Shown piece by piece: positions 1-64,000 of a stretch of 64,000 nucleotides of DNA (positions within the stretch are counted from its first letter, which is position 1; the number at the start of each line of letters is the position of its first letter). A program made the position numbers and the translations under genes. The DNA lies in contig JAGWMJ010000011.1 of assembly GCA_028871815.1 (NCBI GenBank), forward strand, positions 1 to 64,000, given 5' to 3'. The notes under the pieces are model-generated. The model saw only the letters and a program-made list of their open reading frames with translations, was not told where the DNA came from and did not search any database. Origin of the DNA: Armatimonadota bacterium. Lineage in GTDB: Bacteria > Armatimonadota > Chthonomonadetes > Chthonomonadales > Chthonomonadaceae.

Positions 1-813
1 TTCCCCGTCTTCGCGCAGGCCCGAGAAGAGGCACGCAAAACCGTGTGCCTCAGCAACGTCCGGCAGCTGGCCACCGCGAACGAAATGTATATCCAGGACT
101 ACGATGAGCAGGTCGTCCTCGACCTGGCATCGGATCCCGCCGGCACCGTGCTCTACACGTGGCAGGACCTGGTTCAGCCCTACACCAAGAGCTACCCCAT
201 CGTCAACTGCCCAGACGCTCCCTCCGGCTGGGACGGCGGTCCGCCCGACTACGGATACTGGCTCAGCTACGGCATCAACGGCCGCGCAGCGATCCAGGGC
301 TTCCCGTACTGGGTGACCCGCGGGCCCGGTTCCTGGTTCCAGCAGTACATCGCAGCCGGCGTACAGTACGACGGCATTGCGGGTGACGCCGACATGCACC
401 ACTTCTACTATCCGAACGTGGTGAACTCGCTGGCGCTCGCCAATGTTGCCCGCCCATCCGAGTATGTCTTCATCCAGGACGCCGGCAACTTCGACGCGTG
501 GCACGGCATCTTCGGCATGCAGTCCGCGCTCGGCTGGTGCGGCGCGTGGGTGGATCCGGCCAAGTATCCAGGCTGGGGCACCAGTTCTCCTCCGGCGTAC
601 GCGTTCTTCGGACCGCAGCCCCGCCACTCCGGTGGCAACCAGTTCTGCTATGTCGCAACCCGCGCCACTACCTACGGAGAAGGCGTAGCGAACATCGCGT
701 TTCTGGACGGCCACGCGAAGGGGATGAAGGCCGGACAGTGGCTGCAGATACTGGCCGGCAGCACCAACGGTGGCGCGCCCGGCGAACTGAACTACTTCGA
801 ACCAAATCAGTAA
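1..813 (+). CDS. Prepilin-like H-X9-DG protein, 5' truncated by window edge
   Basis: The reading frame is open from base 1. The first residues ([12 protein letters not shown]) match the sequence just after the hydrophobic pilin helix of the complete paralogue at 35339, so the cleavable prepilin leader lies outside the window. The C-terminal part carries NIAFLDGHAKGM, the H-X9-DG-type signature of this large pseudopilin-like family, which is common in Armatimonadota and Planctomycetota. The body is rich in aromatic residues and glycine and has a few cysteines, as expected for an exported surface protein. It is not next to pilus assembly genes. Its substrate and role are unknown. The stop codon is followed at once by a strong terminator, so this is the last gene of its transcript. 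Confidence 0.8.
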   Translation, partial: FPVFAQAREEARKTVCLSNVRQLATANEMYIQDYDEQVVLDLASDPAGTVLYTWQDLVQPYTKSYPIVNCPDAPSGWDGGPPDYGYWLSYGINGRAAIQGFPYWVTRGPGSWFQQYIAAGVQYDGIAGDADMHHFYYPNVVNSLALANVARPSEYVFIQDAGNFDAWHGIFGMQSALGWCGAWVDPAKYPGWGTSSPPAYAFFGPQPRHSGGNQFCYVATRATTYGEGVANIAFLDGHAKGMKAGQWLQILAGSTNGGAPGELNYFEPNQ

Positions 814-849
814 CTCGGCCTGACTGCTCGCTGCGGAATACAGCAGAAA

Positions 850-888
850 CGAGGGTCGGAGCGCAATTCGCGCTCCGACCCTCGTTTT
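850..888 (+). terminator. Rho-independent terminator
   Basis: A perfect 15-bp stem (850-864 with 870-884) encloses a 5-base AATTC loop and is followed by TTTT at 885-888. It sits 37 bases after the stop of the pseudopilin gene and before the tRNA cluster, so it separates the two transcripts. Confidence 0.9.
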
Positions 889-907
889 GTGTGCCGCCTG
901 CCGTCCG

Positions 908-936
908 TGCAAGCAGGGTTGGTAACGGGGTATACT
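908..936 (+). promoter_or_regulatory. Candidate promoter of the tRNA cluster
   Basis: TATACT at 931-936, preceded by GGGG, lies 38 bases before the first tRNA. The -35 region is poor (TGCAAG at 908-913, 17-base spacing). The string GGTATACTGG recurs upstream of the sigma factor gene at 7056, which supports a real -10 element. The -35 assignment is uncertain. Confidence 0.4.
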
Positions 937-973
937 GGCTCACGCCGTTGCTGGAACGGCAAAGTGCGAAAGG

Positions 974-1046
974 GCGCTCGTAGCTCAGCGGATAGAGCGA
1001 TAGGTTGCGGACCTATAGGCCGGGGGTTCGATTCCCTTCGAGCGCA
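974..1046 (+). tRNA. tRNA-Arg (anticodon GCG)
   Basis: The cloverleaf folds fully. The acceptor GCGCTCG (974-980) pairs with CGAGCGC (1039-1045). The D stem is GCTC/GAGC. The anticodon stem ATAGG/CCTAT encloses loop TTGCGGA, giving anticodon GCG at 1007-1009. The T loop is TTCGATT and the discriminator base is A. The 3' CCA is not encoded. Most bacteria read CGC and CGU with an A34 tRNA edited to inosine; here G34 is encoded. Confidence 0.93.
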
Positions 1047-1087
1047 TTGCATGCCTGGCGCGTTGAGGCATACGAATTGGTTTAGCT

Positions 1088-1163
1088 GCCCTCGTAGCTC
1101 ACCGGATAGAGCGCTTCCGTCCTAAGGAAGGCGCAGGGGGTTCGATTCCCTCCGAGGGCGCCA
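1088..1163 (+). tRNA. tRNA-Arg (anticodon CCT)
   Basis: Acceptor GCCCTCG (1088-1094) pairs with CGAGGGC (1153-1159). The anticodon stem CTTCC/GGAAG encloses loop GTCCTAA, so the anticodon is CCT and it reads AGG. The T loop is TTCGATT. Discriminator G1160 is followed by an encoded CCA at 1161-1163, unlike the two neighbouring tRNAs. The base at position 32 is G, which is less usual. Confidence 0.93.
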
Positions 1164-1202
1164 TCCATGACCACGGCACCTGGTGCGAAGGTGGCATGGC
1201 TC

Positions 1203-1287
1203 GGAGAGATGTCCGAGTGGTCGATGGTGCGGCTCTCGAAAAGCCGTGGGCGTCACAGCCCCGTGGGTTCGAATCCCACTCTCTCCG
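1203..1287 (+). tRNA. tRNA-Ser (anticodon CGA)
   Basis: A class II tRNA of 85 bases with a long variable arm. Acceptor GGAGAGA (1203-1209) pairs with TCTCTCC (1280-1286). The anticodon stem CGGCT/AGCCG encloses CTCGAAA, giving anticodon CGA, which reads UCG. T arm GTGGG/CCCAC encloses TTCGAAT. The discriminator is G and CCA is not encoded. Confidence 0.93.
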
Positions 1288-1374
1288 TACGCATTCGGAA
1301 CGGTGCGCGCCCTGCCAACGCAGCTATTACGGGCTAGCGGGCAAAACGCGAGGCGGTTTGCCACGCTCCGCGAA

Positions 1375-3321
1375 TTAGCGGCGCCCACCCGCCGCCGCAG
1401 GTCTCGCGCCCTCCTTTCGCGGAGCGGCATCCAGTTCACCTGCGCCCCACGATCTCCGAACCGAAGTCAGCTTGACGGCAACCGTTTGGCCAACCTGCCG
1501 CCTGCTGTCGTCCAGATCGATCAATAGCCCGCCTGCCCAGCCTACGCATCGCCCGGCCTCTTTGAGCAGCGATCGCGCCACGCGACACTGTGTGACCCCG
1601 GAGGCACGCAGTGACGCGACCTCCGCTTCCAGCGCGTCGGCATCGGCCGGTTTGATCGAGTACTTTTCCAGGTGCGCGTCATCGTCGGCACGCACAAAGA
1701 CCGCGCACTGCAACAGCCGCTCCAGCTCCTCAACGGCAGCGCTTTCGGGACCGATCAACAGTTCGGCCACATCGGTGTGGCACCGCACGATGAACGCCTT
1801 GCCACGATTTGCCTGTGCCGAAGCCATCCGGCGCAGGTCACGCTCAATCAGGTTGGTTACGCTCTCCGCCGATGGCAGATGACCGCGACCGTTGCAGTAC
1901 GGACACTCGTCCGTCATGAAGCCGGTGAGCGTTTCGCCGGTTCGCTTACGCGTCATCTCCACCAGCCCCAGCCCGCTTATTCCGGAAATCCGCGTGCGAG
2001 AGCGGTCCTTCCGGAGCGCAGACTCCAGCGTGCGCAGCACGGTCTGCTTGTCGCGGACGCTGGACATATCGATAAAGTCGATGACAATGATTCCGCCGAT
2101 GTCACGCAGGCGCAGCTGTCGCGCGATCTCATCGGCAGCGTCGACATTCGTCTTAAGAATGGTCTCGTTCAGGCTGGCGCCGCCAACGTACCGGCTGGTG
2201 TTCACGTCGATCACGGTGAGGGCTTCGGTCTCGTCAATAACCAGCGAACCGCCGTTCTTCATGAAGACCTTGCGGCGCGTCAGCCGGTCCAGCTCCTCCT
2301 CCAGGCCAAAGTGATCGAAAATCGGCTCGCGCCCATCGTAAAGTTGGATCCGCCCGGCGAGACCAGGTGAAATCCGCATCAAGAGGTCGTTGGCCTTCTC
2401 GTACTCCGCCGGATCGTCGATGATCATGCGGTCCACGTCGGAACCGAAGATATCACGGATGGTTTTGTACAGCAGAGAGAGATCCTGCTGCACCAGCGCC
2501 GGGGCGCGGCGCTCTCCGGCGGCGATCTGTACATCGGACCAGGTCTTCTTGAGGAACTCGATATCCTGGACCAGATCCTCTTCCGCCTTGTCTTCGGCCT
2601 CGGTCCGCACGATGATGCCGGCGCCGGCTGGCCGCAGCTTGTCGGCGATCCGGCGCAGCCTGTCGCGCTCGCGCGCATCCTCAATCTTGCGCGAAATGCC
2701 GATCGAGTTGATCTCCGGCATCAGCACCAGATACCGGCCGGGAAGCGATATCCGTGTAGAGACGCGCGCGCCTTTGGTGCTCCGCGGCCCCTTGATCACC
2801 TGAACCAGCAGCTCCTGGCCGGTGCGCACCACGTCGCGTATACGCTGGTCGCGCAGGTCGGAGCGCCGCAGCCGGCCGCGACCCTGCTGCCAGCGGGTTG
2901 GCGATGCGCTGGCGGCCACCGGCGCCGCTTCCTCGGCTGCCTGGTCGTCATCGGCGTACTCGATATCGTCGGCCAGGTCGTCATCGTCCGGCTCGTCATC
3001 ATCGGTGAGATCACCAGACTCCGCACTGTCGGCCTCTTCAACTCTTGCCACCGGACCGGGCGCCGGCTTACCGCGGCTTGCCAGGCTGCCGCTGAAGCTG
3101 GTCGGCAGCACGTCGCCCACATAGAGGAACGCGTTTCGCTCCAATCCGATGTCGACGAATGCAGCGTCCATGCCCTGCAGCACGTTGACCACCTTGGCCT
3201 TGTAGACGCCGCCGACCACGCGCTCTTCACGCTCGATCTGAAGCTCCAGGGGCCGCGAATCCTCCACCACGCAGATGCGAGTTTCGCGTTCACCAACGTT
3301 CACAATAATCTCTTTGCTCAA
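1375..3321 (-). CDS. rng: Ribonuclease E/G family protein
   Basis: Endoribonuclease that cleaves single-stranded RNA in mRNA turnover and rRNA/tRNA maturation, acting in the cytoplasm. An S1-like region at the N-terminus is split by a long acidic Asp/Glu-rich insert (about residues 95-145). The catalytic DNase-I-like part has the two metal-binding aspartates in VIDVNTS and IVIDFIDM, and the Zn-link CPYCNGRG follows. I place the start at TTG 3321, because AGGAG lies 10 bases upstream inside the end of the preceding gene. A more distal in-frame start at 3366 would overlap that gene by 38 bases. The gene follows the DUF2344 gene as in many bacteria, but the ribosomal protein genes rplU and rpmA that often come next are absent; tRNAs follow on the other strand. 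Confidence 0.92.
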   Translation of the reverse strand: MSKEIIVNVGERETRICVVEDSRPLELQIEREERVVGGVYKAKVVNVLQGMDAAFVDIGLERNAFLYVGDVLPTSFSGSLASRGKPAPGPVARVEEADSAESGDLTDDDEPDDDDLADDIEYADDDQAAEEAAPVAASASPTRWQQGRGRLRRSDLRDQRIRDVVRTGQELLVQVIKGPRSTKGARVSTRISLPGRYLVLMPEINSIGISRKIEDARERDRLRRIADKLRPAGAGIIVRTEAEDKAEEDLVQDIEFLKKTWSDVQIAAGERRAPALVQQDLSLLYKTIRDIFGSDVDRMIIDDPAEYEKANDLLMRISPGLAGRIQLYDGREPIFDHFGLEEELDRLTRRKVFMKNGGSLVIDETEALTVIDVNTSRYVGGASLNETILKTNVDAADEIARQLRLRDIGGIIVIDFIDMSSVRDKQTVLRTLESALRKDRSRTRISGISGLGLVEMTRKRTGETLTGFMTDECPYCNGRGHLPSAESVTNLIERDLRRMASAQANRGKAFIVRCHTDVAELLIGPESAAVEELERLLQCAVFVRADDDAHLEKYSIKPADADALEAEVASLRASGVTQCRVARSLLKEAGRCVGWAGGLLIDLDDSRRQVGQTVAVKLTSVRRSWGAGELDAAPRKEGARPAAAGGRR

Positions 3322-3328
3322 CTGCGGG

Positions 3329-4012
3329 TCACTCCTCACACGCCAGCTGCCCGACTTCCGGGACAATCAGACGCACTCGATGTATTTTTCGCGGCGTCAA
3401 CTCCGCGCCGCGCTCCGCCAGCAACTGCACGATCTCGTTCGGCTTGGCGGCGCCGCCTTCGCCGATCCCAACAGTGGCCGATATCACGGCCCGATCCTTC
3501 GCGGCCGGCGCCGCAGCAATCCGGTAGAGCCATGGCCGCACATCCACCCGCCGCGACTTTCCCTGCCGGATGCGCTCGATGGGCAGCTCCGCTGCATTTT
3601 GCACAGATTCCAGCGCCCGGCAAAGCGCATCGAAACTGCCGGGCGGCACATCGCAAAACACCTGGTATTCGGCGCGCGTGAAGCCATTCAGGAAGCCGCC
3701 TACGCGTTCGGCAGGCATCGCAGTGCATGAGACGATGGAGATTCCAGGCGGCAGCACCGCGGTAAGTCGAGCGGCAGCTTCATCCATCGCCAACTCCGCT
3801 TCGAGATGGATACCCAGAACCTCACCATCGCCTGTAACACCGGTGCTGAGTGCGGAAGCGAAAACGAGGCGGGCGCGCGGATTGAATCCGGCGGTGTAGG
3901 ATACCGGCAGGCCCGCCCGGCGTACCGCGCGTTCAAACGCTCTCAGAAGGTCGAGGTGCGAGAGCCATCGAACGGGCTCCGTTTTGCGAAAAGTTACAAT
4001 GCAGGCTGTCAA
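3329..4012 (-). CDS. DUF2344 / TIGR03936 radical-SAM-linked protein
   Basis: A protein of 227 residues. It matches the small family usually encoded beside, or fused to, a B12-type radical SAM protein and just before RNase E/G; key stretches are RKTEPVRWLSHLDLLRAFERA at the N-terminus (given here in part) and SYTAGFNPRARLVFASALSTG. The exact reaction is unknown; a role in RNA or ribosome modification has been proposed from context only. The stop codon is 7 bases from the rng start and its last codons supply the rng ribosome binding site, so the two are translationally coupled. No radical SAM partner gene lies upstream; the next minus-strand gene is a YHS-like protein. Confidence 0.8.
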   Translation of the reverse strand: MTACIVTFRKTEPVRWLSHLDLLRAFERAVRRAGLPVSYTAGFNPRARLVFASALSTGVTGDGEVLGIHLEAELAMDEAAARLTAVLPPGISIVSCTAMPAERVGGFLNGFTRAEYQVFCDVPPGSFDALCRALESVQNAAELPIERIRQGKSRRVDVRPWLYRIAAAPAAKDRAVISATVGIGEGGAAKPNEIVQLLAERGAELTPRKIHRVRLIVPEVGQLACEE

Positions 4013-4125
4013 TCCAATTTGTCGGCAACTGCAGTGGCGTCGGTGGATCGCCCACTAGCAAGGTGAGCCGGTCGCATCCATCGCACGGGGCGGCCGGCTC
4101 GTGGGTTCAACCGCACGCCTACCCT

Positions 4126-4446
4126 TTAGCCCATCTTTGTCGCAGACTTGTGCTTGAGCGCCGCGAGGATTTTGGCCTTCTTTTGGGCCGGCGTCAGCTT
4201 GCTGAAGATGGCAGGGCAGCTGGAGCAGCAGAAGTGGACGCGATAGCCCGCAAACACCACAGGCTTGATGGTCTTGCTGGCAGCATCCAGTTCGATTGGG
4301 CAAGTCCACACGTCCGTGAGCTTTTTCGCCACTTTCACGTGCTTTGCGTGCTTGACCAGCTTGTGTGCCTTTGGCTTAGGTCCGGCAAACGCCACTGCGC
4401 TGAGTAGAAGGAGTGCTGCGGAGCAGAGAGCGACAGTTCTTTTCAT
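4126..4446 (-). CDS. Small secreted YHS/TRASH-like metal-binding protein
   Basis: A protein of 106 residues. Residues 1-22 form a clear signal peptide (MKRTVALC then a run of Leu/Ala ending AFAG). A Lys/His-rich segment of about 25 residues follows, then a compact motif with Cys at CPIE and FCCSSCP. This resembles YHS or heavy-metal-binding domains, where such cysteines bind Cu or related metals. The start at 4446 is chosen because it begins the signal peptide and has GGGGA 6 bases upstream; the longer frame has no signal. The C-terminal helix is Lys-rich. It probably works in the periplasm in metal binding or delivery. It stands alone between the DUF2344 gene and hemL. Confidence 0.75.
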   Translation of the reverse strand: MKRTVALCSAALLLLSAVAFAGPKPKAHKLVKHAKHVKVAKKLTDVWTCPIELDAASKTIKPVVFAGYRVHFCCSSCPAIFSKLTPAQKKAKILAALKHKSATKMG

Positions 4447-4583
4447 GATATTCCCCATGGCGCCGGCGTGGCGCCGAACACCGTTGCGGTTGCGACGCAA
4501 TGTGTCGCAACCCGCAGGTTGACTGTGAAGATAGTACCCGAGATGCCCTGGTGAGCGGCGCCATGGTATCGGATCGGAGCTCG

Positions 4584-5900
4584 TCATCCGGCTGCTGCGT
4601 GAAATGCCAGCGCAGCATTCTCCGCCACCATTGAGATGTCGTCAGGCGTCATTGCGGCCGACACAAACGCCGTCTCGAATTGCGACGGCGGCCAGTACAC
4701 TCCATGATCGAGCAGATGGTGAAACCATCGACCGAATCTCGCACGGTCGCATCGCGACGCGGCGTCGTAATCGGGCACGGCATCCTGATCGGTAAAGAAG
4801 ACCGTGAGCATCGATTGATACTGCGAAACGTAGACGGGCAGTCCGGCCTCTTTGGCGCCGGCTCGGAGCGCGGCGGCCAGGCCGGCAGCCAGCCCGTTGA
4901 GCCGCGCATACAGCGCGCCGCCGCCGTTTCGCAGCTGGCGCAGAGTTTCGATGCCGGCGGCAGTGGCAACGGGATTACCGGAGAGCGTGCCGGCCTGATA
5001 GACCGGTCCCAGTGGCGCGACCTGCTCCATCACGTCGCGACGGCCACCATAAGCACCGAGCGGGAACCCGCCGCCGAGTATCTTGCCGAACGTGGAGATA
5101 TCCGGAGCGATTCCAAACTCACCCTGGGCGCCACCCAGGCCGACGCGGAAGCCGGAGATGACTTCATCGAATATCAACAGCGCACCGGCAGTCGCTGTGA
5201 GCCGGCGCAGCGCCTCCAGGAACCCGCTCTGCGGCGGAACCAGACCCATGTTTCCGGCAACCGGCTCTACGATAACGCAGGCGATACGCCCGCCCTCGGC
5301 TTTGAAAAGCTTTTCGGCTGCGCCGATATCGTTGTATGGCAGCGTGAGCGTGTCGGCAACCGCCGCTGGGGGCACGCCGGCGCTGTCGGGCAGGCCGAGC
5401 GATGCCACACCGGATCCGGCGGCAGCCAGCAGGCAATCGGCATGACCGTGGTAACATCCGGCAAACTTTACAATGCGGTTTCGGCCGGTAAAACCGCGGG
5501 CAACCCGGATAGCGCTCATAGTAGCCTCCGTGCCGGAGGAGACCAGCCGGAGCATTTGGACCGAGGGCACCGCACGGCACACTTCCTCGGCAAGTGTAAC
5601 CTCCAGCGCGGTGGGTGCGCCGAAGGTAGTGCCGAGTTCAGCCTGCGCGCAGGCAGCCCGCAGAACATCGGGGTGCGCATGGCCCAGGATGAGCGGCCCC
5701 CAGGATGAGACCATATCGATGTACCGGTTGCCATCCGCATCCCAAACATGGCAGCCGGAGCCACGCTGCAGGAACCGAGGTTCGCCGCCGACGGACCGAA
5801 AAGCGCGAACCGGCGAATTAACGCCGCCCGGTATGTGGCGCTCGGCGCGCGTCATCAACTCGGACGAGCGTTCTACGGGCAGACTCTCTGGTGTCGTCAT
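4584..5900 (-). CDS. hemL: Glutamate-1-semialdehyde 2,1-aminomutase
   Basis: A PLP enzyme that converts glutamate-1-semialdehyde to 5-aminolevulinate, the first committed tetrapyrrole precursor in the C5 pathway. The protein has 438 residues, the family norm. Characteristic segments are RHIPGGVNSPVRAF near the N-terminus, VSSGTEATMSAIR (cofactor phosphate region), LIFDEVISGFRVG and STFGKILGGGFPLGA, which contains the PLP-binding lysine. The start ATG 5900 has GGGAG upstream; the open frame continues to 6254 but that part is not conserved-looking. It is divergent from the SIMPL gene. No other heme genes are nearby. Confidence 0.95.
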   Translation of the reverse strand: MTTPESLPVERSSELMTRAERHIPGGVNSPVRAFRSVGGEPRFLQRGSGCHVWDADGNRYIDMVSSWGPLILGHAHPDVLRAACAQAELGTTFGAPTALEVTLAEEVCRAVPSVQMLRLVSSGTEATMSAIRVARGFTGRNRIVKFAGCYHGHADCLLAAAGSGVASLGLPDSAGVPPAAVADTLTLPYNDIGAAEKLFKAEGGRIACVIVEPVAGNMGLVPPQSGFLEALRRLTATAGALLIFDEVISGFRVGLGGAQGEFGIAPDISTFGKILGGGFPLGAYGGRRDVMEQVAPLGPVYQAGTLSGNPVATAAGIETLRQLRNGGGALYARLNGLAAGLAAALRAGAKEAGLPVYVSQYQSMLTVFFTDQDAVPDYDAASRCDRARFGRWFHHLLDHGVYWPPSQFETAFVSAAMTPDDISMVAENAALAFHAAAG

Positions 5901-5945
5901 GGTATAGCTCCCGGGCGGCTGGCGGCAGGTATCGCAAAGCAAAAA

Positions 5946-5974
5946 AGTTAAAGTTGAAGTGCACTGTACCTCAA
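5946..5974 (-). promoter_or_regulatory. Candidate hemL promoter
   Basis: On the minus strand, TTGAGG (5969-5974) and TTAACT (5946-5951) are separated by 17 bases, about 46 bases upstream of the hemL start. This is a sequence match only. Confidence 0.35.
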
Positions 5975-6024
5975 GCCATCGCGCGCCGCGAGGCTGCTGA
6001 GGCGGTGCAAGGAGCAATCCAGTC

Positions 6025-6768
6025 ATGAAGAGTTCACCCTTTTTCGCGCTGCTGAGCGCCGTCGCCGCCCTTACGCCAACCCTATGCGCCGCGCAGACTC
6101 CGCCCACTTCAAACCGGCCACAGCCGCACCGCCTTACTGTTTCAGGCCACGCCGATATCAAGGCGACGCCGGATGAGGCCACGATCAGTGTGGGTGTGGT
6201 GACGGATGACAAATCGGCCGTAGCAGCCGCGCGGGATAACGCGCTGGCAGCCACGCGCGTCCGGGATGCTGTCGCCAGCCTTGGCGTGGCGGAGAAGGAT
6301 ATTCAAACATCCAACTACAGCGTTCAACCGCTGACCACAGGTGGCTTTAACAATGAGCCGCAGCGCATTACCGGCTATCGTGTTTCGAACGATGTTCTGG
6401 TCACCGTGCGCAAGCTGACCACGCTGGGGCCTATCCTCGATGGCGTCACCAGCGCCGGCTCCAACTCGGTGAACGGCATCTCATTCCGCGTGGCGCACCC
6501 GGATGTGCAGCACGATGCCGCGATAGCCGCCGCTATAAAAGATGCGCGCCGGCAGGCCGACGTGGCCTGCACCGCCGGCAATCTCCACGTGGTTGCCACC
6601 CTGGACGTGAACATTTCCAGCGTGTCGCGACCGCAGCCAATGTACTTTGCATCCCGCGCGATGGCCGGCATGGCCGCCGCGCCTTCGACGCCGGTTGAAC
6701 CCGGGCAGGTGACAATCACGGCCGACGTGACCATCGTCTACCAGATCGCGGATGGGGAGGTCCGCTAG
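6025..6768 (+). CDS. SIMPL (DUF541) domain periplasmic protein
   Basis: A protein of 247 residues with a signal peptide (residues 1-24, ending CAAQ). It then shows the SIMPL fold signature: VSGHADIKATPDEATISVGV, an Asn/Ala helix with repeated R/D spacing, and IQTSNYSVQPL. Proteins of this family (for example E. coli YggE and BP26 of Brucella) sit in the periplasm or outer membrane and form oligomers; their molecular role is not settled. AAGGAG precedes the ATG by 9 bases. It is transcribed divergently from hemL and is apparently monocistronic. Confidence 0.85.
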   Translation: MKSSPFFALLSAVAALTPTLCAAQTPPTSNRPQPHRLTVSGHADIKATPDEATISVGVVTDDKSAVAAARDNALAATRVRDAVASLGVAEKDIQTSNYSVQPLTTGGFNNEPQRITGYRVSNDVLVTVRKLTTLGPILDGVTSAGSNSVNGISFRVAHPDVQHDAAIAAAIKDARRQADVACTAGNLHVVATLDVNISSVSRPQPMYFASRAMAGMAAAPSTPVEPGQVTITADVTIVYQIADGEVR

Positions 6769-6860
6769 CAACGGCCGGTAGTGTCCAGAACGGGCACAGA
6801 AGTGGCAAGCGACGGCTGCAACGCCAGTTCCAACCGCACCATCGTACCGGTTCCAAAAGC

Positions 6861-6888
6861 CTGAATCGGAACAACGGTGTGGTATACT
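6861..6888 (+). promoter_or_regulatory. Candidate promoter of the sigma factor gene
   Basis: TGGTATACT, an extended -10 form with TATACT at 6883-6888, lies about 168 bases before the sigma factor start. The same ten bases GGTATACTGG occur before the tRNA cluster. The -35 (CTGAAT at 6861) is weak. The implied leader is about 160 bases and shows no obvious gene. Confidence 0.4.
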
Positions 6889-7055
6889 GGTGCCTACGAT
6901 CAGACAGTTCGTTTCCCGTGCCGTCATGGCAAACGAGCGGCACCGGTCCGGTTCGCGCCAGGGCGTCGTCGTTCCAGCCTGTTCCAGGCGTGCGGGGCCA
7001 GCGTCGCAGCACCCTCACGGTGGGGGCAGACAGGCAGAGAGACATGCAGGATTAG

Positions 7056-7694
7056 ATGGATCCGAGCGTGGCACGCACGAACAATCCGGACCACCAGGTC
7101 GATCCCGCGACCGCGCCCGCTTCCGTGCCAGCCCCCGAGCTTGACAACGTTGTTCCAGATACAGACGACGCGCGGCTGAAGCTGTTCCACGAATTCGATC
7201 CCTTCATCCGCCGGCTGATTGGCAAGTATGCCGACGACGCCGAGATGCGAAAAGACCTTCGCGGCGAGATCTACTTCCGGTTCTGCAAGCTTCTGGACGT
7301 CTACGACCCGGAGCGTGGCGTGCCGCTGCGTCCGTATCTTGGCCGCGCGCTGACGACCTCGGTGTACACGTACGCCCGCCATCAATGGCGGCTGCGCAAG
7401 CGCGAAGTTGCGAGTTTGAGTGAGGATTACGACCCAACCGATCGTGTGGATCCCACCCCGCAGTGGAACGATCGGATCGCCCAGGATCAGTTTCGTGAGG
7501 GCCTGGCCGAGGCGATCTATGCGCTGCCGCGGCGCCAACGGCAGGTGCTTATCCTGCGCTATTACGATGAGCGTTCTTTTGAAGATATCGCATTGGCGCT
7601 GAACGTGCGTGATGCAACCGCGCGCTCACTGCTGCGTCACGCGCTCAACAATCTGCGCCGCCAGATCGAGCAGGGCCGCCTCCAGGCCATCTAG
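7056..7694 (+). CDS. RNA polymerase sigma-70 family factor
   Basis: A protein of 212 residues. A disordered Pro/Ala-rich N-terminus of about 40 residues precedes a sigma region 2-like segment (FDPFIRRLIGKYADDAEMRKD... YFRFCKLLDVYDPERGVPLRPYL, given here in pieces). A region 4 helix-turn-helix lies near residues 150-205 (LPRRQRQVLILRYYDERSFEDIA). It is shaped like an ECF or small alternative sigma factor. No anti-sigma gene is adjacent. The start is uncertain: an upstream ATG at 7043 opens only a three-codon frame that ends just before this ATG, which could tune translation. Confidence 0.85.
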   Translation: MDPSVARTNNPDHQVDPATAPASVPAPELDNVVPDTDDARLKLFHEFDPFIRRLIGKYADDAEMRKDLRGEIYFRFCKLLDVYDPERGVPLRPYLGRALTTSVYTYARHQWRLRKREVASLSEDYDPTDRVDPTPQWNDRIAQDQFREGLAEAIYALPRRQRQVLILRYYDERSFEDIALALNVRDATARSLLRHALNNLRRQIEQGRLQAI

Positions 7695-7750
7695 CGCCCG
7701 GGTTCACTGCGTATCGATCCGCGCTGGGCGCTTGCATGCGAACAGGAATA

Positions 7751-7799
7751 ACAAAACGGGGCCGGCCGCCGCACTCCGCGTGCTGCTGCCGGCCCCGTT
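7751..7799 (-). terminator. Terminator between convergent genes
   Basis: A perfect 12-bp stem (7755-7766 with 7788-7799) encloses a loop with its own small GCAC/GTGC hairpin. On the minus strand it is followed by TTTTGTTATT, so it mainly ends the minus-strand transcript of the gene at 7824. Confidence 0.75.
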
Positions 7800-7823
7800 G
7801 ACTGTGTGGCGCCTTCCTCGGCG

Positions 7824-8249
7824 TCAGTTCATCATCAAGTCGTCCCAAAGCCGTTGAACGCTCTCGCGCCGCGCGGCCTCCACGCGGTTAATCAACTCAT
7901 CACCGTAGCTCTGCCGGATCTCGTCAACCAGCAGCTTCATGCTATCGACATCTGCAGCGTCACGGCTGAGTTCACGCACCACGGAGGCGTGCAGAAGGCA
8001 CTCGTAAATCGTTGCGGTCGTATCCGCGTCCGGCGTTTGGCCGGAAGCCTCTTGAAGAAGCAGCAGCGCCAGATTGCGCCGGGCCGGGAGATCGTCGGGC
8101 ATCGCACTTACGCGGGCTCTGGCATCGCGAAGTACACCGGATTCGACCTGTTGAGCCTGCTTCCGCATAAATGGTGCCTCGGGTATGAGCGCTGCGGCGG
8201 GCAGTGCCGCTGCCGGAATGTTGAAGAAACGAACGACCATTTCTCGCAT
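7824..8249 (-). CDS. Hypothetical protein (about 141 residues)
   Basis: I do not recognise this protein. It is mainly helical and acidic to neutral, with a stretch that could be a short TPR-like helical hairpin (PDDLPARRNLALLLLQEASG) and a C-terminal helix ending in WDDLMMN. There is no signal peptide or membrane segment. The start is uncertain among ATG 8249, ATG 8240 and TTG 8252. A TATAAT hexamer on the minus strand at 8252-8257 would put transcription almost at the start codon, so the mRNA may be nearly leaderless. It ends at a good terminator. Confidence 0.65.
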   Translation of the reverse strand: MREMVVRFFNIPAAALPAAALIPEAPFMRKQAQQVESGVLRDARARVSAMPDDLPARRNLALLLLQEASGQTPDADTTATIYECLLHASVVRELSRDAADVDSMKLLVDEIRQSYGDELINRVEAARRESVQRLWDDLMMN

Positions 8250-8392
8250 CAATTATAGTACCAAGTCCGCTCTATTTGTGCCCGCGCAGTTAGGAAATGT
8301 GCAACGTGGGCGAAACTTTGCCCCAGGCAAGCCGCTACGTGACGGCCACCACCGTATAGCACACCCTGCGCGAGCGCAGCGGGCCTGCCCTT

Positions 8393-9046
8393 TCACAACG
8401 CTTTCAGTAACACCGCGCGCACCGGAGATGCCGTTGCGCCGCAGATGTTGAGCGGCAGCGCGACCAGCGTGTACTCCCCGGCCGGCGCCATTTGGAGGTC
8501 GACTTGCTCCAGAATCGCAATGCCGGCGCTGAACAACTTGTGATGGTTGGGCAACTCCTTGCTATCGGCCGGATCCACCGACGGCAGATCGATTCCGAGC
8601 AGTATAACTCCGCTCGCTGCCAATAGTGCCACGTGAGCCTCGTTAAGTGCAGCAAAGTGCTCCGGGAACCGGGTTCGGTCGGTCCACGAGCCCGTTCGCA
8701 CCAGCACACGCGGCGCCACGATGGCCTCAGGTGAGATCGGCGCGATCGAACCGTCACGAAGCACCGGCGCATCGATGACCACCGCAGGGCCAATGAATGC
8801 CGCGAGCGGTAGCTGCTCCACAGAGGCCGCTCCGCGCGCAAAATGGCTGGGTGCATCCACGTGCGCGCCGAGGTGGAGCGTCGTGGTGACCACGTCGAGG
8901 GAGATCGTGTCGCCACGTTCCAGCGAATGCGGCTCGGTGCGCTGGAACGGCGCATCGCCGGGCCACACCGCTGTGGCCGCAGAGATGGCCGGCGAGATGT
9001 CGACAATCCGGCCGTATGGATTCCTTCGCTCCGGCTCCGGCATCAC
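8393..9046 (-). CDS. kynB: Kynurenine formamidase (cyclase family)
   Basis: Hydrolyses N-formylkynurenine to kynurenine and formate in tryptophan breakdown. The protein has 217 residues, the usual length. The metal-binding cyclase motif HLGAHVDAPSH is present, with DISPAISAATAVWPGD near the N-terminus and GIDLPSVDP further on, all typical of KynB. The GTG start (9046) overlaps the kynU stop codon, and an ATG follows directly, so the two genes are coupled. kynA (tryptophan 2,3-dioxygenase) is not beside it. Confidence 0.9.
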   Translation of the reverse strand: MMPEPERRNPYGRIVDISPAISAATAVWPGDAPFQRTEPHSLERGDTISLDVVTTTLHLGAHVDAPSHFARGAASVEQLPLAAFIGPAVVIDAPVLRDGSIAPISPEAIVAPRVLVRTGSWTDRTRFPEHFAALNEAHVALLAASGVILLGIDLPSVDPADSKELPNHHKLFSAGIAILEQVDLQMAPAGEYTLVALPLNICGATASPVRAVLLKAL

Positions 9047-10272
9047 GATCCGGCGATCTCTGAAATGGCGGTGACGGCATCCCAGCAGTCACACCAGCCA
9101 TTGTAGAGCGGCGCCGGAGCAAGGCGGATGATGTCGGGCGGCCGGTAGTCCGGAACGATGCCCTTTTGAAGCAGCCGCCGGCAAATCTCTTGAGCGTGCT
9201 CGTGCCGAAGTGCAACATGGCCGCCCCGGCGCTCCGCGTCGCGCGGGGATGCCACAGTGAACCCCATGGCGCCGAGTTTGAGATCGGCGAGCGCAATCAG
9301 CCACTCGGTAAGCTCAACCGATTTGGCCCGCAACTCGTCTATCGGGGCGCCGTCGAACACTTCGAGCGCACCATCGAGCGCAGCCAGGCTCAAGACAGGG
9401 GGTGTACCCATTCCCATTGCGGCTGCTCCGGGCGCCGGCGACTGCACCGGTTTCATCTCAAACATCCGCTCTGGGTGAGAGCCGAACCAGCCGGCAAGCC
9501 CGGCGGAGCGCCCGAAGTGGCGGCGGTGCATAAAGACGCCGGACGGCGCTCCGGGACCGCCATTGAGATACTTGTAGCCGCACCAGATGGCGAAGTCCGG
9601 TCCCCAGGCGTGCAGCTGGTGTGGCACTGCGCCTACGGAGTGGGAAGCATCGAACCCGATGAGAATGCCCTGGGCGTGCGCGGCCTCAGTGAGTCTCGGT
9701 ATGCTGAGCAGCTGCCCGGTCGTGAAGATGGCTGCCGAGAGCACCGCAAGCACCACGGGACCCTGCATGGCCCGCACAATCGCCTCTTCTTCAACCAGTC
9801 CATCGGCGCCGGCTTTTACCCGGATGAGGTTGGTTTCCGGCGACAGGCCGTGCAAGCACAGTTGGCTTCGAAGCGCGTACGAATCGGAGGGAAAGCAGGT
9901 GTCATCCACCAGGATGCAGTCGCGGCCCGGCTTCGGCTGGAAGAATGTGGCGGCAAACTGGTGCAGTGCGACTGTGGTGGAGCTGCCGAGAGTCACCTCC
10001 CCGTGCTCGGCGCCCGTCAGCCGCTCCAGCCGGTCGACACATCGCGAAAACGCAGTCAGCCAGCCATCATCGTGAAACCAACCACCAACGGCGTTCTCAC
10101 GCCACATGGCGAGGGCGCGAAGCACGGCTGCCTCGGACGGCTGACTCAGCAGCCCCAGTGAGTTGCCGTCGAGGTAGATGGCGCCGGCCGGCCGCGCGAA
10201 CATGCTGCGCTGAAAAGCAAATCGATCGTTGCGATCCAGTTCCGCGGCCAGCTCGCGTGACAGTGAGTTCAC
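9043..10272 (-). CDS. kynU: Kynureninase
   Basis: A PLP enzyme that cleaves kynurenine to anthranilate and alanine. With the GTG at 10272 as start it has 409 residues, matching known kynureninases. Evidence includes YLDGNSLG, LGSSTTVALHQF (cofactor region), GFDASHSVGAVPH and CGYKYLNGGPG with the PLP lysine. The frame stays open to 10422, but that stretch lies in the remains of a sulfurtransferase gene, so the longer start is rejected. No good ribosome binding site is visible at 10272. First gene of the kynU-kynB pair. Confidence 0.92.
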   Translation of the reverse strand: MNSLSRELAAELDRNDRFAFQRSMFARPAGAIYLDGNSLGLLSQPSEAAVLRALAMWRENAVGGWFHDDGWLTAFSRCVDRLERLTGAEHGEVTLGSSTTVALHQFAATFFQPKPGRDCILVDDTCFPSDSYALRSQLCLHGLSPETNLIRVKAGADGLVEEEAIVRAMQGPVVLAVLSAAIFTTGQLLSIPRLTEAAHAQGILIGFDASHSVGAVPHQLHAWGPDFAIWCGYKYLNGGPGAPSGVFMHRRHFGRSAGLAGWFGSHPERMFEMKPVQSPAPGAAAMGMGTPPVLSLAALDGALEVFDGAPIDELRAKSVELTEWLIALADLKLGAMGFTVASPRDAERRGGHVALRHEHAQEICRRLLQKGIVPDYRPPDIIRLAPAPLYNGWCDCWDAVTAISEIAGS

Positions 10273-10363
10273 GCTGATCAGTTTAGCCAAAAAGTGGGCG
10301 CCCTGCGCCAGAAGTCGGCGGGGCGCCCGATGATCACGGTCACAAGGAGAGACCGAACTGCAG

Positions 10364-10665
10364 TTAGTGAGCCACTTCCTTCTCGATCGGCGCGCCGATA
10401 ATGGTGTGCACACCGTCGGCAAGCCGTCGTCGTTTCTTACGTTGGAGTAGCCGGGCAGATACTTGAGCGCAAACCGGGTGTGCGACGAGCGTTCGCCAAT
10501 ACGGCATCAGGTCACTGCATCCTTCCCGGGCGTTGTTTCGTGCGGCGCGTAGATTTCACGAAGTTCGCCGGCCGTCTCGTAAGCGTCGTCATCTCGAACC
10601 GCGCAAGCCCGGGGAATGCCGGCCGCGCCCGGTATCCGGATAGAATGCGGACTCCAGCTCATATG
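10364..10665 (-). pseudogene. Decayed sulfurtransferase (rhodanese-type) C-terminal fragment
   Basis: Reading the minus strand downward gives, in one frame, IPGAAGIPRACAVRDDD, then AGELREIYA, then a stop (TGA at 10507-10509), then CRIGERSSHT, FALKYLPGY and SNVRNDDG. A shift of frame between about 10422 and 10400 then gives TIIGAPIEKEVAH and a stop at 10364-10366. These pieces line up in order with the C-terminal rhodanese domain of thiosulfate/3-mercaptopyruvate sulfurtransferases, including the active-site region YCRIGERSSHT and the NVRNYDGSW region. The stop falls where Tyr precedes the catalytic Cys. The N-terminal domain is not recognisable. The gene is therefore broken by at least one stop and one frameshift. 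Confidence 0.85.
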
Positions 10666-10848
10666 CAAGCCGAACCGTAACGCCTCACCGTTGTCTTGGT
10701 TACTCGCATCGCTGCCGGCTTTTAGCCTTTTTGAGCCTGCTACCTGAACGCAGGTCGCCGATCTGCTCTATATATGACTTAGTTTATCACATTTGTCAAG
10801 TATATCGGTGTCGTTCCCTCCGTTACAGAATGGAAACGGCTGCCGGAG

Positions 10849-10854
10849 TACAAT
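10849..10854 (+). promoter_or_regulatory. Possible -10 element upstream of pepF
   Basis: TACAAT lies 40 bases before the pepF ATG. No -35 at good spacing is seen. An AT-rich stretch (10768-10805), unusual for this genome, lies just upstream and may help promoter activity. The rest of 10666-10894 holds no gene that I can support. Confidence 0.25.
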
Positions 10855-10894
10855 AGCTGTGCGGAATTACCACCCACACGGAGATATTGATTGC

Positions 10895-12691
10895 ATGACA
10901 GTTGCTGATTTACCCCGCTGGGATCTCACGCCGTTCTTTCCATCGCTGGATTCGTCGGAGTTTCGGCAGGCGCTGGATAGCGCCGAAGCCGAGATTCGCG
11001 CGATGCAGGTGCTTTTTGACAAGCACAACGTGCGCCGGCGCACCGAGTCCGAAGTGGATACGGCCTTGGTCACCGCTTGGGAGGATGTGACGACGGCGTT
11101 GAACGGTACGCTCGAAGAGGTGCACCTTCTCGAGGCGTACCTGGCATGCCTGGTAACCACGAACGCGAAGGACGAGATTGCGCAGTCATTCGAGTCCCGC
11201 CTGGAGACCGCTGCGCAGCCACTGCAGCAGCTGATGACCCGGTACACGGCGTGGTGCGGCACGACCGATATCGACGAGCTGCAGAAGCGGAGTCCGCTTG
11301 CGGCGCAGTACGGCTACCTGCTATCTCGCGCTCAACAGTTGGCCGGCCACCAGATGAGCGAAAGCGAGGAGGCGCTGGCGGTTGACTTGCGGTCATCGGG
11401 GCTGGCGGCATGGGGAGCGCTCCATGGCAAGATGTCTGCACTTCTTTCCGCGCCGGTAGATGCCGGCAAGGGCGTGGAGCAGCTGCCGTTGAGCGCAGTG
11501 CGTGCTTTGGCCGCCGATGCCGACCGCGCTGTGCGGCAGCGCGCCTGGGAAGCCGAGCAAGTGGCGTGGGAGAGCGTGAGTGTTCCGCTGGCGGCGGCTC
11601 TGAACGGGATCAAGGGTTGGCAGCAGACGCTGCGTGCCCGGCGCTCGTTCGGCAGCGACGTAGAGCCGACGCTGATTGCCAACGGCATCGACGCCATCAC
11701 TCTGGAGGCGATGCAGGCGGCATGCATCGAGTCGTTTCCCGATTTTCATCGCTACCTCAGGGCCAAGGCGAAGTGGCTCGGAGTTCCCGTCCTGGCGTGG
11801 TGGGATATTTCGGCTCCTGTGGGCAAGGAGGCGCGCATTTGGGGCTGGGCGGAAGCTTCCGAGTTTGTTGCATCCAGTTTCAACCGGTACAGCGCGCGAC
11901 TGGGCGATTTCGCTACTGCGGCATTTCGGGACGAATGGGTAGACGCGGGTCCCCGGCTTGGAAAGGAGGGTGGCGCCTACTGCATGGGGCTCTCACCCGG
12001 TGTGTCACGCGTGTTGATGAACTTTTCCGGATCGTTTACGGATGTCAGCACACTGGCCCATGAACTGGGCCATGCGTACCACAATCTGAACCTGGGCAAG
12101 CACGCGATCCTGCAGCGGCGCACGCCGAGTACGCTGGCCGAGACGGCGAGCATCTTCTGTGAGACGCTTACGTTTGACGGAGCGCTTCAGGGAGCCTCCA
12201 GCGACGACACGATTGTGCTTCTCGACACGGTGCTGCAGCGCAACCTGCAGGTGGTGGTTGATATCCACTCGCGGTTCCTGTTTGAGCGCGGAGTATTCCA
12301 GCGCCGTGCTCAGCGGAACTTGACGGTAACCGAGTTGTGCGATTTGATGACCGAGTGCCAGCGCGCAGCGTACGACTCGGCCGTAGATCCGCTGCACCCA
12401 TGGATGTGGGCCGTGAAGGGCCATTACTACGGGCCGACGTTCTACAACTACCCGTATACCTATGGCCTACTATTCGGACTCGGTCTCTACAGCCTGTATC
12501 GCAACTCTTCGGATACGTTCAAACCGCAGTATGACGACCTGCTGGCCAGTACCGGCACAGCCGATGCCGTATCGCTTGCCGCGCGGTTTGGTATCGATGT
12601 CACGTCCACTTCATTCTGGCGGGCGAGCCTCGACATCATTCGCGGCCAGATAGCCGAGTTCGAGTCGGCAGTGGCCGCGGCCGGAAAATAG
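10895..12691 (+). CDS. pepF: M3 family oligoendopeptidase
   Basis: A zinc metallopeptidase of the thimet/oligoendopeptidase F family, which hydrolyses short peptides in the cytoplasm. It has 598 residues from ATG 10895, which has GGAGAT 12 bases upstream. The zinc site LAHELGHAYHNL is present, with the third ligand region in TASIFCETLTFD. The N-terminal helical domain begins PRWDLTPFFPSLDS, as usual for PepF-like proteins. The open frame extends upstream to 10793, but the sequence there is not protein-like. It is monocistronic and convergent with the ABC permease gene. Confidence 0.92.
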   Translation: MTVADLPRWDLTPFFPSLDSSEFRQALDSAEAEIRAMQVLFDKHNVRRRTESEVDTALVTAWEDVTTALNGTLEEVHLLEAYLACLVTTNAKDEIAQSFESRLETAAQPLQQLMTRYTAWCGTTDIDELQKRSPLAAQYGYLLSRAQQLAGHQMSESEEALAVDLRSSGLAAWGALHGKMSALLSAPVDAGKGVEQLPLSAVRALAADADRAVRQRAWEAEQVAWESVSVPLAAALNGIKGWQQTLRARRSFGSDVEPTLIANGIDAITLEAMQAACIESFPDFHRYLRAKAKWLGVPVLAWWDISAPVGKEARIWGWAEASEFVASSFNRYSARLGDFATAAFRDEWVDAGPRLGKEGGAYCMGLSPGVSRVLMNFSGSFTDVSTLAHELGHAYHNLNLGKHAILQRRTPSTLAETASIFCETLTFDGALQGASSDDTIVLLDTVLQRNLQVVVDIHSRFLFERGVFQRRAQRNLTVTELCDLMTECQRAAYDSAVDPLHPWMWAVKGHYYGPTFYNYPYTYGLLFGLGLYSLYRNSSDTFKPQYDDLLASTGTADAVSLAARFGIDVTSTSFWRASLDIIRGQIAEFESAVAAAGK

Positions 12692-12827
12692 GGGCGCCCG
12701 ACGGCTGCGAGCTAACTCCCGGACGACCGATTGGTCGCATTGGTTTAAAAGTCGCATGGGCCCACTCGCGCTCACCGACACGTGGTGGTTCACGCAGGAA
12801 CGCCCGTGTAACCCCAACCAATAACTG

Positions 12828-14075
12828 CTATTCGTGCCTCAGCGCTTCGATGGGATCGAGCTTGGACGCGCGGTATGCCGGATAGATGCCGAAGAACATG
12901 CCGACGCCTGCGGAGAACACTAGCGCGCCAATTGCCAGGCTCGGCGGCACGTACATGGCGATGCCCTTTTCGCCCGACCTGGGGTTGGTGAGCGACGGTA
13001 TGAACTGCGTGGCGAAACCGATGAACCACGCTGCCGAACTGCCCAGCAATACTCCGGTCAGCCCGCCGGTACCCGACAACACCGCAGCCTCGATGAGGAA
13101 CTGAAGGAGAATATCGCGCCCGCGGGCGCCAACGGCCTTGCGGAGTCCGATTTCCCGCGTGCGCTCGGTCACGGAAACCAGCATGATATTCATAATGCCG
13201 ATGCCGCCCACAAGGAGCGCGAGTCCGGCGATGGAGCCCAACAGCATCGTGAAGATGGCGATAACCCGCCGGATGCTGTCGAGGATATTGTCCATGCTGT
13301 CCACGGTGAAGCCGGGCAGGTTATTGTATCGCAGCATCAACAGGCGCCAAACCTGATCCTTTGCGGCGTCCATCTGCTTCAAACTCACCGGTTCCGCATA
13401 GATGGCGCTGACGTTTTCGGTACCCAGCAGCCGCTTCTGGACCGTGCTTATGGGGATAAAAACCTGCAAATCGGCATCGCCGTTGAACGTGCGACCCTTC
13501 GGCTCCAGCACACCTACCACAGTGAGATAGATGCCGTTCACACTCAGGTCCTTGCCGATCGGGTCTTCCTTGAGAAAGAGCTTGTCTTTCACCTCCGAGC
13601 CGATGACGCACACCTTTGCCCACGTGCGCACATCCTGGTTAGAAATGAATCGCCCCTCTTGCACGACCGCGTTGCGCAGCTGCGCGTACTCGGCGCCTAC
13701 GCCATCGCCGGTGACATCGAGCTCGCGACCCTCGTACTCCGCCGATCCGCCGCCGGTAAGCTGCATTTCGGGCGATACCTGGCCGATAAGGTTGCACTGC
13801 TGTTGAATGGCAGCCACGTCCTCCATCGTAAGCCCGGTTATGCGCCGCGTCGTCTTTTTCAGGTCAGCTTTATCGGGGTTGTAAACAATTATGATGAGAT
13901 TGGAGCCGAGCTTCTGGAACTCGCCCGTGACGCGCGACATAGAGCCTTCCAGAATAGCCACCATCATAATAACAGCGGTCACGCCGATGATGACGCCCAG
14001 CATGGTGAGCGCTGAGCGCAGCTTGTTGGCCCTGAGGTTGTCGAGGGCCGTCAGGAAGGCATAGAAGTACTGCAT
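12828..14075 (-). CDS. MacB-like ABC transporter permease
   Basis: A protein of 415 residues. The first membrane segment is at residues 18-42 (LRSALTMLGVIIGVTAVIMMVAI, shortened), followed by a periplasmic MacB-type core domain to about residue 255. Three C-terminal membrane helices of the FtsX type follow, with GGIGIMNIMLVSVTERTREIGLRKAVGA, a region that couples to the ATPase. Proteins of this kind form the membrane part of tripartite or mechanotransmission ABC systems. It lies 12 bases after the adaptor gene, in the same operon. No ATP-binding subunit is encoded beside it, so an ATPase encoded elsewhere must serve it. Confidence 0.9.
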   Translation of the reverse strand: MQYFYAFLTALDNLRANKLRSALTMLGVIIGVTAVIMMVAILEGSMSRVTGEFQKLGSNLIIIVYNPDKADLKKTTRRITGLTMEDVAAIQQQCNLIGQVSPEMQLTGGGSAEYEGRELDVTGDGVGAEYAQLRNAVVQEGRFISNQDVRTWAKVCVIGSEVKDKLFLKEDPIGKDLSVNGIYLTVVGVLEPKGRTFNGDADLQVFIPISTVQKRLLGTENVSAIYAEPVSLKQMDAAKDQVWRLLMLRYNNLPGFTVDSMDNILDSIRRVIAIFTMLLGSIAGLALLVGGIGIMNIMLVSVTERTREIGLRKAVGARGRDILLQFLIEAAVLSGTGGLTGVLLGSSAAWFIGFATQFIPSLTNPRSGEKGIAMYVPPSLAIGALVFSAGVGMFFGIYPAYRASKLDPIEALRHE

Positions 14076-14087
14076 AGACCGCCTGCG

Positions 14088-15836
14088 TCAGCCTCCCATC
14101 TGGGCGTTGATGTCGAACGTTTTGCGCGGCGGACCGGTATACGGCGCAGGCACAACCTTGTCACCCGCCTTGAGGCCCGAGACGATCTCCGTATACTCAT
14201 CGCCGCGCAAGCCGGCCACCACGGGCACCGGCGTCGGCTTTTGCGTGGGCACGCCCTTCACGATCACGTTGCGCAGTACCTGGACCGTGGCATTCGCCCC
14301 GGTACCGGTGACACACTCGTTGGGCACCATCACCACACTGCGGCGGCGCGCCACTATAATCGAGCATCGTGCGCTCATTCCGGGCTTGAGGCGCCGATCC
14401 GCGTGATCCATCTGAATCTTGACCTCGAACCGTATCACCTGCTGTGTATTCGCCGCCGCGGTGGTTGATGCCGACGTGCCGGTATCGGAGCTACTGCCGA
14501 TAGCGGCCGGCGCTACCTTGAGCACGTGACCGGTGAAGATGACCCCGGGCGCCGCGTCGATGGTGACCTCGGCGAGCATTCCCCGGCGGACCTTAGCCAC
14601 ATCCACTTCGTTTATATCCACGGTGACGAGCATCTTTGCCAGGTCGGCAATCTCAAAAATCGCGGTGCCCGAGTTGAACGACTCGATACCGGACGTGACG
14701 AGTTCTCCGGCCTCGACGAAGCGCTTGGTCACTACGCCGGACATCGGCGCCAGAATGGTTGTATCGCGCTGGTTGACGAGCAGTCCCTGCAGCCCCTGCT
14801 GGATCTGCGCCGCATCCGCAACCGCGCCATTGATGGCGTCGGACTTCACACCGTTCTGTATCACCTGCGACCGTGCTGCCTCAAGTTGGGCCACGTCCTG
14901 CAGGTACGTAGCGCGGGCGCTTTCCAATGCAGCTACCTTTTGCTGGTTAAGCGGCGTGCTCCTGGCCTGGTTCAGTGCGGCACGCATCTGCCGTACCTGC
15001 TGCTGAGCGCCCGCAACCTGCGCCTCCGCGGTGGCAAGCTGAAGCGCGTTTGCCTGCCGCACCAGAGCCAGGTGCTGCGCCACATCCTGCAGATGCGATT
15101 GCGCCACCTGGTAATCGGTATCGGCCTGATCGACTGCCTGCGCCGATACAAACCCCTTGGCCAGCAACTGGTGCTGGCGCTGCATGTTCAGCCGGGCGTT
15201 GTCCCGCTGTGCCTTCGCCTGGTCCACCGCAACCTGTGCCGAGACCACTGCCTGCGGGTTGGTCGTCTCCTTCAGCAACTTCAGACTCTGCTCTTGCGCG
15301 TTCAGCACCTGCTGCTGGCTGGCAAGGTTGGCGGCAGCCGCCTGGATGCCGGCGGTGGTCAGCTTTGGCTGGACCGCCGACTCGATCTCGGCCTCTTTCA
15401 GGGCAGCAGCCGCTGCCCGCAGGTTCTGCTCCGCTTCATTGACGCCCGTGGTGGTAGCCGTGAGCTGAAACTGCATCGACTTGCGTGCCGACGCAATGCG
15501 CGCATCGGCACTCTCGAGCTGGGCGCGCTGGGCATTCACCTGCGTATCGATCTGCTGCGGATCGATGCGACCCAAAACCTGACCCTGAGCAACGCTCGCG
15601 CCCTCATCCACATACAGAACGGAGATACGGCCGGCCACGCGAGACTTGACGTCTACTTTGTGGAGTGGCTCAATGGTTCCTGTCTCCACGACCTTGATCG
15701 AAACGTTTCCGGTAGTGGCCGTGTCCGTCTGGATCGCCTTCGGCGTGGGATGAAGGAGGACTCGGGCTGCGAGAACGATCACGAGCACGAAAACCACGAA
15801 CGGCAAGGCGCAGAAGTAGAGCAGTTTTTTCTTCAT
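14088..15836 (-). CDS. HlyD/MacA-like periplasmic adaptor
   Basis: A membrane-fusion protein of 582 residues. An N-terminal anchor helix (residues 4-27) is followed by a lipoyl-like half motif (VKSRVAGRISVLYVDEGASVAQGQVLG, shortened), a very long Ala/Gln-rich coiled-coil hairpin (about residues 85-330), the second lipoyl half with APMSGVVTKRFVEAGE, and beta-barrel and membrane-proximal domains. It is longer than typical MacA (about 370) because the coiled coil is extended, which suggests it spans far across the envelope. The start at 15836 is placed where the membrane anchor begins; the frame is open to 16163 but overlaps the divergent gene. It is upstream of, and co-transcribed with, the permease. 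Confidence 0.88.
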   Translation of the reverse strand: MKKKLLYFCALPFVVFVLVIVLAARVLLHPTPKAIQTDTATTGNVSIKVVETGTIEPLHKVDVKSRVAGRISVLYVDEGASVAQGQVLGRIDPQQIDTQVNAQRAQLESADARIASARKSMQFQLTATTTGVNEAEQNLRAAAAALKEAEIESAVQPKLTTAGIQAAAANLASQQQVLNAQEQSLKLLKETTNPQAVVSAQVAVDQAKAQRDNARLNMQRQHQLLAKGFVSAQAVDQADTDYQVAQSHLQDVAQHLALVRQANALQLATAEAQVAGAQQQVRQMRAALNQARSTPLNQQKVAALESARATYLQDVAQLEAARSQVIQNGVKSDAINGAVADAAQIQQGLQGLLVNQRDTTILAPMSGVVTKRFVEAGELVTSGIESFNSGTAIFEIADLAKMLVTVDINEVDVAKVRRGMLAEVTIDAAPGVIFTGHVLKVAPAAIGSSSDTGTSASTTAAANTQQVIRFEVKIQMDHADRRLKPGMSARCSIIVARRRSVVMVPNECVTGTGANATVQVLRNVIVKGVPTQKPTPVPVVAGLRGDEYTEIVSGLKAGDKVVPAPYTGPPRKTFDINAQMGG

Positions 15837-15996
15837 TTGCAAGGGAACCCATACGAACAGGAATGCGGGGAGCGCACGGCGAACCGGTGCCGGGCACGCG
15901 GCCGACACCACTTGCCGGTAATACGCGAGGGACAGGTTGGCGGTTTCGCAGGTATGGCCCGCTGAGTACCGCAACCATTGGTAGAAAGTGCCATTT

Positions 15997-17484
15997 ATGA
16001 CCCAGCACGTGGTCGTTATCGGTCTCGATTGCGCCGCTCCCGACCTGGTCTTCCAGCAGTTCCGCTCCGGACTGCCGACACTGTCGCGGTTCATGGAGCG
16101 GGGTGTTTGGGGTGAGATGGAGAGCACCATTCCGCCGATAACCGTGCCGGCGTGGATGTGCATGATGACTGGACGCGACCCTGGCGAACTTGGGGTCTAC
16201 GGTTTCCGCAATCGTCGCGACCACAGCTACGACGGCCTCACGTTTGCCAGCAGCCGTATGATCGACGCACCGGCCCTTTGGGACATCCTCGGCGCCGGCG
16301 GACTGCAAACCATCACGCTTGGCACGCCGCTTACCTATCCGGTTCGGCCTATTGAGGGCCTCATGGTATCGGGGTTTCTCGCTCCAGACACGCAGTCCAA
16401 CTTCACCTGGCCGCCTTCGCTGCGAGATGAGATTCTGGGCGTCGCGCCCGATTACGCCCTGGATGTCCGCGACTTTCGAACGAACGATAAAGACCGGCTC
16501 CTTAGCGACGTTATCGCCATGACGCGGAGCCGGTTCCGCGTCGGCCGCCATCTTCTCGAACACCATCCCTGGAACCTGTTTGTGATGGTGGAGATTGGTT
16601 TGGACCGTATGCATCACGGTTTCTGGCGCTTCCACGATCCAGAGCACCGCGCGTTTGAGCCGGGCAATGCCCTTCAGCATGCCATCCGCGACTACTACCG
16701 CCTGCTGGATGGCGAGATCCGCGAACTCATTGACGGGCTGCCCTCCGATACGCTCGTGCTGGTTGTTTCGGACCACGGCGCCAAACGGCTGGAAGGGGGC
16801 TTATGCTTTAATGACTGGCTGATCGCGGAAGACTATCTGGTTCTGAAGAGCGCACCGGTTTGCCCCACTCGATTCGACCCCGAACTGGTGGATTGGAGCC
16901 GGACACGCGCCTGGGGTGATGGAGGGTACTACGGGCGGCTCTTCCTGAACATTGCGGGCCGTGAGCCGGCCGGTATTGTCCCACCGGAGGATGTGGAGGC
17001 GCTGAAGAATGAGCTGACGGCGAAGCTGGAGCGGCTCACCGATGAGCACGGCGCGCCGCTCGGCAGCCAGGTGTTCCAGCCACACGCCACCTACCGGACC
17101 GTGAAGGGCGTGGCGCCCGACCTGATCGTCTACTTCGGTGACCTCTCGTGGCGCTCGATCGGCTCAGTGGGCAACAGGTCAATCTGGACACATGACAACG
17201 ACACCGGCCCGGACGATGCCAATCACGCTCAACAGGGAATCTTTATGATGGCGGAACGCGGAGCGCTGCTGGAGCAGCGCTCCGGTACCACGACAACACA
17301 GCCAGAGCGCAAGGATATCTCGATCTACGATGTTGCCCCAACAGTTCTGGCGGCACTTGGCGTAGCGGCGCCCGCCGGTGTTGGCCGGCACGCGGTTGCC
17401 CAATCCGATGGCGGCGCATCGGCGTATACGGCGGAAGAGGAGGCCGAACTGGCCCGGCGACTCTCCGACCTCGGGTATTTGTAG
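15997..17484 (+). CDS. Alkaline-phosphatase superfamily / type I phosphodiesterase
   Basis: A protein of 495 residues. VVVIGLDCAAPDLV carries the first metal-binding Asp, and PPITVPAWMCMMTG carries the Thr nucleophile. LDRMHHGFW and VVSDHG supply the later His/Asp metal ligands, as in nucleotide pyrophosphatase/phosphodiesterase-like enzymes. There is no signal peptide, so it is probably cytoplasmic. The substrate is unknown; related proteins act on nucleotides, phospholipids or phosphonates. A GTG at 15988 is an alternative start three codons upstream. It is divergent from the efflux adaptor gene and precedes rnpB. Confidence 0.87.
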   Translation: MTQHVVVIGLDCAAPDLVFQQFRSGLPTLSRFMERGVWGEMESTIPPITVPAWMCMMTGRDPGELGVYGFRNRRDHSYDGLTFASSRMIDAPALWDILGAGGLQTITLGTPLTYPVRPIEGLMVSGFLAPDTQSNFTWPPSLRDEILGVAPDYALDVRDFRTNDKDRLLSDVIAMTRSRFRVGRHLLEHHPWNLFVMVEIGLDRMHHGFWRFHDPEHRAFEPGNALQHAIRDYYRLLDGEIRELIDGLPSDTLVLVVSDHGAKRLEGGLCFNDWLIAEDYLVLKSAPVCPTRFDPELVDWSRTRAWGDGGYYGRLFLNIAGREPAGIVPPEDVEALKNELTAKLERLTDEHGAPLGSQVFQPHATYRTVKGVAPDLIVYFGDLSWRSIGSVGNRSIWTHDNDTGPDDANHAQQGIFMMAERGALLEQRSGTTTTQPERKDISIYDVAPTVLAALGVAAPAGVGRHAVAQSDGGASAYTAEEEAELARRLSDLGYL

Positions 17485-17513
17485 CGGCGGCACCGGGAGC
17501 AAAAGCGCAAGGG

Positions 17514-17519
17514 TAGACT
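17514..17519 (+). promoter_or_regulatory. Candidate -10 element of rnpB
   Basis: GGTAGACT (hexamer TAGACT at 17514-17519) ends 9 bases before the first paired base of RNase P RNA, the right distance for a transcription start. It fits the GGTANACT form seen at other housekeeping starts in this window. No clear -35 is seen. Confidence 0.4.
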
Positions 17520-17528
17520 ATGGTGCTT

Positions 17529-17884
17529 CAGGAGGTTGGGTGGTCGCTGCGCCGCGTGTTCGGCTTGCCGGGCACGGGGCGTAGAGGAAAGTCCGGGCTC
17601 CACAGGGCGCGATGCCGGATAACGTCCGGGCGGGGTGACCCGACGGAAAGTGCCACAGAAAAGACACAGCTGCGCCCCGGCGCGGCAACGGTGAAATGGT
17701 GCGGTAAGAGCGCACCGGCGGCATGGAGACATACCGGCCAGGTAAACCCCATCGGGAGCAAGGCCTAAAAGGGAGGGAATGATGCTGCCCGCGGACCCTC
17801 CGGGTAGGCCGCACGAGGGGTCGGGCAACCGGCCTCCCAGAGAGATGACCACACAAATACAGAACCCGGCTTATAGACCTCCTG
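17529..17884 (+). ncRNA. rnpB: RNase P RNA, bacterial type A
   Basis: The catalytic RNA that removes tRNA 5' leaders. Helix P1 forms between 17529-17536 and 17877-17884. The conserved GAGGAAAGTCCGGGCTCC region (17583 on), GGTAAACCCCAT, AGAGCGCACCGG and the 3' GATGACCAC...ACAGAACCCGGCTTATA elements are all present in the right order. Length is about 356 bases. The exact ends are inferred from P1 pairing. The P-type ATPase gene begins 28 bases downstream. Confidence 0.97.
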
Positions 17885-17911
17885 GAGTTTCTGGTTGATG
17901 GCTTTGCGAGG

Positions 17912-20299
17912 TTGCTTGCGGGTGAAAAGGCATCGATCCGGTGCTGCCGGCCATCCGCAGCGCCCGGTCACCCAGTTTTGACGCAGCAACCAGCGGCGCC
18001 GTCACCATTGGGCCTCACATCGCAAGAGGCCGCCGATCGCCTCGCGTCTGACGGACCGAATAGCACCGCCGGCAGCGCTGCGCCGCCACTTCTCCGATTT
18101 GCCCGTCGCTTCTGGGCGCCTGTGCCGTGGATGCTGGAAGGGGCGATGGTTTTGCAGCTTCTGCTGCATGAGACAGCCGAGGCCGCGGTCGTCGGCATCC
18201 TGTTAGCGTTCAACGCCGTCCTTGGCGCCGTCCAGGAATCGCGCGCCGACGCCACGTTACGCGCGCTGCGAGCCAGTCTCGCCTTGAACGCCTCGGTGAT
18301 GCGCGACGGCACGTGGCGTATCGTCCCTGCAGCGACGCTTGTCGTTGGCGATCTGGTGAAGCTCTCGCTTGGCGCTGTTGTGCCGGCAGACGTGCGCCTG
18401 ACGGATGGCTCCGTGCTTCTGGATCAATCCAGGCTTACCGGGGAGTCGCTGCCGGTTGAAGCATCGGACGGGGCCACGGCATGGGCCGGCGCGCTCGTCC
18501 GCCGGGGGGAGGCCTCGGCGGAGGTTACTGCCACCGGTCCGCGGACGCGCTTCGGAAGGGCGGCGGAGTTGGTCCGCTCGGCCGCAGCGCCAAGCACCGA
18601 ACAGCAGACAGTTCTTCGTGTAGTGCGCAATCTGGCGGCATTCAACGGTGTTGTGCTGGCGCTGATGGTTGCCTATGCATTCACGCGGCACATGACTGCG
18701 AGCGGGCTGCTTCCTCTGGCTCTTACGGGCATCCTTGCCTCAATTCCGGTTGCGTTACCGGCGACGTTTACACTGGCTGAAGCGATTGGAGCGCGCGCTT
18801 TGGCTGCCCGCAGCGTTTTGCCAACCCGCCTATCGGCGGTGGACGAGGCGGCCAGCATCGACGTTCTTTGCACCGACAAAACCGGCACGCTCACGCGCAA
18901 CCAGCTCCAGGTTGCCGATGTTGTGCCCCTAAACGGCGTCGACAGGGCCCGAGTGCTCTCCGCAGCCGCGCTTGCCAGCGCGGCCGGCGGTCAGGATCCG
19001 GTCGATGTAGCTGTACGGACGGCTGCCGGCGCCGCGGCAACGGCCAACTTCAGCAGCCTGCATTTCACGCCGTTCGACCCGGCGACCAAATTGGCCTCAT
19101 GCACCGCTGTGGACGCCGACGGCCACAGTGTCAGAATGGTGAAAGGATCGGTCGCGGCAGTGGTGGCCATCGGCGGCGGCAATGCGCCGGCGGAAGCCGG
19201 GCGGCTGGAGGAGACCGGATACCGCGTGCTGGCCGTGGGCGAAGCCGCCGGCAGTGAGATGACTCTGCTCGGACTTATCGCTCTCACCGATCCGCCTCGA
19301 GACGACGCTGCACAACTGATTGCCCAGATTCACGCACAGGGCATCAAGACTGTGATGGTAACCGGCGACTCAGCGGGCACGGCCGCCGTTGTTGCGCATG
19401 CGGTGGGTTTGGCCGGCGCCTCCGCTCCGGCGGGCGCGCCGGCCGCGAACGTGGATCCGCTAAACTACGCCGTGTATGCCGGCGTGCTGCCGGAAGACAA
19501 GTTTGCCCTGGTGCAGGCGCTGCAGAGCCGCGGCCACACCGTTGGAATGTGCGGCGATGGCGCCAACGACGCGCCTGCACTGCGTCAGGCTCAAATGGGT
19601 ATCGCAGTATCCACGGCTACCGACGCGGCACGATCGGCAGCCGGGATTGTACTTACGGAGCCCGGGCTTAGCGGGGTGGTGGCAGCCGTACGTCAGGGCA
19701 GGACGATCTTCCAGCGGATACTTACCTATACTCTCAACTCACTCATCAAGAAGATCGTGCAGATCTGCTTTCTGGCCGTTGGCTTACTGATCACCGGCCG
19801 CGCGATCCTGACACCGATGTTGATGGTTCTGGTGCTGCTTACCAGCGACTTCCTGACGATGTCGCTTACCACCGACAACGTTCGGCCCTCTTCTGCGCCG
19901 AACCGGTGGCGAATACACAGCCTGATGCTGGCGGCCTTCGCCATAGGCGGCTGCGCCGTGTTGTTTTGCACGGGCGCGCTGCTGCTCGCAGTTCGGACGC
20001 TCCGGCTAACGGGCCCCACCCTTCAGACCTACTGCCTAATCGTGCTCGTTTTCACCAGTGAAGCAGTTCTGTATGCGATTCGAGACCGACGCCATATCTG
20101 GTCATCCGCGCCCGGCAAGTGGCTGGTGCTGACCTCGGTTGCCGATGTCGCGCTCATCTCGGCAATGGCGACAGGCGGCATGCTGATGGCGCCGATACCT
20201 GTAGCGTTAGTCGCTTCTGTCCTTGGCGCCTCGCTCCTGTTCGCGCTGGCTGCCGACGCGGTGAAGGCGGTTGTGTTCCCGCGACTACAGCTCAGTTAG
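17912..20299 (+). CDS. P-type ATPase, plasma-membrane proton-pump-like (P3A)
   Basis: An ion-pumping ATPase of 795 residues in the cytoplasmic membrane. It has the actuator motif LTGESLP, the phosphorylation motif DKTGTLT, MVTGDSAG and the hinge CGDGANDAPALR. The membrane helix with SIPVALPATFTLAEAIGA and the C-terminal DFLTMSLTTDNVRPS are typical of the P3A proton-ATPase class rather than of Ca2+ or heavy-metal pumps; no metal-binding N-terminal domain is present. Proton export is therefore the best guess. The start is uncertain: TTG 17912 is the longest frame after rnpB and TTG 17977 is an alternative. It is convergent with the small gene at 20321, with only 21 bases between. Confidence 0.88.
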   Translation: MLAGEKASIRCCRPSAAPGHPVLTQQPAAPSPLGLTSQEAADRLASDGPNSTAGSAAPPLLRFARRFWAPVPWMLEGAMVLQLLLHETAEAAVVGILLAFNAVLGAVQESRADATLRALRASLALNASVMRDGTWRIVPAATLVVGDLVKLSLGAVVPADVRLTDGSVLLDQSRLTGESLPVEASDGATAWAGALVRRGEASAEVTATGPRTRFGRAAELVRSAAAPSTEQQTVLRVVRNLAAFNGVVLALMVAYAFTRHMTASGLLPLALTGILASIPVALPATFTLAEAIGARALAARSVLPTRLSAVDEAASIDVLCTDKTGTLTRNQLQVADVVPLNGVDRARVLSAAALASAAGGQDPVDVAVRTAAGAAATANFSSLHFTPFDPATKLASCTAVDADGHSVRMVKGSVAAVVAIGGGNAPAEAGRLEETGYRVLAVGEAAGSEMTLLGLIALTDPPRDDAAQLIAQIHAQGIKTVMVTGDSAGTAAVVAHAVGLAGASAPAGAPAANVDPLNYAVYAGVLPEDKFALVQALQSRGHTVGMCGDGANDAPALRQAQMGIAVSTATDAARSAAGIVLTEPGLSGVVAAVRQGRTIFQRILTYTLNSLIKKIVQICFLAVGLLITGRAILTPMLMVLVLLTSDFLTMSLTTDNVRPSSAPNRWRIHSLMLAAFAIGGCAVLFCTGALLLAVRTLRLTGPTLQTYCLIVLVFTSEAVLYAIRDRRHIWSSAPGKWLVLTSVADVALISAMATGGMLMAPIPVALVASVLGASLLFALAADAVKAVVFPRLQLS

Positions 20300-20320
20300 G
20301 CGAAGGCGCAAGCCGAGTGC

Positions 20321-20503
20321 CTACCTGCCCGTGGCGTCGCCTACCTTTCTCGCCTTGGTGTCTCGCGTGCCGCCGCGTAGTAGCGGTGGCAGCCGATTGA
20401 TGCTGTCGGAGAGGTCCTGCGCCAATTCGTTGGTCGCCTCATCCCAATCAACCTGAAGCGTCGCGAGCGTCCTCGGATCGGTGCGTGGATGATCCTGCGA
20501 CAT
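20321..20503 (-). CDS. Small hypothetical protein, 60 residues
   Basis: Function unknown. It is supported as real by a perfect AGGAGG ribosome binding site five bases before the ATG and by its place 9 bases after the stop of the preceding operon gene. It has an acidic N-terminal helix (VDWDEATNELAQDLSDSINR) and a basic Gly/Arg/Lys tail. There is no signal peptide or membrane helix. It is the last gene of the operon 23013-20321. Confidence 0.65.
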   Translation of the reverse strand: MSQDHPRTDPRTLATLQVDWDEATNELAQDLSDSINRLPPLLRGGTRDTKARKVGDATGR

Positions 20504-20512
20504 CTCGTCCTC

Positions 20513-21175
20513 CTAGGCCAGGTCGCCGCCACGCGTGATCATCAGCGCGTGCGCGCGCGGCGAGACGACATGCAGCGGAACGCGCAGGAGACCGATATCG
20601 AAAGGATCCGGATCCCAGCCCTGGCGCGTGATGTCGATGTGTTCACCCACCGATTGCGGCGGCCGCAGCGCGCAGACCACAACGGCATCCACCTGCAGGG
20701 CGGCGGCGAGCTTCTGAAGGTTCGCAAGGTTGGCTGCTGGCCATGCGCTCTTATGGCTCGGCTGTTCGGCAAAAAGCTGCGACGGCTGCAGCTTGAGCCG
20801 TCCCAACGCGCGCTTGACCTCTGAGAAGCGGGCAACTCTAAACCTGCCATATTGCCGCACGGCGGCAGGAAGCTCGCGCCCGAGCCGCGCCTCAAGCTCA
20901 GCATAAACGGCCTGCTTCTGTTCCTCTGTGACCGCCGGCGCCTTGCCCGGATGCTCCGGATGGCGCGACCGATCATGACGTTTGGCGGGCTCGCCAAGAA
21001 AAAACTGAGGTGGTACGATGGCTACCGAATGCACCCCCGCCAGTATCCGCCAATGGTAGACCGGATCCGCTTTGGCGCTCGCAGTAGCGCCGAGGAAGAA
21101 AGTGATGATAATCGCGAGCGGCCGAAGATGTGCGAATGGTTTGGCGTTCATGGGCTGCGGCTCTACCCGTTTCAT
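20513..21175 (-). CDS. Secreted protein of unknown function
   Basis: A protein of 220 residues. The start ATG 21175 overlaps the stop of the preceding kinase gene (ATGA), which fixes the start. A signal peptide or anchor lies at residues 19-41 (RPLAIIITFFLGATASAKAD). The mature part has a His/Lys/Pro-rich loop (EPAKRHDRSRHPEHPGKAP), a helical region with ELEARLGRELPAAVRQYGRF, and an alternating hydrophobic core (QVDAVVVCALRPP). The order is reminiscent of small envelope proteins with an LpoB/TolB-N-like fold, but I cannot assign a family. It is probably periplasmic. Confidence 0.72.
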   Translation of the reverse strand: MKRVEPQPMNAKPFAHLRPLAIIITFFLGATASAKADPVYHWRILAGVHSVAIVPPQFFLGEPAKRHDRSRHPEHPGKAPAVTEEQKQAVYAELEARLGRELPAAVRQYGRFRVARFSEVKRALGRLKLQPSQLFAEQPSHKSAWPAANLANLQKLAAALQVDAVVVCALRPPQSVGEHIDITRQGWDPDPFDIGLLRVPLHVVSPRAHALMITRGGDLA

Positions 21176-22140
21176 ACGGTGCGAGGCGGCTGCGCGGTTT
21201 CCTGCTCGCGCGCCATCTGCGCGGCGCCCATTGCGGCATCCGCAATCGGCTGTTGTATGGTGATCGACGCCGTGGCGCCACGCCGCGCCAGTCCGCTCGA
21301 CTCGGCCCTGGAGCCGTGCGCAAACGCATCGCGGAGATGCCGTGAGCACGCCCAGAGACCGCCGGCGGGAAATACCGGCGCTTCGTGCCGGAACTGCAGG
21401 CGCTGCACCGTTTGAAGCGCCAACCGCCTGAGGCGGAATCCGTGTCTACGAATAACGCGGATGGCGTGAGGATCGCCGGCGTCGGCAAGGCGCCCGATGA
21501 GTGGCGCCAACGCGGCGACACGAGCCGGTGAAAAGTCGGCGTAGACCCAGGGAATGATGTCGGCCGCCAAAGTGACGCCTGCCTCGAGCATCATCGCACG
21601 GCCGAGTGAAGTTGGCGAATCGCCGGCGGGCAGATCCAGGTTGTTCAGAATTGCGTCGAGCACCAGCTTGACGGCGCCGCCGACGTCGCCGAGCAGGTAG
21701 CCAAGACCATCCAGGCGCACCTCGTCTCCGGCGTCGTTGCGCCCGTACGCCACAGACCCGGTGCCGGCGATGACGCAGGCACTTGGCGTGCCGCCGGAGG
21801 CGCCGTACCAGGCGGTAACGTAATCGGGAACGACGTACCAGCTGGTCTTCGGCCACGCTGAGGCGAGTCGCGTCTGAAGTTCGATCCGGCCCGATTCGTT
21901 GGAGAACCCCGCAATGCCAACCATTGCTGCCGAGGGTGGCTCAGCAGCCGCGTCGAAGCCGGCCTCGCGGGCTGCTTCAGATAGCGCCATAGCGAAGACT
22001 GCCGCTACTGCGGCCGGAGGCTGAGTCGTAAGGCTGCCGGAACCGGCACGCGCGCGACCCAGCACCGCTCCCACTTGGCTCAGTGCCACGGCGGCTGTCT
22101 TCGAGCCTCCTGCGTCGATGCCCACATACCAACGGTTCAT
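21172..22140 (-). CDS. BadF/BadG-type ATPase, N-acetylglucosamine-kinase-like
   Basis: A sugar-kinase-fold protein of 322 residues. It begins WYVGIDAGGSKTAAVAL (phosphate 1 motif), with AGTGSVAYGR and GLGYLLGDVGGAVKL (phosphate 2 and adenosine regions). This pattern is shared by eukaryotic-type GlcNAc kinase and bacterial homologues that phosphorylate amino sugars, for example from cell-wall recycling. The start at 22140 is the first Met before the core. The longer frame overlaps the small membrane gene and is not conserved-looking. A 16-codon-longer start at ATG 22188 would overlap that gene slightly and is less likely. Confidence 0.85.
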   Translation of the reverse strand: MNRWYVGIDAGGSKTAAVALSQVGAVLGRARAGSGSLTTQPPAAVAAVFAMALSEAAREAGFDAAAEPPSAAMVGIAGFSNESGRIELQTRLASAWPKTSWYVVPDYVTAWYGASGGTPSACVIAGTGSVAYGRNDAGDEVRLDGLGYLLGDVGGAVKLVLDAILNNLDLPAGDSPTSLGRAMMLEAGVTLAADIIPWVYADFSPARVAALAPLIGRLADAGDPHAIRVIRRHGFRLRRLALQTVQRLQFRHEAPVFPAGGLWACSRHLRDAFAHGSRAESSGLARRGATASITIQQPIADAAMGAAQMAREQETAQPPRTV

Positions 22141-22177
22141 CGGTGGTGCGTTCCGGGCACGGGCCGCCTGCTGCATC

Positions 22178-22381
22178 TCATTTTGGCGGTTGGTTCTCGC
22201 GCCAAATCTCCGCGAGCGACCTCCACGTATCCGCGGGCGCCCCATCGCGATCCTGTTCCTCGTGAAGCTGCTCAATACCGCGATTAAGCCGCGCGACGGA
22301 TCGCCGAACGTGAAGCGCCGCGAAGGCGCACGCGGCCACGGCAGCAACAACGGCGATCGCCGGCAGCGCCGCACTCATCAC
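22178..22381 (-). CDS. Small single-pass membrane protein, 67 residues
   Basis: Function unknown. It has an N-terminal hydrophobic helix (residues 3-24, Ala/Val-rich), then a basic stretch and a helical, charged cytoplasmic tail (RLNRGIEQLHEEQD). The GTG start overlaps the stop of the aldolase gene by one base pair step (GTGA), and an ATG follows at once, so translation is coupled. It resembles small FtsL/LapA-like helical anchors only in shape. Confidence 0.65.
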   Translation of the reverse strand: MMSAALPAIAVVAAVAACAFAALHVRRSVARLNRGIEQLHEEQDRDGAPADTWRSLAEIWRENQPPK

Positions 22382-23013
22382 ATGCTGTCCGGAAGTCGGT
22401 CGAGACTTGCGCGGTCGATCCAGACGCGCGCACTACCCTCGAGCCGCTCCAGCGCGTCGTAAGCGTCATCCAGCGTTGGACCCGCCACGGTTATGCCGTG
22501 CCGGGGCAGCAGGCACGCAATAGAGTGCTCCTTCAGCTTTACCTGCTGTGGTTCAAGGGCTTCCACCACCGATTTTGCCAATGCCGCCGAATGCGCCGGG
22601 GCGGCACTTGCTACAGGGATCACGCCGTACTTGTCCGTCTGCTCGGTCGGCGGAGCCAGCGGACGGCAGGCGCTCGCGAAAACCAGCAGGTGTCGTGGAT
22701 GGGCGTGAATGACGGCGCCGCAATTCGGAAACGCCTTGTAGATGGCAAGATGCATGCCGGTTTCTCGCGATGCAGCGGCTGGCGGGGAACGTTCGGGCCG
22801 CAGCAGCAGCACCTCCTCGGGATCGAGCATCCAACGCCGGCGGCTGCCGGAAAAACGGGGCGAGATGCAAACATCGCCGGAGGAGCATCGCGCCGAGATA
22901 TTGCCGCCGGCGGAATCGAGCATTCGCCGCTGATAAAGCAATGCGCCCAACTGCGCGATCGTGCGACGACATTCGGCTTCGTCCGGCGGTTTCATGTCAA
23001 CATTCCGAGGCAC
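22378..23013 (-). CDS. Class II aldolase/adducin family protein
   Basis: A protein of 211 residues in the fold of L-fuculose-1-phosphate and L-ribulose-5-phosphate aldolases/epimerases and methylthioribulose-phosphate dehydratase. It has LDSAGGNISARC (substrate phosphate loop), VIHAHPRHLLVFA (zinc-binding His pair) and LLPRHGITVAG with a further His. The substrate cannot be told from sequence. It is the first gene of the operon with the small membrane protein, the GlcNAc-kinase-like gene and two unknowns, which suggests sugar-phosphate metabolism. Confidence 0.85.
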   Translation of the reverse strand: MPRNVDMKPPDEAECRRTIAQLGALLYQRRMLDSAGGNISARCSSGDVCISPRFSGSRRRWMLDPEEVLLLRPERSPPAAASRETGMHLAIYKAFPNCGAVIHAHPRHLLVFASACRPLAPPTEQTDKYGVIPVASAAPAHSAALAKSVVEALEPQQVKLKEHSIACLLPRHGITVAGPTLDDAYDALERLEGSARVWIDRASLDRLPDSM

Positions 23014-23111
23014 TCCTCAAGCTTCACCGCCGCGGTCAGGCAAGATTAGCGCTTGCCTTTGGCGAACAGGCCTGCGGGAGCCGGCGGTTGCGCTCCCGTA
23101 AAGATTACCGC

Positions 23112-25154
23112 ATGGCGCACCCCCTACCCGAAGCACAGTCTCAAACCGAGTTGGGTCATGAGCCTATCGGCGGAGCGCAGCCAGACTACCGGCACGTCAC
23201 GGCACGGTCCATCCTGCTCGGAATGGTCCTTATAGTACCAAATGCGCTCTGGCTGACCACTGTGGAGGTCCGCTGGTACACCCTGGATGGCAGCTGCCTC
23301 CCGCTGTTCATCGAGCCTGTGTTCTGGCTGTTTTGCCTCACCGTGGTCAACGCTCTTGTTCGACGCGCGCTGCCGGCGCGTTGGAAGGAGAAGGCGCTTA
23401 CACCTTACGAGCTGCTGACGGTCTACATCATTCTGGTTATCGGCACACTGCTCGGCGCCCACGACCTGTTTCAGGATCTGTTCGGAACGATCGGGCACCC
23501 CTACCAGTTCGCTACTCCTGAGAACAGGTGGAAGGATCTGTTCTTTCCATTCCTGCCAAAGTTCTGGCTGGTTACGGACAAAACCGCGCTCAAGGGGTTC
23601 TACAACGGCAGCGTATCGGCGTATCAGCCACAGTACTTTGTTCCATTCTTGCGCCCGCTGTTCTGGTGGGCCATCTTCATCCTGACCATCATCGGCATCT
23701 GCCTGTGCTTCAACATCCTCATCCGTACGCAGTGGAGTGAATCGGAGCGGCTTGCCTTCCCAATCATCGAGCTCCCGCTGGCGCTGACCGGAGCGGGCGG
23801 CGCGATGGCGCGGTCCGGCGCACGCCCGCTGCTTCAGAACCGGTTGATGTGGCTGGGCTTTTCACTTGCTGCCACGGTTGACCTGATCAATGGCCTGCAC
23901 GTTCTCCACCCGTCGTTTCCGTATCTGGCGCTTATAAAGCAGTACAACATCGGCAACTTCTTCACCACGCGGCCATGGAGCGTTATCTCCGGCACGAATA
24001 TGTCGTTGTATCCGTTCGCCATTGGCCTCGCATTCTTCGTGCCGCTCGACCTCTCGTTTTCGTGCTGGTTCTTCTTTATCTGGCGCAAGCTGTTCCACGT
24101 CTTCGGGGCTGAATTGGGCTGGGATGGGCCGGCCAGCAACGGCTTTCCGTACTTCGATCAGCAGGCCAGCGGAGCCTGGATCGCCTGGGGCGTGACGCTG
24201 GTGTGGGCGCTTCGCGCGCAGTTCAAGCGGACGTTCCAGGTTGCGTTTGCGCAGCCGGACGGGCCGGCGGTTCGCGGCGCTCCGATCTGCGACCAGCGGA
24301 ATCGCAACCAGTACCGGGCAGCGTGGTACGGCATTCTCGTTGGTGTGGCCGTACTCTGGTACTTCTCGTGGCGCATGGGGCTGAGCCTGTGGGTCGCCGT
24401 GCTGTTCTTCGGGCTCTACTTCCTCATCGCGTTGACCATTGCCCGGGCGCGGGCCGAGTTGGGTACGCCCCACGAAATCTACTTCGTGAATCCGCGAACC
24501 ATTCTCGTGACGATATTCGGCAGCGCCACGATTGGGCCTCAAGGGCTGACCGCGCTCTCCACCATGTACTGGTTCAATCGTTGCTATCGCTGCCATCCGA
24601 TGCCAAACCAGTTAGAAGCCATGAAGATGGGCGACGTTTCGCGCATGCGCCAGACGTCGGTGCTGTGGGTGCTCGTGGTCGCGTTTTTGTGGGGTACGCT
24701 GGCGGCCTTCTGGGCGAACATGCACGTGACCTTTGCCGCCGGCGCTTCAGCAAAAGCAATCGGTTTCAAAGGGTTTGTGGGAGGCGAGAGCTACAACCCG
24801 CTGGCCGGCTGGCTGCAGACGCCGGTAAGGCCGCAGTTCATCCAGTTGGTCTATATGGCAGGCGGCTTTTTAATGGTGCTGTTCTTGAGCGTGATGCACA
24901 GCTCATTTCTGTGGTGGCCGTTCCATCCGGCCGGTTACGCGCTGGCAGTTTCGTTTGCGATGGATTACTTCTGGATGTGCTTCTTCGTGGCATGGCTGGC
25001 AAAGTGGCTGATCGTCCGCTTTGGCGGTATGCGAAGCTACAATGCGGCGGTTCCGTTCTTCCTTGGCCTGATTCTGGGTGACTACGTTGTTGGCGCCGCG
25101 TGGGCAATTTACGGCCCGCTCGCGCACATCCAGGTCTACAAGATCTTCATCTAG
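23112..25154 (+). CDS. Multi-pass membrane protein, DUF6785/DUF6784-like
   Basis: A protein of 680 residues with about 12-14 hydrophobic segments spread over its length. It starts with a soluble tail of about 30 residues, then SILLGMVLIVPNALWL. Large hydrophilic loops follow the second and seventh segments. The order and the conserved WFF, WRKLFHVFG and RARAELGTPHE stretches recall a membrane family frequent in Armatimonadota and Planctomycetota and distantly like oligopeptide transporters. Transport is inferred, not shown. The start at 23112 begins the conserved-looking part; the frame is open further upstream across the divergent gene. It ends before a terminator-like hairpin. Confidence 0.75.
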   Translation: MAHPLPEAQSQTELGHEPIGGAQPDYRHVTARSILLGMVLIVPNALWLTTVEVRWYTLDGSCLPLFIEPVFWLFCLTVVNALVRRALPARWKEKALTPYELLTVYIILVIGTLLGAHDLFQDLFGTIGHPYQFATPENRWKDLFFPFLPKFWLVTDKTALKGFYNGSVSAYQPQYFVPFLRPLFWWAIFILTIIGICLCFNILIRTQWSESERLAFPIIELPLALTGAGGAMARSGARPLLQNRLMWLGFSLAATVDLINGLHVLHPSFPYLALIKQYNIGNFFTTRPWSVISGTNMSLYPFAIGLAFFVPLDLSFSCWFFFIWRKLFHVFGAELGWDGPASNGFPYFDQQASGAWIAWGVTLVWALRAQFKRTFQVAFAQPDGPAVRGAPICDQRNRNQYRAAWYGILVGVAVLWYFSWRMGLSLWVAVLFFGLYFLIALTIARARAELGTPHEIYFVNPRTILVTIFGSATIGPQGLTALSTMYWFNRCYRCHPMPNQLEAMKMGDVSRMRQTSVLWVLVVAFLWGTLAAFWANMHVTFAAGASAKAIGFKGFVGGESYNPLAGWLQTPVRPQFIQLVYMAGGFLMVLFLSVMHSSFLWWPFHPAGYALAVSFAMDYFWMCFFVAWLAKWLIVRFGGMRSYNAAVPFFLGLILGDYVVGAAWAIYGPLAHIQVYKIFI

Positions 25155-25205
25155 GGCGGCCGCATGCATCGGAACATGCCGTTCGCGCTGCCCGGTCTCC
25201 GCTCA

Positions 25206-25228
25206 GGCGCGCGACGCGCCCCTTTTGT
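25206..25228 (+). terminator. Terminator-like hairpin
   Basis: GGCGCG (25206-25211) pairs with CGCGCC (25215-25220) across a 3-base loop and is followed by CCTTTTGT. It lies 52 bases after the membrane protein gene and before the rpsB promoter. Confidence 0.55.
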
Positions 25229-25284
25229 CTTGCGATAACAGCCTCAGCGGTGATCCGCACGGTACCGTGCCGGCACTTCAGAAG

Positions 25285-25314
25285 TTGCCGCGCGTGCGTC
25301 GGCTGAGGTACACT
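25285..25314 (+). promoter_or_regulatory. Candidate rpsB operon promoter
   Basis: TTGCCG (25285-25290) and TACACT (25309-25314, within GGTACACT) are 18 bases apart. This is the best-formed sigma-70-like promoter in the window. It implies an rpsB leader of about 155 bases. That leader contains a GCCCGGA/TCCGGGC hairpin (25325-25350) followed by TTTC, which could be an attenuator or ribosomal-protein leader; this is not established. The rest of 25229-25477 shows no gene. Confidence 0.55.
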
Positions 25315-25477
25315 AGGCGAGTCTGCCCGGAGACCAGTGGATTTCCGGGCTTTCATGTGCGTATACCACACTTGCGACCATCGGAATCCGGGTGGGACCA
25401 TGCGGTCCTGGGATCCAAAACAACGTGGCGCAAGGCGGTCAGGCCAGATGTGCCTGAAACAACCCAGGAGGTTATGG

Positions 25478-26509
25478 ATGTCGCTCTCGATGAAGGAGTT
25501 GTTGGAGGCGGGCGTTCACTTCGGGCATCAAACCCGGCGGTGGAACCCCAAGATGAAGCCATACATCTACGGCGCTCGCAATGGCATTTACATCATTGAT
25601 CTGCACAAGACCGTGGACCTGTACGCGGCCGCGCATGCGTTTGTGCAGGAGGTTGCCGCAAACAACGGGCGGGTTCTATTCGTAGGCACCAAGAAACAGG
25701 CACAGGAAGCGATCGCCGAGGCAGCCATCAGTTGCCGCCAGTACTACGTGAACCATCGCTGGTTGGGCGGCATGCTGACCAACTTTCGGACGATGAAAGA
25801 CCGCGTGAAGCGCCTGGCCGAATTGAACGAGATGGAGGCCAACGGAACGCTGGACCGGCTAACCAAGAAGGAAGCGCTGCTGCTGCTGGAACAGCGAGAC
25901 AAGTTGGAGCGGTACCTCGGTGGCATCAAGACCATGGACGGAATGCCGGACTGCCTGATTGTTGTGGACCTGAAGAAGGAGCACATCGCGGTCGCAGAGG
26001 CGCGTCGGCTGGAGATACCCATTATCGGCCTGGTGGATACCAACTGCGATCCGGAACTGGTGGATTATGTGATTCCCGGAAACGATGACGCCATTCGCGC
26101 CATCAAACTGGTCACCACGCGTCTCGCCGAAGCCGTGATCGAGATGAAACGCGCAGAGTGGGAAATGGAGGAGGCCGGCGACGCGCCCGTTGAAGATGGC
26201 GCCGAAAAGCCCAACGTGGACGCGGAGACCGGCGAGGTAGTCACGTCGGCGGCGGAGATCGCGGATAGCGATTTTGTTTTCCATCGTGGCGAGGAAGACG
26301 AGTACACCCGAATGGCCAACCTCGGCGGCGAACTGGCTGCTGCCGGCGCGACCGAAGCATCGCAGGAGTTCACCGCAGAGGGCGCACCGCCGGAACCGAC
26401 CGATGAGCCCGACGCTGCCGGCGGGGACCCTGCACCATCCGGGGAGAGCTCAGAGGCGGTGGCGGACGAGGTGGCGCCAGGTGTCGCAGAACCCGAGCCG
26501 GCCGTTTAG
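25478..26509 (+). CDS. rpsB: 30S ribosomal protein S2
   Basis: Binds the head-body junction of the small ribosomal subunit. Core features are [41 protein letters not shown] and [20 protein letters not shown]. At 343 residues it is about 100 longer than the usual S2, because of an acidic Glu/Asp/Pro/Ala-rich C-terminal tail from about residue 235. The start ATG 25478 has GGAGG 5 bases upstream; the frame is open from 25337, but that part is leader. First gene of the rpsB-tsf-pyrH-frr-uppS-dxr-rseP operon. Confidence 0.97.
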
Positions 26510-26544
26510 CAAGCGTAGAGTGAAGAAAGCGAGAGTACGGCGGA

Positions 26545-27450
26545 ATGGCTGAAGTGACTGCTGCGCTGGTGCGAGAATTGCGCGAACGCACCGGCGCCGG
26601 AATGATGGACTGCAAGGGAGCGCTGACCGAAACGGGCGGGGATATCGATGAAGCGATTGTCTACCTTCGAAAGAAGATGGGCAGCAAACTGAGCACGCGT
26701 GAGGGGAGAGTAGCTGCCGAGGGCATCATCGCAGCCTGCGTGGTTGACAATGAGGATGCGGCCCTTATCGAGCTGAACTCGGAGACCGACTTCGTTGCGC
26801 GCAGCGCTGATTTTCGGCAACTGGCCGCGGAACTGGCTGAACAGGTGGCGCGCCGGGGCGGACACAGCGTCGAAACCGTGCTGGCGCAGGAATCGACGGA
26901 AGCGCCAGGAGCCACTGTGAAGGACCGACTGCATGACGTGTTCACACGACTGCGTGAGAACATTGTCTTCAAGCGGTTCGAGTTTATCTCCACCGACGCG
27001 TGTGGCGCCGTGGCGACGTACGTGCATACACCCGCAGGCGACAAGATCGGCGTTCTGGTTGAGGTGGAAGCAGAAAGCGCGGACGCCGCGCGCAGCGAGG
27101 CTGTGCTCCATCTGGCTCGCGAGCTCGCCATGCAGATAGCCGGCGCTCGCCCGAAATACCTGGAAGCCGCCGAGGTGACGCAGGCTGAGATCGACCGGGA
27201 ACGCGATATCGCCCGTACGCAAGCGCTCAACGAAGGCAAGCCTGAAGCTGCTGTGGAGAAGATTGTTGAGGGCCGTCTGCAGAAGTACTACGAGAACGTG
27301 GTGCTGCTGAACCAACGCTACCAGCGTGACCCCAAGCTCACCGTCTCGGCGCTGCTGGCATCGGTTGCCGGCGGTGTCAAGGTACGTCGATTTGTGCGGT
27401 ACGAGGTTGGTGAGCTCTCCACCGCAGAGCCACCAGGTTCAGAGGCGTGA
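26545..27450 (+). CDS. tsf: Elongation factor Ts
   Basis: Nucleotide exchange factor for EF-Tu. It has 301 residues. The N-terminal UBA-like part has VRELRERTGAGMMDCKGAL, followed by the core ELNSETDFVAR (the TDFV motif contacts EF-Tu). A duplicated core domain and helical C-terminal module with EKIVEGRLQKYYENVVLLNQ (in part) complete the normal architecture. It follows rpsB by 35 bases and its stop overlaps the pyrH start. Confidence 0.97.
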   Translation: MAEVTAALVRELRERTGAGMMDCKGALTETGGDIDEAIVYLRKKMGSKLSTREGRVAAEGIIAACVVDNEDAALIELNSETDFVARSADFRQLAAELAEQVARRGGHSVETVLAQESTEAPGATVKDRLHDVFTRLRENIVFKRFEFISTDACGAVATYVHTPAGDKIGVLVEVEAESADAARSEAVLHLARELAMQIAGARPKYLEAAEVTQAEIDRERDIARTQALNEGKPEAAVEKIVEGRLQKYYENVVLLNQRYQRDPKLTVSALLASVAGGVKVRRFVRYEVGELSTAEPPGSEA

Positions 27451-28271
27451 GCGACTCGCCCAGCGCCTCGGGCGACGGCGGGCATCCTGGCGCCGGCTTG
27501 CGCTGGCAGCGTGTGCTGCTCAAACTCTCCGGCGAGGCATTCGCGCAGGATGCCACGCAGGAATCGCCTCCGGACGACAATCCCCGTGCCGGTCTGAACT
27601 TTGGCACCATCTCACGGATTGCCCGTGAGATCGCCGAGGCGCATTCGGCCGGCGTGCAGATTGCCATTGTAACTGGGGCCGGTAACATCATGCGCGGTGA
27701 ACGAGCGGCGGTAGCCGGTATGGACCGCGCCACCGCCGACTACATGGGCATGCTGGGCACGGTGATCAATAGCATGGCCCTGCAGGATGCCCTCGAGAAG
27801 CAAAACGTGGCGACCCGAGTGATGACCGCGATTGCCATGGCGGAAGTGGCGGAGCCGTTTATTCGCAGGCGCGCGCTCCGCCACCTGGAGAAGAACCGCG
27901 TGGTGGTTTTTGCCGGTGGCACCGGCAATCCATTTTTTACGACCGACACCGCAGCTGCACTCCGTGCGCACGAAATCCATGCAAACGTCGTATTGAAAGC
28001 TACGAACGTAGACGGCATATACAGCGGTGATCCACGCAAACACCCGGAAGCGACGCGATATACCAACGTCAGCTTTGAGGAGTGCATCCGCAAGGATCTC
28101 CGCGTGATGGATCAAACCGCATTTACGTTCTGTCGCGAGTATGGTATCCCGATTGTCGTATTCAAAATCGGCGCGGCCGGCAGCATCCGGCGCGCCGCGA
28201 TGGGTACCGAATTCGGCACATTGGTGGACGAGTTTGGCGGAGGTGACGGCGATGATTCCAGAGCTTCTTAA
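27447..28271 (+). CDS. pyrH: UMP kinase
   Basis: Phosphorylates UMP to UDP; an amino-acid-kinase-fold enzyme and usually a hexamer. It has 274 residues, somewhat longer than typical (about 240), because of a Gly/Ser-rich N-terminal tail of about 24 residues and a short inserted loop after LLKLSGEAFA. Further motifs are VTGAGNIMRGE, GTGNPFFTTDTAAALRA and VDGIYSGDPR. The GTG start overlaps the tsf stop (GTGA). If translation began later, only the tail would be lost. Its last 20 bases overlap frr. Confidence 0.96.
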   Translation: MSDSPSASGDGGHPGAGLRWQRVLLKLSGEAFAQDATQESPPDDNPRAGLNFGTISRIAREIAEAHSAGVQIAIVTGAGNIMRGERAAVAGMDRATADYMGMLGTVINSMALQDALEKQNVATRVMTAIAMAEVAEPFIRRRALRHLEKNRVVVFAGGTGNPFFTTDTAAALRAHEIHANVVLKATNVDGIYSGDPRKHPEATRYTNVSFEECIRKDLRVMDQTAFTFCREYGIPIVVFKIGAAGSIRRAAMGTEFGTLVDEFGGGDGDDSRAS

Positions 28272-28809
28272 AGAGACCGAAGAGCGGATGCACAAGAGCG
28301 TGGAGGCAACACGCCATGAGTTTTCACTCATTCGCACCGGGCGCGCAAGCCCGGCGATTTTGGAGCACGTGAAGGTGGACCTGTACGGGGCCACCATGCC
28401 CCTGAACCAGGTCGCCTCCGTTTCGGTGCCCGATCCGCGGCAGTTGATGATTATGCCATTCGATCGGAACGCGCTTGCAGCCATTGAGAAAGGCATCCTG
28501 AAGAGCGATGTCAATCTGACGCCGAACAACGACGGCTCAGCCATCCGTCTCAACATTCCGCCACTCAATGAGGAGCGCCGGCGCGAGCTGATCAAGCAGG
28601 TGCATCAGAAGGCGGAGGCCGGACGTGTTGGTGTACGAAACGCCCGGCACGACTCCGTAAAGAAGCTCCAGAACGCGCGTAAGGCCGGCGAACTGCCGGA
28701 AGGCGAGGAGAAGCGTGGAGAGGAGAGCGTTCAGAAGCTCGTAGATCGGTTCATCCAGGAGATCGACCGCCTCACCAAAGCAAAAGAGGCGGAGATGATG
28801 GAAGTCTGA
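28252..28809 (+). CDS. frr: Ribosome recycling factor
   Basis: Splits post-termination ribosomes together with EF-G. It has 185 residues, exactly the normal length. It starts MIPELLKETEERMHKSVEA, with RTGRASPAILEHVKVDLYG, and ends in a long helix with KKLQNARKAGELPE. GGAGGTG precedes the ATG by 6 bases, inside the end of pyrH, so the genes are coupled. Confidence 0.97.
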   Translation: MIPELLKETEERMHKSVEATRHEFSLIRTGRASPAILEHVKVDLYGATMPLNQVASVSVPDPRQLMIMPFDRNALAAIEKGILKSDVNLTPNNDGSAIRLNIPPLNEERRRELIKQVHQKAEAGRVGVRNARHDSVKKLQNARKAGELPEGEEKRGEESVQKLVDRFIQEIDRLTKAKEAEMMEV

Positions 28810-29571
28810 GTGAGCATGGCTAACGGCGCTGCCGACGCCGACACGGCACTGGCGGACCTCGACCCGGACCGCATTCCGGCTCACGTAGCCATTATCATGG
28901 ATGGCAACGGACGCTGGGCACGTGCGCGGGGCGACAACCGGCTCGCCGGCCACTGGCAGGGCTACCGTACGCTGAAGGCGATTGTACTGGCGGCCGAAGA
29001 GATTGGAGTCCGATACCTCACCGTTTACGGATTCTCTTCGGAAAACTGGCGGAGACCGAAGGACGAAGTCGGCGGCCTGATGCATCTGATGCTGGACGCG
29101 ATGCGCGCTGAGATTGCGGAGCTGATTGAGCGCGGAGTGCGGGTGCGCGTATCTGGCCGCCTTTCCGACCTGCCGGAAGACCTGCGCGAGGAGTTCTCCG
29201 GCGCCATGGAGCGGACCCGTGGGCTCACCGGTCTTACATTCAATCTGGCCATCAACTACGGCGGCCGGGCCGAAGTCGTTGACGCCGTCAAGGCGATTTG
29301 CGGCCTCGTACAGCGTGGCGAGCTCAATCCGGAAGATATCGATGAGCAGTGCATTTCGACGCAGTTGTACGCTCCCGATATTCCCGACCCGGACCTGCTG
29401 ATACGCACGGCCGGTGAACTGCGGCTCTCCAACTTTCTGCTGTGGGAAACTGCGTACAGTGAGATCTTTGTCACACAGGTTTGCTGGCCCGATTTCGACC
29501 GTGAGGACCTGATTGCGGCCATCAAAGAGTATCAGCGGCGTGTCCGCCGGTTTGGAGCGGTTGTGGAGTGA
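28810..29571 (+). CDS. uppS: Isoprenyl transferase (undecaprenyl diphosphate synthase type)
   Basis: Cis-prenyl transferase that makes the C55 lipid carrier for cell wall synthesis. It has 253 residues. IIMDGNGRWARARG carries the catalytic Asp; FSSENWRRP and LLIRTAGELRLSNFLLWE are the other conserved regions, and the later SEIFVT is also present. The GTG start immediately follows the frr stop; ATG 28816 is an alternative two codons in. The stop overlaps the dxr start. cdsA, which usually follows, is missing here. Confidence 0.96.
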   Translation: MSMANGAADADTALADLDPDRIPAHVAIIMDGNGRWARARGDNRLAGHWQGYRTLKAIVLAAEEIGVRYLTVYGFSSENWRRPKDEVGGLMHLMLDAMRAEIAELIERGVRVRVSGRLSDLPEDLREEFSGAMERTRGLTGLTFNLAINYGGRAEVVDAVKAICGLVQRGELNPEDIDEQCISTQLYAPDIPDPDLLIRTAGELRLSNFLLWETAYSEIFVTQVCWPDFDREDLIAAIKEYQRRVRRFGAVVE

Positions 29572-30707
29572 AACGGATTGCCGTATTGGGCAGCACCGGT
29601 TCCATTGGGAAGCAAACGCTGGATGTAGTTGACAGGCTACCGGGCGAGTTTGCTGTTACTGCGCTGGCGGCCCACAGGAATGTGGCGATGCTTGCGGAAC
29701 AGGCTGCTCGATACAAGGCCGAAGCGGTCTGCATCGGCGACCCAACCGCGATACCTGAACTGCGAGCCGCTCTGGCGACGCGGGGATGGAACGGCGAACT
29801 CTGCTCCGGCGTCGAGGGATTGTGCCAGCTGGCAGCGTTGCAGAGTTGCGATCTGCTGGTGATGGCGCTGGCAGGCGCTATCGGCATCCGGCCAACACAT
29901 GCTGCTCTTTCGGCTGGCAAGGATGTAGCGCTGGCGAGCAAGGAAGTACTTGTAGCGGCCGGTGAATCCACCATGGCGCTGGCTACGCAACACGGCGCCC
30001 GGATAGTGCCGATCGATAGTGAGCACTCCGCTATCCTTCAATGCATAGAGGCATCGCCGGCCCACGTTGAGCGCATCATCCTCACGTGCTCGGGCGGACC
30101 ATTTCGCACGGCGAGCGTGGCGCAGATGGCCGAGGCCACATTGGCGACAGCGCTGAACCACCCAACCTGGCAGATGGGCGGGTTGGTGACGGTCAACTCG
30201 GCAACCCTGATGAACAAGGCTCTGGAGATCATCGAAGCCCATTGGCTCTTTGGCGTAGCCATTGAGGCGGTCGACGTGGTCATTCATCCGCAGTCCATCG
30301 TCCACTCATTCGTTCAGTTCCGCGATGGCTCGGTGATTGGCCAGTTGGGTTTGCCGGATATGCGGCTTCCTATCCAGCTGGCGCTAACCTGGCCGCGGCG
30401 CATCAATTCGGGCCTGCCCCGGCTGCAGGTCGGCGACTATGCAGAGCTTACATTTCACCTGCCGCGGCTGGAGGCGTTTCCGGCGCTGAACCTGGCGCGG
30501 TGCGCGGCAAACACCGGAGGTACGATGCCGGCGGTGATGAACGCCGCAAACGAAGCCGCCGTTGAGCTCTTCTGCCGCGGCGAGCTCGGCTTCCTGGAGA
30601 TCGTTCAGCGAGTTGAAGAGGTGATGAGCCGACACACAATGCAGGCAGCAACACTGGATAACGTGCTGGCAGCAGACGCCTGGGCGCGCCTGGAGGCGCA
30701 GCATTAA
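29568..30707 (+). CDS. dxr: 1-deoxy-D-xylulose 5-phosphate reductoisomerase
   Basis: Second enzyme of the MEP isoprenoid pathway; NADPH-dependent. It has 379 residues. It begins with the Rossmann motif VLGSTGSIGKQTLDVV and has LASKEVLVAAGE, PIDSEHSAI and LVTVNSATLMNKALEIIEAHWLFG (in part) for metal and substrate binding. The GTG start overlaps the uppS stop. It supplies isoprenoid precursor for the neighbouring uppS. Confidence 0.97.
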   Translation: MKRIAVLGSTGSIGKQTLDVVDRLPGEFAVTALAAHRNVAMLAEQAARYKAEAVCIGDPTAIPELRAALATRGWNGELCSGVEGLCQLAALQSCDLLVMALAGAIGIRPTHAALSAGKDVALASKEVLVAAGESTMALATQHGARIVPIDSEHSAILQCIEASPAHVERIILTCSGGPFRTASVAQMAEATLATALNHPTWQMGGLVTVNSATLMNKALEIIEAHWLFGVAIEAVDVVIHPQSIVHSFVQFRDGSVIGQLGLPDMRLPIQLALTWPRRINSGLPRLQVGDYAELTFHLPRLEAFPALNLARCAANTGGTMPAVMNAANEAAVELFCRGELGFLEIVQRVEEVMSRHTMQAATLDNVLAADAWARLEAQH

Positions 30708-30710
30708 CCG

Positions 30711-32072
30711 ATGACTTCTCATCTAGTCGCCAGCCTGATCGATATCTTGCGCACCGCCGCTTACTTTATTGCGGTTATCACGGTGCTGGTGGTAGCGCAC
30801 GAGTGCGGCCACTTTCTGGCGGCCAAGCTGCTGAAAATGCGGGTCGTGGAGTTCTCAATCTTCTTCTGGAAGCGCGTCTGGCGTATTGCTACCATAAACG
30901 GCACAGAGTACAACCTGCGCCTGCTGCCACTTGGCGGTTTCGTGAAAGTAGCCGGCATGGAGCCGGACGACCTGTTCCACGGCGCCGCGTTGATACGCCC
31001 GGCCCGTGCCACCAAACGCGAGAAACGCCTCATCGGCATGAGCGATGATGCGATGGCGCGACTGGTTCCCGGGCAAATTGGCGAACCGGTACGTGAATTG
31101 GCATGGAACAGTGTGGGGGCTGATTGCAACCTTACCTTTCGCGGAATCGCCGATCTGCAGCAGCGGCTGCGCAGCGCAGACCTGACTGCCGAAGAGCGGA
31201 ACTACCTGCAGCAGACCCTGGATGCGCGCCACCACGAGGTCGATCCGGCAGAGTTCAACCAGCGGCCGATATGGCAGCGCGCCATCGTTATACTGGCCGG
31301 ACCGTTTGCCAGTCTTCTATTCGGATATCTTCTATTCTGCGCCCTTGGAATCACCATGGGACTGCCGGATGGGATACCGACGAACCAGGTGGATACAGTT
31401 GTGGCCGGAATGCCGGCCGCGAAGGTCGGCTTGAAACCGGGCGACCGGATCGTGGCTATCAATGGCAAGCCAATCCGAACCGGCGCCGACACGGTGAATA
31501 CCATCCACAGCAGCGCCGGCGTACTGCTCCACATCACCGTTCAGCGAGGCGCTCAGGTCTTTCAGGTCGCTGCGGCACCAGTTGCCACAAATGAACCGAT
31601 CTTGAACCCGCGCACACATCATCTCAACACGGTGCGCGTCGGACTGATCGGCTACTCTCCCGTCGAGCAGATCGTGTGGCGTCACAGTTCGGCTTTAAAC
31701 TCTGTGAGAGTGTGCAGCGAACAGCTGTACACCTATGTAGTAGAAACGCTCAGAACGCTGTTTAGCAAGCATGCATTCCAGAACCTGGGCGGCGCAGTAA
31801 GCATTGGCGCCGAGATTCACCACGACAGCCACCACGGTCCTGCCCAGGTGATGTTGACTGCCGCTCTTCTCAGCATCTCGATTGGGCTTCTGAATCTCTT
31901 CCCGATCCCAATCCTGGATGGCGGCCACCTCTTGATGATGCTGGTGGAGTTCATTCGGCGACGCAAAATGTCGAGTACCGAAGTCGAAGCATTTCAGTCC
32001 ATCGGCCTGGCGATCATCGCGGTCTTGGTGCTGGTGGTGATGGTTCACGACATACAGCGTCTACGCGGTTAG
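30711..32072 (+). CDS. rseP: RIP metalloprotease (site-2 protease, M50)
   Basis: An intramembrane zinc protease of 453 residues. Membrane helix 1 bears VVAHECGHFLAAK (HExxH). A second membrane segment lies around residues 195-220, followed by a PDZ domain (VVAGMPAAKVGLKPGDRIVAINGKPI, in part). The C-terminal helix carries NLFPIPILDGGHLL with the third zinc ligand. Between the first membrane helix and the second there is a long charged helical insertion (about residues 85-185), not usual in E. coli RseP. In other bacteria it cleaves anti-sigma factors or signal peptides. It is the last gene of the rpsB operon. Confidence 0.93.
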   Translation: MTSHLVASLIDILRTAAYFIAVITVLVVAHECGHFLAAKLLKMRVVEFSIFFWKRVWRIATINGTEYNLRLLPLGGFVKVAGMEPDDLFHGAALIRPARATKREKRLIGMSDDAMARLVPGQIGEPVRELAWNSVGADCNLTFRGIADLQQRLRSADLTAEERNYLQQTLDARHHEVDPAEFNQRPIWQRAIVILAGPFASLLFGYLLFCALGITMGLPDGIPTNQVDTVVAGMPAAKVGLKPGDRIVAINGKPIRTGADTVNTIHSSAGVLLHITVQRGAQVFQVAAAPVATNEPILNPRTHHLNTVRVGLIGYSPVEQIVWRHSSALNSVRVCSEQLYTYVVETLRTLFSKHAFQNLGGAVSIGAEIHHDSHHGPAQVMLTAALLSISIGLLNLFPIPILDGGHLLMMLVEFIRRRKMSSTEVEAFQSIGLAIIAVLVLVVMVHDIQRLRG

Positions 32073-32125
32073 GTCACGAACCCGGCACGGGCGTACGCGC
32101 GGATTCCATGGCGGCGAGGTGATTG

Positions 32126-34228
32126 GTGCTCGAAACACTGCAGTTCCCGGCAGATTACGCGGAGCGGGTGTACGCCGGCGTACTCGGCAAGGTGATTGGC
32201 GTTTACGCGGGCCGGCCATTTGAGGGCTGGAGCTTCGCCGACATCACCGCACGGTTTGGCGAGATCAACCGGTACGTTAACGAGGATTTTGGCGCACGAT
32301 TGGTCGTTAGTGACGATGACATCAGCGGCACACTCGCCTTCCCGCGGGTGCTGGATGATACGGGTGCCGGTTTGGCCATCTCGTCGCGGCAAATTGGCTG
32401 TGGCTGGCTGAACACTATTATTGAAGAGCGAACGATCCTCTGGTGGGGCGGCATGGGAGTCTCCACCGAGCACACCGCCTACCTGCGCCTCAAGAGCGGC
32501 ATGCCGGCCCCAGAGAGTGGCTCGGCAGCGGTAAACGGGACGGTTGTATCGGAGCAGATCGGCGCACAGATATTCATCGATGGCTGGGGCATGCTGGCTC
32601 CGGGCGCGCCGCGGTTGGCCGCCGACCTGGCGGGCCGCGCCGCCCGCGTGAGCCACGACGGCGAGGCGGTGTTCGCCGCACAGTTTGTTGCGGCGATGGT
32701 GGCAGCGGCGTTCACCGAGCGCGATATCCAGCGCTTGCTGGATATCGGCCTGAGCGTCATCCCGGGCGATTCGCTGGTGGCGGCGGTAGTCGGCGATTTG
32801 AAGCGTTGGCGTGCGGAGGAGACGGATTGGCGCTCCACCAGAGAGCGGGTTGACGAGCTTTACGGATACCATCGGTATGGTGGCGGATGCCACGTGATTC
32901 CCAACTTTGCGCTCATTGTCCTGGCGCTGCTCTACGGCGACGGAAGTTTTGACCGATCGCTCATGATCGTGAACACTTGTGGCTGGGACACCGACTGTAA
33001 CAGCGGCAATGTTGGATGCCTCCTGGCAGTTCGCGGCGGACTTGCGGCCTTTGACGGCGGATACGACTGGCGCGGACCCGTTCGCGACCGGATCTACATC
33101 CCTACGTCGGACGGTGGCGGGTGCGTTACGGATGCGGTGCAGGAGGCATGGCGCATTGTCCGCCGCGCTTACGCACTGCACGGCCTTGCCGATCAGGGGC
33201 CTCCGGCGGGGCCCCGCTATCGATTTGGCTTTCCCGGCGCGGTGCAGGGCTTCACGGCGGAAGGTGCGAAGGCAGGTGCGGCCGCCGTTCAGGGCAGCCA
33301 TGCTCTTCGCATTTCCGGGTCGTGCGCCGGGCCGGATCACTGGCTCTATGCACACACAGCCACATTCATACCACCCGAAGACTTTGATATGCCCGGGTAC
33401 CAGCTAGTGGCCTCGCCCTCCCTCTATCCCGGCCAAACCGTCCAGGCGCATGTAACGGCCGATCCGGCCAATAACGAAGGCGTGCGGGTGCGGCTGCAGG
33501 CTGCCTACTACGACGAGAACGACGCTATGAGCACCATTTACGGTCCGGTGGCGCCGCTGGATCCGGGCCGATCCGCCTCCCTCGAGTGGCGCATCCCACC
33601 GGAAACGTCTGGCCCCGTCGCCCGGATCGGGGTCGCAATGCAGACAGCGCCGGGCTCGACGGCAGATGTGCTGCTCCGTTCGTTGGATTGGGATGGCACG
33701 CCGGAGTGTTCATTCGTACGGGGTACCTCCTCGGCTTCTGCGCATGCGTGGGTTTTAGGAGCGACCGCGCTGCAGCAGTGGCCCAGGGATGAGTGGATCC
33801 GGCTCGTTGAGAACGGTTCCCGGCCCGGATTGCTGATCCAGGGCGCACGTGTGTGGGGCGGCGTCGCCCTGCGTGCAGAGGTGAACATCCACATGGCGGC
33901 TCGCGCCGGTATCGCCGTTCGCGTGCAGGGAATGACGCGATTCTATGCTCTGTGGCGCGCTTCCGAAGGTCACATCGAGCTGGTGCGTGTGCTCGATGGC
34001 GAAACGCAGGTGTTGGCAGCCTCGCCGTTTGCGTGGCCGCTGGATCGCACGGTGCCACTATCGCTGACCGTATCCGGCGCGCGGCTCACGGGAACAGCCG
34101 GCGCCGACACCATTCTGAGCGCTGAGGATCACATGCTGGACGGCGGCGCGATCGCCCTGCTCTGTTCGGAGGGTACGGTGGGATTCCGGAATGTGGCCGT
34201 AGCTCCGCCCGGCGAGTTGAACCGCTGA
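32126..34228 (+). CDS. ADP-ribosylglycohydrolase-fold protein with beta-sandwich C-terminus
   Basis: A protein of 700 residues. The N-terminal half (1-340) has the all-helical ARH fold with Mg-binding motifs [11 protein letters not shown] and [13 protein letters not shown]. The second half seems to hold two beta-sandwich modules: about 375-535, and about 540-700, the latter like LamG/DUF1080 domains (ending [17 protein letters not shown]). ARH-fold enzymes remove ADP-ribose from proteins or nucleotides; the added modules suggest a sugar-polymer or surface ligand. There is no signal peptide. The start is GTG 32126 or TTG 32123, with GAGGTG upstream. Its stop overlaps the aroC ATG by one base, so the two are coupled. 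Confidence 0.82.
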
Positions 34229-35322
34229 TGGCCGGCAGCACCATCGGCACACTGTTCCGCGTCACCACGTGGGGTGAGTCGCATGGCCCGGCCGTTGGGT
34301 GTGTCGTGGATGGCTGCCCAGCCGGAGTGTCGCTTTCGCTGGAGGCAATTCAGGAGGACATGGACCGGCGTCGGCCCGGGCAAAGCCGGATAACCTCGCA
34401 GCGGCGCGAATCCGATATTGTGGAGCTGCTCTCCGGAACCCTCGAGGGCGTTACCACCGGCGCGCCAATTGCAATGATGGTGCGGAATGAGGACGCCAGA
34501 GCGCGCGATTATGAGGCGATGCGCGACCTCTTTCGGCCGAGCCACGCAGACTATACCTATGAGGCGAAGTACGGCATACGCGATCACCGGGGCGGTGGAC
34601 GCGCCTCGTACCGCGAGGCAGTTGGCCGCGTGGCGGCCGGCGCGGTGGCACGCCAGATGTTGGCGCAATGGCACGGCATCGAGGTTGTTGCCTACGTAGC
34701 GCAAGTTGCCGAGGTCCACGGTGACGTAGATCGTGATTCGGTGAGCCGAACGGAAGTGGACGCCCAGATCGTGCGATGCCCGGACGCCGTGGCGGCTGGT
34801 AAGATGGTTGCTTTGATTGAAGCCGCACGCCGGGATGGCGACTCGCTGGGAGGTGTGGTAGAAGCCATTGCCCGAGGCGTGCCCGCCGGCCTTGGCGAAC
34901 CCGTGTTTGACAAGCTGACGGCCAGTCTAGCCGGCGCGCTGATGTCGCTGCCGGCCGCGCGCGGCTTTGAGGTCGGCGAAGGTCTTGGCAGCGTATTGAT
35001 GCGTGGATCCACACACAACGATCCGTTTGTGATGAAGAGCGGCCGCGTGGGGACGGAAACAAACCACTCGGGCGGCATTCAAGGCGGCATCTCCAACGGT
35101 GAGCCGCTGGTACTACGCGTGGCATTCAAGCCAACGGCTACAATTATGCGTGAGCAGCGGACCGTATCGCGCGAGGGGGAGCCGGCCATGATCAAAGCGA
35201 CTGGGCGCCATGACCCATGCGTCCTTCCCCGAGCCGTGGCCGGCGTTGAGGCAATGGTGGCGCTGGTGCTTGCCGACATGGCGCTCCGTCAACAGGCAGC
35301 GAGGATTCCCTCGGATAGGTGA
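34228..35322 (+). CDS. aroC: Chorismate synthase
   Basis: Converts 5-enolpyruvylshikimate-3-phosphate to chorismate with reduced FMN. It has 364 residues. Signatures are [29 protein letters not shown] (FMN phosphate and substrate binding) and [18 protein letters not shown]. The gene is joined to the ADP-ribosylglycohydrolase-like gene by a TGATG overlap and is followed after 16 bases by a pseudopilin gene. Confidence 0.97.
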
Positions 35323-35338
35323 AAGGCTGGACAGCGGC

Positions 35339-36184
35339 ATGGAAAAGCGACATCGATCGGCCTTTACGCTGATCGAACTTCTAGTTGTTATAGCTGTTAT
35401 AGGAATCCTGGCCGCGCTCTTGTTTCCCGTCTTCGCGCAGGCGCGTGAAGCTGCACGCCGCATCGCATGCCTCAGCAACACGCGGCAGATTGGCCTGGCC
35501 TTCCAGATGTATATCGAGGATTACGACGAGGTGACACTGAGCGTGTACACCGATATCGCAAACAACAAAGTTGTCGACTCGTGGCAAATCCTGCAGCCTT
35601 ACACCAGGAATTACCAGATTTTCTACTGTCCGGACCGAAACGACACAGGATGCGGTTATAAGGAGGGCATGAATGAGAGCCCGGACGCGCCATGTATCGG
35701 CTATGGCTACAATTGGGGCCCCATGCAATCGTTTTCTACGGGCGAGTACCAGGGCGGACTCCTGGGCGCCGCTGTCAATGTGGCCGGCAATGAGGTCTAC
35801 GCCGGCATACCGGAAGCTGCAGTACCGAATACCGCCTCAACTTTTGCATTTGGCGATTGTATGGATCGGCCCTGGTACACACTCGCGATTACATCTATCC
35901 TGAGCAATTATGACGGCGATACCAATAGCGGCATGGTGCATGGCGGCATGTTCAACATCGCGTATGTGGATGGCCATGCCAAGGCAATGCCATGGAAAGG
36001 CGCGCTCAGCGAGGTGTTTCCCGCGAGCCAGAGCGGTCGCATTGCCGTACCGAAAGACACCGCCGCATGGGACGACTGGTGCGCCGATCCCGACCTGACG
36101 ATCAACTCGGCGTTTGGCTCGATGCCATGCGGTCAGGTGGCCGCTGCGTATGTGAAAACCGGCGCAACATGGTTTCCCGATTAG
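35339..36184 (+). CDS. Prepilin-like H-X9-DG protein
   Basis: A protein of 281 residues with a type III (prepilin) signal: short basic leader MEKRHRSA, then [20 protein letters not shown], cleaved by prepilin peptidase before Phe. [13 protein letters not shown] and [21 protein letters not shown] follow, and the C-terminal [12 protein letters not shown] motif. It is a paralogue of the truncated protein at the window start. Such proteins are thought to be pseudopilins or surface proteins; their number and role are unclear. It is outside the main pilus locus and directly downstream of aroC. Confidence 0.9.
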
Positions 36185-36193
36185 GCGGCCGCA

Positions 36194-37177
36194 GTGCGCC
36201 GTGAAAGCCAACTTTTGAGAGTATTTGTAACGCGAAACCTGCCCGACTCGGCCCTGGCTCCGCTTCGCGCGAACGCAGAGGTGGACGTGTGGGAAGGTGA
36301 GAACCCTCCGCCATACGAGGTGCTGAAGCAGCGTACAGCCGGCTGCGACGGCCTGCTATGCCTTCTCACCGACCGTATTGACGGCGAGTTGCTGGCCGCA
36401 GCGCCACAGTTGCGCGTGGTGAGCCAAATGGCCGTCGGAGTGGATAATATTGACCTGGCGGCGTGCCGGCTCCGAAACATACCTGTGGGACATACTCCCG
36501 GTGTGCTTACCGAAACGGTAGCCGACCTGGCTTTTGCCCTGATCCTTGCCAGCGCGCGGCGGTTGGTTGAAGCGGACAGGTTTCTGCGCGACGGCGCGTG
36601 GACCACATGGTCGCCAATGCTGCTGGCCGGCCCGGACGTGCACCACGCAACGCTTGGCATCATCGGCATGGGGCGGATCGGATTCGAGACAGCTCGCCGC
36701 GGAGCAGGATTCCGTATGCGAATTGCTTACACGGCACGCCACGTCCATACCGAGGCCGAACGTGAGCTGGGCGCTGTCCGAATGGATTTGCCCGACCTGC
36801 TTGCCACCAGCGACTTTGCGAGTCTTCACGTGCCGCTAACCCCAGAGACGCGCTACCTGATGAACCAGGAAACGTTGGCGCAGATGAAACCGACGGCGAT
36901 TCTGATCAACACGGCGCGTGGCGGAGTGGTGGATACCGATGCCCTGGTAAGGGCGCTGCGCGCCGGGACGATCGCCGGTGCGGGGCTGGATGTATTTGAG
37001 GAGGAGCCGCTGGCGCTGGGCCATCCCCTGATGCAGATGCGCAACGTCACGCTTTTGCCTCATATCGGGTCTGCTTCTGTGGCCACCAGAACACGCATGG
37101 CGGTGATGGCCGCCGAGAATCTACTGGCTGGCTTGCGCGGTGCGCCGCTGGCGCACGCGGTACCGGCAGGAGGATAA
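36194..37177 (+). CDS. D-2-hydroxyacid dehydrogenase
   Basis: An NAD(P)-dependent oxidoreductase of 327 residues. It has the Rossmann motif LGIIGMGRIGFETA and the catalytic triad: Arg in NTARGGVVDTDAL, Glu in GLDVFEEEP and His in LLPHIGSAS. The overall pattern (VSQMAVGVDNIDLAAC) is close to glyoxylate/hydroxypyruvate reductases. The GTG start is uncertain, with no clear ribosome binding site. It ends 1 base before the PhyH-like gene, whose GGAGG site lies inside its last codons. Confidence 0.9.
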   Translation: MRRESQLLRVFVTRNLPDSALAPLRANAEVDVWEGENPPPYEVLKQRTAGCDGLLCLLTDRIDGELLAAAPQLRVVSQMAVGVDNIDLAACRLRNIPVGHTPGVLTETVADLAFALILASARRLVEADRFLRDGAWTTWSPMLLAGPDVHHATLGIIGMGRIGFETARRGAGFRMRIAYTARHVHTEAERELGAVRMDLPDLLATSDFASLHVPLTPETRYLMNQETLAQMKPTAILINTARGGVVDTDALVRALRAGTIAGAGLDVFEEEPLALGHPLMQMRNVTLLPHIGSASVATRTRMAVMAAENLLAGLRGAPLAHAVPAGG

Positions 37178-37178
37178 A

Positions 37179-38006
37179 ATGGATCTTCAGCTGGATGCTG
37201 TTCCGGAAAGCAGCCTCAAAGAGTACGCCGAGAATGGCTATGCGCTGGCGGAGCAGTTGTTCACGGCTGCGGAAACCGAGTCACTACTCGAGCATTACAT
37301 GGCGCTGCGCGCGCAGGGCAGTTGGCCCGGCGACTTTGAGGGCGTCGATCCAAACGATGCCGACCCGTTGAAGCGCTTTCCGCGCATGATCCATATGCAT
37401 CGCTGGGACGAACCAAGCCTGCGCTGGCTGACCGACTCACGGCTCAATCGCTGGATGACAGCCCTGCTTGGCAGGGAGCCATTTGCCGTTCAGACGATGC
37501 TCTACTTCAAGCCCCCTGGATCGCGCGGGCAGGCGCTGCATCAGGATCAGTTCTATCTGCGCGTAAAGCCAGGCACATGTATCGCGGCCTGGATGGCACT
37601 GGATCGATGTGATGAGGAGAACGGGTGCCTCCAGGTGGTGCCGAACACCGGCGACCTGGCTCTGTTATGCACGCAGCCGGCAGACCTCACCGAAAGCTTC
37701 ACGGATATTGCGGTTCCGCTGGCGCCGGGGATCGAGGCTGTGCCAATTCGGATGAACGCCGGCGATGTACTCTTCTTCAACGGTTCGGTTATCCACGGCA
37801 GCTTTCGCAACCGCAGCGAGAACCGATTTCGGCGCGCACTCATCGGCCACTATATCGCCGGCGAAGCCGAACGATGTGGCGCCTATTACCATCCGGTGCT
37901 GCGCATGGATGGAACCGAGGTTTCGATGGGTGAAAGCGCGGGCGCCGGCCCATGCGGAACGTGGCGGCGCGAATCCGAGCGGAATACCGTGGTAATCGCT
38001 CCGTGA
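37179..38006 (+). CDS. Phytanoyl-CoA dioxygenase (PhyH) family protein
   Basis: An Fe(II)/2-oxoglutarate-dependent dioxygenase of 275 residues. The iron ligands are HxD in ALHQDQFYLR and the distal His in VIHGSFRNRS, and the nearby Arg binds 2-oxoglutarate. GGAGG stands 5 bases before the ATG. Family members hydroxylate many small molecules, so the substrate is unknown. Coupling with a hydroxyacid dehydrogenase suggests that the hydroxylated product or a related acid is then oxidised. A 7-bp inverted repeat (38002-38020) spans the stop codon. Confidence 0.87.
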   Translation: MDLQLDAVPESSLKEYAENGYALAEQLFTAAETESLLEHYMALRAQGSWPGDFEGVDPNDADPLKRFPRMIHMHRWDEPSLRWLTDSRLNRWMTALLGREPFAVQTMLYFKPPGSRGQALHQDQFYLRVKPGTCIAAWMALDRCDEENGCLQVVPNTGDLALLCTQPADLTESFTDIAVPLAPGIEAVPIRMNAGDVLFFNGSVIHGSFRNRSENRFRRALIGHYIAGEAERCGAYYHPVLRMDGTEVSMGESAGAGPCGTWRRESERNTVVIAP

Positions 38007-38108
38007 CGTACGGCGTCACGCAGGGAAATCGCGAGTTCGGCTCGAATTGAAGTGGTATGAGAGATGGTGCCGATAGCCCGGAACGGGCAGAAGGATGAAG
38101 TTGACCGG

Positions 38109-38723
38109 ATGAAGCAGTTGAAAACGGTTTGTCTGATCTCGATGTGCGCCGCTGCGCTGGCAGGGTGCTCCAAACAGCCCGCCGTCACGGCGGCAAAGCA
38201 TCCTAAGCACCTGTGGATCATAGCAGCGGACAGCGCCGGCCAGCAGGTTGCGTACCATGCCAAGTGGATGACCATCGGCAAGGGCATCCTCACGCGTGCG
38301 TCGATCTCCGGCGATCTGGTAGAACTTATCGCATTTGGCCGCAATTCGCAGGTTATTGCCGGTCCGGGGAACCTGAATCCCGACTCCGCTTTGCAGGCGG
38401 CATCGGGGTTTACCTACGGCGCCGTGGGTGATCCGTCTAACGTTATCGGTCTGTTGAATACCGTGGCAACAAACCTCGCGCAGAATCCGCCAAGCGCTCA
38501 GCCCATGGTGGTGATCATCAGCAGTGGCGATGCTACGCCTGCCAACGCGAAGGCGTTTGCCACGGCAGCCGCGCCTCTTTGCGCGGTACCGAACATCCGC
38601 ATCGCCGCCATGAACATCCCGCTGCGCTATGAGCCAAAGTGGAAAGCAGCGTTCAAGCCGATGGGGAGTCATTTCTACATCGATCCAACCGTGAACGATC
38701 AGGCCGTCTCCCGCCTCTTCTAG
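38109..38723 (+). CDS. Lipoprotein of unknown function, possible vWA-like fold
   Basis: A protein of 204 residues with a lipoprotein signal peptide: MKQLKTVCLISMCAAALAGC, where LAGC is the lipobox and Cys20 the lipidation site. The mature part alternates strands and helices (LWIIAADSAGQQ, MVVIISSGDATPA) in a way that recalls von Willebrand A domains, with an incomplete metal site. This is an inference. The start at ATG 38109 begins the signal peptide; the frame is open from 38064. It is convergent with the MFS gene. Confidence 0.75.
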   Translation: MKQLKTVCLISMCAAALAGCSKQPAVTAAKHPKHLWIIAADSAGQQVAYHAKWMTIGKGILTRASISGDLVELIAFGRNSQVIAGPGNLNPDSALQAASGFTYGAVGDPSNVIGLLNTVATNLAQNPPSAQPMVVIISSGDATPANAKAFATAAAPLCAVPNIRIAAMNIPLRYEPKWKAAFKPMGSHFYIDPTVNDQAVSRLF

Positions 38724-38864
38724 GTTAACCGGCGTAAGCCTGAAGGCCGTCCGGCGAAAGGCGTCGCTTCGACGGCCCACCCAGCTTATGATTGCTCCGC
38801 GCCTGCCGGCGGGTGGTCGGCAGCGGCTCGGCAAGCGGTGGCGCGATGCTGGCCGGCATTTCAC

Positions 38865-40208
38865 CTAGTCCTCCAGCACGCGTCCCCTGGTTTCCACCAC
38901 AAGCGGCATTGCCAGAATGCCCAGCAGCGGAACGACGGCCACCCAGGCCAGAACGTGCAGCGCACTGTCGAGAGCGTTTACGCCCTGCGCGGCCACGGCG
39001 CCTACCACAAACGGACCAATTGCGGCGAAAACTCGCCCCACGTTGTAGCAAAACCCGGCTCCAATGCCGCGCAGGCGGGTGGGAAACAGTTCCGGCAGGT
39101 AGTAGGTAAAACTGCCGAAGACACCAAAGATCGACAGGCCGATGGGAAAGTAGAGGTAGAGGCGAGCCTGCGGAGGCACGTTGAATGCAAACGCAGCAAT
39201 CAGCGATACAGCCGAGGCAGCAAAGTAGATCATGAACATCCACTTGCGGCCCAATGTGCGCGCGATGGGTACCGTAAGCAACGTGCCGAGGAGGCCGCCA
39301 AGGTTGAAGCAGTTGGTAGCTATTGCCTTCCAGCTTTCGATCAGCGCCTGGGCAGCGCCTTTTCCAAGGTGGAGCAGTGCGGCGTGCCGAGCTGCCAGCC
39401 CGGCAGCAACCACGGGGATGAACGCGTTGCAGCTCCACCACATAATGAGCGCAGTGACGGCCATCGTGAATCCGCTGATCGTCCGTGCGCGGTACTCCGG
39501 AGCAAAGAGATCTCGCACGCGCCCGGCAGCCGCAGTTGCCGACTTCTGCCACCTTTCGGGTTCCCGGACCGCACGCCGTACAAACATGGCTACTGCAGCC
39601 GGAACCAACCCGGCCAGGAACACATATCGCCACGACACCTCGGGGTGGTTCTTCAACGCCACACCGGAAATCTGCCACGTTACCCACGATGCCAGGAAGA
39701 GGCCAAGAGGCGCCGAGGTGTAGAGCAGCGCGCCGGCTTCCAGGCGGCGCTTTTCCGGCACAACCTCGGCGACCATCGCCGCTCCAGCCGCCCACTCACC
39801 GCCGATGCCCAGGCTGGCGACAAGCCGAAACAGAACGAGCTCCCAGATGTTGCCGGCCGCTGCGCAGGCCGCCGTGCCCACCGCATACATAGCCATCGTC
39901 AACATCAACGTTCGCGCACGGCCAATACGATCGGCAACTCGGCCAAACACAATGCCGCCGGCGGCCCAGCCGAGGAGCAGCAGGGATGTGAGAATACCGG
40001 TCCACTGCAACGTAGCATGTTTGGCCATGGCCGATCCGGCGGCAAGCCCCAGCAGAACCGGCAGGCAGTTCGGCGCTACAAAGTTGAACAGTAACCCGTC
40101 GAACACATCGAAGCCCCAGCCCAGCCACGCGGCAAACAAAACTTGCCACTGGTACCGGGTAAGGTCCATGAAAACAGCCTTCTGTTCTCGCGCCTCATTC
40201 GTCGCCAA
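38865..40208 (-). CDS. MFS transporter (AAHS/sugar-acid type)
   Basis: A 12-helix major facilitator of 447 residues. It shows GWGFDVFDGLLFNFVAPN in helix 1, then GRVADRIGRARTL (the loop 2-3 signature) and ASLGIGGEWAAGAAMVAE in helix 4-5. This pattern fits the aromatic acid, sialic acid or sugar acid proton symporters. The TTG start has GGGAGG 9 bases upstream; ATG 40169 is a good alternative. It lies 121 bases downstream of the second PhyH gene on the same strand, so the pair may be co-transcribed and handle one substrate. Confidence 0.88.
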   Translation of the reverse strand: MATNEAREQKAVFMDLTRYQWQVLFAAWLGWGFDVFDGLLFNFVAPNCLPVLLGLAAGSAMAKHATLQWTGILTSLLLLGWAAGGIVFGRVADRIGRARTLMLTMAMYAVGTAACAAAGNIWELVLFRLVASLGIGGEWAAGAAMVAEVVPEKRRLEAGALLYTSAPLGLFLASWVTWQISGVALKNHPEVSWRYVFLAGLVPAAVAMFVRRAVREPERWQKSATAAAGRVRDLFAPEYRARTISGFTMAVTALIMWWSCNAFIPVVAAGLAARHAALLHLGKGAAQALIESWKAIATNCFNLGGLLGTLLTVPIARTLGRKWMFMIYFAASAVSLIAAFAFNVPPQARLYLYFPIGLSIFGVFGSFTYYLPELFPTRLRGIGAGFCYNVGRVFAAIGPFVVGAVAAQGVNALDSALHVLAWVAVVPLLGILAMPLVVETRGRVLED

Positions 40209-40329
40209 GTTGATGTGCCTCCCTCGCTGAGGAACCGGCGTGCGCCACGTATGTTTGCCGCTTCGCCGAGCGCAGGACTATCAGGCCGGTTGCCCGGTAT
40301 CTTTGATGCTCGGCTGCCGACCTGGCCGG

Positions 40330-41121
40330 TTAACCGGCCGGCACCAGTGCCGCCGCATCGCGGCGGCCGATCTCCAGCACGCACTCGTCATCCCAGACCT
40401 CTAACGGTGAGTAGTTGGGATGGCCATGCTCCTTGAATGGATCGTTCCTCTTGGTGTTGTAACAGCAAATAAGTGTCCACCGCGGATTCGGGCTCAGGTT
40501 GGCGTCGGAACGGTGCAGCGTATTGCAGTGAAAGAAGAGGCCGTCGCCCGGCTCCATTTCACAATAGACCAGTTCCAACCTCTTCAGGGCCGCTTCCACA
40601 TGCTCCAGGTCGGCGCCGGTCTGCTCGCCGGATGCCATGTGATTCAGCCGGCCCAGTTTATGCGAGGCGCGTATCACCTGTAGACATCCGTTTTGGCGTG
40701 TAGCGCGGTCCACGGCCACCATCACGCTGGCCATATCGGGCCAAAGGCAACCGTTGTTGTACCAATACCCATAATCCTGATGCCACTCCCAGGCGCCACC
40801 TGCCCGCGGCTCCTTCATGGTCATCTTGTGATGGTAGTGATAAACTTCGCCGCCCAGTAACTGCTCCATGGCGCCAACCACGCGCCGGCTGCGGGCAATG
40901 GCTGCATAGATATCGTCATGCAGCTCGTTATCCAGCGATATTCTGGAGCGGAGGCCCTCGCGGTCACCCCGATCGTGCGCTCGCTCCGCCAGGATGCGAT
41001 CGGCGCGAGCGATACGGCACATCAGGTCGGCCTCCTCGCGGTTGAAGAGGCCAGGGATCATCAGGTATCCATCCGCTTCAAATGCTGCGGTCTGCTCAGC
41101 CGTCAGGGTTCCCAGGGCCAT
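40330..41121 (-). CDS. Phytanoyl-CoA dioxygenase (PhyH) family protein
   Basis: A second Fe(II)/2-oxoglutarate dioxygenase, 263 residues. The iron site is WEWHQDYGYWYNNG (HxD) and NTLHRSDANLS, with an Arg in the segment after it. It is only distantly like the protein at 37179. AGGAGG lies 5 bases before ATG 41121, which sets the start; a TTG five codons upstream is less likely. A perfect 16-base palindrome (40324-40339) spans the stop codon. The substrate is unknown. Confidence 0.87.
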   Translation of the reverse strand: MALGTLTAEQTAAFEADGYLMIPGLFNREEADLMCRIARADRILAERAHDRGDREGLRSRISLDNELHDDIYAAIARSRRVVGAMEQLLGGEVYHYHHKMTMKEPRAGGAWEWHQDYGYWYNNGCLWPDMASVMVAVDRATRQNGCLQVIRASHKLGRLNHMASGEQTGADLEHVEAALKRLELVYCEMEPGDGLFFHCNTLHRSDANLSPNPRWTLICCYNTKRNDPFKEHGHPNYSPLEVWDDECVLEIGRRDAAALVPAG

Positions 41122-41207
41122 GTCGCCTCCTACCAACGCATTACGGGCGGAAACTTATTGCGCGCTTCTGCCGTGATTTCCTTCGTTTGACGTTTGCGCA
41201 CCAGAAT

Positions 41208-41246
41208 GCAAAAATGCCGCGGCCGCCGGAATGGGCAGCCGCGGCA
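41208..41246 (-). terminator. Terminator of the histidine kinase operon
   Basis: On the minus strand TGCCGCGGC and GCCGCGGCA (41238-41246 and 41215-41223) form a perfect 9-bp stem with a 14-base loop, followed by TTTTT and then GC. It lies 30 bases after the stop of the hybrid kinase gene. Confidence 0.85.
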
Positions 41247-41276
41247 GGTATTGCTCCACCGCACAGGCTTGAAGGA

Positions 41277-44200
41277 TTATGCGGTAGCCGCGTACTTCTC
41301 CAGTGCATCGTGCAGGACGTCGTACTCATGATCCAGTTCATTCAACAGGCCGTCGACGCCGCTCAGATTGCCGCGCCGGCCCATGTCTTCCAGCTTGGCG
41401 GCCACATCGGCAAACCGGTAGGCGTTCAGCATGAGGGCTGTGCCCTTGATCTGGTGTGCGATTCGGCGCACACCTTCGGCATCGCCCGTACGCGCCGAGC
41501 GGCGTAGGCCGTTGCACAGCGCCGGACACTCGCTCTCCACCAACGGCATCAGCGACCTCACAAACTCCGGCTCAACGCTCATCGCTTCCGGTAGTGGCGC
41601 GGCCGGCATACCCGCAGGCTCCGGCTCCGGTACCGACTCGATCTCGGTTGGGGCGGCGGCGGTCTCGAACAGATGTGGCGCATGAAGGTTCAGCGCGTCA
41701 CGCAGCTCTTGCTCGCGGATGGGTTTCGAAATGTAGCTATCCATACCGGCAGCTATACAGTTCTCTTTGTCACCCTTCATCGAGTTCGCCGTGATCGCGA
41801 TGATCGGCACATGCAAGCCCGTATCGGCCTGGATGCGCCGGATTTCCGCGGTGGCCTCATATCCGTCCATCACGGGCATCTGGCAATCCATGAAGATCGC
41901 GTCATAGTGCTTCTCACCCAGCGCCGTCACGGCGTCCTTGCCGTTGCTGACGAGATCGACGGTGCAGCCGAGCTTCTCCAGCATACGCCGCGCCACCTGC
42001 TGGTTGACCATATTGTCTTCGGCGACCAGGATGCTGGCGGCAATGGTGGCCGGCGCCGCCACGACGGGCGCCTGTACCGGAGGCGCGACCACCACCGGCG
42101 GCAGACCGCCGGCCAGTTCGGTAAGCTCTGCCGACGAGAGTTCCGCCGAACCGCTTGTGGGATGTGCTGCCTGGAAGGCGCGCGCCATGGCGTCGAAGAG
42201 AGCTTCGGGCACAATCGGCATCGGCACGGCGACCACGTTCGCATGGCCGGAGTAGCGCTCATTGTGCTGCGCCGAACGTGAACTCAGCGCAACCACCGCC
42301 ATCGAGACACCGGCGGACTGAACAGCCTCGAGGATTTCGCCGAGCGTCTCCGTCCGACGCGATGTGTCGGCCACCACAACGGTGAACGGGTCACCATCGT
42401 GAGCGGCTCGGATCGCAGAGTCGGCGCAATCGGAAATCGCCTCGCATTCGGAGGTCCGAAGGCCACGGCCGGTGATGATCTCGCGAACCACCCGGCGGTG
42501 CAGGGCGTTTTCGCCCACCAGCAGGACGCGCGCGTTCGCCAGCTCCAGCGGTATCGGCGCCGGCTCGAAACTTCGCTCCGCCACGGGCAGCGTCAGCGTG
42601 AATGCGAATGCCGTGCCCTGCCCCACCGTGCTGCTCACGGTAATCTCGCCACCCATCAACTGGACCAGCTGCCTACAGATCGCGAGACCGAGGCCCGTAC
42701 CGCCGAACTGGCGAGTGGTGGAACTGTCGGCCTGCGTGAACATGTCGAAGATGTGATCCAGCTTCTCCGGTGCAATACCGATGCCGGTATCTTCCACACG
42801 CGTCACCACGGTGATTCTGTCGCCCTGGTCATCTTCCACGTCCACGTTCACGAAGACGTGACCGACCTCGGTGAACTTGATGGCGTTGCTGATCAGGTTC
42901 AGTAGAATCTGGCGCATGCGGGCGCTGTCTCCACGGAGGGCCGTGGGCATAGCCGGTGAAACGCGCAGAACGAGGTCCAGTCGCTTTTCTTCGGCCCGCG
43001 TGGCCATCATGGCGGTGCTGTTGGCCACCATCTCAGCGAAGCTGAATGGCGCCGATTCCAGCTGCAGCTTTCCGGCTTCGATCTTGGAGAAATCCAGGAT
43101 GTCGTTGACGATCTCGAGAAGTGACTCCGCAGACGTCTGCAGCATCTGCATGAATCCGCGCTGCTCCTCGCTCAGGGGCGTACCATTCAACAGCGTGGCA
43201 GCGCCAACAATTCCGTTGAGCGGCGTGCGAATCTCGTGGCTCATAGTGGCCACGAAGTCGCTCTTCATCCGGGAGGCGTTTTCCGCGTCCTTAAGCGCCT
43301 TGGCGAGTGCTTCACTCTGCTCAGAAAGCTGGCGCACGTTGTGGGAGCGATCAATCGCAAGGGCGATACCGTCAGCTGCAGCCGCCAGCGCTTCAAACCG
43401 CATCACCGTCATCGGAGTGCGACTGAATACCTCCAGTACTCCGACCAGCTCACGCTCCACAATCAGTGGATAGCCGGCATAGGCGCTAATGCCTTCGCGC
43501 TGTGCCCATTCGGCATCGCAACTGTCCTGGTCGGCAGACACGGTGGACGCCATAATCGGCTTGCGATCCTGTGCAACTCGTCCTACTGCAAATCGCCCGA
43601 TTGGAACGTGCTGCTCACCCGGTGGATCGGGTGCGCTGCCTTCGCTGATCTCAAGATTCAGCATGGATGCTGCAACGTCACACGTGAAGATGCGAACACG
43701 TGCGGCGCCAAAGTGCTCCGCCACCGCCTGCGCACAGTTCTGAAGCATGGGCCGCAGAGCATGACTGCTGGTGATTGCGGTGCCCACGGCTTCTTCCAAT
43801 GTGGCTCGGCGCTCCAGTTCGGCCATCGCTTCATCGGCCCGGCGTCGGTGCGTCATGTCGGTTATTGCACCGACCATACGCACCGGCTCACCGCCATCTT
43901 CAGTGACCAGGTAGCCGCGGTCCAGCACATGCGCCACACGCTCATCCGCGCAGTGGTATCGGTACTCTTCCGTCCAGTAGGTACCGCGAGCCTGCACAAA
44001 GTCGTTCAGGCTCTTGATAATGCGATCACGATCTTCCGGATGAATGCGATCGATATGCTGCGAAAGCGTTACCGCGCTCTCAGTGGTATCGTACCCGAAC
44101 AGCGCGGTGTATCCCTCACTCCATACCAGTTCCTGCGTGGTGAGGTCACGATCCCACAGTGCATCGTTTGCAGCTCGGGCCAGCATCCGATGCCGGTGCT

Positions 44201-44735
44201 CACTCTGCTTGAGAACGCTGTCCAGCCAATTACGCTCGCGAATCTCTTCCGTCAACTTTTCGTTGGCCGCATTCAGTTCTGCGGTTCTACGCTGTACGCG
44301 GAGTTCCAGCTCGGCCTTGGCGCGACGCAGGGCATCTTCGGCGTGGCGACGTGCCTGACGCAGTTGGCGGTTCTGCGTAGCCTGCGAGACGGCCTGACCC
44401 AGGCGCGTAAGACTGTTTTTCAAAAGGTAGTCCGCCGCGCCAAGCCGGATGGCTTCCACAGCCAGCGACTCTCCAATCGCCCCTGCAATAAAGATGAACG
44501 GCGTGTCGAACGCCATTTCGCGCAGAACCTTCAGCGCCTCCAGCCCGTTGTATTGCGGCAGGCTGTAGTCCGCCAGAATGACATCCAGATCAGGCGAAAG
44601 CGCAGCCACAAAGTCGGCTTCGTTCTCAACGCGGTTTGAAACCACTTCGAACCCGGAATCGGTGAGAGCGCGGAGGATAAACTCCGCGTCGGTGGCATTA
44701 TCTTCCAGCAGCAGTACATTCAGCGGTCGTGACAT
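41277..44735 (-). CDS. Hybrid sensor histidine kinase with REC and HPt domains
   Basis: A signalling protein of 1152 residues. Order: N-terminal receiver (Asp56 in DVILADYSLPQYNG), coiled coil, PAS (about 235-345), GAF (about 360-480), HisKA with FVATMSHEIRTPLNG (His near 500), HATPase (610-725), a degenerate receiver (about 745-860, phospho-Asp not clear), a complete receiver (FMDCQMPVMDGYEA, Asp near 949) and a C-terminal HPt domain (IAHQIKGTALML, His near 1094). It has no membrane segments, so it senses in the cytoplasm. It contains every part of a phosphorelay. ATG 44735 has GGAG 11 bases upstream; ATG 44744 is an alternative. Last gene of the operon 48518-41277. Confidence 0.93.
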   Translation of the reverse strand: MSRPLNVLLLEDNATDAEFILRALTDSGFEVVSNRVENEADFVAALSPDLDVILADYSLPQYNGLEALKVLREMAFDTPFIFIAGAIGESLAVEAIRLGAADYLLKNSLTRLGQAVSQATQNRQLRQARRHAEDALRRAKAELELRVQRRTAELNAANEKLTEEIRERNWLDSVLKQSEHRHRMLARAANDALWDRDLTTQELVWSEGYTALFGYDTTESAVTLSQHIDRIHPEDRDRIIKSLNDFVQARGTYWTEEYRYHCADERVAHVLDRGYLVTEDGGEPVRMVGAITDMTHRRRADEAMAELERRATLEEAVGTAITSSHALRPMLQNCAQAVAEHFGAARVRIFTCDVAASMLNLEISEGSAPDPPGEQHVPIGRFAVGRVAQDRKPIMASTVSADQDSCDAEWAQREGISAYAGYPLIVERELVGVLEVFSRTPMTVMRFEALAAAADGIALAIDRSHNVRQLSEQSEALAKALKDAENASRMKSDFVATMSHEIRTPLNGIVGAATLLNGTPLSEEQRGFMQMLQTSAESLLEIVNDILDFSKIEAGKLQLESAPFSFAEMVANSTAMMATRAEEKRLDLVLRVSPAMPTALRGDSARMRQILLNLISNAIKFTEVGHVFVNVDVEDDQGDRITVVTRVEDTGIGIAPEKLDHIFDMFTQADSSTTRQFGGTGLGLAICRQLVQLMGGEITVSSTVGQGTAFAFTLTLPVAERSFEPAPIPLELANARVLLVGENALHRRVVREIITGRGLRTSECEAISDCADSAIRAAHDGDPFTVVVADTSRRTETLGEILEAVQSAGVSMAVVALSSRSAQHNERYSGHANVVAVPMPIVPEALFDAMARAFQAAHPTSGSAELSSAELTELAGGLPPVVVAPPVQAPVVAAPATIAASILVAEDNMVNQQVARRMLEKLGCTVDLVSNGKDAVTALGEKHYDAIFMDCQMPVMDGYEATAEIRRIQADTGLHVPIIAITANSMKGDKENCIAAGMDSYISKPIREQELRDALNLHAPHLFETAAAPTEIESVPEPEPAGMPAAPLPEAMSVEPEFVRSLMPLVESECPALCNGLRRSARTGDAEGVRRIAHQIKGTALMLNAYRFADVAAKLEDMGRRGNLSGVDGLLNELDHEYDVLHDALEKYAATA

Positions 44736-44844
44736 GGGATACATCTCTCCAGATGGGTGAGGTTTGGCAGGCACTTCCGGTTCTTTCGAGCCGGCAGACC
44801 CTGGGTGATGTGGTGGTTGCTCTTGCGGTTCGTTAACTGTATGC

Positions 44845-47790
44845 TCAGGCTTCGGTTTCCTGTGCAGAACTGCCCGGTACAGCCGTACCCTTGGGTATGG
44901 CCACATAGAAGCAGGCGCCGGCATTCACTTCGGCTTCGGCCCAAATGCGGCCACCATGACGGGTGACTATCTTGTGGACGATAGCCAGCCCTGCGCCGGT
45001 GCCGGGGAACTGCTCGACGCTGTGAAGGCGCTGAAACACCTTGAAAAGCTTGGCGGCGTACTTCATGTTAAAGCCCACGCCGTTGTCGCGCACGAAGAAT
45101 ATTGTCTCCGTTGCATCATCAGCCTGTTGTACGGTGTCAATCGCAATTTGTGGTTGCTTCACCTTGCTCGAGAACTTGATGGCGTTCACGATGAGATTGG
45201 TAAAGACCATTTGCAGTAGGGTTGGATCGCCCTGGCAGACGGGAAGCTGGCCGATCTGAAATGCGGCGCTGGTCCCCATGGCTCCGGCCACCTGATCGGC
45301 AACGATGTTGCGCACCATCTCGTCAATGGCTACCGGCTGCAGCTTTATCGCCTGACGACTGGTGCGCGAGAACTCCAGCAGGTCCTTGAGGAGGTTGCCC
45401 ATATGATCGGCGTTGCGGCGTACGCGCTCAAGGCACCCCTTGGCGTCATCCGAGAGATCTGCGCCATGGTCGTCATCGATGATTTTGGCAAAGTTGTCGA
45501 TCGCGCGCAGCGGAGCGGCGAGATCGTGCGAGACCATATAGCTGTAGTCCTCCAAATCCTTTACGGCGACATCCAACTCGCGAGTGCGCTGCTTCACTCT
45601 GGCCTCCAGATCGGCATTCATCCGCCGGATCGTACGTTCGGCAGCCATCTTTTGGGCGAGTTCCTCCTGTAGGGCCTGGTAGAGGCGTGTTCGGTCGATG
45701 GCCAGCGCCAATCGGTCTGCCACCAGTTGAAGCAGCTCGTCATCTTCGGCCGAGTAGCCGGATGCCGTGCGGGAGCCAACGCGCAGCAGACCGATGCACC
45801 GTCCTTCGGCTTTCAACTCCACATGCGCGAACCTCGGTTCGCCGGCCGCATTCTGAATGGCCGAGCAAAGTCCCACGAGCGTACGGGAATCTTCGGCAAG
45901 GTCCTCTGAAGTAACGGTGCGGTTTGCCCCTAGCCTCTGTCCCATGGCCCCGCTGTAGCCAAGCGTTCCCTTCACCTCGTAGATGTCGGTGTCGGCCGCG
46001 CCCAGCAGCACTGCAAGGCTCTCGATGTTGAGGATTTCGCGGATGCGTCTTAACAGTTCAGCCAACAGCTCGTCCAGTGGCAGCTGCGCCAAAGCGGTAT
46101 CGGTGATACTACGCAGATGTCGTTCCTGCTCTGTAGCACGCTCCGCCTCGGCACGGGCAAGCTGTTCGCGGCACAACAGGTCCTGCCGCTCCGCGTCTGC
46201 CTTCTTCCGGTCGGTGATGTCGCGGTTGACACCAACAATTCCTATCACCTGGCCATCTGCATCTCGCAGTGGGCACCGCATCGAAGCCATCCACCGCCAT
46301 TGGCCGTGACAATCAACGGCAGGTCCTTCCGAGTGACGTGCCTCACCGGTGGTCAGCACCTGCTGCTCGTCGACCTGCCCTGCCGCGGCCAGGGCGTACG
46401 GCATCAATTCGAAATCGGAACGGCCAATTGCCGGCTCAGGTCCGGTCATCGCACGGTGAGCCTCGTTCGTCACCATGTATCGCCCGGTGACATCCTTTAC
46501 ATATATGAGGTCCGGAAGATTATCGATGAGCGTCCGCAGCAAGTTGCGCTCGTCTTCGCTCACGGCTGAGGCACGGCGCAGAGCGGTGACGTCCACTCCC
46601 GCGCCTACAACGCCGGTAATCTGCTGCAAAGAGTCGCGGAGCGGATCCACCTGGCAGTGATAGTACTGACCTTGCCACTCGATCTCGTACCCAACCGTAT
46701 CACCCGCCAGAGCACGCCGGTGAGCGGCCATTGCAGTTGGAGCATCCTCCGAGATGCCGATAATATCGGCCATTGATCGGCCAATCAGGTCCTCAGATGG
46801 CACGCCGGAGGCGCGCAGACCCGTGCCGAAAGCCGAGATCATCGTCAGATCGCGGTCCGTTACCCATACAATGGCGGGGGCCTGTGCAGCAAAGGCAGCC
46901 AACACCTGGTCGCTGTCCAGACTCTGCTGCCAACCCAACCGTTCGGCGCCTGCGTGACGGAGGAACGTGACGACGCCGGTTACTTTGCCCACCGCGTTGC
47001 GCAATGGCGCTCTTCGAACCACCAACTGATAGCGGTCACCACCGGCCAACTCCCATGCCTCTTGCACGTCGCGCTGAGGTTGTCCGGACTCCGCCACCTC
47101 GACCTCGACCCGGCGGATCATTTCGGCCGTTTCGGCGGCGACAATCGCCTCCGCGGTACGTCCGGCCAATGCAGCATCGTACGGCTGCCGCAACAAGGCG
47201 AGAGCAGAGGTGTTGGCGAATGTCAGTCGACCCTGAAGATCGGATGCCAAAACCGGTTGATCGATATCGTGAAGGGCTTCGAGTTGGAGCGCTCCGGCCG
47301 CGACGGATTGCTGTACAGTTGAATCATCCGCCACCAGGTACCAGGCCGCCACGTTGTGGCCCGCTTCCGAGCAATCCTGCACCGTTACTCGTACCGATAC
47401 ACCCAGCATGGTACGGGCAGTAACGGTTACGGGCTTTTCGCTGCGCTGCTGCTCGGCCAGGGCTGCGCCCAGCAGCGGCTCGCTATCCGGATGAAACAGA
47501 GCCTGCATGGAGCGCGAGACCAGCCGATGCGGCAGAGACTGGAAGATGGCGCCTGCGGCACGGTTGGCAGCGGTCACCAGGCCGGCGCCATCGGTAAAAA
47601 GTGTCGCGACAGGTGCGCTGAGAAAGGCTGACTCGAAGGGTGCAAACGGCGTCTTGAAACCCTGGCGCGCTAACGTTGCCGAGCTCTCTGAGCGTACGGT
47701 CACGGCCCGACCGCCGGGAGTACGACGCCGCCTCGATGAAACCGGCGCCGCCTTTTGACCCTGTTTTGCCCTGTTTTGCAGGCTAGCCAT
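44845..47790 (-). CDS. PAS/GAF sensor histidine kinase
   Basis: A soluble kinase of 981 residues. It has four PAS-like modules (about 48-165, 175-285, 295-400 and 410-530), a short coiled coil, a GAF domain (about 565-700), a phytochrome-type HisKA (YMVSHDLAAPLRAI, His755) and an HATPase ending near residue 970. The start ATG 47790 has GGGAG 6 bases before it. It has no receiver or HPt of its own, so it may phosphorylate the response regulator just upstream or the receivers of the hybrid kinase downstream. The ligands of the PAS and GAF modules are not evident. Confidence 0.92.
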   Translation of the reverse strand: MASLQNRAKQGQKAAPVSSRRRRTPGGRAVTVRSESSATLARQGFKTPFAPFESAFLSAPVATLFTDGAGLVTAANRAAGAIFQSLPHRLVSRSMQALFHPDSEPLLGAALAEQQRSEKPVTVTARTMLGVSVRVTVQDCSEAGHNVAAWYLVADDSTVQQSVAAGALQLEALHDIDQPVLASDLQGRLTFANTSALALLRQPYDAALAGRTAEAIVAAETAEMIRRVEVEVAESGQPQRDVQEAWELAGGDRYQLVVRRAPLRNAVGKVTGVVTFLRHAGAERLGWQQSLDSDQVLAAFAAQAPAIVWVTDRDLTMISAFGTGLRASGVPSEDLIGRSMADIIGISEDAPTAMAAHRRALAGDTVGYEIEWQGQYYHCQVDPLRDSLQQITGVVGAGVDVTALRRASAVSEDERNLLRTLIDNLPDLIYVKDVTGRYMVTNEAHRAMTGPEPAIGRSDFELMPYALAAAGQVDEQQVLTTGEARHSEGPAVDCHGQWRWMASMRCPLRDADGQVIGIVGVNRDITDRKKADAERQDLLCREQLARAEAERATEQERHLRSITDTALAQLPLDELLAELLRRIREILNIESLAVLLGAADTDIYEVKGTLGYSGAMGQRLGANRTVTSEDLAEDSRTLVGLCSAIQNAAGEPRFAHVELKAEGRCIGLLRVGSRTASGYSAEDDELLQLVADRLALAIDRTRLYQALQEELAQKMAAERTIRRMNADLEARVKQRTRELDVAVKDLEDYSYMVSHDLAAPLRAIDNFAKIIDDDHGADLSDDAKGCLERVRRNADHMGNLLKDLLEFSRTSRQAIKLQPVAIDEMVRNIVADQVAGAMGTSAAFQIGQLPVCQGDPTLLQMVFTNLIVNAIKFSSKVKQPQIAIDTVQQADDATETIFFVRDNGVGFNMKYAAKLFKVFQRLHSVEQFPGTGAGLAIVHKIVTRHGGRIWAEAEVNAGACFYVAIPKGTAVPGSSAQETEA

Positions 47791-47843
47791 CGAGAACTCC
47801 CAGCTAACGTTTTCGTTGTTACTTCAAGCTTGCGGGTAGCCGG

Positions 47844-48518
47844 TCACGCGCGGCGCTGCCGCCCAAGTTCATCCTCAAACTCAAGCACGTGGCGTACCAG
47901 CGCATACCGCGTTTTCGGTTCGATGTTCAGTTTGACCATGCCACGGTCGAGCGCGTGCTTCACAGACGACTCGGTAACGGCCGTCTTCAGTTCCTGAGAG
48001 AGCCGATTGGCAATCTGTTGTATCGTGTATTCCGTGGTGACCGCCTTCTCCACAACCACGCGCTCTCTTGGGCTCAGCCCGGCGCGGTTTGCCAGCCGCT
48101 CGATCGCCACCTGGTGATCTGGGGCCGAGGCGTCGGAGGCATCTACAGCCACGGACGCGGCATAAGCTCGGCGGATTGCGGCAACCAACTCCTGGCGTGT
48201 ACAGCCTTTGTCAAGGCAGTCGTACGCGCCGGCAGCGCGGCCAATAGAGGCGAGTTCACTATGTGAGGTCAGTAGAAGCACGCGGCTTTGCGGCACCCGC
48301 GCCGCGATCTTTTCGGTAGCTTGCGCTCCGTTCAGCACCGGCATATCCAGGTCCATCAGCACCACGTTCGGGCGGAGCTGGTCAGCCAGTTCTACAGCCA
48401 CACGGCCGTCCGGCGCTTCACCGACCACGTGGATATCGCCTTCAGCCGCCAGTTGATGCGCAAGCAGCTGCCGGACCAGTGTCGTGTCCTCGGCTATTAC
48501 AACGCGAATGTTTGGCAT
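47844..48518 (-). CDS. Response regulator, REC plus HTH output
   Basis: A protein of 224 residues. The receiver domain (1-120) has VVIAEDTTLVRQLL and the phospho-acceptor Asp in VVLMDLDMPVLNG. The C-terminal domain (about 145-215) is LuxR/NarL-like (LSPRERVVVEKAVTTEYTIQQIANRL). It probably binds DNA. It is the first gene of the operon and is divergent from the pilus locus, so it is the best candidate regulator of one or both. ATG 48518 begins the conserved REC part; an ORF start at 48542 lacks a ribosome binding site. Confidence 0.88.
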   Translation of the reverse strand: MPNIRVVIAEDTTLVRQLLAHQLAAEGDIHVVGEAPDGRVAVELADQLRPNVVLMDLDMPVLNGAQATEKIAARVPQSRVLLLTSHSELASIGRAAGAYDCLDKGCTRQELVAAIRRAYAASVAVDASDASAPDHQVAIERLANRAGLSPRERVVVEKAVTTEYTIQQIANRLSQELKTAVTESSVKHALDRGMVKLNIEPKTRYALVRHVLEFEDELGRQRRA

Positions 48519-49188
48519 GGGATCGTTACCGCCTTTGTGCACCTGCAGTGATATAGTGCCGCACCCAGGCGAAGTATATCACTCCCACATCGGGCCAAAC
48601 GGCACAGATCGGCGGCCCACCTGCACTTTACAGGCGATTAGGAAGCACGAATCCGGCGGCAATTAGTGCCAATTCACGAGGAATTGGCGCGAAAAACGGT
48701 GCCAAAAACACAGACAAAACTTCACGTACAAAAGGGCCGTGACAGTGAGCCTGTTTCGGGCCGAAAGCCCGGGAGTGGGCGGCCCATCGGCACCCGTGTG
48801 TCGGCAGCGACATCATGGGCTGGAGCCCACTATCGCCCCGCAACTTTTATGTATACGCGCGCCTGAGGAGGCTGGACTGGGTCGGAAGTCCCTCCCAGAG
48901 GCGCCGATGGCTTCCCGAAACCTGCTGATACCGTTCCGGACGCATGCCGGCGTTTCCGGGACGCATTGCAACATCGAACGCGAGGAAGTTGTGAGGCTTG
49001 CGCGAGTTCGGCAGAGCTCATCCGGCAGCCGCGGTATGCATAGACCCGGAGCACGGTCCCGGCGGACCATGCGGGGATCGAAAAGTCGGAATGCCGGTGG
49101 CAGTTTGCGGTCGGAAGTACCTGCGCAGCACAGCCGGCAAAAGTACGTTACAGTTGGACGCGCAGTGCGTCAATGAGCGGAGGTGGTG
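48519..49188 (+). other. Intergenic regulatory region between signalling operon and pilus locus
   Basis: No gene is supported in these 670 bases; the open frames look like chance. It contains a 9-bp inverted repeat AGTGATATA/TATATCACT (48547-48555, 48575-48583), whose right arm overlaps TATACT (minus strand, 48573-48578), a likely -10 for the response regulator operon. It also has a GCCAATT/AATTGGC repeat (48668-48688) and a nested hairpin at 48859-48904. Together these suggest operators and an mRNA leader for pilB. I see no match to known c-di-GMP riboswitches. Confidence 0.5.
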
Positions 49189-50898
49189 TTGGCACAGGCA
49201 GCAATACGACTGACGAGCGGCCGGCTGGCGGAACTGTTGATCGAAGATGAGATCATCGATTCGCATCAGCTGGAGCGCGCCGAAGAGTATCAGCGACAAA
49301 CCGGCACATTCCTGGGCCAGGCGCTGGTAAGCCTCAACGTCGCGACACCACAGGTGCTCGGCGATTACCTGGAGGCCGCCACCGGGTTCCCCTACGTCTG
49401 TCTCGCCGACCGTGTGGTGGACGCGACTGCATCACAGTTGATCCCAGAGCGCATCGCGAGGCGCAAACAGGTGCTGGCGTTTGCCGAGAGCCGGGACGCC
49501 CTTGAAGTGGCGATGGCCGATCCACTGGATCTGGACACCGTTGACGACCTTCGGCTAAGGCTGAACCGGCCTATTGTGCAGTATCTGGCTTTGGAGTCGG
49601 ACCTGCAAGACGCGATCAATCGCGTTTACGATATTCGTGGCAAGGCGCAGTCGGCACTCGACGAGATCAATATCATCTCGACGGTTGAAGCGGAGCTCTC
49701 TCCCGACGAACTCGCCGACCTGGCTGAAGATGCGCCTATCGTCCGCCTGGTGAACGGAATCGTACAGGCTGCCGTCACGTCCGGAGCCAGCGACATCCAC
49801 ATCGAACCACAAGAAGATACGGTCCGCGTGCGGTTCCGCCAGGACGGTCTGCTGTACGAACAGATGACGATCCCGCGACAGCACGTGCCGGCGGTGGTCT
49901 CGCGCATCAAGATTGTTTCCGGCATGAACATCGCCGAACGCCGGCGGCCGCAGGATGGCAGGTTTGCGTTCAGCACGGAGGACGGCGTCGACTTCGACCT
50001 CCGCGTCTCCATTATGCCGGTCAAGTGGGGCGAGAAGGTGGTTATGCGCGTTCTCGCAAAATCGAGCGCGTTCGCCAGTCGCGACCGGCTCGGGCTGTTC
50101 CCGGAACAGCAAGAACAATTTGATCGGTTCCTCAAACGGCCGCATGGCATCATCCTGGTGACGGGTCCCACCGGGTCCGGTAAGTCCACGACCCTGTTTG
50201 CGGCGCTCAATCTGCTGAACGACAGCAGCCGGAATGTGAATACCATTGAGGACCCGGTGGAGTACGAGCTGCGCGGCGTCAACCAGATGCAGGTGGTGCC
50301 GCAGATCGGCGTCACGTTTGCGGCGGGCCTTCGCACACTGGTACGTCAAGATCCCGATGTGATCATGGTAGGCGAGATTCGTGATGGTGAGACCGCCGAG
50401 ATTGCCATTCAGGCTGCGCTCACCGGACACCTGGTGCTCTCCACGCTGCACACCAACGATGCACCCAGTTCATTGACACGCCTTCAGAACATGGGCGTGG
50501 AACCGTTTCTTATCAGCTCCGCGATGGTCGGTGTGGTCGGGCAGCGCCTTCTTCGTACAATCTGCACCAACTGCAAGGAAGAAATGCAAGCCACACGAGC
50601 GATGGTTGAGGCGCTCGACCTGCCCGTAAAGGGCAACAAGCTGCCAATGCTGGCGCACGGAAAGGGCTGCCACAAATGTGGGCAGCGTGGAATGAAGGGC
50701 CGAACTGCCGTATACGAAATCACCCCGATGTCGGACGCACTTCGCGAGCTGGTGTTAAAGCGCGCCGATGGAGCGCAGCTGCGGGGCCAGGCTATAGCAG
50801 AAGGAATGATTACAATGCGAGAGTCGGCGCGCCGCAAGGTACTCGCCGGTGTTACGACGCCGGAAGAGGTCGCGCGCGTCCTGTTTGCCGAGGAGTAG
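49189..50898 (+). CDS. pilB: Type IV pilus / type II secretion assembly ATPase
   Basis: A hexameric cytoplasmic ATPase that powers pilin polymerisation. It has 569 residues. An N-terminal MshEN-like domain comes first, then the PilB/GspE core with Walker A GPTGSGKSTTLFAAL, EDPVEYEL, the His box region and Walker B-like DPDVIMVGEIRDGETAE. The four-Cys zinc site is CTNCKEE and CHKCGQRGMKGR. TTG 49189 is chosen because GGAGG lies 5 bases upstream; two GTG codons just before it are alternatives. It is the first gene of the pilus locus; no retraction ATPase (pilT) follows. Confidence 0.94.
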   Translation: MAQAAIRLTSGRLAELLIEDEIIDSHQLERAEEYQRQTGTFLGQALVSLNVATPQVLGDYLEAATGFPYVCLADRVVDATASQLIPERIARRKQVLAFAESRDALEVAMADPLDLDTVDDLRLRLNRPIVQYLALESDLQDAINRVYDIRGKAQSALDEINIISTVEAELSPDELADLAEDAPIVRLVNGIVQAAVTSGASDIHIEPQEDTVRVRFRQDGLLYEQMTIPRQHVPAVVSRIKIVSGMNIAERRRPQDGRFAFSTEDGVDFDLRVSIMPVKWGEKVVMRVLAKSSAFASRDRLGLFPEQQEQFDRFLKRPHGIILVTGPTGSGKSTTLFAALNLLNDSSRNVNTIEDPVEYELRGVNQMQVVPQIGVTFAAGLRTLVRQDPDVIMVGEIRDGETAEIAIQAALTGHLVLSTLHTNDAPSSLTRLQNMGVEPFLISSAMVGVVGQRLLRTICTNCKEEMQATRAMVEALDLPVKGNKLPMLAHGKGCHKCGQRGMKGRTAVYEITPMSDALRELVLKRADGAQLRGQAIAEGMITMRESARRKVLAGVTTPEEVARVLFAEE

Positions 50899-50904
50899 AA
50901 CCCA

Positions 50905-52125
50905 ATGCCGAACTATCAATACACAGCGCGGGATCTTGCAGGAAAGATGACGTCGGGCAGTCTGCCAGCCGGAGACGTCGCTGAAGTACGCACACTTCTG
51001 CGCAACAAGAACCTGTACCTTACAACGGTGCGTGAACAGGCTGGACCGATCGAACAGCGGCCGGCCGGACTGTTCCAGCGCCGCAAGGTAAAGCTGAAGG
51101 ACATGGTGGTGATGAGCCGCATGTTGGCGACGCTGGTCCGTGCCGGCCTGCCAATCGTGGAGTGCCTTTCCGCCGTATCCTCGCAGACCGAGAACATCGC
51201 GCTGGCCAACGCGCTCAAGCAGGTGAGGGTGGATGTGCTCTCCGGCATGACGCTGGCCGACTCGCTGAAGAAGCATCCCAAGATATTCAACGAGACCTAC
51301 TGCTCGCTGGTTGTCGCCGGCGAAACGGGTGGCGTGCTGGACCAGACGCTGGAAGTAGCGGCAACGCAGTTTGACAAGGAAGCCGACCTGCGCGACAAAG
51401 TGAAGGCGGCGTTTGTCTATCCGATTATCGTGTTCATCGCGTCAATTCTGGTCGTGATGTTCATGCTGGTATTCATCGTCCCGGTGTTTGCCAAAGTGTA
51501 CAAGGACTTTGGCGCCAAGCTCCCGCCGATAACGCAGATGCTGATCGATCTCAGCGCCATTGTCATGGGGTACTGGTGGATTGTCATCCCGGCCATGATC
51601 GGTGTAGCGCTGTTGTTGAAGGCATGGGTCAAGACAAAGAAGGGCCGATGGGTTTGGGATACCGTCAAACTGAAGGTGCCCGTACTCGGCAAGCTGAACC
51701 GCAAGATCGCAATTGCCCGGTTTACGGAAACCCTGGCGGGCGCCATCAAGGCCGGAGTGCCGATACTTCGCGCCCTGGCCACAGCGGCGCAGACTTCCGG
51801 CAACGTGATCATTATGGATGCCGTTACCAGTGTCTCCACCGCGGTCAAGGAAGGCGCTACGTTGAGTGGCCCCCTGGAGTCTTCGGGACAGTTTCCGCCG
51901 ATCGTCACCAAAATGGTGGCCGCCGGCGAGCAGTCCGGAAACCTTGACGAGATGCTGGAAGAGGTGACCCACTTCTTCCATCGCGATATCGAGTACACGG
52001 TGGGCCAACTCACACGCATCATGGAACCTGCGATGACCGTGGTGGTCGGCGGCATCGTGCTCTTCGTCCTCCTGGCTCTGTACATGCCGGTATTCAACCT
52101 GACACAGGTTGTTCGCCGCCCGTAG
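50905..52125 (+). CDS. pilC: Type IV pilus inner membrane platform protein
   Basis: A polytopic membrane protein of 406 residues around which the pilus ATPase turns. It has the family start MPNYQYTARDLAGK, two T2SSF domains (about 70-190 and 270-395) and three membrane helices near 170-195, 220-245 and 375-400. AGETGGVLDQTLEVAA and AAGEQSGNLDEMLEEV are the repeated family motifs. It starts 6 bases after pilB and ends at a strong terminator. Confidence 0.95.
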   Translation: MPNYQYTARDLAGKMTSGSLPAGDVAEVRTLLRNKNLYLTTVREQAGPIEQRPAGLFQRRKVKLKDMVVMSRMLATLVRAGLPIVECLSAVSSQTENIALANALKQVRVDVLSGMTLADSLKKHPKIFNETYCSLVVAGETGGVLDQTLEVAATQFDKEADLRDKVKAAFVYPIIVFIASILVVMFMLVFIVPVFAKVYKDFGAKLPPITQMLIDLSAIVMGYWWIVIPAMIGVALLLKAWVKTKKGRWVWDTVKLKVPVLGKLNRKIAIARFTETLAGAIKAGVPILRALATAAQTSGNVIIMDAVTSVSTAVKEGATLSGPLESSGQFPPIVTKMVAAGEQSGNLDEMLEEVTHFFHRDIEYTVGQLTRIMEPAMTVVVGGIVLFVLLALYMPVFNLTQVVRRP

Positions 52126-52150
52126 CCAAGGGAGCAGCATAGCTGCCTGA

Positions 52151-52190
52151 ACGCACCGGCTACTGCGCGTGCAGTAGCCGGTGCGTTTTG
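52151..52190 (+). terminator. Rho-independent terminator after pilC
   Basis: A perfect 16-bp stem (52151-52166 with 52171-52186) with a GCGT loop, followed by TTTTG. It ends the pilBC transcript, so the pilin genes downstream need their own promoter in 52191-52479. Confidence 0.92.
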
Positions 52191-52479
52191 CGTTCGTCCC
52201 ACCGTGGTCCAATCGCATAACCCCTCAAGGACCACAGCCGCCCTACCCTGCGGCGAGCCAATCGTTGCCTGAGCATATCTTCGGCCAACCGGCAAGCGCC
52301 GGCAGTCGACGGCGGGCGCCGGCACACCAGGGACTTAAGTTCCTGAACCGCTCCGTGCGATGGGCCGCATTTGGCGCATCACATGCCACAGGCAAGTGCA
52401 CTCTAACACTGTTCGAACCAGCAGTACGCGGGCTGACTCCGCGCCGGACGGGCAGTTTCCGTCCAAGAGCACGAACACG

Positions 52480-52872
52480 ATGACACGAACATTTGCCACC
52501 AAACACCGGCGGCGCGGGTTCACGCTGATCGAATTGTTGGTCGTCATCCTCATTCTTTCTTGCTTGATGGCTATCGCGCTGCCGATCTATCTTGGCGCAG
52601 TGGCCTATTCAGAGCGGAAGGTATGCCGGGCGAACCTTCAGGTGATTGCGTTTGCCATTCAAAGCGCCCGCGTCCGCGCTATGTCACAGGACTATTCTGC
52701 GTACATTGGCCAGCCGATCGGTCCGGGCACAGAGCCGGATCTGGCAACGGAGCCGAGGTGTCCGAGTGGCGGCGTCTACTCCGTGGTGGACGGCTCAAGC
52801 GGCGACGCCTCCACATTCAAGGTTGCCTGCACGCTGCACGGCACCTATGAGCTGGGACAGGACAACCAGTAG
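52480..52872 (+). CDS. Type IV pilin-like protein 1
   Basis: A protein of 130 residues with prepilin leader ending RRRG before [20 protein letters not shown], with Glu at position 5 of the mature protein. The globular part has the pattern CRANLQVIAFAIQSARV and ends with STFKVACTLHGTYELG. The same ending is found in the two pilins that follow, so it is their diverged paralogue. The start at 52480 is the Met nearest the leader; upstream frames are not protein-like. The preceding 289 bases hold no gene. Confidence 0.88.
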   Translation: MTRTFATKHRRRGFTLIELLVVILILSCLMAIALPIYLGAVAYSERKVCRANLQVIAFAIQSARVRAMSQDYSAYIGQPIGPGTEPDLATEPRCPSGGVYSVVDGSSGDASTFKVACTLHGTYELGQDNQ

Positions 52873-53117
52873 ACGCAGCCGACAGCGCTACGCCAGGTCC
52901 GCGTTCGTAAGCGGGCTCACTACGAGGAGGTGACGGTCAGCCATCGATTTCGCCCGGTCACTACGCGCTAACTACCTGCCAGGTTATGACAGCGCGATGC
53001 GGCCGCCCCATGGGCCTACTTCTGCGTCACCAACGGCCGAAATTCGGCACCCAGCGCAGCATTAAGCCTGCTCCAACTTCCGGGCCGCGTTAGTGCGGTC
53101 CCTGCCAAACCTCAGCC

Positions 53118-53132
53118 GGAGCCAAAGGCTCC
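53118..53132 (+). other. Small hairpin upstream of pilin 2
   Basis: GGAGCC-AAA-GGCTCC forms a perfect 6-bp stem 34 bases before the pilin start codon. It may affect mRNA stability or translation. The rest of 52873-53166 shows nothing else that I can name. Confidence 0.35.
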
Positions 53133-53166
53133 CCCAAATCACTCGGAACTCTTCAAGGAGAACGTA

Positions 53167-53565
53167 ATGCAGTCTGTCAACCGCAAGCGCGGCCTCGCTG
53201 GTCGCAAGGGATTTACGCTCATCGAGCTTCTGGTCGTTGTGCTGATCCTCTCTATTCTTATGGCCGTGGCGCTTCCACTCTACCTGGCCGCCGTGGCTGA
53301 TTCACAGAAAAAGACGTGTCGCGCAAATATGCAGACCATCGCCAACGCCGTAGAGGCCGCGCGAGTTGAAGGCAATTGGGCCGACTACTCGACCGCCATC
53401 GGCGCCGCGATTGGCCCAACCATAGAGCCCGACCTGAAAGCGACGCCGGTATGCCCAACGGCCGGCGCCTATAGTATCGAGCAGGGCAGCAGCGGCGACA
53501 ACACCACGTTCAAGGTTGCTTGTACGGTTCACGGCACCTTTGAGCCTGGCGTAGACAGCAACTAG
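53167..53565 (+). CDS. pilA: Type IV pilin-like protein 2
   Basis: A protein of 132 residues, probably a major pilin. It has a 15-residue leader ending GRKG, then [20 protein letters not shown] with Glu5. The body has CRANMQTIANAVEAARVEG and a Thr/Gly-rich C-terminus with two cysteines (VCPTAG and VACTVHG), likely bonded as a D-region loop. AAGGAG stands 6 bases before the ATG. It differs from the protein at 54151 at only 9 positions, five of them in the leader, so it is a recent duplication or is kept similar by gene conversion. Confidence 0.92.
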   Translation: MQSVNRKRGLAGRKGFTLIELLVVVLILSILMAVALPLYLAAVADSQKKTCRANMQTIANAVEAARVEGNWADYSTAIGAAIGPTIEPDLKATPVCPTAGAYSIEQGSSGDNTTFKVACTVHGTFEPGVDSN

Positions 53566-53583
53566 TCTCGCCTTGCATCCGGG

Positions 53584-53639
53584 CGGTCCGGCAGCTGCGC
53601 CACTCGGGCGCGCTGCCGGGCCGTTCGCGCCTTTTATTT
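53584..53639 (+). terminator. Terminator-like hairpin after pilin 2
   Basis: An 11-bp stem with one G-T pair (53584-53594 with 53613-53623), followed after GC-rich bases by CCTTTTATTTG. It could end or attenuate the pilin 2 transcript. Confidence 0.6.
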
Positions 53640-54150
53640 GCCCTCCGTGAGCCCAAGGACGGAGATGTCTGATCGCTTACCGCCGGGCGCTGGCCGCTAA
53701 CAAGATCGCGACCATCCCGCGGCGGTTCGAGGCCGGAACAGGCCGTAGGTCAAAAGTACCCGCCCAAACAGCCCGCTTAGGGTCAAAGCGTCCTCAACAA
53801 TTAGTACTAGCAACCGCACAATACCTGTATCGCGCCGAAGCGGTTAAGCCGCCAACACAATCTGTGGTGAGCAGTCCGCGGCGTTCAATGTGAAGATCAG
53901 ACGTGACACAAACTCAGCGAGGAACCGAAGGACGGGCTGCCGGCACACGCAGGGCCCCAATCTGCCGAGATTGCGCGGCATGGCCGCTTGTTCCGCCGAG
54001 TCCTCATCCACTGCCGTACCGCGTCCGTTCACCACACGATACCAGGGCGATAACATCGGTCAAGGCTTGCCGCAAGCGGCACGGCCACGATCCACTTCCA
54101 CATCGGGGCACCGTGTCCCACGAACCTCAGAAGAACTGAAGGAGACCGTA
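53640..54150 (+). other. Intergenic region between the twin pilin genes
   Basis: About 500 bases without a supportable gene; the open frames are not protein-like. It should carry the promoter of pilin 3. A stretch at 53780-53808 read on the minus strand (GTACTAATTGTTGAGGACG then CTTTGACC) resembles the 3' end of bacterial 23S rRNA, but flanking rRNA sequence is absent. Confidence 0.4.
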
Positions 54151-54549
54151 ATGCAGTCTGTCAAACATGCGCGAAACCTCCGGGGTCGCAAGGGCTTTAC
54201 GCTCATCGAGCTTTTGGTCGTTGTGCTGATCCTCTCGATCCTTATGGCGGTCGCACTTCCTCTCTACCTGGCAGCCGTCGCCGATTCACAGAAAAAGACG
54301 TGCCGCGCCAACATGCAGACCATCGCGAACGCTGTAGAAGCGGCCCGCGTTGAAGGCAATTGGGCGGATTACACGACTGCGATCGGCGCAGCCATTGGCC
54401 CGACCGTAGAGCCCGACCTGAAGGCAGAGCCGGTCTGCCCAACTGCCGGTACCTATAGCATCGAGCAGGGCAGCAGCGGCGACAACACCACGTTCAAGGT
54501 TGCCTGTACGGTTCACGGCACCTTTGAGCCGGGCGTAGACAGCAACTAG
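54151..54549 (+). CDS. pilA: Type IV pilin-like protein 3 (near-identical copy)
   Basis: A protein of 132 residues. The leader ends GRKG, then [20 protein letters not shown]. From the leader onward only four residues differ from pilin 2 (Ser/Thr, Ile/Val, Thr/Glu, Ala/Thr), whereas the leader itself and the upstream DNA differ strongly. GAAGGAG lies 6 bases before the ATG. The two may be alternative or mixed major subunits. A 10-bp hairpin (54571-54580 with 54596-54605) without a T tract follows. Confidence 0.92.
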   Translation: MQSVKHARNLRGRKGFTLIELLVVVLILSILMAVALPLYLAAVADSQKKTCRANMQTIANAVEAARVEGNWADYTTAIGAAIGPTVEPDLKAEPVCPTAGTYSIEQGSSGDNTTFKVACTVHGTFEPGVDSN

Positions 54550-54662
54550 GCGTCAGACACACGCCGAATCGCCGGCAGCGGCGCCCGTTTTGGGTCGCTG
54601 CCGGCAATTCACTCCAGCGAGACAGCATACGAATTCAGGAACTGCCCCGCGGGGCGCCGGCA

Positions 54663-55061
54663 ATGAAGAAACGAAATCGAACACAGGGCTTCACGCTCAT
54701 CGAGATACTCGTCGTCCTGATCATCATGAGCGTTATGATGGGTCTTGCGACCGTCCTCTACACCCATGCAATAGCTAACGGCGACTATCAACAGTGTTAT
54801 TCCAATGAGCAGTCGGTTGCAAACGCGGAGGAGCAGTACCGGCTGCGCAGTTCCGCTCACACCTATACCACCTCGATCGCGAGTCTACGAGCGTTGCTGC
54901 CGACGACACCGGTATGCCCGGACGGCGGCACGTACTCCATTACAATCTCCAACGGCTCGGCCACGGCCAACAATGGCCAGCTGGTGCCGAATGGACAGAT
55001 CGTGGTCTCTTGCAGCGCCAGCGGACATCCCAAGTACGCCCCCGGCATCGACACACCATAA
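54663..55061 (+). CDS. Pilin-like (minor) protein
   Basis: A protein of 132 residues. The leader MKKRNRTQG is followed by FTLIEILVVLIIMSVMMGLA with Glu5. The body differs from the major pilins but keeps a Cys in CYSNEQSVANAEEQYRL, TTPVCPDGGTYSI and a second Cys near the end (VVSCSASGHPKYAPGID), a parallel to the major pilin ending. It is probably a minor pilin. It is followed by two more prepilin-like genes and transcribed with them. Confidence 0.88.
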   Translation: MKKRNRTQGFTLIEILVVLIIMSVMMGLATVLYTHAIANGDYQQCYSNEQSVANAEEQYRLRSSAHTYTTSIASLRALLPTTPVCPDGGTYSITISNGSATANNGQLVPNGQIVVSCSASGHPKYAPGIDTP

Positions 55062-55081
55062 CGGAGGCCCACGGCAGAGAG

Positions 55082-55555
55082 ATGCAAATCAGAGTCCAAC
55101 CAGCAACCCGGAAGAGAACGCGTCCGGGCTTCACGCTCATTGAAGCGCTTGTGACTTCCCTTATCGTCACCATCTCGGTGGCCTCGGTGGTGAGCATGTG
55201 GTACTTCGCGTACAACATGGATCGCCTTACGGACGACCAGGGTGTGGCTTACAACCTGGGTCGCAGCGCCATTGAACAGGTGCACGAGACGGGATTCTAC
55301 GACACCGCCGAAGCGCCGGTCAATAACCCGGTGATCTACTACTACGACCACAACGAAGTCAACCAGACGCTGACGCCCGCCAACGCCCAGTTCAAGGTGA
55401 CCGTCTCGGTGGTCAGTGACAAATCCAGCGGGGCGACCACCGGCCAAACATGGGCCGACGACGCGCTCCGTACAGTTACCGTCACCGTGACGCGAATCAG
55501 CGATGGGCGCCAACTGTACCAAACGGTTACCTACCTTGCGAGGGATGGAATATGA
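55082..55555 (+). CDS. Minor pilin, PilV/GspI-like
   Basis: A protein of 157 residues. The basic leader ends RTRPG before FTLIEALVTSLIVTISVAS with Glu5, the pattern of PilV-type minor pilins that help start the pilus tip. The rest is beta-rich (FKVTVSVVSDK, LRTVTVTVTRISDGRQLYQT). It lies 20 bases after the previous gene, and its stop overlaps the next start (ATGA). Confidence 0.85.
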   Translation: MQIRVQPATRKRTRPGFTLIEALVTSLIVTISVASVVSMWYFAYNMDRLTDDQGVAYNLGRSAIEQVHETGFYDTAEAPVNNPVIYYYDHNEVNQTLTPANAQFKVTVSVVSDKSSGATTGQTWADDALRTVTVTVTRISDGRQLYQTVTYLARDGI

Positions 55556-56157
55556 AGCCGCATGCTAATCACCGCGGCCAGGTGCTCACGGAAGCGCTGG
55601 TCGCCTCGGCAATTATGGTTCTAATCGGCGCGGCGCTCGCCACCCTCGTCATGACCACCTACCGCTCGCGATCGCTGATATCTGAGAGTGACGCCAACCT
55701 GGCAAACGCACGGCGCACGGTGGACGAACTTGCCGACAACATCCGAATGGCGCAGCTGTACGCCACGACAAGCGGCGGGAGCATGGGCGGCGGGCAAAAC
55801 ACGTACTCAGCCGTTGCCGCGGCCACCGCGAACAGCGTGACCATCTATACCGACAGCTCCGGCGACACCGCCGAGTTCTGGCTGGACACCAGCAACAACA
55901 CGTTGGAAAAGACCGTGGGCGCCACAACGACGGCGCTGCTTGAGAACGTGACCAGCCTGCAGTTCACCTACTACACATCCGGCGGCGAGTACAACGCGCC
56001 GGCCAGTTCATGGACCACAACCGCCAATCCACAGGCGCCGACCAGCGCCGAGTTACCGGAACTGGCGGCTGTGGCGATCTCGGCAACTGTGGCACAGAAC
56101 GGCTACAGCCGCACACTGAACACCCAGGTACGCATGCGCTGCAGCCCTTACCACTAG
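55552..56157 (+). CDS. Minor pilin, PilW/GspJ-like
   Basis: A protein of 201 residues. The N-terminus MKPHANHRGQ is followed by VLTEALVASAIMVLIGAALA, a prepilin-like helix with Glu5 but with Gln-Val at the cleavage site rather than Gly-Phe, so processing could be atypical. SESDANLANARRTVDELADNIR is a helix typical of PilW/GspJ, followed by a Ser/Thr/Gly-rich beta domain. The start overlaps the stop of the previous gene. Confidence 0.8.
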   Translation: MKPHANHRGQVLTEALVASAIMVLIGAALATLVMTTYRSRSLISESDANLANARRTVDELADNIRMAQLYATTSGGSMGGGQNTYSAVAAATANSVTIYTDSSGDTAEFWLDTSNNTLEKTVGATTTALLENVTSLQFTYYTSGGEYNAPASSWTTTANPQAPTSAELPELAAVAISATVAQNGYSRTLNTQVRMRCSPYH

Positions 56158-56185
56158 GGCGCCGGCAGCCGAAAGGGCTATTGCA

Positions 56186-56395
56186 ATGATAGAACGATTT
56201 CGCGGCGTGAGGCTCAGCAGCAACGAAGCACTGGGTCTCCTGGAGATTCTGATGAACGCGCCGTGCGACATGTCCCTGGACCAGTTGTCGGCGTTTGAGA
56301 AGCTGTCGGAATACTGCCGAACGCAGCTGCGCGATGAGGAGCGTACGTGTGCGCCGCAGGGGCTCTGCGGCGTTGGCGCAACGCGAACGGCCTAG
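56186..56395 (+). CDS. Small hypothetical protein, 69 residues
   Basis: Unknown. It has a helical N-terminal two-thirds (LSSNEALGLLEILMNAP, SLDQLSAFEKLSEYCRTQL) and a Cys/Gly-rich end. AAAGG lies about 9 bases before the ATG, and it fills the gap between pilin and pilM-like genes on the same strand. It is soluble. It could be a small regulator of the pilus machine, but this is a guess from position. Confidence 0.5.
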   Translation: MIERFRGVRLSSNEALGLLEILMNAPCDMSLDQLSAFEKLSEYCRTQLRDEERTCAPQGLCGVGATRTA

Positions 56396-56433
56396 CCACC
56401 AGAACGGAAGTCATCGGGGAGGAGAGATACCCA

Positions 56434-58008
56434 ATGCGAGTTCCTAAAAAACCGATACTCGGCATCCACGTCCATCCGCTGGGCGTGCGCGCCATCGAAG
56501 CTCGCGGCGCATGGAGTTCGCCGCAGTTCGCCAACGCCCGCGAAGTACCGCTGCCAGCCGGCGCGATCGATGCGGGACGGATCATGCAGCCAGACGCTCT
56601 GGTTGCGGCTCTGCGCGAGCTGGTCGGACCTGTGGATGGCCCCACCGACGTGGTGATGTCGATCAGCGCTCGCGGCGTAATGACGCACGTCATTGAGGCG
56701 CCGCCGGCGCCGGATGCTGAGATGCGTACGGTTATCGAGGGAGAGCTTGAACACTATCACATCGTAACCACCGCCAACAACGCCATCGACTACTTGCGCC
56801 TGCAGCAGCGCGACGGCAACCGCACCGACCCATCACCGCAGGTTCTCGTCTCGGCTGCCGAACAATCGCTTGTAGATGGCTACTGCGATGCTGCCGAGCG
56901 GGCTGGGCTGCGATTGGTAGGACTTGAGCCGGAGCTGCTGGCGATGTACCGGTTGGCGGCTCAGGAGGCCGGCCAGATCGAGGCGGCAATTGCCGTAACT
57001 GTGGGATCGGAGCAGACCGAACTCGCGGTTACCAGCCAGGGTGCGATCCGGCTGTATCGCCGGATTGACGTAGGCGCAAGGCAGCTGGTCGGCGCTCAGC
57101 CGGGCCTCTCCGCGGATCCGCTGACCGGCCCGGTGGTGCAGACCGGGCCCGGATTCAATGTGGTGTCGGCAATGAACCTCGCCACCGAACTCCGGCGCTC
57201 GCTGGACTACTACGGGAGCCAGTTCCCCGAAGCCGTAAAGCCTGAGAACGTGGTTCTGGTGGTGCAGGATGCCGAGTTGGCCGGACTGGCCGACTGGCTT
57301 GGAAATACGCTGCGGCTGCCCGTCACGCTGGCGTCACCGCAGATCCTCAGCGACGGCGCCGCGCCAGGCGAAAGTAACTGCAGGTATGCCGCGGCAGCCG
57401 GATTGGCAATGCACAACCTGGCCTCCCATCCGAACACCGTTCCGAGATTCGATCTCGCGAAACGCAATCGGGCAGCCGACGCCGTAGAGTTTGAGCGCCG
57501 CAAACTTGTGGGCGCGCTGGCGATCTCCATCGCGGCTGTCGCCGCCGGCGTTATCATCGCCGTGGCTGTTGGAATCCATGCCAACGTGGTTCAGGCGGCC
57601 GTATCGCAGCAAAAGCAGAGCATTGCTGGACTTCAACAGCAGCGCGGCGCCGAGGTCGCCAGAGCCCAGCATGAGGACTCCCTGTCCAAGGCTCTGGCCG
57701 GCCAGGGTTACCCACTGCCCTGGGTCATGGATGCCGTAGCGCAATCGATGGCCGAGAAAGCCGGGCTTAGCGACGCACGGCTCGACCCGGGGGCCAAGCT
57801 TGTGCTTACCGGCGATGCCGCCACCAACCAGGCGGTTATTCAGACGCTGGAGCATCTGCGCGACTCGACGCAGCTGCAGGGCGCCTCGCTCGACTCATTC
57901 GACTCGACTAATGAACAGCATCAGAAGCAAGTCGTACACTTCCAGATATCCGCTTACCTCGCCGGCGCGCCGGCGGCCACGGTAGGCGGTGTGAAGCAGG
58001 GAGGCTAG
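56434..58008 (+). CDS. PilM-PilN fusion protein
   Basis: A protein of 524 residues. Residues 1-360 match the actin-like PilM fold (ELEHYHIVTTANNAIDY, VLVSAAEQSLVDGYCDAAERAG and GLEPELLAMYRLA regions). PRFDLAKRNRA near 365, one membrane helix (about 380-405) and a periplasmic coiled coil and ferredoxin-like part are laid out as in PilN. In most bacteria these are two genes; PilM binds the cytoplasmic N-terminus of PilN, which a fusion would make permanent. The PilM phosphate motif, normally GIDIGSxxVK, reads GIHVHPLGVR here, so nucleotide binding is doubtful. GGAGGAGAG precedes ATG 56434. Confidence 0.82.
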   Translation: MRVPKKPILGIHVHPLGVRAIEARGAWSSPQFANAREVPLPAGAIDAGRIMQPDALVAALRELVGPVDGPTDVVMSISARGVMTHVIEAPPAPDAEMRTVIEGELEHYHIVTTANNAIDYLRLQQRDGNRTDPSPQVLVSAAEQSLVDGYCDAAERAGLRLVGLEPELLAMYRLAAQEAGQIEAAIAVTVGSEQTELAVTSQGAIRLYRRIDVGARQLVGAQPGLSADPLTGPVVQTGPGFNVVSAMNLATELRRSLDYYGSQFPEAVKPENVVLVVQDAELAGLADWLGNTLRLPVTLASPQILSDGAAPGESNCRYAAAAGLAMHNLASHPNTVPRFDLAKRNRAADAVEFERRKLVGALAISIAAVAAGVIIAVAVGIHANVVQAAVSQQKQSIAGLQQQRGAEVARAQHEDSLSKALAGQGYPLPWVMDAVAQSMAEKAGLSDARLDPGAKLVLTGDAATNQAVIQTLEHLRDSTQLQGASLDSFDSTNEQHQKQVVHFQISAYLAGAPAATVGGVKQGG

Positions 58009-58012
58009 TTCC

Positions 58013-58732
58013 ATGGATCGCAAGCTGATTTACAAGATAGGCACGGTCGCCGCTCCGGTGCTGTGCTGCTGTTTCGCCGTGGGAATCGGCATGTTCGAGT
58101 TCATGCGGCTTACCAACCTGAGGTACCAGGAGGCCAGTGGCACTGCCCAAATCTCCGACCTGCAAAACGCCCTGCGCGACCTGGCCAACCGGCCAAAGTC
58201 CGCGCGGGTGCCGGTTGTGGCCGACTCGAATATGGAGCAGGCGCAGTTTGTGAACGCCCTGCGCGTCATTGCCGACACCTCCAAGGTCAGCCTGGTGCGC
58301 TGGTCGGTCGGTCAGACAGCGCCAACCACCGGACCGGGAAGCGCAACCAAGGGTGCGCCGGGCTCCAAGTTCCCAACCGGTGTTTCGCCGATGACCAATC
58401 TGATCGAGATCAACGGCACCTTTGCGCATGCACGCACTTTCCTCTACAACCTGGCGCGGTATCGCCGCCTTCTGGCACTGGACGACCTCCATTGGCAGCG
58501 CACAAACGGCTGGCCGGTTACGGACCTCTCGTTCACCGTAACCCGCTTCATCGTGCCTGCCGGCCAGGACGTGGATGCCGATCCGGATATCGATCCGCAA
58601 GCCAACATCCAGCCGCTGCAGAACGGACCTGCCGCTTCCAACGGCGCCGCGGCGCCAATCGCCATGAATTCGCATTCGATGCCCCGTATAGAGCGGGTCG
58701 CATCTGTAACGCCTGCTAGCATGGGCCGGTAG
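58013..58732 (+). CDS. pilO: Type IV pilus PilO-like alignment protein
   Basis: A protein of 239 residues with one N-terminal membrane helix (about residues 9-32, with four Cys in a row region ALCCC-like), a coiled coil (ISDLQNALRDLANRP) and a ferredoxin-like periplasmic domain (MTNLIEINGTFAHARTFLYNL, in part). This is the PilO layout. It pairs with PilN to link the inner membrane platform to the secretin. It starts 4 bases after the PilM-N gene with GGAGG upstream. The C-terminal 50 residues are Pro/Ala/Asp-rich and probably disordered. Confidence 0.83.
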   Translation: MDRKLIYKIGTVAAPVLCCCFAVGIGMFEFMRLTNLRYQEASGTAQISDLQNALRDLANRPKSARVPVVADSNMEQAQFVNALRVIADTSKVSLVRWSVGQTAPTTGPGSATKGAPGSKFPTGVSPMTNLIEINGTFAHARTFLYNLARYRRLLALDDLHWQRTNGWPVTDLSFTVTRFIVPAGQDVDADPDIDPQANIQPLQNGPAASNGAAAPIAMNSHSMPRIERVASVTPASMGR

Positions 58733-58761
58733 CCCAGCACAATCACCCAAGGAGACCACGA

Positions 58762-60672
58762 GTGAAATCCCCATCCATAATCACAATCGGTCTGTGTGCC
58801 GTCATTGCCGGAGGCGCGGTAAACGCCGCCCCGGTACCGCGAACGCACTTCGACCATATGGCTTCAGCCTCCGGCATACGCCTGAGCTTTTCAAATACCG
58901 ATGCATCCGACGTGCTTCAGGCGCTGAGCCTGAAGTCGGGCGCCAGTATCGTGTTTCCAGCGCAGATGAAGCGGATGATATCGATCAACGTGACGGCGCC
59001 GGATGTTCAGACGGCACTGGGCTACATCACGGCGGCAGCCGGCCTGGCATTTCGCGAGGTCGGAAGCACATATGTGGTGGCAGAGCCGAAAGACCTCCGC
59101 CAGGCCCTCGAGCCATTCGCCACGCGAGCGCATCTGCCTCTCAACCTGCTCTCTGCGTCCGACGCCGCGAGCATGCTGGAATCGGCCCTGCCCTATCTGA
59201 CGGCGCGCCCTGCCGGCGACGAGGTGCTGGTAATTGGGTCCGATGAAGACATCGCCCAGGCGCGCACTATCCTTGCCGACTCGGATCGTCCGGGCGGCGC
59301 CGGCCAGCCGGTGACCAGGGTGGTGGAGCTGACACACGTCTCGTCGGCGCAGGTAGCAAAGATGCTGCTGGCGATGTATCCCGGCATTAAGGTGCAATCG
59401 GTGGGCGACAGCGCCAAGCCTGGTGGCGTGGTTGGTATAGCAGGGCCACGTGCGCTGGTTGAGGAAGCCAGCCGCACCGTAAAAGCTGCCGATATCCCGG
59501 GCCAGGATGAGAATCCCGATCGCCGGTACAGCGTGTACCACATCAAGTACAGCAGCGCACCGCAGCTGGTGAAGTTTATGCAGACCGCCATGCCCAACGT
59601 GTTTACCGTGATGGGACCGGAACGGTATACACCGAAGGCGCCGTCGTTCACGCCACTTGGCGGCAACACCCTGTCGGCTTCGACCTCCAACAGCGGTGGC
59701 GGAAGCGGCGGCGCGGGTGGCGCGGGCGGAGCCGGCGGCGGCGCGGCCGGGTCGTCCGGCGGCGGCTCTACCCTGAACGCCGACCCCACGATTCCCAAAC
59801 CGAAAGATGGCGACCGATCCACCACACTGGTGCTTTACGGCCTGCCACAAGATCTGAATGCGGCTATCCGCTTGCTCGACAAGGTGGATATCCCACCGAA
59901 GCAGGTGATGGTACGCGTTGAGGTAGTGGATACCTCTCCAGAGAGGGCCGAGAACCTTGGTATGCAGTTCAGCTGGACCCCGTTCCAGTTCCTGGAAGCC
60001 AAGCAGGGCACGCCCGTGGCCAGTGCGACAGCAAACACCACCGGGCCCGACTTCGCCTACTTCAGCCGCGTGCCATGGTCGTTCCAGAGCATTCTGAATG
60101 CCATGGTGACGCACTCCGATGCCAAGATACTGGCCGATCCTTCCGTAGGCGTGCTGGATGACGACAGCGCCAGCATCTTCATCGGCGATACGCTGAGAAC
60201 CACCATCTCGCAGGCCGGCCTCTCCGGAACCACACTTCAAGTGGTGGAGTTCCCGGTAGGCATTGCTCTGCTGGTTCGGCCGCGGGTGAACGCCAATGGC
60301 GAGATCACCATGCACGTGCATCCCGTGGTCAGCACCGTTACCTCGATCGGCACCGACAACCTTCCACAGACCGCTTCTCGCGAAGCCGAAACCACCGTCA
60401 TGGTGAAGAGTGGTCAAACGGTGGTGATCGGCGGCCTGATCAAGGATGAGATGACCAAGACGATCTCCGCTATTCCGTTCCTCTCGAACATCCCGATCAT
60501 CGGAGAGCTGTTCAAGAATACGTCGACGGACCGCAAACACAGTGAGATTCTGGTCTTCATCACTCCCTACATCGTGGATGCACAGCATCCCGGACCCAGC
60601 GCAGACGTGCTGGGTGGGCCCGACGCGAACGCAGAGCATGCGCAGCAGCAGGGCATGGAGCACTCCAAATGA
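58762..60672 (+). CDS. pilQ: Type IV pilus / type II secretion secretin
   Basis: An outer membrane channel subunit of 636 residues. A signal peptide (1-22) precedes a secretin-TonB N-like domain (LSFSNTDASDVLQALSL), two N1-type domains and a Gly/Ser-rich linker (59692-59770). The secretin core has ILADPSVGVLDDDSA and the family end signature with TVVIGGLIKDEMTKTI and SNIPIIGELFKN. AAGGAG precedes the GTG start. It is downstream of pilO and its stop overlaps the next gene (ATGA). Confidence 0.94.
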   Translation: MKSPSIITIGLCAVIAGGAVNAAPVPRTHFDHMASASGIRLSFSNTDASDVLQALSLKSGASIVFPAQMKRMISINVTAPDVQTALGYITAAAGLAFREVGSTYVVAEPKDLRQALEPFATRAHLPLNLLSASDAASMLESALPYLTARPAGDEVLVIGSDEDIAQARTILADSDRPGGAGQPVTRVVELTHVSSAQVAKMLLAMYPGIKVQSVGDSAKPGGVVGIAGPRALVEEASRTVKAADIPGQDENPDRRYSVYHIKYSSAPQLVKFMQTAMPNVFTVMGPERYTPKAPSFTPLGGNTLSASTSNSGGGSGGAGGAGGAGGGAAGSSGGGSTLNADPTIPKPKDGDRSTTLVLYGLPQDLNAAIRLLDKVDIPPKQVMVRVEVVDTSPERAENLGMQFSWTPFQFLEAKQGTPVASATANTTGPDFAYFSRVPWSFQSILNAMVTHSDAKILADPSVGVLDDDSASIFIGDTLRTTISQAGLSGTTLQVVEFPVGIALLVRPRVNANGEITMHVHPVVSTVTSIGTDNLPQTASREAETTVMVKSGQTVVIGGLIKDEMTKTISAIPFLSNIPIIGELFKNTSTDRKHSEILVFITPYIVDAQHPGPSADVLGGPDANAEHAQQQGMEHSK

Positions 60673-61496
60673 CACCGATTCGAGCCGAGGACAAGCCGAA
60701 GCTATACGCCATTCTTGGCGCGCTGGGCATCGTGGTTCTCTACCTGGCTGTGTTTCAGCTGCCCAAGGTGATGGGACACAGCAAACCTTCGGCGGCGGTT
60801 AGCACCTCCGCGCCGGTGCAGACGGCTTCGGCCTCTGCTCCGGCCGGGGCTGCCGGCGTAAGCAGTACGGACATGCTGAACCCGATACCTGCCCTGCCGG
60901 CTGACCCATTCAAGCCACCGGTACCCGGCGCATCTCTGCACTCCGCCGCAATGCAGATAAAGCCGGTCGTGCCGTCGCCGATGGTGGCAAGCGGTCTGGG
61001 CGGCGGGCACATTCCCCCGCCGGCGGTGCAGCTGGTACCGGTATCGGTGCAGCTGCAGGGCGTAATAACCGGCTCACCAGCCGTCGCTGTGTTTCAGGTT
61101 GGCGCCGCCGTGGAGCCGAGAACATCCGGGCAGCAAGTGGTGCCCACGGTTACTCTGCACCGGATCTCGGATGGCGGGGTCTACCTGACCTGCAGTGGCC
61201 AGGATACCTTTGTACCTGTTGGCCACGACGCCGTTTTCTCGATACCCGGCACGCTGGCGCCCGGAGTACAGCCGCCGGTGGTGCATGTGGCGCCGCAAGC
61301 GCCTGGCGTACCTGTAGGCGCGCTTCAGCCGGCAGCGGTTACGCTTCCGGGAATGGCGCCGGCGGGTGGCGTAGCGCCCCATACCGTAACCTCGGCGATG
61401 GACGCGTCGCCGCCGGATACCAGCCGATATGTGGCACGGTGGCGCCAGTACTACATGATGGCTCAAACCGAGCAGTGCGGGACCGCAGCGCCGTAG
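60669..61496 (+). CDS. PilP/GspC-like inner membrane pilus protein
   Basis: A protein of 275 residues. It has a short cytoplasmic start, one membrane helix (about 12-30), then a long Ala/Pro/Ser-rich linker. A small beta domain follows (about 120-190: VQLQGVITGSPAVAVFQVG, VTLHRISDGGVYLTCSGQD), which resembles the HR domain of PilP/GspC that touches the secretin periplasmic part. A second Pro/Val/Ala-rich tail follows. The identification rests on shape and position rather than strong motifs. Coupled to the secretin gene by ATGA. Confidence 0.7.
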   Translation: MTPIRAEDKPKLYAILGALGIVVLYLAVFQLPKVMGHSKPSAAVSTSAPVQTASASAPAGAAGVSSTDMLNPIPALPADPFKPPVPGASLHSAAMQIKPVVPSPMVASGLGGGHIPPPAVQLVPVSVQLQGVITGSPAVAVFQVGAAVEPRTSGQQVVPTVTLHRISDGGVYLTCSGQDTFVPVGHDAVFSIPGTLAPGVQPPVVHVAPQAPGVPVGALQPAAVTLPGMAPAGGVAPHTVTSAMDASPPDTSRYVARWRQYYMMAQTEQCGTAAP

Positions 61497-61530
61497 CTCG
61501 ACGCGAGTCCTGGACGAGGAATAGAGCGCA

Positions 61531-64000
61531 ATGACGCTGGCGCCAGCACAGTCAGAAAGAGCGGCCCTCGGCAGCAGCGGCCGGATGAGAATCCGGGCGC
61601 TGCTGCTGGAGGACTGCCCGGACGACGCGGAACAGACGCTTCGCGAACTGGAACGGCAGGGCTTCGACGTCGACTGGAAACGTGTCGATTCGGAGTCCGC
61701 CTTCGCTGCGGAGCTCAACTCCGAGCTCGACGTTATCCTTTCGGATTACAACTTGCCCCAATATAACGGTGTGGAGGCGCTGCACCGGGTGAAGAGTGCC
61801 GACCTGGACGTGCCCGTGATTATCATCACCGGCGCCGTTGGCGAGGATGTGGCTGTAGACGCGATGCGCCTGGGAGCGGCCGACTACCTCTTCAAAGACA
61901 ACCTGAGACGATTGGGAGAGTCGGTCCGCCAGGCAATTGAGGCGCGCCGAATGCGCAGCCAGGCCCAGGAGTCGCAGCGAGCGCTGCGTGAAAGCGAGGC
62001 GCGCTTTCGGCAGATGGCCGACTGTGCGCCGGTTATGATCTGGCAGACCGATGCCGATAACCTGGGTTCATATTTCAGTGCAGGCTGGCGGAGGTTTACC
62101 GGTCGCACACTGGAAGAGGAGCTGGCGACCGAGCCCCGTCAACGCGTACACCCCGATGACTGGGATCGGTATATCTCGGTAACGGCGTCGGCCAGTGAGA
62201 CGCGCAGCGATTTCGATATTGAGTACCGCATGCTGCGGAGCGATGGCACATACCGCTGGATCCTGGACCACGCGGTACCGCGGTTTCTGGATGACGGTAC
62301 GTTTGAGGGTTATATCGGCATCTGCACCGACATCACAAACCGGATGCAGGCCGAAGAGAGCCTGCGCCACTTTGTCCGCAGCGCCAATTGCCTGATGTGG
62401 AGCGCCACGGTGACTCGCCAGAGCAAGGGCGACTTTGCCTGGGTTGTGGACGCGGTAGACCAGGCGACGGCCGAACGCTTTTTGCCGCTGAGCTATCAGC
62501 CTGGGGAGCGCTGGTCCGAGGCGTGGTACCGAAGCAAGCATCCGGATGACACGGCGCATATGGATCAAATGGCGATAGACGCGCTGGAAAATGGCGTCGA
62601 CGGATACCGGCAGAGTTTTCGCTGCACCGACGCCAACGGCGCGCTTCGATGGCTGTACGAAGATGTGAGGATCACATCCACCGGACCGGAGTCGTGGTCG
62701 GTGGTGGGCCTGTGCACCGACGTTACCGACACCCGGCGGGAGCAGACACTGAACGGTGCGTACGCGGCGGCTTTGGAGCAGATCGCGCGTGGCGCCACCG
62801 CCGAAGAGGTACTGGGAGGGCTGATCACTACAGTGGAATCGCTCTATCCCGGTCTGATGTGCGGAGTATGGCTGCTGGATGAGAGCCGAACCGTGCTGCG
62901 GGCAACCGTGGCGCCAAACCTGCCGGAGGGATACAAGCAGTTTGTTGACGGCGTCGCGATCGGCGACGGTGTGGGCAGCTCCGGCACCGCGGTTTTCCGG
63001 CGCGAGCGCGTCATCGTGGAAGATATTGCCACCAGCAACCTCTGGACCGGATACGCTGAGACCGCTCTACAGTTTGGTCTTGCGGCATGCTGGGCCGAGC
63101 CAATCGTGTCGGGTGAGGGCGACGTATACGGTGCATTTGCTTTCTATTACACAACACCGCACAAGCCGGAGCCTGCCGAGGAGCGACTTGTTGCCGCTGC
63201 CGCCCGTATCGCCGGTATTGCCATGGATCGAATCCGGTCTGCCGAAGCGCTGCGCAACAGCGAGGAGCGGTTCCGGTGCCTCATCGAACGCAGCTCCGAT
63301 ATTATCGCAATATACGATGAGGAAGGCACCGTCAAGTACATCAGCCCAGCCATCGAAGCGGTTCTGGGATACAAACCGGAAGAAGTGATTGGCGGCAACG
63401 GCTTCGACAACGTGGTGTTTGATGATATTGAGCGCGGTACCGATGTCTTCGATACTCTGTTACAAGACGGCGCCGGCCACAGCACACTGCAGTGCCGGGC
63501 GCTAGCCAAGGACGGTTCCATTCGCTACATGGACGTGGTCTTCACGCCGCTGCTCCACCATCCCGGTATTCAAGGCGTGGTCGCCAACATCCGCGACATT
63601 ACCGAGCAGTCGCTGGCTGCGGAGGCGCTGAGCGAGCAGGCGCAGCAGCTGGCCTACTCCAACGCGGAGCTTGAGCAGTTTGCATACGTGGCGTCGCACG
63701 ACCTGCAAGAGCCGCTCCGAATGGTTTCCAGCTACACGCAACTGCTGTCGCGGCGGTACAAGGGCCGGCTCGACTCGGACGCTGACGAGTTTATCGGCTT
63801 CGCCGTGGACGGCGTCACGCGGATGCAGCGCCTGATACAGGACCTGCTGAAGTACGCACGGGTTGGTACACAGGCAGCGGAGTTTCGATCAGTAGCTATG
63901 GACGCGATAGTCGATGCGGCGCTGAAGAACCTGGAAGTGGCTCTAAGCGAGTGTGGCGCCGAAGTGACCAGCGATCCGCTGCCGGTGGTACATGGCGACG
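61531..64000 (+). CDS. REC-PAS-GAF-PAS sensor histidine kinase, 3' truncated by window edge
   Basis: The frame is open from ATG 61531 to the window end (823 codons). Order: N-terminal receiver (about 18-135; VILSDYNLPQYNG with phospho-Asp), helix, PAS (about 155-270), a second PAS-like module (about 280-400), GAF (about 410-560), PAS (about 575-690) and phytochrome-type HisKA (VASHDLQEPLRMV). The HATPase lies beyond the window. The receiver resembles that of the hybrid kinase at 41277 (same YxLPQYNGxEAL core), so the two kinases at either side of the pilus genes appear related. It follows the PilP-like gene by 34 bases and may be co-transcribed. Confidence 0.9.
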   Translation, partial: MTLAPAQSERAALGSSGRMRIRALLLEDCPDDAEQTLRELERQGFDVDWKRVDSESAFAAELNSELDVILSDYNLPQYNGVEALHRVKSADLDVPVIIITGAVGEDVAVDAMRLGAADYLFKDNLRRLGESVRQAIEARRMRSQAQESQRALRESEARFRQMADCAPVMIWQTDADNLGSYFSAGWRRFTGRTLEEELATEPRQRVHPDDWDRYISVTASASETRSDFDIEYRMLRSDGTYRWILDHAVPRFLDDGTFEGYIGICTDITNRMQAEESLRHFVRSANCLMWSATVTRQSKGDFAWVVDAVDQATAERFLPLSYQPGERWSEAWYRSKHPDDTAHMDQMAIDALENGVDGYRQSFRCTDANGALRWLYEDVRITSTGPESWSVVGLCTDVTDTRREQTLNGAYAAALEQIARGATAEEVLGGLITTVESLYPGLMCGVWLLDESRTVLRATVAPNLPEGYKQFVDGVAIGDGVGSSGTAVFRRERVIVEDIATSNLWTGYAETALQFGLAACWAEPIVSGEGDVYGAFAFYYTTPHKPEPAEERLVAAAARIAGIAMDRIRSAEALRNSEERFRCLIERSSDIIAIYDEEGTVKYISPAIEAVLGYKPEEVIGGNGFDNVVFDDIERGTDVFDTLLQDGAGHSTLQCRALAKDGSIRYMDVVFTPLLHHPGIQGVVANIRDITEQSLAAEALSEQAQQLAYSNAELEQFAYVASHDLQEPLRMVSSYTQLLSRRYKGRLDSDADEFIGFAVDGVTRMQRLIQDLLKYARVGTQAAEFRSVAMDAIVDAALKNLEVALSECGAEVTSDPLPVVHGD

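Follow-up and report, generated by a model that had tools for sequence, protein, structure and literature searches.

A PilM-PilN fusion with GspL architecture in a probable third type-IV-filament machine of an Armatimonadota bacterium

Introduction

The L protein of the type II secretion system (T2SS) is called a PilM-PilN fusion outright in the portions of two reviews drawn on here (PMC10191384, PMC6325625), and the statements on PilM-PilN fusion found in the parts of the literature covered concern this T2SS protein. GspL is bitopic, with an actin-like domain, one transmembrane segment and a ferredoxin-like periplasmic domain. According to the excerpt of the work used here, the N-terminal part of BfpC is structurally similar to both PilM and GspL (PMC4471445). 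Separate PilN proteins begin with a cytoplasmic tail carrying motifs like INLLP. After reassignment, T2SS loci are also attributed to the Armatimonadetes, as the consulted part of one survey reports (Denise 2019, PMC6668835).

Here we describe a PilM-PilN fusion gene at position 56434 of a 64,000-nucleotide stretch of Armatimonadota DNA (hereafter the window, meaning the whole stretch analysed). Its features, and those of the gene cassette in which it lies, are collected in Table 1.

Table 1. Coordinates of the fused gene, its parts and its cassette (window positions)
Feature	Position	Strand	Basis or remark
Fused PilM-PilN bitopic inner-membrane adaptor, GspL architecture	56434..58008	+	524 aa
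Actin-like PilM-type cytoplasmic domain, residues 1-344	56434..57465	+	Pfam PilM_2, PDB profile matches, VIA-align
Degraded phosphate-1 motif GIHVHPLGVR, residues 10-19	56461..56490	+	motif comparison
Degraded phosphate-2 region, residues 185-204	56986..57045	+	motif comparison
Conserved PRFDL, residues 337-341	57442..57456	+	P and L invariant in 16/16
Single transmembrane segment, about residues 361-379	57514..57570	+	hydropathy scan
Periplasmic PilN/GspL ferredoxin-like domain, residues 425-510	57706..57963	+	Pfam PilN; model on 5HL8
GspE/PilB-family assembly ATPase with MshEN domain	49183..50898	+	Pfam, NCBIfam, tree
GspF/PilC platform protein	50905..52125	+	Pfam, NCBIfam, tree
Six prepilin-like genes	52360..56157	+	ORF starts 52360, 53167, 53890, 54663, 54914, 55450
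PilO/GspM-like partner	58013..58732	+	structure model; no Pfam match
Secretin	58762..60672	+	Pfam, NCBIfam, tree
Possible GspC/PilP-like linker	60669..61496	+	weak profile match; no Pfam match

Results

One frame joins PilM-type and PilN-type domains

The gene runs uninterrupted from ATG to stop, and a ribosome-binding site rated good (GGGGAGGAG, 56416-56424) lies 9 bases upstream of the ATG. The initial annotation had read it as PilM and PilN in one polypeptide, with a membrane helix between them and a PilN-like C-terminal part, and had proposed profile searches, full-length structure prediction and a look at related genomes. All three readings of the frame were borne out. Pfam searches matched both families above their cut-offs: PilM_2 (PF11104) on residues 16-218 (E 7.4e-12, 45.3 bits against a cut-off of 27) and PilN (PF05137) on residues 432-508 (E 3.2e-5, 24.3 bits against 22.8). 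Between these two domains the hydropathy scan found the sole hydrophobic segment, whose start lies at about residue 361, or 390 when counted in the longer GTG frame. The product has the bitopic layout of GspL and, unlike PilM, is not a separate soluble cytoplasmic protein, as helix and PilN domain occupy the same frame.

We also searched the PDB with a profile of the 16-member family described below. It matched PilM chains across the profile as far as about position 359 (3JC8, 4.5e-34; 2YCH, 5.7e-26; 5EOU, 3.4e-24) and the PilN of 3JC8 over positions 375-505 (1.1e-4); a GspL chain was not found in this search. The full-length AlphaFold2 model, built from four sequences, is of low confidence (mean pLDDT 54.9) and its PilM half is poor; the periplasmic part, mostly at a pLDDT of about 74-83 per block, is the sole part on which we relied. 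When the model was compared with VIA-align, residues 4-326 of this low-confidence structure matched Thermus PilM 2YCH best (Z 15.1, rmsd 5.3, 260 aligned), and residues 425-510 matched the periplasmic domain of PulL, 5HL8 (Z 11.5, rmsd 2.1 A, 78 of 81 residues). Plain Foldseek had no GspL chain among the 50 matches listed, 5HL8 emerging only with VIA-align. A link by sequence between the family and proteobacterial GspL was tried and rejected: hhalign against E. coli GspL gave a probability of 0.9% and a spurious 43-column match.

The fusion is conserved in relatives

Searching the window protein against 61 genomes returned full-length or nearly full-length matches in one frame in further genomes that belong to the same family and order. 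A four-member alignment of the family also detected three relatives among genome contigs, a kinship by which the window reads as Armatimonadota; a scan of viral contigs gave none. Our alignment holds 16 window-type proteins from 13 genomes, the window's own included, and 15 relatives in 12 other genomes keep the fusion in the same layout. Window-type matches of genomes G003 and G025, cut by contig ends, are absent from the alignment, and remoter window-type matches are represented by two rows. PilM_2 was matched by all 16 proteins and PilN by 13 of them at E <= 0.01. Where contigs allow, the relatives also keep the order of the cassette, with ATPase, platform and pilins before the fused gene and, after it, one of about 180-240 codons, the secretin and the last gene.

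A census of the 61 genomes gave 94 PilN matches. At least 45 of these, in at least 33 genomes, lay in the same frame as PilM and at least 28, in at least 25 genomes, beside a separate PilM; at least 10 of the 61 genomes hold both arrangements. The counts are lower bounds, with 21 of the 94 matches left without a paired PilM, and pairing used only PilM rows on the contigs of PilN matches together with matching rows of the window-protein search.

The genome itself holds both arrangements at two other loci. In the type IV pilus (T4P) locus on C6, PilM and PilN are separate genes. The C4 locus is a canonical T2SS (E, F, G, H, I, J, K, L, M, C; names from layout and domain scan) whose GspL slot is taken by a fusion of 673 aa. 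This protein matches PilM_2 at 4.8e-18 and, weakly, PilN; the latter match, at E 0.003, stands outside the 94 counted. The T4P is split: PilB is followed by a PilT-like gene on C1 (C1:623296-626452), and the remainder, comprising PilM, PilN, PilO, a PilP-like gene and a secretin, lies on C6 (C6:136822-144014; L060, L035).

A juxtamembrane motif sits where PilN keeps its tail

Ahead of the helix, the window protein carries PRFDL at the position that holds the PilN tail motif [IVL][ND]LxP in T2SS GspL fusions and [IV]NLLP in separate PilN. A looser pattern, P-x(1,2)-[FLM][DN]L, occurs ahead of the helix in 16 of 16 window-type proteins, against 0.010 per protein expected from shuffled sequences; in the 13 T2SS fusions of the same order, [IVL][ND]LxP is likewise present in every one (shuffled expectation 0.0025 per protein). 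The juxtamembrane motif was not found in the two distant window-type proteins. Its position and the loose motif suggest that PRFDL is the equivalent of the PilN tail. If the tail is indeed kept in the linker, docking on PilM would take place within one chain.

The cassette stands apart from the T2SS of the phylum

The fused gene is flanked by pilin genes and a PilO-like gene, not by GspK and GspM as in a T2SS operon. GspK and a GspG-type pseudopilin were not found in the cassette, of whose six pilins five were scanned with Pfam, and a PilT retraction ATPase was not found in or near it, a PF00437 search of the genome giving only the 49183 ATPase on C11. NCBIfam named ATPase, platform protein and secretin GspE, GspF and GspD as best matches, all below cut-off. 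The modelled 58013 protein resembles PilO 2RJZ most closely (Z 13.0, rmsd 1.7, 96 aligned), with PulM 8A9X scoring lower (Z 8.6); the two best PDB matches of the 60669 family profile are GspC, though weak (E 0.025 and 0.08). No description of the cassette was found in the portions of the literature on Armatimonadota T4P and T2SS that were covered.

Several further observations concern the cassette and its surroundings. The MshEN domain of the ATPase scored E 6.4e-18, and the NCBIfam c-di-GMP-binding MshE-related motif reached 37.4 bits, just below its cut-off of 38; the machine may be controlled by c-di-GMP. A direct repeat of 300 nt with 84% identity (53142-53441 and 54126-54425) is common to two of the pilin genes, whose products show 93% identity across 132 residues, evidently a recent pilin duplication inside the cassette. 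Directly after the cassette starts a protein with response-regulator, PAS, GAF and His-kinase domains (61531-63999); similar receiver-PAS kinase frames, identified by reading, lie upstream (41277-44924, 44845-47790). Apart from the cassette, a DUF1559-type prepilin-like protein (SBP_bac_10, N_methyl) is encoded at 35210-36184.

In phylogenetic trees of ATPase, platform protein and secretin, all unrooted and with long branches, the cassette forms a separate third line outside the Armatimonadota T2SS group. The window-type line contributes 16 rows to the PilM tree, 14 to the secretin tree, 5 to the platform tree and 4 to the ATPase tree, the lower numbers reflecting contig ends or cut genes. The cassette's secretin clusters with those of T4P from other families (100/98). 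A 99/92 branch divides the ATPase tree, and the cassette's ATPase falls on the side of PilB; this placement is weak, because the long-branched E. coli references lie on the other side, the T4P-type HofB included. The platform tree favors neither side clearly: T4P and T2SS stand together apart from the window line (88/81). On the tree of PilM domains, the step between fused and separate takes one change; tying the window group to either separate-PilM subgroup costs 10.3 lnL units and is marginally rejected (p-AU 0.042 and 0.035).

We weighed these results against three other accounts of the gene. The cassette might be a diverged T2SS and the protein simply its GspL, with a single fusion event shared by all GspL, as the sub-threshold NCBIfam names, the single change on the PilM-domain tree and the GspC matches of the 60669 family would lead one to expect; however, three trees set the cassette outside the phylum's T2SS, its secretin and ATPase incline to the T4P side, the two T2SS components sought among its pilins were not found and the 58013 partner is more like PilO than GspM, and we hold this account to be possible but only tentatively so. 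The secretin tree, the ATPase tree and the PilO-like partner instead favor a machine of the T4P side where the joining of PilM and PilN was an event separate from that in GspL, or else the breakup, in T4P, of an ancestor that was already fused. Against it stand the sufficiency of one change, the marginal rejection of a joining with separate PilM and the unrooted, long-branched state of all the trees, which leave it likewise no more than tentative. Finally, that a sequencing error, frameshift or assembly join fused two genes here is so improbable that we set it aside, because nothing was found in its favor and the 16 proteins come from 13 genomes and share the one-frame layout.

The nucleotide-binding motifs are degraded

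A further claim of the initial annotation was that the nucleotide motif is degenerate and reads GIHVHP at its start; this holds exactly as written for the window protein, where PilM has GxDIG, and extends to its family. The position of the ATP-binding Lys of PilM is occupied by Arg19. Across the 16 window-type proteins, the motif Asp is kept in 11 and replaced by Glu in 4, with His in the window protein only, and 15 lack the second Gly.

We compared motifs in 62 proteins: 23 separate PilM, 16 window-type, 2 distant window-type, 13 T2SS GspL-slot proteins of the same order and 8 fusions from other families. Of the 23 separate PilM, 22 carry GxDxGxxxxK; none of the window-type, distant or order GspL-slot proteins does (0/16, 0/2 and 0/13), while 7 of the 8 other-family fusions have it. 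The [DN]xG[AGS] motif is distributed likewise (22/23, 0/16, 0/2, 0/13 and 6/8). GG at the adenosine-side strand was found in 22/23 separate PilM, 1/16 window-type proteins (L038, off-place as read), 4/13 order T2SS proteins and 6/8 other fusions. Fusion itself does not remove the nucleotide site, since six or seven of the eight other-family fused proteins in the phylum keep these motifs. Within that group of GspL-slot or GspL-like proteins, L080-L085 and L088 have intact motifs and L086, the eighth, does not; several of the seven lie in canonical T2SS cassettes and, to judge by their motifs, they may represent GspL that has retained ATP binding.

On a PilM tree built without the motif's own columns, presence or absence of the Lys takes three changes, and the nucleotide site therefore decayed more than once. 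Read from the rows, the Lys was lost in a single separate PilM (L100), in the window line together with its distant relatives, and in the order's T2SS line. As far as sequence can tell, the motifs degraded separately in the window line and in a single GspL line of T2SS, and a degraded site is not unusual for a GspL-type protein. In Thermus PilM, the K26A substitution abolished ATP binding, while the ATPase was still bound and stimulated (PMC6325625, in the part consulted); by our own reading, K26 is the Lys of the GxDxGxxxxK motif. A PilM part that binds no ATP can thus still couple, and a decayed site need not alter coupling. It is plausible, from the motif changes, that the window protein is nucleotide-independent.

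Discussion

We consider it very likely that the 56434 gene encodes a GspL-architecture adaptor of a third type-IV-filament machine, with coupling that is probably ATP-free. The PilM part would most likely anchor the ATPase of the same cassette (49183) to the membrane, and the periplasmic domain would pair with the 58013 protein and the pilins, both as in PulL and EpsL. The PilN-tail segment, which in T4P docks on PilM, would be covalently attached in the fused protein, and docking would consequently be intramolecular and permanent. With its nucleotide motifs degraded, coupling probably runs without ATP on the PilM part. A more elaborate history is that a T4P-side machine gained a GspL-type fusion independently, that tethering made ATP-dependent docking dispensable and that the site then decayed in parallel with the T2SS GspL line of the order; as a whole we think this sequence of events unlikely.

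The fusion arrangement is known from bacterial T2SS, and its occurrence in a further, pilus-like machine of the Armatimonadota is mostly expected. Of interest is a probable third type-IV-filament machine that combines the fusion with degraded nucleotide motifs. Three states coexist within one phylum, namely separate PilM with an intact site, fused with an intact site and fused with a decayed site, which opens the role of PilM-bound ATP and the origin of the T2SS from T4P to direct comparison.

Among known systems, BfpC of type IVb pili is similar through its N-terminal part, which published work likens to PilM and GspL. The window protein resembles type IVa PilM and PilN in its families, PilM_2 and PilN, and in its matches to 2YCH, 5EOU and 3JC8; it differs from them in being a single polypeptide with degraded nucleotide motifs and no separate PilN tail. 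With the GspL-slot proteins of Armatimonadota T2SS (that on C4 of the same genome; L069-L079 and L087; L080-L082, L085 and L088) it shares a fused PilM_2 and PilN-like part. Those scanned match PilM_2 and PilN rather than T2SSL models, a T2SSL match not being found in any of seven fused T2SS-side proteins (L036, L069, L080, L081, L082, L084, L085). Unlike the window protein, however, the GspL-slot proteins are flanked by GspK and GspM on contigs that show this, those of the order keep [IVL][ND]LxP (13/13), and some in the phylum keep nucleotide motifs.

Compared with GspL itself, the window protein matches neither Pfam T2SSL nor GspL_C up to E 1, whereas the control E. coli GspL matches both (2e-84 and 6e-42), and by sequence it is nearest to PilM; its cassette, in which GspK and a GspG-type pilin were not found, falls outside the T2SS of the phylum in three trees. 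Yet like GspL (PulL, EpsL, XpsL, OutL) it joins an actin-like cytoplasmic domain, one helix and a ferredoxin-like periplasmic domain in one chain. The initial annotation had suggested a different design of the alignment complex, and that suggestion did not survive: the design is the published one of GspL, PulL and EpsL, and a second example lies in the genome's own T2SS on C4.
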